19,912 nt of DNA from Calditrichota bacterium. GTDB taxonomy: Bacteria > Calditrichota > Calditrichia > RBG-13-44-9 > J042. The notes beneath the pieces were generated by a model. It searched no databases. It saw nothing but the letters and a program-made list of their open reading frames with translations, and was not told the origin of the DNA. Location of the stretch: the NCBI GenBank assembly GCA_013150955.1, contig JAADJD010000064.1, forward strand, positions 1-19,912, in the 5' to 3' direction. A program made the position numbers and the translations under genes. Below, in pieces: positions 1-19,912 of the stretch (position 1 is its first letter; each line of letters opens with the position of its first letter).

Positions 1-34
1 CCTTACCACTTACGTTTCTCAATTCTAATTTCTA

Positions 35-1048
35 TTACCAATCAAAAACAAAAGAAAATACCTGAACATCCTCAAGAACACCATAATGGGCGTACGCATA
101 GTCGATTTTTAATCGACTATTTCCAAACAATCCAATATTAAACCCAACACCGGCACTAAAGGTGCGGGTATCATGATTTAGAATGTATCCACCCCTAAGT
201 GCAATAATATTGTTAAAAATATATTCAGCCCCCATATTCACACGTTCTAAATTGTCATTTGGATGTTCGCCATATACAGCAATAGTTAATTTTTGATTTT
301 CCCTATCTATTGGGTCATATCCAATACCAAATCGAAACGTAAGTGGTAAGGGGAAATATTTATATTCACTGGGATAATCTTCAAAAACACCTTTAATGCC
401 ATTAAAATCATAATACGTTCCTTTTAATCGAACTTCCGGACCGAAATTTCGAATCGCCATTGTCATCCTTAAACTTGGAAAAAGAGTAAATCCTGGAAAA
501 TATACTGTACCAATATCCACAGCCCATGCGCCCGTCCTGTTATCTTCGCCCAATCCACTGGTTAGATCTTCGCTTACATATTTAACCGTTCCACCTACTC
601 CAAATTGTTCTGTTAACATACGGGCAAAGGAAATACCTATAGAATAACTAACTGCGGAAAAGGTGTTTCCGGTACCATTTTGCTGAAATTCGGTAGTTTC
701 TTCAATAGGCCCTGAATCTAAATAAACAAGATTTACACCAACCACCCCTACACGGTTGATCTTTTTTGCGAAAGCAAATCCTTCAAAGCGCATGTCTGCT
801 AAATATTCCGAATGATTTAAAAATAGACTGGCATTTTCTACAAAATTCAAAGTGGCAGGATTCCAAAACATAGCAGAAGCATCATTTATCATCGGATCCA
901 CCGCATTACCTAAAGCCACCCCGCGAGCACCGACACCAATTTTTAAAAATTGATACCCTGCCGTTCCGACCTTTGCAATACCCTGAGCCCAAATATAAGT
1001 GGAGCTCCATAAAATGAACGTTAGAACAATTCCTATTATTTTTTGCAT
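35..1048 (-). CDS. PorV/PorQ-family outer-membrane beta-barrel protein
   Basis: The protein has 337 residues. It has a Sec signal peptide over about residues 1-22 (hydrophobic core then a WAQ cleavage-type end). The mature part begins with the family hallmark 'GTAGYQFLKIGVGARGVALGNA', which continues into a segment rich in N, P and A ('MFWNPA'), and it ends in alternating aromatic residues (FVFDW) as barrel proteins do. PorV/PorQ proteins are FadL-like barrels. PorV is the T9SS component that shuttles sorted substrates to the attachment complex, but many paralogues in this superphylum have no assigned substrate. The ATG is preceded by a strong AGGAGGAG site. The gene lies 59 bp after the T9SS-sorted protein gene, so it is probably the last gene of the same transcript. 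Whether it acts in secretion or as a substrate channel cannot be told from sequence. Confidence 0.85.
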   Translation of the reverse strand: MQKIIGIVLTFILWSSTYIWAQGIAKVGTAGYQFLKIGVGARGVALGNAVDPMINDASAMFWNPATLNFVENASLFLNHSEYLADMRFEGFAFAKKINRVGVVGVNLVYLDSGPIEETTEFQQNGTGNTFSAVSYSIGISFARMLTEQFGVGGTVKYVSEDLTSGLGEDNRTGAWAVDIGTVYFPGFTLFPSLRMTMAIRNFGPEVRLKGTYYDFNGIKGVFEDYPSEYKYFPLPLTFRFGIGYDPIDRENQKLTIAVYGEHPNDNLERVNMGAEYIFNNIIALRGGYILNHDTRTFSAGVGFNIGLFGNSRLKIDYAYAHYGVLEDVQVFSFVFDW

Positions 1049-1107
1049 GCTTATTCTCCTCCTAGTCCTGATTTATCTGCAGATTGAAAAACACCTAATC
1101 TTTGATA

Positions 1108-3381
1108 TCATCTCAGAAGTACAAATTTACCTATTTTCTTGGCGTTTTCTGTCTCCACAACATAGATATATAACCCTGTCTTAACAAATTGCTCATTTCT
1201 AGACTTTAAATTCCAGGCTTCCTGGGCTGTACCATCGGTATGCATGATGGTAATTACCCAATCACCCGTTATAGTATAAATTGATATTTTACAGACCGGA
1301 GGAAGATTCTGAAAAATTATCTTATCCTTATACTGTTCCTCAAAAATGGACGTCCCTTTATAAGGGTTGGGGACAACGGTGACTTTTTCAATATCATAAT
1401 CTGGATATATATTTCCGCTGGCATCGACCTCATATAATCCTTTTGGCACAACCGGCATAGGAGCACCTGTTTCAGGATCAACTAAATAGTTATTTCTTGG
1501 AGATTCAATGGAATTTAACGCGGGCCTTCCTCCGGAAGCCGGTTTATCGGGGTCATAAGCAACCACAGTATAATAATAGGGGATTCCATTCAAAGGTCGA
1601 GAATATTCTTGTCCCATAAATACCCCACCCGTATCCACAAATGTGTGGACAATGTCCGGTAAATTGGTCCATCCCAACGTATCCCCTTCTGTCGTAACCA
1701 CAGGTACTTCCTCATCCACATTGTCGAAGGCAGCAATCATTTGCCAATCTTTAGGTGTGTACATTGCCCGATAAATTTTATACCCTCGAAAATCCACCTC
1801 ACCTAACATTGGATCGATGGTTGTTTCGGCCACATTATCCCAGGTTAATTCAACCCGATTGTAACCTGGACTATAGGTTAAATTTGGCATAGGTGGTGGA
1901 ATGGGAAGGACCCAATGTAAATCCTCATTAGGGGCGGAAGGTTTATAAGGATTACTATGTCGTGAACCCGAATAGTATGCTTTTAATGCGGCATCAACAT
2001 TTTGTCGTAACCCCATCAATCCCTTTCCAACAGCCGCCACATACACAAAGCGAAGTGTATCCCCTGGTTTAAATTCTTCAAATGGACCAGAAGTTGTCAT
2101 CCATCGATAATCAAATTCCGGAGCTCCCAAACTAAGGGGATTGGGAAGAAATGGGGTTACACTAAATACATGCGTGGCTGTCATGTACTGATATTTTTCC
2201 AAATCTGAGCCGGGATCACTTTCCCAATTCCACCACTGGTGAGTATATACTCTTCGCAGTGTATCTTCTGGAGCGGTATAATACGGAGGATGATCGGTGT
2301 AAATTAATGCTCCACCGATAAAACCGTCGACGGGACCAAACGATTCATCTCGTTCACCGGTATCATCTTTTGCGGTAGCGGAATTGTCTGCATCATACAT
2401 GTAAGACATATTACGTGGGACTGCATATCCTCTTAATGTATCACCATTTACGATGGCAATTTCTCCGGCTTTACCATATGGACCATCTACATGCCATCGT
2501 AAAGGTGGTCCTTTGGGATCAAGGATAACCGACCATTCATCCCAAAACCCATCTGGATGAATCTTGGATGGATCATAATTGGGCTGGGGCTTCTTGTTTC
2601 CTAAATATTTACGACCATATGGGATCCCCCACTCGTCATAACCATCTAATACCCCATTGCCGTTTAAATCAATATTTTCTACAATATCTTCAATATCGGT
2701 ATCTGTAGAATTACCGTCCCAACCATCAAAATCAACTAGATCGTCTATATGGGGATCGGTCACGTCGGCCACTGTTCCCACATCGCAGTCATAAACCCAG
2801 CTTACATGAAAATTTTTAATTGTAAAAGGGCCATCTTCTAATTGATCACTGACATTGATCACTTCATATTCATAAGCGATAAAATCATCATACTCTGGAA
2901 TGGACCAAGTCAATCCTCGCTCGATGACCTTTATTCCCATTGGTTTTGTGTCATGCCAGAAGGGATCTAAATCATCATAAATAACTAAATGATCCTCAAT
3001 CGATTTCCCCGGACCGATATAAAACTCTGACCCTTCCTCAGGCCAAAATTCATAGTTTCCATAATCTGCATGGGAACTCCGGATTTCACCTTCTACAATT
3101 CCACCAACCCAGAAACGGCCTTCCCACAGATAACTAATTTGAGATCCACCTGGCCATTCCATGGAAGGCCGACCGGTCTGATCGGCAGCTGGATCTCCAT
3201 AGCGTCCAAAATTGCTATTGGTATTCCAAAGTGTTCCAACTTTATGAACTTTATCTGTTGCTAACTTATTATTTCCTGTAGGTTTTTGAAATCCAGCTTT
3301 TGATTTTTTATCTCTTGCCATCCCTGGATTTATTAAAACAAGCACACAAATAACAAGAAGAAGTTTAATGGCTAATTTCAT
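1108..3381 (-). CDS. Secreted surface protein with fibronectin III-like region and T9SS type A sorting domain
   Basis: The protein has 757 residues and a signal peptide at about 1-22. The N-terminal half resembles a family seen in Calditrichota/Marinimicrobia-type genomes ('GTLWNTNSNFGRYGDP', then 'SYLWEGRFWVGG'). I know no biochemical function for it. A single Ca-loop-like motif (DLNGNGVLDGYDE) lies near residue 240. A fibronectin type III-like segment spans roughly 495-640 (VELTWDN, then GYKIYRA, then YYYTVVAYD). The last ~90 residues match the T9SS type A sorting domain: 'VVPNPYKG', then 'ISIYTITGDWV', then 'TGLYIYVVE' and a terminal 'GKFVLLR'. It is therefore predicted to be exported across the outer membrane and kept on the surface or released. 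The start has an excellent GGAGGAGG site six bases upstream. It sits between the TonB-dependent receptor and the PorV-like gene, which suggests a surface partner of that receptor (inference). Confidence 0.75.
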   Translation of the reverse strand: MKLAIKLLLVICVLVLINPGMARDKKSKAGFQKPTGNNKLATDKVHKVGTLWNTNSNFGRYGDPAADQTGRPSMEWPGGSQISYLWEGRFWVGGIVEGEIRSSHADYGNYEFWPEEGSEFYIGPGKSIEDHLVIYDDLDPFWHDTKPMGIKVIERGLTWSIPEYDDFIAYEYEVINVSDQLEDGPFTIKNFHVSWVYDCDVGTVADVTDPHIDDLVDFDGWDGNSTDTDIEDIVENIDLNGNGVLDGYDEWGIPYGRKYLGNKKPQPNYDPSKIHPDGFWDEWSVILDPKGPPLRWHVDGPYGKAGEIAIVNGDTLRGYAVPRNMSYMYDADNSATAKDDTGERDESFGPVDGFIGGALIYTDHPPYYTAPEDTLRRVYTHQWWNWESDPGSDLEKYQYMTATHVFSVTPFLPNPLSLGAPEFDYRWMTTSGPFEEFKPGDTLRFVYVAAVGKGLMGLRQNVDAALKAYYSGSRHSNPYKPSAPNEDLHWVLPIPPPMPNLTYSPGYNRVELTWDNVAETTIDPMLGEVDFRGYKIYRAMYTPKDWQMIAAFDNVDEEVPVVTTEGDTLGWTNLPDIVHTFVDTGGVFMGQEYSRPLNGIPYYYTVVAYDPDKPASGGRPALNSIESPRNNYLVDPETGAPMPVVPKGLYEVDASGNIYPDYDIEKVTVVPNPYKGTSIFEEQYKDKIIFQNLPPVCKISIYTITGDWVITIMHTDGTAQEAWNLKSRNEQFVKTGLYIYVVETENAKKIGKFVLLR

Positions 3382-3419
3382 CGGTCCTCCTCCGCTGCAT
3401 CTTTTTATAGGCTTTTATT

Positions 3420-5639
3420 TTAAAAATCTAACTGAATACCCAACCGCCAAATGGTGCCCTCACTATAAACAGACGGATCTTTATATTTTCCGGAAGGATC
3501 CCCAAACTGTTCATACCATTGCACATCCGCCAACCGTAAAATGTTCTTCTGATTGAAAAGAGCATCCTGCAAATTATTGGTCCATAAGAAAAACTTGATT
3601 TGATACCTATCCGCAATTCGGATCTGCTTATCAATAATCATATCCAGATAATAGGTTGGTGGCATACGTTTATCATTAATCGGTGGGATCCGAGTCCGAG
3701 CAATTGATGAATAGGGCAGTCCACTTCCATAACGAAACACCACATTCATCCCTACATCATCCAAGATAGAGGTTCCAAAGAGCAATCGCCGATCCCTTGG
3801 TATGCGCAAATTAATATTTGCATTTAATGTATGGCGCTGATCCCAATTGAGGAAATTTTCCTCTGCAGGGATAACGTCTCCCGCCCAAGTAAAAATATAA
3901 TTTTGATGAGGACTAGATGATTTTCCTTTTGCTATAGAATAAGTGTAATTGATTGTACCACCAATATAACGTCCCATACGTTTATATAATTGAATCTCGA
4001 AACCGCGTACGTTGCCATAGTCTAAATTCTGATAAATCGTATAATAATTTGCCACAGTATAATACACTTGCCGAGTATCCGTTAACCCTCGAATATCTTT
4101 AAAGAATCCTTTAATTTCGATTTTCATATTATTAGAAAACTGATGCTTAATCCCTACTTCATACGATGTTGTCGTTTCAGGTTCAATATTGGGATTTCCT
4201 ACAATGGGAAACGCCCCGGAAAGGTCAAACGATAGATTTCGATAAAGGATAAAGAAGCGAGGAATCTGAAAATACCGCCCGTAATTGTAATAGAGAACGT
4301 CCCTTTCAGTAATTGGATGAGAAATTCCAAACCGCGGACTAATATACCACCGAGGCTTGGTTTTTATTGGATTTTTAATCTTACCTTCACCCGGTTCCAC
4401 AGGATCATCTAAATCAGCAGGGAAAGTAACATTGGAGTGAAAATAATCAAGGCGAATTCCGGCATTAAGAATCATTCCACCATATTCCATCTTATCTTCA
4501 AAAAAGGCAGCAAAACTATAAGGTTTCACGTGATCAATTAATTGACCATACACGTTTCCACCCGAAGCCAAATCCCGATCAAAATCAAAAATATCATAAG
4601 AATTATATTCAATACCGGTTTTTATCTCATTGTATTTATCTACTTGACTATAGAAAGTAATTTTACCCGTATAGGTAAATTTCTCGTCAAAATTCCATCG
4701 GGCACGGCTATAGGTTAATCCAGTGCCATAATGATAGTACCCATCATTATCTTTAATATTATTTATAGGTACATCATTCCAGGAAATCCATTGATCGCGG
4801 GGTCGACCTTCCGAAGCATCAATGTATCCATTATTGTTCTCATCTGTAAACAGATCAGTATTTCCACCATCCCGTTTCCAATCCCACTCCAAATTCCCAT
4901 TTAAATCTTCATGACGGTTATCCCCATCGCCATCAACATCTTCTGGTATGCCATCACCATCAACATCGTAGTACAGATCCAGCACCCCATCTCCATCCAT
5001 ATCTTCATTTATATTTTCACGGACATTATATTTCATAGATGTGCGGAATCGACTGAATTTGGCCTCAAAGAACGATTTGCTACCAACCTGATAAACCCAA
5101 TTCAAAATAATATTATCCCGACTTTCCTGAAAAGTGGGCAAGTGATCTAACATATTAAAAATATCGATTTTGCCATTGTGATTGAGATCTTCTGTATCAA
5201 TTTTTCCATTTCCATTTAAATCTTCGCCTGGATCAAGAATACCATTTCCATTAATATCTTCGGTGTCCAATCGACCATTTCCCCACCACTTAACAATGGC
5301 GCTATCTTGAGGATTCTGAGTAAGATCCACATAATTGCTCAAAGTCGAGTCCACATTCTGGGGCATTAACATACTACGATCCTCGTTTACTTTCCGAGTC
5401 CAAAGAATGCCCCAATTCCCGGAATCTTCCCAGCTTCCTAGATAAGAAATCGAAATTTTATGTTTTACATTGGGGGTCCACGTCAGCTTTGTTTGAATGC
5501 TAAAAGCTTTATTATATAAATTTTCAAATCGTCCGTTGTCTTTACGCCATTCACCGGCCACAAAGAACTTTATCTTGTTTTTATACCGTTTTAACAACAA
5601 ATTTGTGATCGGCTCGGGCCCTCCAAATGAAAACTCCAC
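3420..5639 (-). CDS. 3' fragment of the TonB-dependent receptor (beta-barrel with Ca-loop-like repeats)
   Basis: This 739-residue frame begins nominally at a GTG inside the barrel (VEFSFGGPEP). It has no signal peptide and no purine-rich site upstream, so it is not a separate gene. It contains most of the receptor barrel, with regularly spaced aromatic/basic strands and 'YYNYGRYFQIPRFF', 'NPNIEPETTTSYEVGIKHQF' and 'WDQRHTLNANINLRIP', which are typical of Oar/Cir-like receptor barrels. An inserted set of acidic DxNxNG/DxDxDG loops is encoded at about 4818-5267. It is expressed only if the upstream frame is restored. Confidence 0.65.
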   Translation of the reverse strand: MEFSFGGPEPITNLLLKRYKNKIKFFVAGEWRKDNGRFENLYNKAFSIQTKLTWTPNVKHKISISYLGSWEDSGNWGILWTRKVNEDRSMLMPQNVDSTLSNYVDLTQNPQDSAIVKWWGNGRLDTEDINGNGILDPGEDLNGNGKIDTEDLNHNGKIDIFNMLDHLPTFQESRDNIILNWVYQVGSKSFFEAKFSRFRTSMKYNVRENINEDMDGDGVLDLYYDVDGDGIPEDVDGDGDNRHEDLNGNLEWDWKRDGGNTDLFTDENNNGYIDASEGRPRDQWISWNDVPINNIKDNDGYYHYGTGLTYSRARWNFDEKFTYTGKITFYSQVDKYNEIKTGIEYNSYDIFDFDRDLASGGNVYGQLIDHVKPYSFAAFFEDKMEYGGMILNAGIRLDYFHSNVTFPADLDDPVEPGEGKIKNPIKTKPRWYISPRFGISHPITERDVLYYNYGRYFQIPRFFILYRNLSFDLSGAFPIVGNPNIEPETTTSYEVGIKHQFSNNMKIEIKGFFKDIRGLTDTRQVYYTVANYYTIYQNLDYGNVRGFEIQLYKRMGRYIGGTINYTYSIAKGKSSSPHQNYIFTWAGDVIPAEENFLNWDQRHTLNANINLRIPRDRRLLFGTSILDDVGMNVVFRYGSGLPYSSIARTRIPPINDKRMPPTYYLDMIIDKQIRIADRYQIKFFLWTNNLQDALFNQKNILRLADVQWYEQFGDPSGKYKDPSVYSEGTIWRLGIQLDF
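4818..5267 (-). other. Array of Ca-loop-like motifs inside the receptor barrel
   Basis: This stretch encodes about eight acidic loops of the form D-x-[DN]-x-[DN]-G-x-[ILV]-D: DINGNGILD, DLNGNGKID and DLNHNGKID in one cluster, then DMDGDGVLD, DVDGDGIPED, DVDGDGDNRHED, DLNGNLEWD and DENNNGYID in a second. They fall at about residues 381-413 and 466-527 of the rebuilt 992-residue protein. Such loops resemble EF-hand, dockerin or thrombospondin type 3 calcium sites. Their position between barrel strands suggests surface-exposed loops. Calcium binding is inferred, not shown. Confidence 0.7.
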
Positions 5640-5657
5640 ATTTTGGAGTGCATGGCT

Positions 5658-5685
5658 ATCGGTTAAAGGACATCGGTTAAAGGAC
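5658..5685. repeat. Exact 14-bp tandem duplication
   Basis: Two abutting identical copies of atcggttaaaggac lie at 5658-5671 and 5672-5685. Because 14 is not a multiple of three, the second copy shifts the receptor frame and creates an in-frame TAA at 5663-5665. The coding frames on either side match once one copy is removed. Confidence 0.95.
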
Positions 5686-6412
5686 TATCCCCAAAATCAC
5701 TGGTTTTATATCGAATACTCCCACTATATTCTGGGCCACCCTCCTTTATCACCATATTAATAACACCCGATTGCGCATTCCCATATTCTGTACTAAATCC
5801 ACCGGTAATAATAGAAACTTCTTCCACTGCAAATTCGGGAACATCCGCTTCAAAGGTATTAAACATGGGATCCATTGTCGTCACCCCATCAATCTGATAC
5901 AATACCTCGCCGGCGCGTCCGCCACGAGCGTGTCCCGCCACAAATCCCGGTGTAATGGCAACAATATCCTCCACATTTTCGAAAGGTATGGCCATAATTT
6001 CCTCAGAGGTAGCGATTGTTCGGCTTGCTGTTAAGTCTTTCTGAATTAAAGGCCTTTCTGCCACAACAACAACCTCTTCTCCTAATTCCAAGGGGACTTC
6101 TTCCATCTGAATGTCTATGCGTGTAGTTAAGTCGGCCATGACACGCACTTGTTGCACTTCAACTGTTTTATAACCTAAATATATCGCTCTTAGTGTATAT
6201 GTCCCGGCAGGTACATTTAAAATAAAATATACACCATCCACATCAGTCGCTGCTCCGTAATTTGTTCCTTCTAAAACAATATTGACACCTGGTAGAGGCT
6301 CACCTGTCTTTTTATCCGTCACCAAACCCGTAATTTTACCCGTTGTACCTGCGAATAAATATCCAACTAGAAAGAGCGACAATAATACAATAAGGAGCTT
6401 AAAATAACGCAT
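5663..6412 (-). CDS. 5' fragment of the TonB-dependent receptor (signal peptide, regulatory domain, plug)
   Basis: As read, this frame encodes 249 residues and ends 'SPLTDVL' then TAA, with the stop created inside the second 14-bp repeat copy. It holds the signal peptide, the carboxypeptidase-regulatory-like domain ('GKITGLVTDKKTGEPLPGVNI', 'GVYFILNVPAGTYTLRA') and the plug, including 'VLYQIDGV' and 'VEEVSIITGGFSTEYGNAQSG'. It lacks any barrel, so the product could not form a receptor on its own and would probably be degraded in the periplasm. See the whole-gene entry. Confidence 0.7.
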   Translation of the reverse strand: MRYFKLLIVLLSLFLVGYLFAGTTGKITGLVTDKKTGEPLPGVNIVLEGTNYGAATDVDGVYFILNVPAGTYTLRAIYLGYKTVEVQQVRVMADLTTRIDIQMEEVPLELGEEVVVVAERPLIQKDLTASRTIATSEEIMAIPFENVEDIVAITPGFVAGHARGGRAGEVLYQIDGVTTMDPMFNTFEADVPEFAVEEVSIITGGFSTEYGNAQSGVINMVIKEGGPEYSGSIRYKTSDFGDSPLTDVL

Positions 6413-7004
6413 AGCAACATTCCCCTTAATTATTTAAGCTATTTATTTCTAATTTAATAAAATTTAAAAAATTAATTGGGAAGACCCTTCCCTGACCTAC
6501 CGATGATTCGATACAACACTTAAACGATGCCAAGGATCGCTGAAAATTGCTTGAAAAAATATTAATCCCAAACTTCCAAAAGAGCAGGATAAAAACGTTT
6601 AATACGTTTGATAAAAATTATTAAACTTCAATTTCTGCTGGAGATCTTTAAACCTCCTCCACCTGACCAAATTTCAGAAAATATTTTTCTTCACGACAAA
6701 TTATAAAATTTTCTGATAAATTAATCAAGAAAAAAAATGAATCCCTCCCAACTTTCCCACATAAGCCGCCTCCAACGCAAACGTTGCATTTTACAAAAAT
6801 AATACCAACCGCGCGCTTTATTCAATGGAACGCATTTATTTTCAATATATTACGGCAAAATGAAGCGGGCGGAATTTTCCAGAAAAAGGTTCTATTTTTC
6901 CGTCTGAATCGGAAAAAATTTTCCGGTAAGAAAATGGGAAAAATAAGAACTTTGAAAATAGACGTGGCTTCAGTCTACTTATCAGAAAATCTTTTTCTAA
7001 AATT
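6413..7004. other. AT-rich non-coding stretch upstream of the receptor gene
   Basis: I see no convincing gene here. Because the receptor is read leftward from 6412, its promoter should lie in the left part, but I could not pick one with confidence. Small symmetric elements are present: GGGAAG-ACC-CTTCCC at 6478-6492, an 8-bp stem with a 7-base loop at 6895-6917 (TTTTTCCG/CGGAAAAA), and a 12-bp inverted pair (ATTTTCTGATAA at 6708-6719, its complement at 6979-6990). None can be assigned a role. Confidence 0.5.
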
Positions 7005-7158
7005 TTAACCCAGATTTCGTATTGGCCTACGAATTACACGAATTAACACAAATGAAATTTTATTTAAAAAAACTGTATGAAAATGTCTTCCGCGATTTGT
7101 TAGCTATTTTTTGGATTCATTCCCATGATTCGCGGTTTCATGCAAAATTTGGATTTAA
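7005..7158. repeat. Dispersed palindromic element, copy A
   Basis: This is a divergent copy of the element described for copy B. It starts TTAACCCAGATT, has the conserved block CCTACGAATTACACGAATTA in its left arm and GATTCGCGGTTTCATGC in its right arm, and ends near AAATTTGGATTTA. It abuts copy B directly, in the same orientation. Confidence 0.8.
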
Positions 7159-7332
7159 TTAAACCCAGATTAAGAAATAGCCTACGAATTACACGAATGA
7201 ACACAAATAAAACCAATAAAATACACTGGATTGTGTCTGGATGAAGATGTGTTCCAGGGTTTGTTCGCGATTTTGTAGATATTTTTTGGTTTCATTCGCG
7301 TGATTCGAGGTTTATTGCATAATTTGGGTTAA
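7159..7332. repeat. Dispersed palindromic element, copy B (best full copy)
   Basis: This is an element of about 174 bp bounded by TTAAACCCAGATT on the left and AATTTGGGTTAA on the right. The two arms are imperfect inverted repeats over about 45-50 bp: the left arm reads ACGAATTACACGAATGAAC and the complement of the right arm reads TCGAATCACGCGAATGAAAC. The centre carries CTGGATTGTGTCTGGATGA and TGTTCCAGG, which can form a short inner stem. It has no coding capacity. The structure fits a MITE-like or extragenic palindromic repeat. Confidence 0.85.
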
Positions 7333-7354
7333 AAAGAGCTTGTCCGTTTCAACA

Positions 7355-7407
7355 TAAAAAACCCGGGAATGCGTTGTGGATTGGTGGACGAACGCTTAAC
7401 CCCGGTT
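7355..7407 (-). terminator. Candidate intrinsic terminator downstream of the phosphodiesterase gene
   Basis: Read on the minus strand, an imperfect inverted repeat (AACCGGGGTTAAGCGTT and AACGCATTCCCGGGTT, loop about 15 bases) is followed at once by a run of six T. The stem has two paired blocks interrupted by an internal mismatch and a small loop. It lies about 150 bp beyond the stop of the phosphodiesterase gene and could end that transcript. Confidence is moderate because the stem is imperfect. Confidence 0.35.
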
Positions 7408-7558
7408 CAAAGACCCAGATTAAAAAAATTCTGCCATTTTCTGCATTCCAAAGAACACACTCCAAATTGAAAAATCTGGATACCATCTATTTCCACCCAC
7501 CGGAAAACCCGATCGTCATTCTGCAAATGAACACCCACTCCACATTCGCTTAAGCCAA

Positions 7559-8809
7559 TCATCTTAAAAACGTGCGTACGGAATCCAGACTCCCATCATT
7601 GGGAACGGGCGGCACATTTAATAAATGGGCCATCAATTCGTACAAATGGATGTTCAAAAAGTCATCCACCACCACACCGGATTTAAATGCGGGCCCCCTG
7701 GCCAGGAAAATCCCTCGCATGGATGCCAGGCGATTATCATATCCGTGGGTACCGCCCTGGTAGCGATCCCGGTTGCGTTCAAAGTACGATCGGGTGGTGA
7801 TGCTCCACCCTTCGTCTGCAAGGCCGATGATGGCCGGGATTCGTATGTGGGATCGATAATGAAAGCGCTCCGGAATTTCCGCTTTCTTATAAACCGTCAG
7901 GTGCGGATGGGCTCCTTTTAGTGCCCGGTATACGGAATCCACCCGTCCCGGTCGGGGACGCAGCGCCAATACCGGCGACCAGTCCAACACTTCCACATGA
8001 TCCATTTGAATATAGTCATCCAGAAAAATAATGCGATCGGGAGATGTGCGGGTCATTCCATGATCGGAAACGATGATCAAGTTGACCTGATCGTCCATTC
8101 CCATGCCGTGTAATCCATCCAGCAATTTCCCGATAGCACTGTCCACCTGCTGAACAGCACGGGCCAATTCGGGAGAATCAGGCCCGGCACGATGTCCCCA
8201 ATGATCTACATCTGAAAAATACAAGGTAATGAGAACGGGACGTTTTTCTTCCGGCAGGGCCAACCATTCCAGCACCTGCTGGACGCGGGCGTCGTTGGGG
8301 ATGGATTCGTCATACGTTTTCCAGTAAGTGGGACGATATCCCTGAATTTCGGCCTCGGAACCGGGCCAGAAAAAGGTGGCACTCACCTTGCCCGATTTTT
8401 CCACCGTCACCCATATGGGTTCACCACCATACCAGCGGCCATCCTGCACTGCCTGACGATTGCCTAAACTAAAATAGGCATCCATGATCGGATCGTACAT
8501 GCGATTGGCAATCACCCCGTGATGTTCTGCGTACAGACCGGTAACGATGCTGTAGTGATTGGGAAAGGTTTTGGTGGGAAAAACTGGAATCAGTGCCTCT
8601 GCACGCACGCCTTCGCGAGCCAGGCGCGTCAGATAGGGCGGTTGATACGTGTCCAGATAATCCCACCGGAATCCATCAATGGAAATTAAGATCAGGGGAT
8701 GAGTTGGGGTGTCCTTAATCTGCTGACAGCCGCTACCAGCCAGCCAGGCCAATAAAACAAAAGCAATTATTTGCAATCGATACGTTTTCATTTTCGAGAA
8801 TAAAATCAT
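7559..8809 (-). CDS. Ectonucleotide pyrophosphatase/phosphodiesterase-family (alkaline phosphatase superfamily) lipoprotein
   Basis: The protein has 416 residues from an ATG with GGAGGAG six bases upstream (8816-8822). An earlier TTG lies inside that ribosome site and is rejected. A hydrophobic N-terminus ends in GSGC, so Cys28 is a likely lipid-attachment site, although the Gly at -3 is atypical. NPP-family catalytic features are all present: 'LISIDGFRWD' (metal Asp45), 'FPTKTFPNHYSIVTGLY' (nucleophile Thr81, Asn84), 'DVDHWGHRAGP' (Asp202, His206), 'VSDHGM' (Asp249, His250) and 'GGTHGYDN' (His355). Family enzymes hydrolyse phosphodiester or pyrophosphate bonds with two zinc ions. The substrate here (nucleotides, nucleotide sugars or phospholipid headgroups) is unknown. 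It is predicted to sit in the periplasm or on the outer membrane, and it follows the MBL-fold gene across a repeat element. Confidence 0.9.
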   Translation of the reverse strand: MILFSKMKTYRLQIIAFVLLAWLAGSGCQQIKDTPTHPLILISIDGFRWDYLDTYQPPYLTRLAREGVRAEALIPVFPTKTFPNHYSIVTGLYAEHHGVIANRMYDPIMDAYFSLGNRQAVQDGRWYGGEPIWVTVEKSGKVSATFFWPGSEAEIQGYRPTYWKTYDESIPNDARVQQVLEWLALPEEKRPVLITLYFSDVDHWGHRAGPDSPELARAVQQVDSAIGKLLDGLHGMGMDDQVNLIIVSDHGMTRTSPDRIIFLDDYIQMDHVEVLDWSPVLALRPRPGRVDSVYRALKGAHPHLTVYKKAEIPERFHYRSHIRIPAIIGLADEGWSITTRSYFERNRDRYQGGTHGYDNRLASMRGIFLARGPAFKSGVVVDDFLNIHLYELMAHLLNVPPVPNDGSLDSVRTFLR

Positions 8810-8837
8810 TGGCAACTCCTCCAATTTGCGGGTGGAT

Positions 8838-9010
8838 TTAACCCAGATTATGTATTTGACCAGTATTACACGAATGAAACAAACAAAAATAATAAAATTT
8901 TAATGGATTATATCTGGATGAAAACGTGTTCCAGGATTTATTCGCGATTTTGTGGCTATGTCTTGATTTCATTCGCGTGATTCGCGGTTTAATGCACGAT
9001 TTGGGTTTAA
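8838..9010. repeat. Dispersed palindromic element, copy C, overlapping the end of the MBL-fold gene
   Basis: This copy of about 173 bp is bounded by TTAACCCAGATT and GATTTGGGTTTAA, with the same arms as copy B (ATTACACGAATGAAAC on the left, TTCATTCGCGTGATTCGCGG on the right) and the same centre (TCTGGATGA, GTGTTCCAGG). It fills the junction between the hydrolase gene and the phosphodiesterase gene. Its right arm lies inside the hydrolase reading frame. Its left edge stops about 15 bp before the phosphodiesterase ribosome site. Confidence 0.85.
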
Positions 9011-9811
9011 GATTTCACGGGCAAACGCCTCGATCAAGTTTTTCTTCGCAAAATGAAATCCGGTCATCCAGGTTAAAAAACCTTCGGCTCCCAGCAGCTG
9101 GTGCGCAATTTCTGTGGTTGACTTCCCCATTTTCAACAGATGTGCGGTCTGGTCGTAAATGTCCTCCAGAAACCGAAGTTTTTCCTGTAACAACTGACGC
9201 CCCCTTTGTTGCATCCCCCGATGTGAACAGAAAATTACCTGAAATTCGTATTTTAATACCCGCCGGAGACTGCGCATTTCCTCCAGCGGATCTTCCACTT
9301 TGCGAATAATCCGGGGTCGGGTGGTAATGAACAAATCCCCGGTAAACAACCACCCTTCCTGCGGAATGTAAAAGCAAACCATGTCATCGGTGTGCCCTGG
9401 CGTGTGAATGGGTACAATCTCAAGTCCCTTTTCGGTCTGGATGGTTTCGGGGAAGGCCTGAACTTTCACCGCGGACGGCATGCCCCAGATGATGCGCCGG
9501 TAGTACTGCAACCGAAATCCCTGCTCAAAATAGCGGATTCCCCTGGGATGGACATATATGGGTATCGAGAATTCGGCATGGATGGCGGCACTATTCCCCC
9601 CGTGGTCTTCGTGATGATGGGTGACGTACACTGCCCGCACGGGATGGGAAAGCAAGATGGAGCGGACAATAGCCCACTGATTTGGCGGCCCGGTATCGAT
9701 CAGCACATCATCCAATCGATAAAGGTAACAATTGGTATTGATCCAGCCGCGGAAGCGTCCCACCCGCCATCCCTGAACCCGATCATATTCCACATAATCA
9801 AGCAAACCCAT
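8969..9811 (-). CDS. Metallo-beta-lactamase-fold hydrolase
   Basis: The protein has 280 residues from the ATG of 'MGLLDYVEYD'. A TTG four codons upstream (9823) is an alternative start, since AGAGG lies just before it. The metal-binding motif THHHEDHGG gives His65, His67, Asp69 and His70. It is followed by 'HTPGHTDD' (His140), 'FTGDLF' (Asp159) and 'FCSHRG', the full dinuclear metal set of the glyoxalase II/MBL superfamily. There is no signal peptide, so it is cytoplasmic. The C-terminal ~60 residues are helical, as in LACTB2-like members, but the substrate cannot be named. The last 13 or so codons (from 'LNPNRALNRESRE') and the stop lie inside repeat copy C, so the native C-terminus has probably been replaced. 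It follows the glutamate dehydrogenase gene with a gap of about 125 bp. Confidence 0.85.
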   Translation of the reverse strand: MGLLDYVEYDRVQGWRVGRFRGWINTNCYLYRLDDVLIDTGPPNQWAIVRSILLSHPVRAVYVTHHHEDHGGNSAAIHAEFSIPIYVHPRGIRYFEQGFRLQYYRRIIWGMPSAVKVQAFPETIQTEKGLEIVPIHTPGHTDDMVCFYIPQEGWLFTGDLFITTRPRIIRKVEDPLEEMRSLRRVLKYEFQVIFCSHRGMQQRGRQLLQEKLRFLEDIYDQTAHLLKMGKSTTEIAHQLLGAEGFLTWMTGFHFAKKNLIEAFAREILNPNRALNRESRE

Positions 9812-9935
9812 GGTGTGCCACAATTGCCTCTATTAAAAATGCGCGAGCGTGTCCACACAAACCGCGGATCGCCCGTTAAAATGTTCTTCATCCCCCGATT
9901 GGTCGCCATTTACCAAACGATTATGTTACATCCGC

Positions 9936-11210
9936 TCAGGCATAAAGTCCCCGCAACTCCGATGCCCGCGTAACCCGCTGAATGGCCAGGATGAAGGCGC
10001 CAATTCGCATGCTCACATTATATTGCCGGCTGGTTTCCAGCACCTCGTTGAACGCCCGCACCATGATCCGTTTCAGATCCTCATCCACCTGCTCCTTACT
10101 CCAGTAATATCCCATGCGATTCTGCACCCATTCCAGATAGGAGACGGTGACCCCGCCCGCATTGCACAGAATATCGGGAATAATAAACACGCCTTTTTTA
10201 TCGAGGATTTCATCGGCTTCGACCGTGATGGGCCCATTGGCACATTCGGCAATCAGCCGGGCTTTTACATTGGGCGCATTCTCCTCGGTAATCTGATTTT
10301 CCAGAGCCGCCGGAATCAGAATATCCACATCCAGCTCCAGGAGCTTCATGGGATCTTCTATTTTCTGAACGTTGGTATGTTTTTCCAGCCCTTCCAGCAC
10401 CCAGCGGCGATTCCGGGCACACACTTCCAGCGCCTTGGGAATATCGATCCCGGCAGGATTGTAATATGCCCCGCTGATATCGGAAATGGCCACAATTCGC
10501 GCCCCATCTTCGTACAAAAATTTTGCGGCATTGGAACCCGCATTGCCAAATCCCTGAATGGCCACAGTTGCTCCTTTAATCTGCATATTCAGATGCTGGG
10601 CGGCTTCGTGAACACAGTAAACCATTCCCAGCGCAGTGGACTCGCTGCGCCCCTCCGATCCACCTATTTCCAGGGGCTTTCCCGTGATAACACCGGGTAA
10701 ATATTCCTTTTTGTGCATGGAATAAGTATCCATCATCCAGGCCATAATCTGGGGATTGGTATTAATATCCGGCGCGGGAACATCTTTATTGGGGCCAAAA
10801 ACTTCCGCCATTTCGGCAATATAGCGTCGGGAGAGATTTTCCAGCTCGTTGGGGGATAATTCCGCAGGATCCACCACCACCCCACCTTTTCCCCCACCAA
10901 ATGGAATGTTTACCACTGCACACTTGTAGGTCATCCAGAACGCCAGCGCTTTGACTTCGTCCACTGTCACTTCGGGATGAAACCGAATGCCCCCCTTGGC
11001 CGGCCCGCGGGCAATGCTGTGCTGTACCCGAAATCCCTTAAATATGCGAATCGATCCATCATCCATGCGAACCGGCAAATTTACTTCTATCACCCGCCGC
11101 GGTTCCTTAATCATGGCAATCTGGCTTTCGCTCAACTTCAGGATCTTTGCCGCCTTATCGAACTGCTTCAGAGCGTTCTCGAACGGATTCCGCTGTTTGA
11201 GAAAGGACAT
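9936..11210 (-). CDS. gdhA: Glu/Leu/Phe/Val dehydrogenase family, probable glutamate dehydrogenase
   Basis: The protein has 424 residues, the usual length of hexameric class I bacterial and archaeal GDHs. It interconverts glutamate with 2-oxoglutarate and ammonium using NAD(P). The substrate domain carries 'ARGPAKGGIRFHP' (Lys72), Lys96 in 'TYKCAVVN', the catalytic lysine in 'PFGGGKGG' (Lys108) and the proton-relay Asp148 in 'PAPDINT'. The Rossmann domain carries the glycine motif 'GFGNAG' (220-225). Coenzyme preference is not clear, although the Asp at the end of strand 2 (AISD) leans to NAD. No regulatory domain is present. GGAGGG precedes the ATG by about eight bases. A 300-bp gap upstream suggests its own promoter. 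Assignment to glutamate rather than leucine/phenylalanine/valine rests on overall similarity of the motifs. Confidence 0.92.
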   Translation of the reverse strand: MSFLKQRNPFENALKQFDKAAKILKLSESQIAMIKEPRRVIEVNLPVRMDDGSIRIFKGFRVQHSIARGPAKGGIRFHPEVTVDEVKALAFWMTYKCAVVNIPFGGGKGGVVVDPAELSPNELENLSRRYIAEMAEVFGPNKDVPAPDINTNPQIMAWMMDTYSMHKKEYLPGVITGKPLEIGGSEGRSESTALGMVYCVHEAAQHLNMQIKGATVAIQGFGNAGSNAAKFLYEDGARIVAISDISGAYYNPAGIDIPKALEVCARNRRWVLEGLEKHTNVQKIEDPMKLLELDVDILIPAALENQITEENAPNVKARLIAECANGPITVEADEILDKKGVFIIPDILCNAGGVTVSYLEWVQNRMGYYWSKEQVDEDLKRIMVRAFNEVLETSRQYNVSMRIGAFILAIQRVTRASELRGLYA

Positions 11211-11510
11211 GGATGCTTCCCTCCAGACTATTCGTTTTATATGGTCTTTTCATTTATGCCAACAAGAATGCCATTCCCGCAGCAGCCATTCTTCCTACCA
11301 TTGCGTCCGTTCCTTAAAAAATCCTTACTCGATTGTCATGGGTTTCCCGGCCCTTCTGCCTATCAACGCCTTGAACGGATACAGCCTTTTCTGAGAACGG
11401 ACATTTATGAAAAATTGAATTTAGATATAGCGATCAGAAATGGCAACCTGAAAGGAAAAGTTTGTCGGCGCCGTCGGGTGGGGATGTGAGTCGCGATGGG
11501 AGACACACGT
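11211..11510. other. Intergenic region between the envelope operon and the glutamate dehydrogenase gene
   Basis: No convincing gene is present. The region should contain the end of the right-hand operon and the promoter of the dehydrogenase gene. An 8-bp palindrome CGGCGCCG occurs near 11467, but I see no T-tracted hairpin. Confidence 0.5.
11236..11265 (-). promoter_or_regulatory. Candidate promoter for the glutamate dehydrogenase gene
   Basis: On the minus strand TTGTTG (11260-11265) and TATAAA (11236-11241) are separated by 18 bases and lie about 25 bp upstream of the start codon. They match the general sigma-70 pattern. FCB bacteria often use different consensus sequences, so this is tentative. 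Confidence 0.25.
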
Positions 11511-12287
11511 TCAGTGCCAGATGACCATGTAGATAAAAACAGCCAGACTGGTGTACGAGATGGCCAGCGTAATATCTGTTAGCCGATCGTATTTTCGGGT
11601 CTCTCTCCAGTACCGATCGATTAAATCGGGATCGGCAGTGCTGAGGTAGCGATTGTAGCGTTCATCCGCAATGTTTTTGAAATAAAATGCCAGCCAGTGG
11701 GTTAACACGGTGCTTCCCAGCAGCGCAAATTTGGCTCGCGTGTGGGTACGGGGCCAGATCCGCAATAGCGGTGGCCGCTGTTTTTCAACAAAACCCGCTT
11801 TCCGGGTCAATCGAACTGAAAACGGAGTGGAATCGTTCAGCACGAAGGTGTAGGGTTCATACCCGGATTTTTTCAGGGTCAATTGCTTTCCACGGTACTC
11901 GTAAAAGGGAAGGTAAAGGGGAGTCAATCCCACAGTGGTGGTATCCTGCAACAAAAAAGCACCCGGCGGGATGGAGTTAATAAACACGAGGGGCACAAAA
12001 CGAATGCTGATGGTGGTGTCCTGTCCCGGACGAAGGGTAAGCCGAAACTGGCGATCCTGCAGATTCCAGATACCACTGGCCGGTGCAAAAACGCGGATGG
12101 AATACGTTCCCGGTGTCAAAGCCAGATCCTGAATGGGTGAGTATCCAATCCAGCTGGAATCGATCTGCACCGCGCAGCCCGGCGGTTCCGTTAACAGGGT
12201 AAGGCGAGCCGTTTGCCCGGCGAATAAAACTGCGCTGGCGAGTAAGATTCCGGTGAATATAGTCCACAATCGAAACGGAAACTTCAT
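11511..12287 (-). CDS. PEGA-domain membrane protein of unknown role
   Basis: The protein has 258 residues from the ATG that overlaps the stop of the upstream gene (ATGA), with an N-terminal signal or anchor (about 5-23). Two PEGA-like beta-sandwich repeats follow: 'LTLLTEPPGCAVQIDSSWIG' with 'LTPGTYSIRVFAP', then 'VFINSIPPGAFLLQDTTTVG' with 'LTLKKSGYEPYTF'. PEGA repeats occur in extracytoplasmic parts of bacterial surface and sensor proteins and may bind cell-wall material. Two hydrophobic segments (about 190-210 and 235-257) suggest membrane anchoring, with a charged stretch rich in R, Y and D between them. Coupling to the BamB-like gene suggests a joint envelope role. The function is not known. 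Confidence 0.7.
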   Translation of the reverse strand: MKFPFRLWTIFTGILLASAVLFAGQTARLTLLTEPPGCAVQIDSSWIGYSPIQDLALTPGTYSIRVFAPASGIWNLQDRQFRLTLRPGQDTTISIRFVPLVFINSIPPGAFLLQDTTTVGLTPLYLPFYEYRGKQLTLKKSGYEPYTFVLNDSTPFSVRLTRKAGFVEKQRPPLLRIWPRTHTRAKFALLGSTVLTHWLAFYFKNIADERYNRYLSTADPDLIDRYWRETRKYDRLTDITLAISYTSLAVFIYMVIWH

Positions 12288-13486
12288 TTTTCTTTTATCT
12301 CCCGTGCAAATTTTTCGGTTGCAAACACCCACAGATGCTTATTGGCCGAGTGCACAATCAAATATTGCTGATAAATGATGGGGGATGACTTCACCGCCGA
12401 ATTCAATTCCTGCTTAAAGATCAACTTCCCGGTAAAGCGGTTTAGAATGTACAGGTTGCCATCCCAGCTGCCCACGTAAATGTAATCGGGACTGCTTAAC
12501 GGCACCGTATTGACAATGCCATCCGTCTGGAAGCGCCAGAGGATGGAACCATCGGTTTTCCGCAGGGCCACTACTTCGTGGCCATTGGTTCCCACATAAA
12601 GAAAGTTCTGGTACAGGGAGGGACTGCTGTAGATTGAGCCATTCAACTGAGTTTGCCAGCGCACCTTACCGGTTTTTTGATCCAGGGCCACAAATAAACC
12701 ACTCACCGTTCCCACAAAAACCATTGAATCGTCCAGAACCGGATGCGAAAAGATGGAGCCATCCAAAGAGGTTTGCCAGAAGGTGATGCCGGAGGATACG
12801 TCCAGCGCGTACACGTTCCCCTTATCGTCAGCAAAGACCACCAGGGGATCCCGAATGGCCGGAGACGCATGAATGGCTGCTCTGGCCTTGAACGTCCAGA
12901 TGGAATCGCCGCTGCGGGCGTTCACGCAAAAAAACTGCCGACGGTTGGTTCCAAAATAGAGCTTGCGATCCCAGTAAATGGGGGATGTGGTGACTTCCGG
13001 GTATTGCCGCCGGAATTCCCGCTGAGTATTGCGAAGATTTAAGGCCAGCAGGGTGTGTTTTCCCAGATTAAATCCCGCGAAAAGAAACGGCAAATGAATA
13101 CTGGGCACGTGCCCCATAGTGGGGCCAATCCGATCCATGGCAATCTGTTCCTGCCGCTCCAGGGAAAAGATGGCCAGGTTGCCATTGCGCAAGGCAGTGA
13201 CGAGGTAGGACTCGAATGCCAGTGGATGATCGGTAACCACCGAATGCAATCGCTGTTTCCAGACCAGAGCAATAGGCGGATGCACATTGCGGTTCACCGC
13301 GTGATGATGTTGCGGATTTTTCCCCAGCATCAACCAGGCCTCTTCGGGATCAATTTGACTGGCGGGAGGGACGGGCAGCGGGATTAATCCGGCACATGCC
13401 AGGATCAAGCTCGCTCCCAGTGCCACAAGCCACCATCCTTTTCGCCAAAGATTTGGTCTGATTGTTCTGCTCATCGGTTTCTGCAT
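12284..13486 (-). CDS. BamB-like PQQ-type beta-propeller lipoprotein
   Basis: The protein has up to 400 residues. A signal peptide with lipobox ILAC (about residue 31) predicts a lipoprotein. The body is a series of PQQ-type propeller blades: 'SPIYWDRKLYFGTNRRQFFCVNARSGDSIWTF', 'VVFADDKGNVYALDVSSG', 'VFVGTVSGLFVALDQKTGKVRW', 'LYVGTNGHEVVALRKTDGSILW' and 'IYVGSWDGNLYILNRFTGKL', about six to seven blades in all. It lacks obvious PQQ-dehydrogenase catalytic residues. In proteobacteria BamB has this fold and supports BamA, and here it follows an Omp85-type barrel gene by 52 bp. The first ATG sits one base after AAGGAG, and a second ATG (MSRTIRP) lies 13 bases after it, so the true start could be four codons in. 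Its stop overlaps the next gene as ATGA. Confidence 0.8.
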   Translation of the reverse strand: MQKPMSRTIRPNLWRKGWWLVALGASLILACAGLIPLPVPPASQIDPEEAWLMLGKNPQHHHAVNRNVHPPIALVWKQRLHSVVTDHPLAFESYLVTALRNGNLAIFSLERQEQIAMDRIGPTMGHVPSIHLPFLFAGFNLGKHTLLALNLRNTQREFRRQYPEVTTSPIYWDRKLYFGTNRRQFFCVNARSGDSIWTFKARAAIHASPAIRDPLVVFADDKGNVYALDVSSGITFWQTSLDGSIFSHPVLDDSMVFVGTVSGLFVALDQKTGKVRWQTQLNGSIYSSPSLYQNFLYVGTNGHEVVALRKTDGSILWRFQTDGIVNTVPLSSPDYIYVGSWDGNLYILNRFTGKLIFKQELNSAVKSSPIIYQQYLIVHSANKHLWVFATEKFAREIKEK

Positions 13487-13538
13487 GCTCCTTTTCCCGC
13501 ATTCCGCAGCATCGCCTCACGGAAACGGGCATGATCGA

Positions 13539-16388
13539 TTAGAAGTCCCAGCCAAAGAAAAATTGGGTAAACCAATCCGAGGTAAATTTCCGAAAGTCCG
13601 TTCGCCGACCAATGTCCAGGCGTAAGACCAGAAATCCCCCCAGATTGACCCGCAACCCTACCCCGGTGCTGCCTAGCAGGCCGTTCCAGCGGTCGTTCCA
13701 GGCATTGCCCGCATCTACAAACAATGCCCCGCGGATGGCATGAAATCCCAGACCACCAAAAGGAAACCGAATTCCCAGATAATCAATGAACGGAAAGCGC
13801 AGCTCGTGGGACATAAACACAATCTTTTCGCCGCGGATTGACCACTGGGGATATCCCCGCAAATCCCAGCTTCCCCCCAGGTAAAACCAGCGGGTCTCCT
13901 TGCCATCGTTCCACAGGGTTAAAAAGCGAATGGCATAGGTCAATTTGGGATGCAACCGATAGTAATAGCGGTAGTCCAGCATCAGCGTGTAATAATTGAC
14001 ATTCGACCAGCGAATATCAAAGGTATTCCCGATGGTGATATTAAAGCGGCTCCCATCGATGGGGCCGGTATACGACCAGATGGAATTGTCGTGAATAAAG
14101 GTCAGCCAATTGGAAGACAGGATAGCAAAGCGACGGCGAAACCCCAGGAAGTCCTTATCCGAATAACTAAAATTGGTATTGAATTCCAGCCGTTTAAATT
14201 GAGAGAAAGGATAGCTGATCGTAAAGAAGGCACCCATGCGCTCTTCGTAGAAAAACCCATCCTTAAAATTAAAATAACGTCCCGCAAACCGAAACAATCC
14301 GTAACCGTAATTGGTGCGCTTTTCCAGAGACAATTTGGTGATGGCCACATTGAAACTGCGGAGAAAGTCGCTGCGGGATTGCGCATTGTTGTACAACAGG
14401 ATGTAATACTGATCATTCCCCAGCACGTCGGTGAAAGACAAAAGCGCTCCGCCACTGGTGCCCCAGAAGGGATCCTGACTCACCTGCGTCTGGGCAATGT
14501 CCAGATCGTACTTCTTTTTATATTTCAATTTGGCCAGCACTTTATCTCCCGAGATTTTCCCTGGCTTCCAGTGAATGGCATGGCGGATGGGATCGTTGGG
14601 ACGCACGCGGCGGGACTCAAAGAACCGCTTTTGAATATCCTTCATCAGGCGAATCTGGAAGCGATTGTTTTCGTAGACCGAAAAGACCAGTTGGTCATCC
14701 CCCACCCACTCGGGATCGAAGGCTGCGTTGGCAAACCAGGAAATCTGTTTTACCAGAACGCGTCGGTAGGCATCGCCATCCCACTCCTGAACGGCCGAGA
14801 CATCCGCAATCCAGATGTTGAGGGATGAATCCCGATCGGAAGTAAAGGCAATAAAGCGTCCATTGGGTGACCACACCGGGGTAAAATCCTGATGTTTCCC
14901 GGAGGTCACATAATAAATCAAATGCTGCTCCAGATCGTAGATGAAAATATTGTAACTCCATTGCGATCCCCAGATGGTTCGATCGGACGAAAAGACGATT
15001 TTCTTGCCATCCGGGGAGAACGAGGGAGCGTTGTCTTCATAAATATCATTGGTTAGCTGAATCAGCTCGTCCCTGTCCAGATCCAGCACAAACAAATCCT
15101 TTTTCCCGCCGAATTGCAAACCACTAAAGACCACTTTTTTGCCATCGGGTGAAAATGCGGGAGAAGAAATGCCCACAATATCCGGCCACTGGTATTTCCG
15201 AATGATCTCTTCCTGCTCGATATCAAAAATGTAAAGGGCATCGTTTTCGCCGCTTTTGGTGGAAAATACCAGCCGTCCGTCACGGGAGACATCAATTTTG
15301 CTGGAGAATATGTGAAAGGCCTCAAACTCGGAACTGCGCTCTCCCTTGATCAACACCTTTACCTTCTCTTTTTCGCGAAACTTTAACGGCCGGAGATCCG
15401 TGAGGTAAATGTTCGTATAGCCGGTTCGATTGGCCACGAAAACCAGCTTCTGGCCTTCGGGAGATGGGTAAAAGGCCGGCTTAAAATTAAACCCTTCCTT
15501 CACGATGGTCTCGGTAATCATGCTGGAAAAATCGTGGTCTTTGAGCAGCGGATAGTACTTCTTGCGCAAATCGTACAACCACATGCGATCAAACTCTTCG
15601 TAACTGATGCCCAGCACGCTTTCAAACACCCGCGAAAACTTTCCGTACTTCCAGATATTGTCCATCATCAACAGAATGGTCTCTTCTCCGAACTTTTCGG
15701 CAATGTAGGACAGAATGGCCTGCCCTTCCTTGTACATCATGTAGGAGCCGGTAATGCGGTACATCTCGGAAAGGGGCACGATGTAGTTATTGAGCACCGC
15801 ATCGCGGATGACCATTTCGGCCTGGGCATCCCACTCCGACGACCAGTATTCTGCCAGCCCTTCCACAAACCAGAGGGGTGGATAGGTGGCGTCGTAGCGG
15901 CCATGCTCCTTGTTGGCAAAATAAACCTTGCTGTGCATGAACACATGCACCAGCTCGTGCTGAATGACTTTGCGGAACTGGTTCAGGCTCCCATTCGCCG
16001 GGATGACTACCCGTCCCTTGAGAAATTCAAAAAATCCCCCCACACCTTCGGGAATGAATCCCGGTGTGACGTTGGTCTGTTGAAAGTGCAGGTGGGAACT
16101 GTAAAAAATCAGGGGAATTCGTCGGCGGATGGTAAAATTGAACTTGTTTTCCAGATAGCGATAGCTTTGCTCGGCAAAAAACGCCCCCTGCTCCGCCAGC
16201 TCTTCCATTTCGGGGTAATAATAAATATCGAAGTGCTTCGTCTTCAGAATGTGCCAGCGAAATTCCGTGTATTGCACCTTGTTGCGGCCAAAATAAAACC
16301 ACTGCCCTTTTACGGGGACAACACCCCCAATCAACACCCCCAGCAGTGACAGCCCGAACACCCATTTCGATACCAATTTGCCCTTCAT
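13539..16388 (-). CDS. Gluzincin-type peptidase / TolB-like propeller / Omp85-type barrel fusion protein
   Basis: The protein has 949 residues from the ATG of 'MKGKLVSKWVF', where a signal peptide begins. An upstream in-frame TTG would place 19 residues before the signal and is rejected. Domains in order are as follows. A peptidase_MA-like metallopeptidase domain (about 40-280) carries 'QHELVHVFMH' (HExxH: His144, Glu145, His148) and 'WFVEGLAEYWS' (likely third zinc ligand Glu176). A TolB/PD40 beta-propeller (about 300-600) shows repeated 'SPDGKKVVFS'-type blades. An outer-membrane beta-barrel of the BamA/TamA (D15) type (about 620-949) shows 'GGSWDLRGYPQWSIRG', 'SHELRFPF', 'ALFVDAGNAW' and a terminal 'FGWDF'. 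It is predicted to be anchored in the outer membrane with the other domains in the periplasm. The cargo is unknown. The next gene encodes a BamB-like propeller. Confidence 0.85.
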   Translation of the reverse strand: MKGKLVSKWVFGLSLLGVLIGGVVPVKGQWFYFGRNKVQYTEFRWHILKTKHFDIYYYPEMEELAEQGAFFAEQSYRYLENKFNFTIRRRIPLIFYSSHLHFQQTNVTPGFIPEGVGGFFEFLKGRVVIPANGSLNQFRKVIQHELVHVFMHSKVYFANKEHGRYDATYPPLWFVEGLAEYWSSEWDAQAEMVIRDAVLNNYIVPLSEMYRITGSYMMYKEGQAILSYIAEKFGEETILLMMDNIWKYGKFSRVFESVLGISYEEFDRMWLYDLRKKYYPLLKDHDFSSMITETIVKEGFNFKPAFYPSPEGQKLVFVANRTGYTNIYLTDLRPLKFREKEKVKVLIKGERSSEFEAFHIFSSKIDVSRDGRLVFSTKSGENDALYIFDIEQEEIIRKYQWPDIVGISSPAFSPDGKKVVFSGLQFGGKKDLFVLDLDRDELIQLTNDIYEDNAPSFSPDGKKIVFSSDRTIWGSQWSYNIFIYDLEQHLIYYVTSGKHQDFTPVWSPNGRFIAFTSDRDSSLNIWIADVSAVQEWDGDAYRRVLVKQISWFANAAFDPEWVGDDQLVFSVYENNRFQIRLMKDIQKRFFESRRVRPNDPIRHAIHWKPGKISGDKVLAKLKYKKKYDLDIAQTQVSQDPFWGTSGGALLSFTDVLGNDQYYILLYNNAQSRSDFLRSFNVAITKLSLEKRTNYGYGLFRFAGRYFNFKDGFFYEERMGAFFTISYPFSQFKRLEFNTNFSYSDKDFLGFRRRFAILSSNWLTFIHDNSIWSYTGPIDGSRFNITIGNTFDIRWSNVNYYTLMLDYRYYYRLHPKLTYAIRFLTLWNDGKETRWFYLGGSWDLRGYPQWSIRGEKIVFMSHELRFPFIDYLGIRFPFGGLGFHAIRGALFVDAGNAWNDRWNGLLGSTGVGLRVNLGGFLVLRLDIGRRTDFRKFTSDWFTQFFFGWDF

Positions 16389-16401
16389 CCTGCCCGTTAG
16401 T

Positions 16402-16659
16402 TTAATACACCCATTGACTAAAGTCCAGAACGAACGTGCTGGCAAAATTTTTTTTGAATTTTACCCGACCCACTGGCATCATCTCGTCCATTAGCAATTT
16501 ACCGGACGGGATTGCCAGCCATCGGTATTCCCCGAACCGTGCCCTTCCCTGATGTGAAGTGGTTTCCTTTAAACGGACAACATCCCGGTTGGCCGCTGGA
16601 TTCACCCTTATTATCGAACGTCCGGCATGGAAATTAATTTCCCACTGTTTGTTGCCCAA
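16402..16659 (-). CDS. Small hypothetical protein filling the rluA-family/peptidase gap
   Basis: An open frame of about 85 codons fits almost exactly between the RluA-family stop (16671) and the peptidase-barrel start (16388). No ATG is present near its start, and TTG at 16659 is the best candidate, with no clear ribosome site. The sequence is polar and beta-rich (NKQWEINFHAGRS, EYRWLAIPSGKLLMDEMMP) and has no motif I recognise, no signal peptide and no membrane segment. It could be a genuine small operon gene, translated by coupling from the gene upstream, or a chance frame. Confidence 0.4.
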   Translation of the reverse strand: MGNKQWEINFHAGRSIIRVNPAANRDVVRLKETTSHQGRARFGEYRWLAIPSGKLLMDEMMPVGRVKFKKNFASTFVLDFSQWVY

Positions 16660-16670
16660 TCGGAATTCGG

Positions 16671-17519
16671 TTACGACTTTTCAAGATGAGGTAAAATGTC
16701 CAGCGTTTCGGTTTGCGGAGGGAGGGCATCCCACTTGCGCAGGGCTTTTAATAAAGCCAAAAAATCCTTGGGAATGGGCGCTTCGAATTCTCTCTCTTCC
16801 CCACTCAATGGATCCACAAATTTTAATCGGTAGGCATGGAGCGAAAGCCGGTTCATCAACACCGGGAGGGTTTCTTCCCACTCGGCACGGCGCTTCACCA
16901 CATCCCGCTTCAAATTGGAAATTTGAATGCTCTCCGCCTCCCCGTACAGGGGATCCACAGCCAGGGGACAGCCAATTGCCTGCAGATGAACCCGGATCTG
17001 ATGGGTACGGCCGGTACGTGGTTTGACTTCCAGCAGGCAAAAGTGCTGAAACCGTTCTCGAACCGCGTAATCGGTAACGGCAGGCTTTCCTTTCTCGTGC
17101 ACAATCACATATTTTTTTCGGGTGGGATGCTGTTGCAAGGGCAGATCGATGGTTCCCTGAGTCTCTGGCGGTTCTCCACTCACAATGGCCAGATACGTTT
17201 TTTCAATTTGATTTTTCTCGAACATCACGCTCAATCCCCGATGCATCTCCGCCGTTTTGGCGAAAATAACCAGCCCACTGGTGGGCGCATCAATCCGATG
17301 CACCACCCACACGTGCTGGCCGGATTGCTGATAGAGATCCTGATACCGCGCCTGCAGCAAATGCCACAGGTTCGGTAGCTCGGGATTCCAGCGATCGGGG
17401 ATCACCCGCAAGCCACCGGGCTTGTTGATGACCACCAGGTGCTCGTCTTCGAACACCACCTCTACCCGCTGCTTGCGGCCTTCTGGACTGCGTATGTTAA
17501 AGGATTTTAGCCGTTTCAT
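16671..17519 (-). CDS. RluA-family RNA pseudouridine synthase
   Basis: The protein has 282 residues. It isomerises uridine to pseudouridine in rRNA or tRNA. The catalytic motif is 'HRIDAPTSG' with the nucleophile Asp77. Motif I 'VVINKPGG' (29-36) and motif III 'RTGRTHQIRVHL' (168-179) are intact. There is no N-terminal S4 domain, so it resembles the shorter RluA/RluC-like or TruC-like members, and the target base cannot be assigned. The insert after 'VDPLYGE' is charged and ends in 'LSLHAYRLKFVDPLSG', as usual. Its ATG overlaps the TGA of the ClC gene (ATGA), so it is translationally coupled to a membrane transporter, with no obvious shared function. Confidence 0.9.
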   Translation of the reverse strand: MKRLKSFNIRSPEGRKQRVEVVFEDEHLVVINKPGGLRVIPDRWNPELPNLWHLLQARYQDLYQQSGQHVWVVHRIDAPTSGLVIFAKTAEMHRGLSVMFEKNQIEKTYLAIVSGEPPETQGTIDLPLQQHPTRKKYVIVHEKGKPAVTDYAVRERFQHFCLLEVKPRTGRTHQIRVHLQAIGCPLAVDPLYGEAESIQISNLKRDVVKRRAEWEETLPVLMNRLSLHAYRLKFVDPLSGEEREFEAPIPKDFLALLKALRKWDALPPQTETLDILPHLEKS

Positions 17520-19594
17520 ATGTGTCGCATCACTTCCAGATCTTTTTCCCGTCCCACGGCGATTAATACATCGCCCATCTGAATCACTTCGTCAGGACGG
17601 GGAACGATTTCCACTTCCTTCTGCCCATCCTGACGCCGTTTTATCATAATGACATTAACGCCAAAGCGCGCTCGAATGTTCAGCTCCCGCAGGGTCTTGC
17701 CCACAAAACTCAACGGCACCGGGATCTCCGCCATGGCATAACCATCCAGAAAGGGAATTTGACGGTGCTTTTCCAGCAGCTTGATGGAGGAACTCATCTC
17801 CTCCACCAGATCCCGTTTGATGATTTCGCGGTTGTAGGCTTCGATTACATCTTTGTACAACACCACACCGATGATGTTGTTGGGATCGTTTTCGTCCACC
17901 ACCGGTAATTCTTCCACATCCAGCCGCCCAAAAATCTTCATTACCGTATCCAGCGTATCGGAGGGCTTTAACGTCGGCACGTTGGGATTGGCCAGATCGT
18001 GGGCAATGAGCAAATCAGCCACATATTCTTCATCCTGCAGCGCATGCCGAACTTCGTTCAAAGAAACGGAGCCGGCATAATGGTGATTAAAATCCACCAC
18101 AAAGAATTGCGTGTGCGGGCTATTCACCAGCAGATTCATCAATTTTTTGAAACTCATGTTTGCCGGAATGACCACCGGGTCGGTGCGCATGACCTCGCGT
18201 ACCGGAATGGATCGGAGCACATTGATTTCCCGTCCACGGAACAGATCGATTCCCCGCCGCAAAAGCTTCAGGGTGTAAATGGATTCCCGCTTCAGTTTGG
18301 TGGTTAACAGCGTGGCGATGACGCTGGAAATCATCAGCGGTAAAATCAGTTTGTAATCGTTGGTCATTTCGAAGATGATTAAAATGGCGGTGATGGGAGC
18401 GTGGGTGGCACCCGCCACCAATGCCCCCATACCCACCAGCGCATAGGCACCCGGAGAAGAGGTAAAGGGAAACAGATGGTTCACCAGCATGCCAAAGGTT
18501 CCGCCGGTCATGGTACCAATGAACAGCGAGGGCGCGAAGACACCCCCGGAACCTCCCGACCCCAGGCTGATGGAGGTGGCCAGGATTTTCACGAAGATTA
18601 ACATCAACATGGTGGTGATGACCATTTCGCCGTGCAGAGCCATGTTCATGGAGTTGTATCCCACCCCGTAAATATTGGGGATGAAAACGCCCAGCACGCC
18701 AATGATCAGCCCACCAATGGTTGTTTTCAGCACCGGATGAATTTTCAGCTCCTCGAAAAAATCTTCGAATTTGTACAGGGTATTGATGTAGAGCAGGGCA
18801 ATCAGGCCAGCGATCAACCCCAGCGCCACGTAAAAGACCAATTCGGTGGGGGTACCCAGCTCGTAGGAGGGCACCTCGAAGGCGGGGAAATCGCCCAGAA
18901 AATGGCGGGACACCACGGTGGCCATCACCGAGGAAATAACAATGGGACTGAATTGCGGCACCCCAAAATCCCCCAGAATGACTTCCACACTGAAGAGCGC
19001 ACCGGCAACGGGTGCATTAAAAGCCGCCGCAATCCCGGCAGCTGCGCCACAGGCCACAAATATTTTCATCCGTTTGGGATTCACCCGCAAAAACTGCCCC
19101 ACTGTGGAGCCAATCGAGGAACCGATCTGGATGACCGGGCCTTCGCGCCCCACCGATCCCCCCGATCCAATGCAGATGGACGAGGCCAGCAGCTTGGCGA
19201 TCACCACGCGGGGACGGATGATTCCATTGCGCAGGGCGATGGCCTCCATCACCTCCGGCACCCCATGCCCTTTGGCCTCGCGGGCAAAATAATGAACAAT
19301 CAGCCCAACAATGATCCCACCAATGGCCGGTGCCAGAATTTTAATATACAATGGGAGGGTAATGACGTATTCCAGCGAAAAATTCCAGTTTCCCCAGAAC
19401 AATTTTTGAAAAACTTTGATTAAGAATTGAATACCAACGGCACCAAAGCCACCAATCAGGCCAATGATGATGGCCATGATGACCATAAAGGTGTGCTCGG
19501 TAGCGCGGAAACGAAAAAAGAACTGATCAATAAATTCATCGAAACGTTTCCAGTATTGAACAATCTTTTCCCACAAGGTTCTCAAATCCCCCAT
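17516..19594 (-). CDS. ClC-family chloride channel/antiporter with CBS pair and RCK_C domain
   Basis: The protein has 692 residues. The ClC membrane domain spans about 33-435. Its selectivity motifs are 'KGHGVPE' (108-114), 'GSGGSVGREGP' with the gating glutamate Glu151, and 'GSGGSGGVFAP' (345-355), and Tyr440 lies where the central tyrosine falls. The usual GSGIP serine is replaced by His110. The inner proton glutamate of E. coli ClC is Val205 here ('FSVEVILGDF'), as in eukaryotic ClC channels. The cytoplasmic part carries two CBS domains (about 463-520 and 527-585), which in this family bind adenine nucleotides, and a C-terminal RCK_C/TrkA_C-like domain (about 620-692), often a ligand-binding module. 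It is predicted to move chloride or another anion across the inner membrane. The ATG has only a weak ribosome site. It is the first gene of the operon. Confidence 0.92.
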   Translation of the reverse strand: MGDLRTLWEKIVQYWKRFDEFIDQFFFRFRATEHTFMVIMAIIIGLIGGFGAVGIQFLIKVFQKLFWGNWNFSLEYVITLPLYIKILAPAIGGIIVGLIVHYFAREAKGHGVPEVMEAIALRNGIIRPRVVIAKLLASSICIGSGGSVGREGPVIQIGSSIGSTVGQFLRVNPKRMKIFVACGAAAGIAAAFNAPVAGALFSVEVILGDFGVPQFSPIVISSVMATVVSRHFLGDFPAFEVPSYELGTPTELVFYVALGLIAGLIALLYINTLYKFEDFFEELKIHPVLKTTIGGLIIGVLGVFIPNIYGVGYNSMNMALHGEMVITTMLMLIFVKILATSISLGSGGSGGVFAPSLFIGTMTGGTFGMLVNHLFPFTSSPGAYALVGMGALVAGATHAPITAILIIFEMTNDYKLILPLMISSVIATLLTTKLKRESIYTLKLLRRGIDLFRGREINVLRSIPVREVMRTDPVVIPANMSFKKLMNLLVNSPHTQFFVVDFNHHYAGSVSLNEVRHALQDEEYVADLLIAHDLANPNVPTLKPSDTLDTVMKIFGRLDVEELPVVDENDPNNIIGVVLYKDVIEAYNREIIKRDLVEEMSSSIKLLEKHRQIPFLDGYAMAEIPVPLSFVGKTLRELNIRARFGVNVIMIKRRQDGQKEVEIVPRPDEVIQMGDVLIAVGREKDLEVMRHI

Positions 19595-19714
19595 TAACCG
19601 CGTTTTGTACCGTGAACATTATGGAATCGTTCGTGAAACATAGAAATTTAATAAAATGCACCTTAGAAACAACGTTTATCCTGAATTTCATGGTCGCCAG
19701 AAGGAGGTCAAATT

Positions 19715-19767
19715 TTAACCTGGATTTTGTAGTCACCACGAATTACCCGAATGAACCCAAATAATAT
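19715..19767. repeat. Left-arm half-copy of the dispersed element (D)
   Basis: This begins TTAACCTGGATT and carries CACGAATTACCCGAATGAAC followed by CCAAATAATA. It matches only the left arm of the full element. It lies upstream of the ClC gene and is the first of three consecutive left arms spaced 52-53 bp apart. Confidence 0.75.
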
Positions 19768-19819
19768 TAATCCAGATTATGCATGAGACCACGAATTGCA
19801 CGGATGAACACGAATAAAA
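19768..19819. repeat. Left-arm half-copy of the dispersed element (E)
   Basis: This begins TTAATCCAGATT and carries CCACGAATTGCACGGATGAA. It directly follows half-copy D and precedes copy F. Confidence 0.75.
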
Positions 19820-19912
19820 TAATCCCAGATTAAGCAATAGCCTACGAATGACACGAATTAACACAAATAAAACCAATAAAATACATTGGAATGTGTCTGG
19901 ATGAAAATGTGT
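19820..19912. repeat. Dispersed palindromic element, copy F, cut by the window end
   Basis: From CCCAGATTAAG (19824) to the last base, this copy matches copy B at 83 of 89 positions by my count, including the left arm, ACAAATAAAACCAATAAAAT and the central TGTGTCTGGATGAAAATGTG. It probably continues beyond the window as a full copy. Confidence 0.85.

Follow-up and report, generated by a model that had tools for sequence, protein, structure and literature searches.

A 14-bp tandem duplication in a probably accessory TonB-dependent receptor gene of a Calditrichota bacterium, probably a recent loss-of-function mutation

In a 19,912-nt stretch of DNA from a Calditrichota bacterium (contig JAADJD010000064.1; the whole stretch is called the window below), two neighbouring reading frames resemble the halves of one TonB-dependent receptor (TBDR) that part at a short exact repeat. 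Does this repeat record a mutation that disabled the gene, a reversible switch of a surface protein, or a mistake made during assembly? An earlier reading of the letters alone (the sequence-only reading) had named all three possibilities.

One receptor gene in two pieces

Positions 5658-5685 of the window hold two exact abutting copies of the 14-bp unit ATCGGTTAAAGGAC, whose form on the minus (coding) strand is GTCCTTTAACCGAT. This can be read directly from the sequence, and TRF returned 2.0 copies with 100% match and no partial third copy. The duplication splits one TBDR gene into a 249-aa piece and a 739-aa barrel frame, and the frame shift falls just past the plug domain. At the site, the two frames read YKTSDFGDSPLTD and SHALQNVEFSFGGPE; the barrel frame is open further upstream of 5639, where it reads PLTDSHALQNVEFSFGGP. 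The sequence-only reading had described the duplication as the only lesion, with a stop inside the second copy and exactly 993 codons once one copy is removed. Indeed, TAA occupies 5663-5665, subtraction of 14 from 2993 nt leaves 2979 nt (993 codons), and neither piece contains a further stop or frame break. An exact tandem with a unit length of 12-60 appeared in none of 30 Markov-1 simulations of the window, an approximate control since the simulation filter was too strict for units with matching ends; the duplication is thus not readily given by chance.

The membership of the gene in the TonB-dependent receptors follows from Plug (PF07715) in the N-terminal piece and the barrel (PF00593) in the C-terminal piece, both above their Pfam cut-offs. 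The SusC/RagA subfamily proper (TIGR04056) was not reached, the N-terminal piece giving 77 bits with a cut-off of 368 when the pieces were scored separately.

Table 1 Features of the receptor locus and its cassette in the window
Feature	Positions	Strand	Evidence
PorV/PorQ family outer-membrane protein (NF033709), intact, third cassette gene	35..1048	-	
757-aa protein, weak T9SS type A sorting domain (TIGR04183), intact, next cassette gene after the TBDR	1108..3381	-	
TBDR barrel, shifted frame, undamaged, 739 aa	3420..5639	-	PF00593, 2e-26
Second copy of the 14-bp unit, with the premature TAA inside	5658..5671	-	sequence, frames, TRF
TBDR N-terminal piece, 249 aa plus stop: signal peptide (by eye), CarboxypepD_reg-like 27-115, Plug 124-216, premature stop	5663..6412	-	
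First copy of the 14-bp unit in the coding direction	5672..5685	-	sequence, TRF
Low-GC stretch: cassette and its upstream intergenic region	1..7300	.	

A search of 40 genomes returned one close ortholog of the barrel, G018:C246, from a genome of another family. It is a single intact frame of 969 aa with both halves, about 65% identical in each, and the gene order TBDR, 757-aa protein, PorV is common to the window and G018. From this intact syntenic ortholog, we conclude that the receptor gene should be one frame. The ortholog reads YKTSDFSKISAKLKDKHMVQNFEFSIGGPE through the duplication site and has no repeat at the equivalent position. The comparison with related genomes, which the sequence-only reading had proposed as a check, thus agrees with its claim of one gene split in two, and the combination of a disabling lesion here with an intact ortholog elsewhere makes the locus a probable frameshift pseudogene. 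The loop from the last plug strand to the barrel differs in length among receptors, so that loop length alone cannot settle the history of the site. Two further observations concern these regions. Between 4800 and 5260, the barrel frame contains many DxDGDG / DLNGNGKID calcium-binding-like repeats, which are fewer in the ortholog. Another TBDR, at L014 (G013:C154), belongs to a low-quality genome that is 62% complete; here too the frame is interrupted in the plug-to-barrel loop, apparently by a deletion and not by a tandem duplication.

Could the barrel still be produced? A separate start at GTG 5639 was considered and rejected: this codon is neither preceded by a ribosome-binding site nor followed by a signal peptide, and for these reasons the barrel protein is probably not made from it. 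The intact barrel frame would also be compatible with ribosomes reading through the break by programmed frameshifting. This explanation, which we find hardly credible, was rejected as well, because the usable interval contains no slippery heptamer: TTTGGGG, the single nearby word of the X XXY YYZ kind, lies out of phase and precedes a barrel-frame TAG. Moreover, the ortholog needs no frameshifting.

Origin of the duplication

On balance, we favour a real and recent loss-of-function mutation of an accessory TBDR by the 14-bp tandem duplication, and hold this to be rather likely. The sequence-only reading had offered a recent break as one option, and the undamaged barrel frame supports it through a rough age bound. 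In this frame (740 codons), 4.5% of substitutions give stops, and, with an assumed 0.05-0.1 indels per substitution, the neutral divergence since the break would be less than about 1.1-1.6%, a value by which a further lesion would be seen in 95% of copies free of selection; the assumed indel ratio makes this bound rough, so that it says recent and not how recent.

The duplication may have arisen by replication slippage or template switching. Against a recent mutation speaks the lack of microhomology at the exact breakpoints (0 nt): simple slippage would predict its presence, and its absence sets the locus apart from microhomology-mediated tandem duplications. The nearest candidate is a 5-bp GATAG...GATAG pair on either side of the unit, spaced 15 nt apart where the unit measures 14. 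Pairs of this quality arise in 5.8% of random placements; this one may have guided slippage, a possibility with weak support. No second genomic copy of the receptor region was found that could have been a recombination partner. According to the review PMC13207564, which cites Dan et al. 2021, the duplications in ssp1 of S. pombe are likewise short, lie inside a coding gene, cause a premature stop and could collapse back, whereas the present locus has no microhomology pair at its exact breakpoints and belongs to a bacterium.

An exact duplication without microhomology would also remain if an insertion sequence had been excised and its 14-bp target-site duplication had stayed whole, and the genome does have DDE_Tnp_1 transposases. 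We regard such a footprint as very improbable. No base of any element is left at 5658-5685, and no Ku gene was found in the genome, which makes end joining after a clean excision unlikely. No element was shown to make a 14-bp duplication, and the inverted repeats at three transposase loci revealed no clear element ends, several of the loci lying at contig ends.

The main rival to recent inactivation is an assembly error: a scaffolder or gap filler would have joined two contig ends without merging a 14-bp overlap, and the receptor of the cell would be intact. We take this possibility seriously, while considering it doubtful. An unmerged overlap would likewise have no microhomology at its breakpoints. 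Furthermore, two N gaps, of 8 and 86 bases, were seen in about 0.53 Mb of the scaffolds. Contig joining was thus done, which counts against the recent-mutation reading; however, the flanks of both gaps were examined and are not duplicated. These gaps, located in the window's own genome at L076 16654-16661 (8 bases) and L098 942-1027 (86 bases, less certain), suggest a scaffolded assembly.

The genomic background bears on the same question. The genome encodes 24 Plug-bearing receptors, and the duplicated TBDR is the only one that is broken: its frame has 256 codons, and the other 23 have open frames of at least 621. One broken receptor among 24 is also the expectation from a lone error. A 420-kb sample of the genome, made up of the window and twenty 20-kb stretches, holds six exact tandem duplications with a unit of 10 bp or more. 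Four are under no long frame or a short one only, another (12 bp) is in frame inside a 688-codon frame, and only that at 5658-5685 breaks a gene. As none of the other five disrupts a long gene, each being either elsewhere or in frame, false joins are not generally in excess.

A switch or a by-product

Assuming that the DNA is real, the two copies could form an evolved reversible switch, in which slippage between them toggles the surface receptor as in phase variation. For this speak the exact abutting copies in a gene for a surface receptor, a usual phase-variable target, with the rest of the gene intact, and the reversible microhomology-mediated tandem duplications within genes that the same review reports for fission yeast, the nearest counterpart described. 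In simple-sequence-repeat phase-variable (contingency) loci, for example those of Neisseria, Haemophilus and Campylobacter (review PMC11868660), exact tandem copies in a surface-protein gene likewise set the frame by their number. However, those loci have a tract of many short units, and the 2.0 copies of 14 bp place the present locus outside this class. In addition, the breakpoints lack microhomology, the G018 ortholog has no repeat at the site, no other receptor of the genome is broken in this way, and a second allele was not found. The on/off switch of the sequence-only reading thus gained no positive evidence, and we consider it unlikely. No description of a bacterial switch built of two such copies was found in the literature searched. 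Tandem-repeat copy number has been reported to vary in bacterial cultures and also to be wrong in a reference assembly (PMC12817950).

If the duplication is a simple mutation, its two copies may nevertheless collapse back in rare cells, like any short tandem duplication, as a by-product and not as an evolved switch. Frameshift pseudogenes that result from small tandem duplications in early gene decay provide a close parallel: they too have one small lesion in an otherwise intact frame of a dispensable accessory gene, and we saw no difference from them in this locus.

The cassette and the fate of the receptor

The receptor belongs to a three-gene, type-IX-secretion-flavoured cassette at one contig end. 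The GC content of the cassette is 0.398 (1-6412) compared with 0.505 at 7559-19912, and the lowest 6.4-kb stretch in the genome sample has 0.413, none going down to the value of the cassette. A search at E 1e-100 returned no barrel ortholog from the rest of the congener G001 (98% complete), nor from any genome of the same order that was searched. G001 is sufficiently close that an ortholog would be recognised, since its counterpart of the window's glutamate-dehydrogenase-like protein shows 95% identity. The two genomes are collinear from about 6754 to 19553 of the window, and the G001 contig ends at the edge of this part, so that an empty cassette site is not visible there. A scan of the genome collection for close relatives returned distant ones only.

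The low GC content and the lack of an ortholog in the congener and same-order genomes searched are in line with an accessory gene open to loss, and the presence of the only close relative in another family suggests that the cassette came by horizontal transfer. Differential loss would be an alternative explanation of this distribution; in the simplest reading, the cassette is probably dispensable and acquired.

The window also contains copies of a dispersed repeat, mostly between genes and including words such as CACGAATTACACGAATGAACACAAATAAA, at 7020-7320 and at 19735-19872, where it is partly tandem with a 53-bp unit. It recurs genome-wide (L071, L074, L077, L078, L082-L087).

To summarize, the duplication would shift the frame just after the plug of a TBDR whose three-gene cassette is low in GC and was probably acquired horizontally. 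What is made would be an exported plug that lacks its barrel, and hence a null receptor. Should the duplication be an artefact, the locus is a warning against calling the receptor absent. It would be notable only if both alleles coexist, which we think quite improbable: one-copy cells would then make the receptor and two-copy cells would not, a two-unit toggle in a bacterial surface receptor and a very simple reversible switch. If the mutation is real, it shows a surface receptor, probably an acquired one, at the beginning of its loss.
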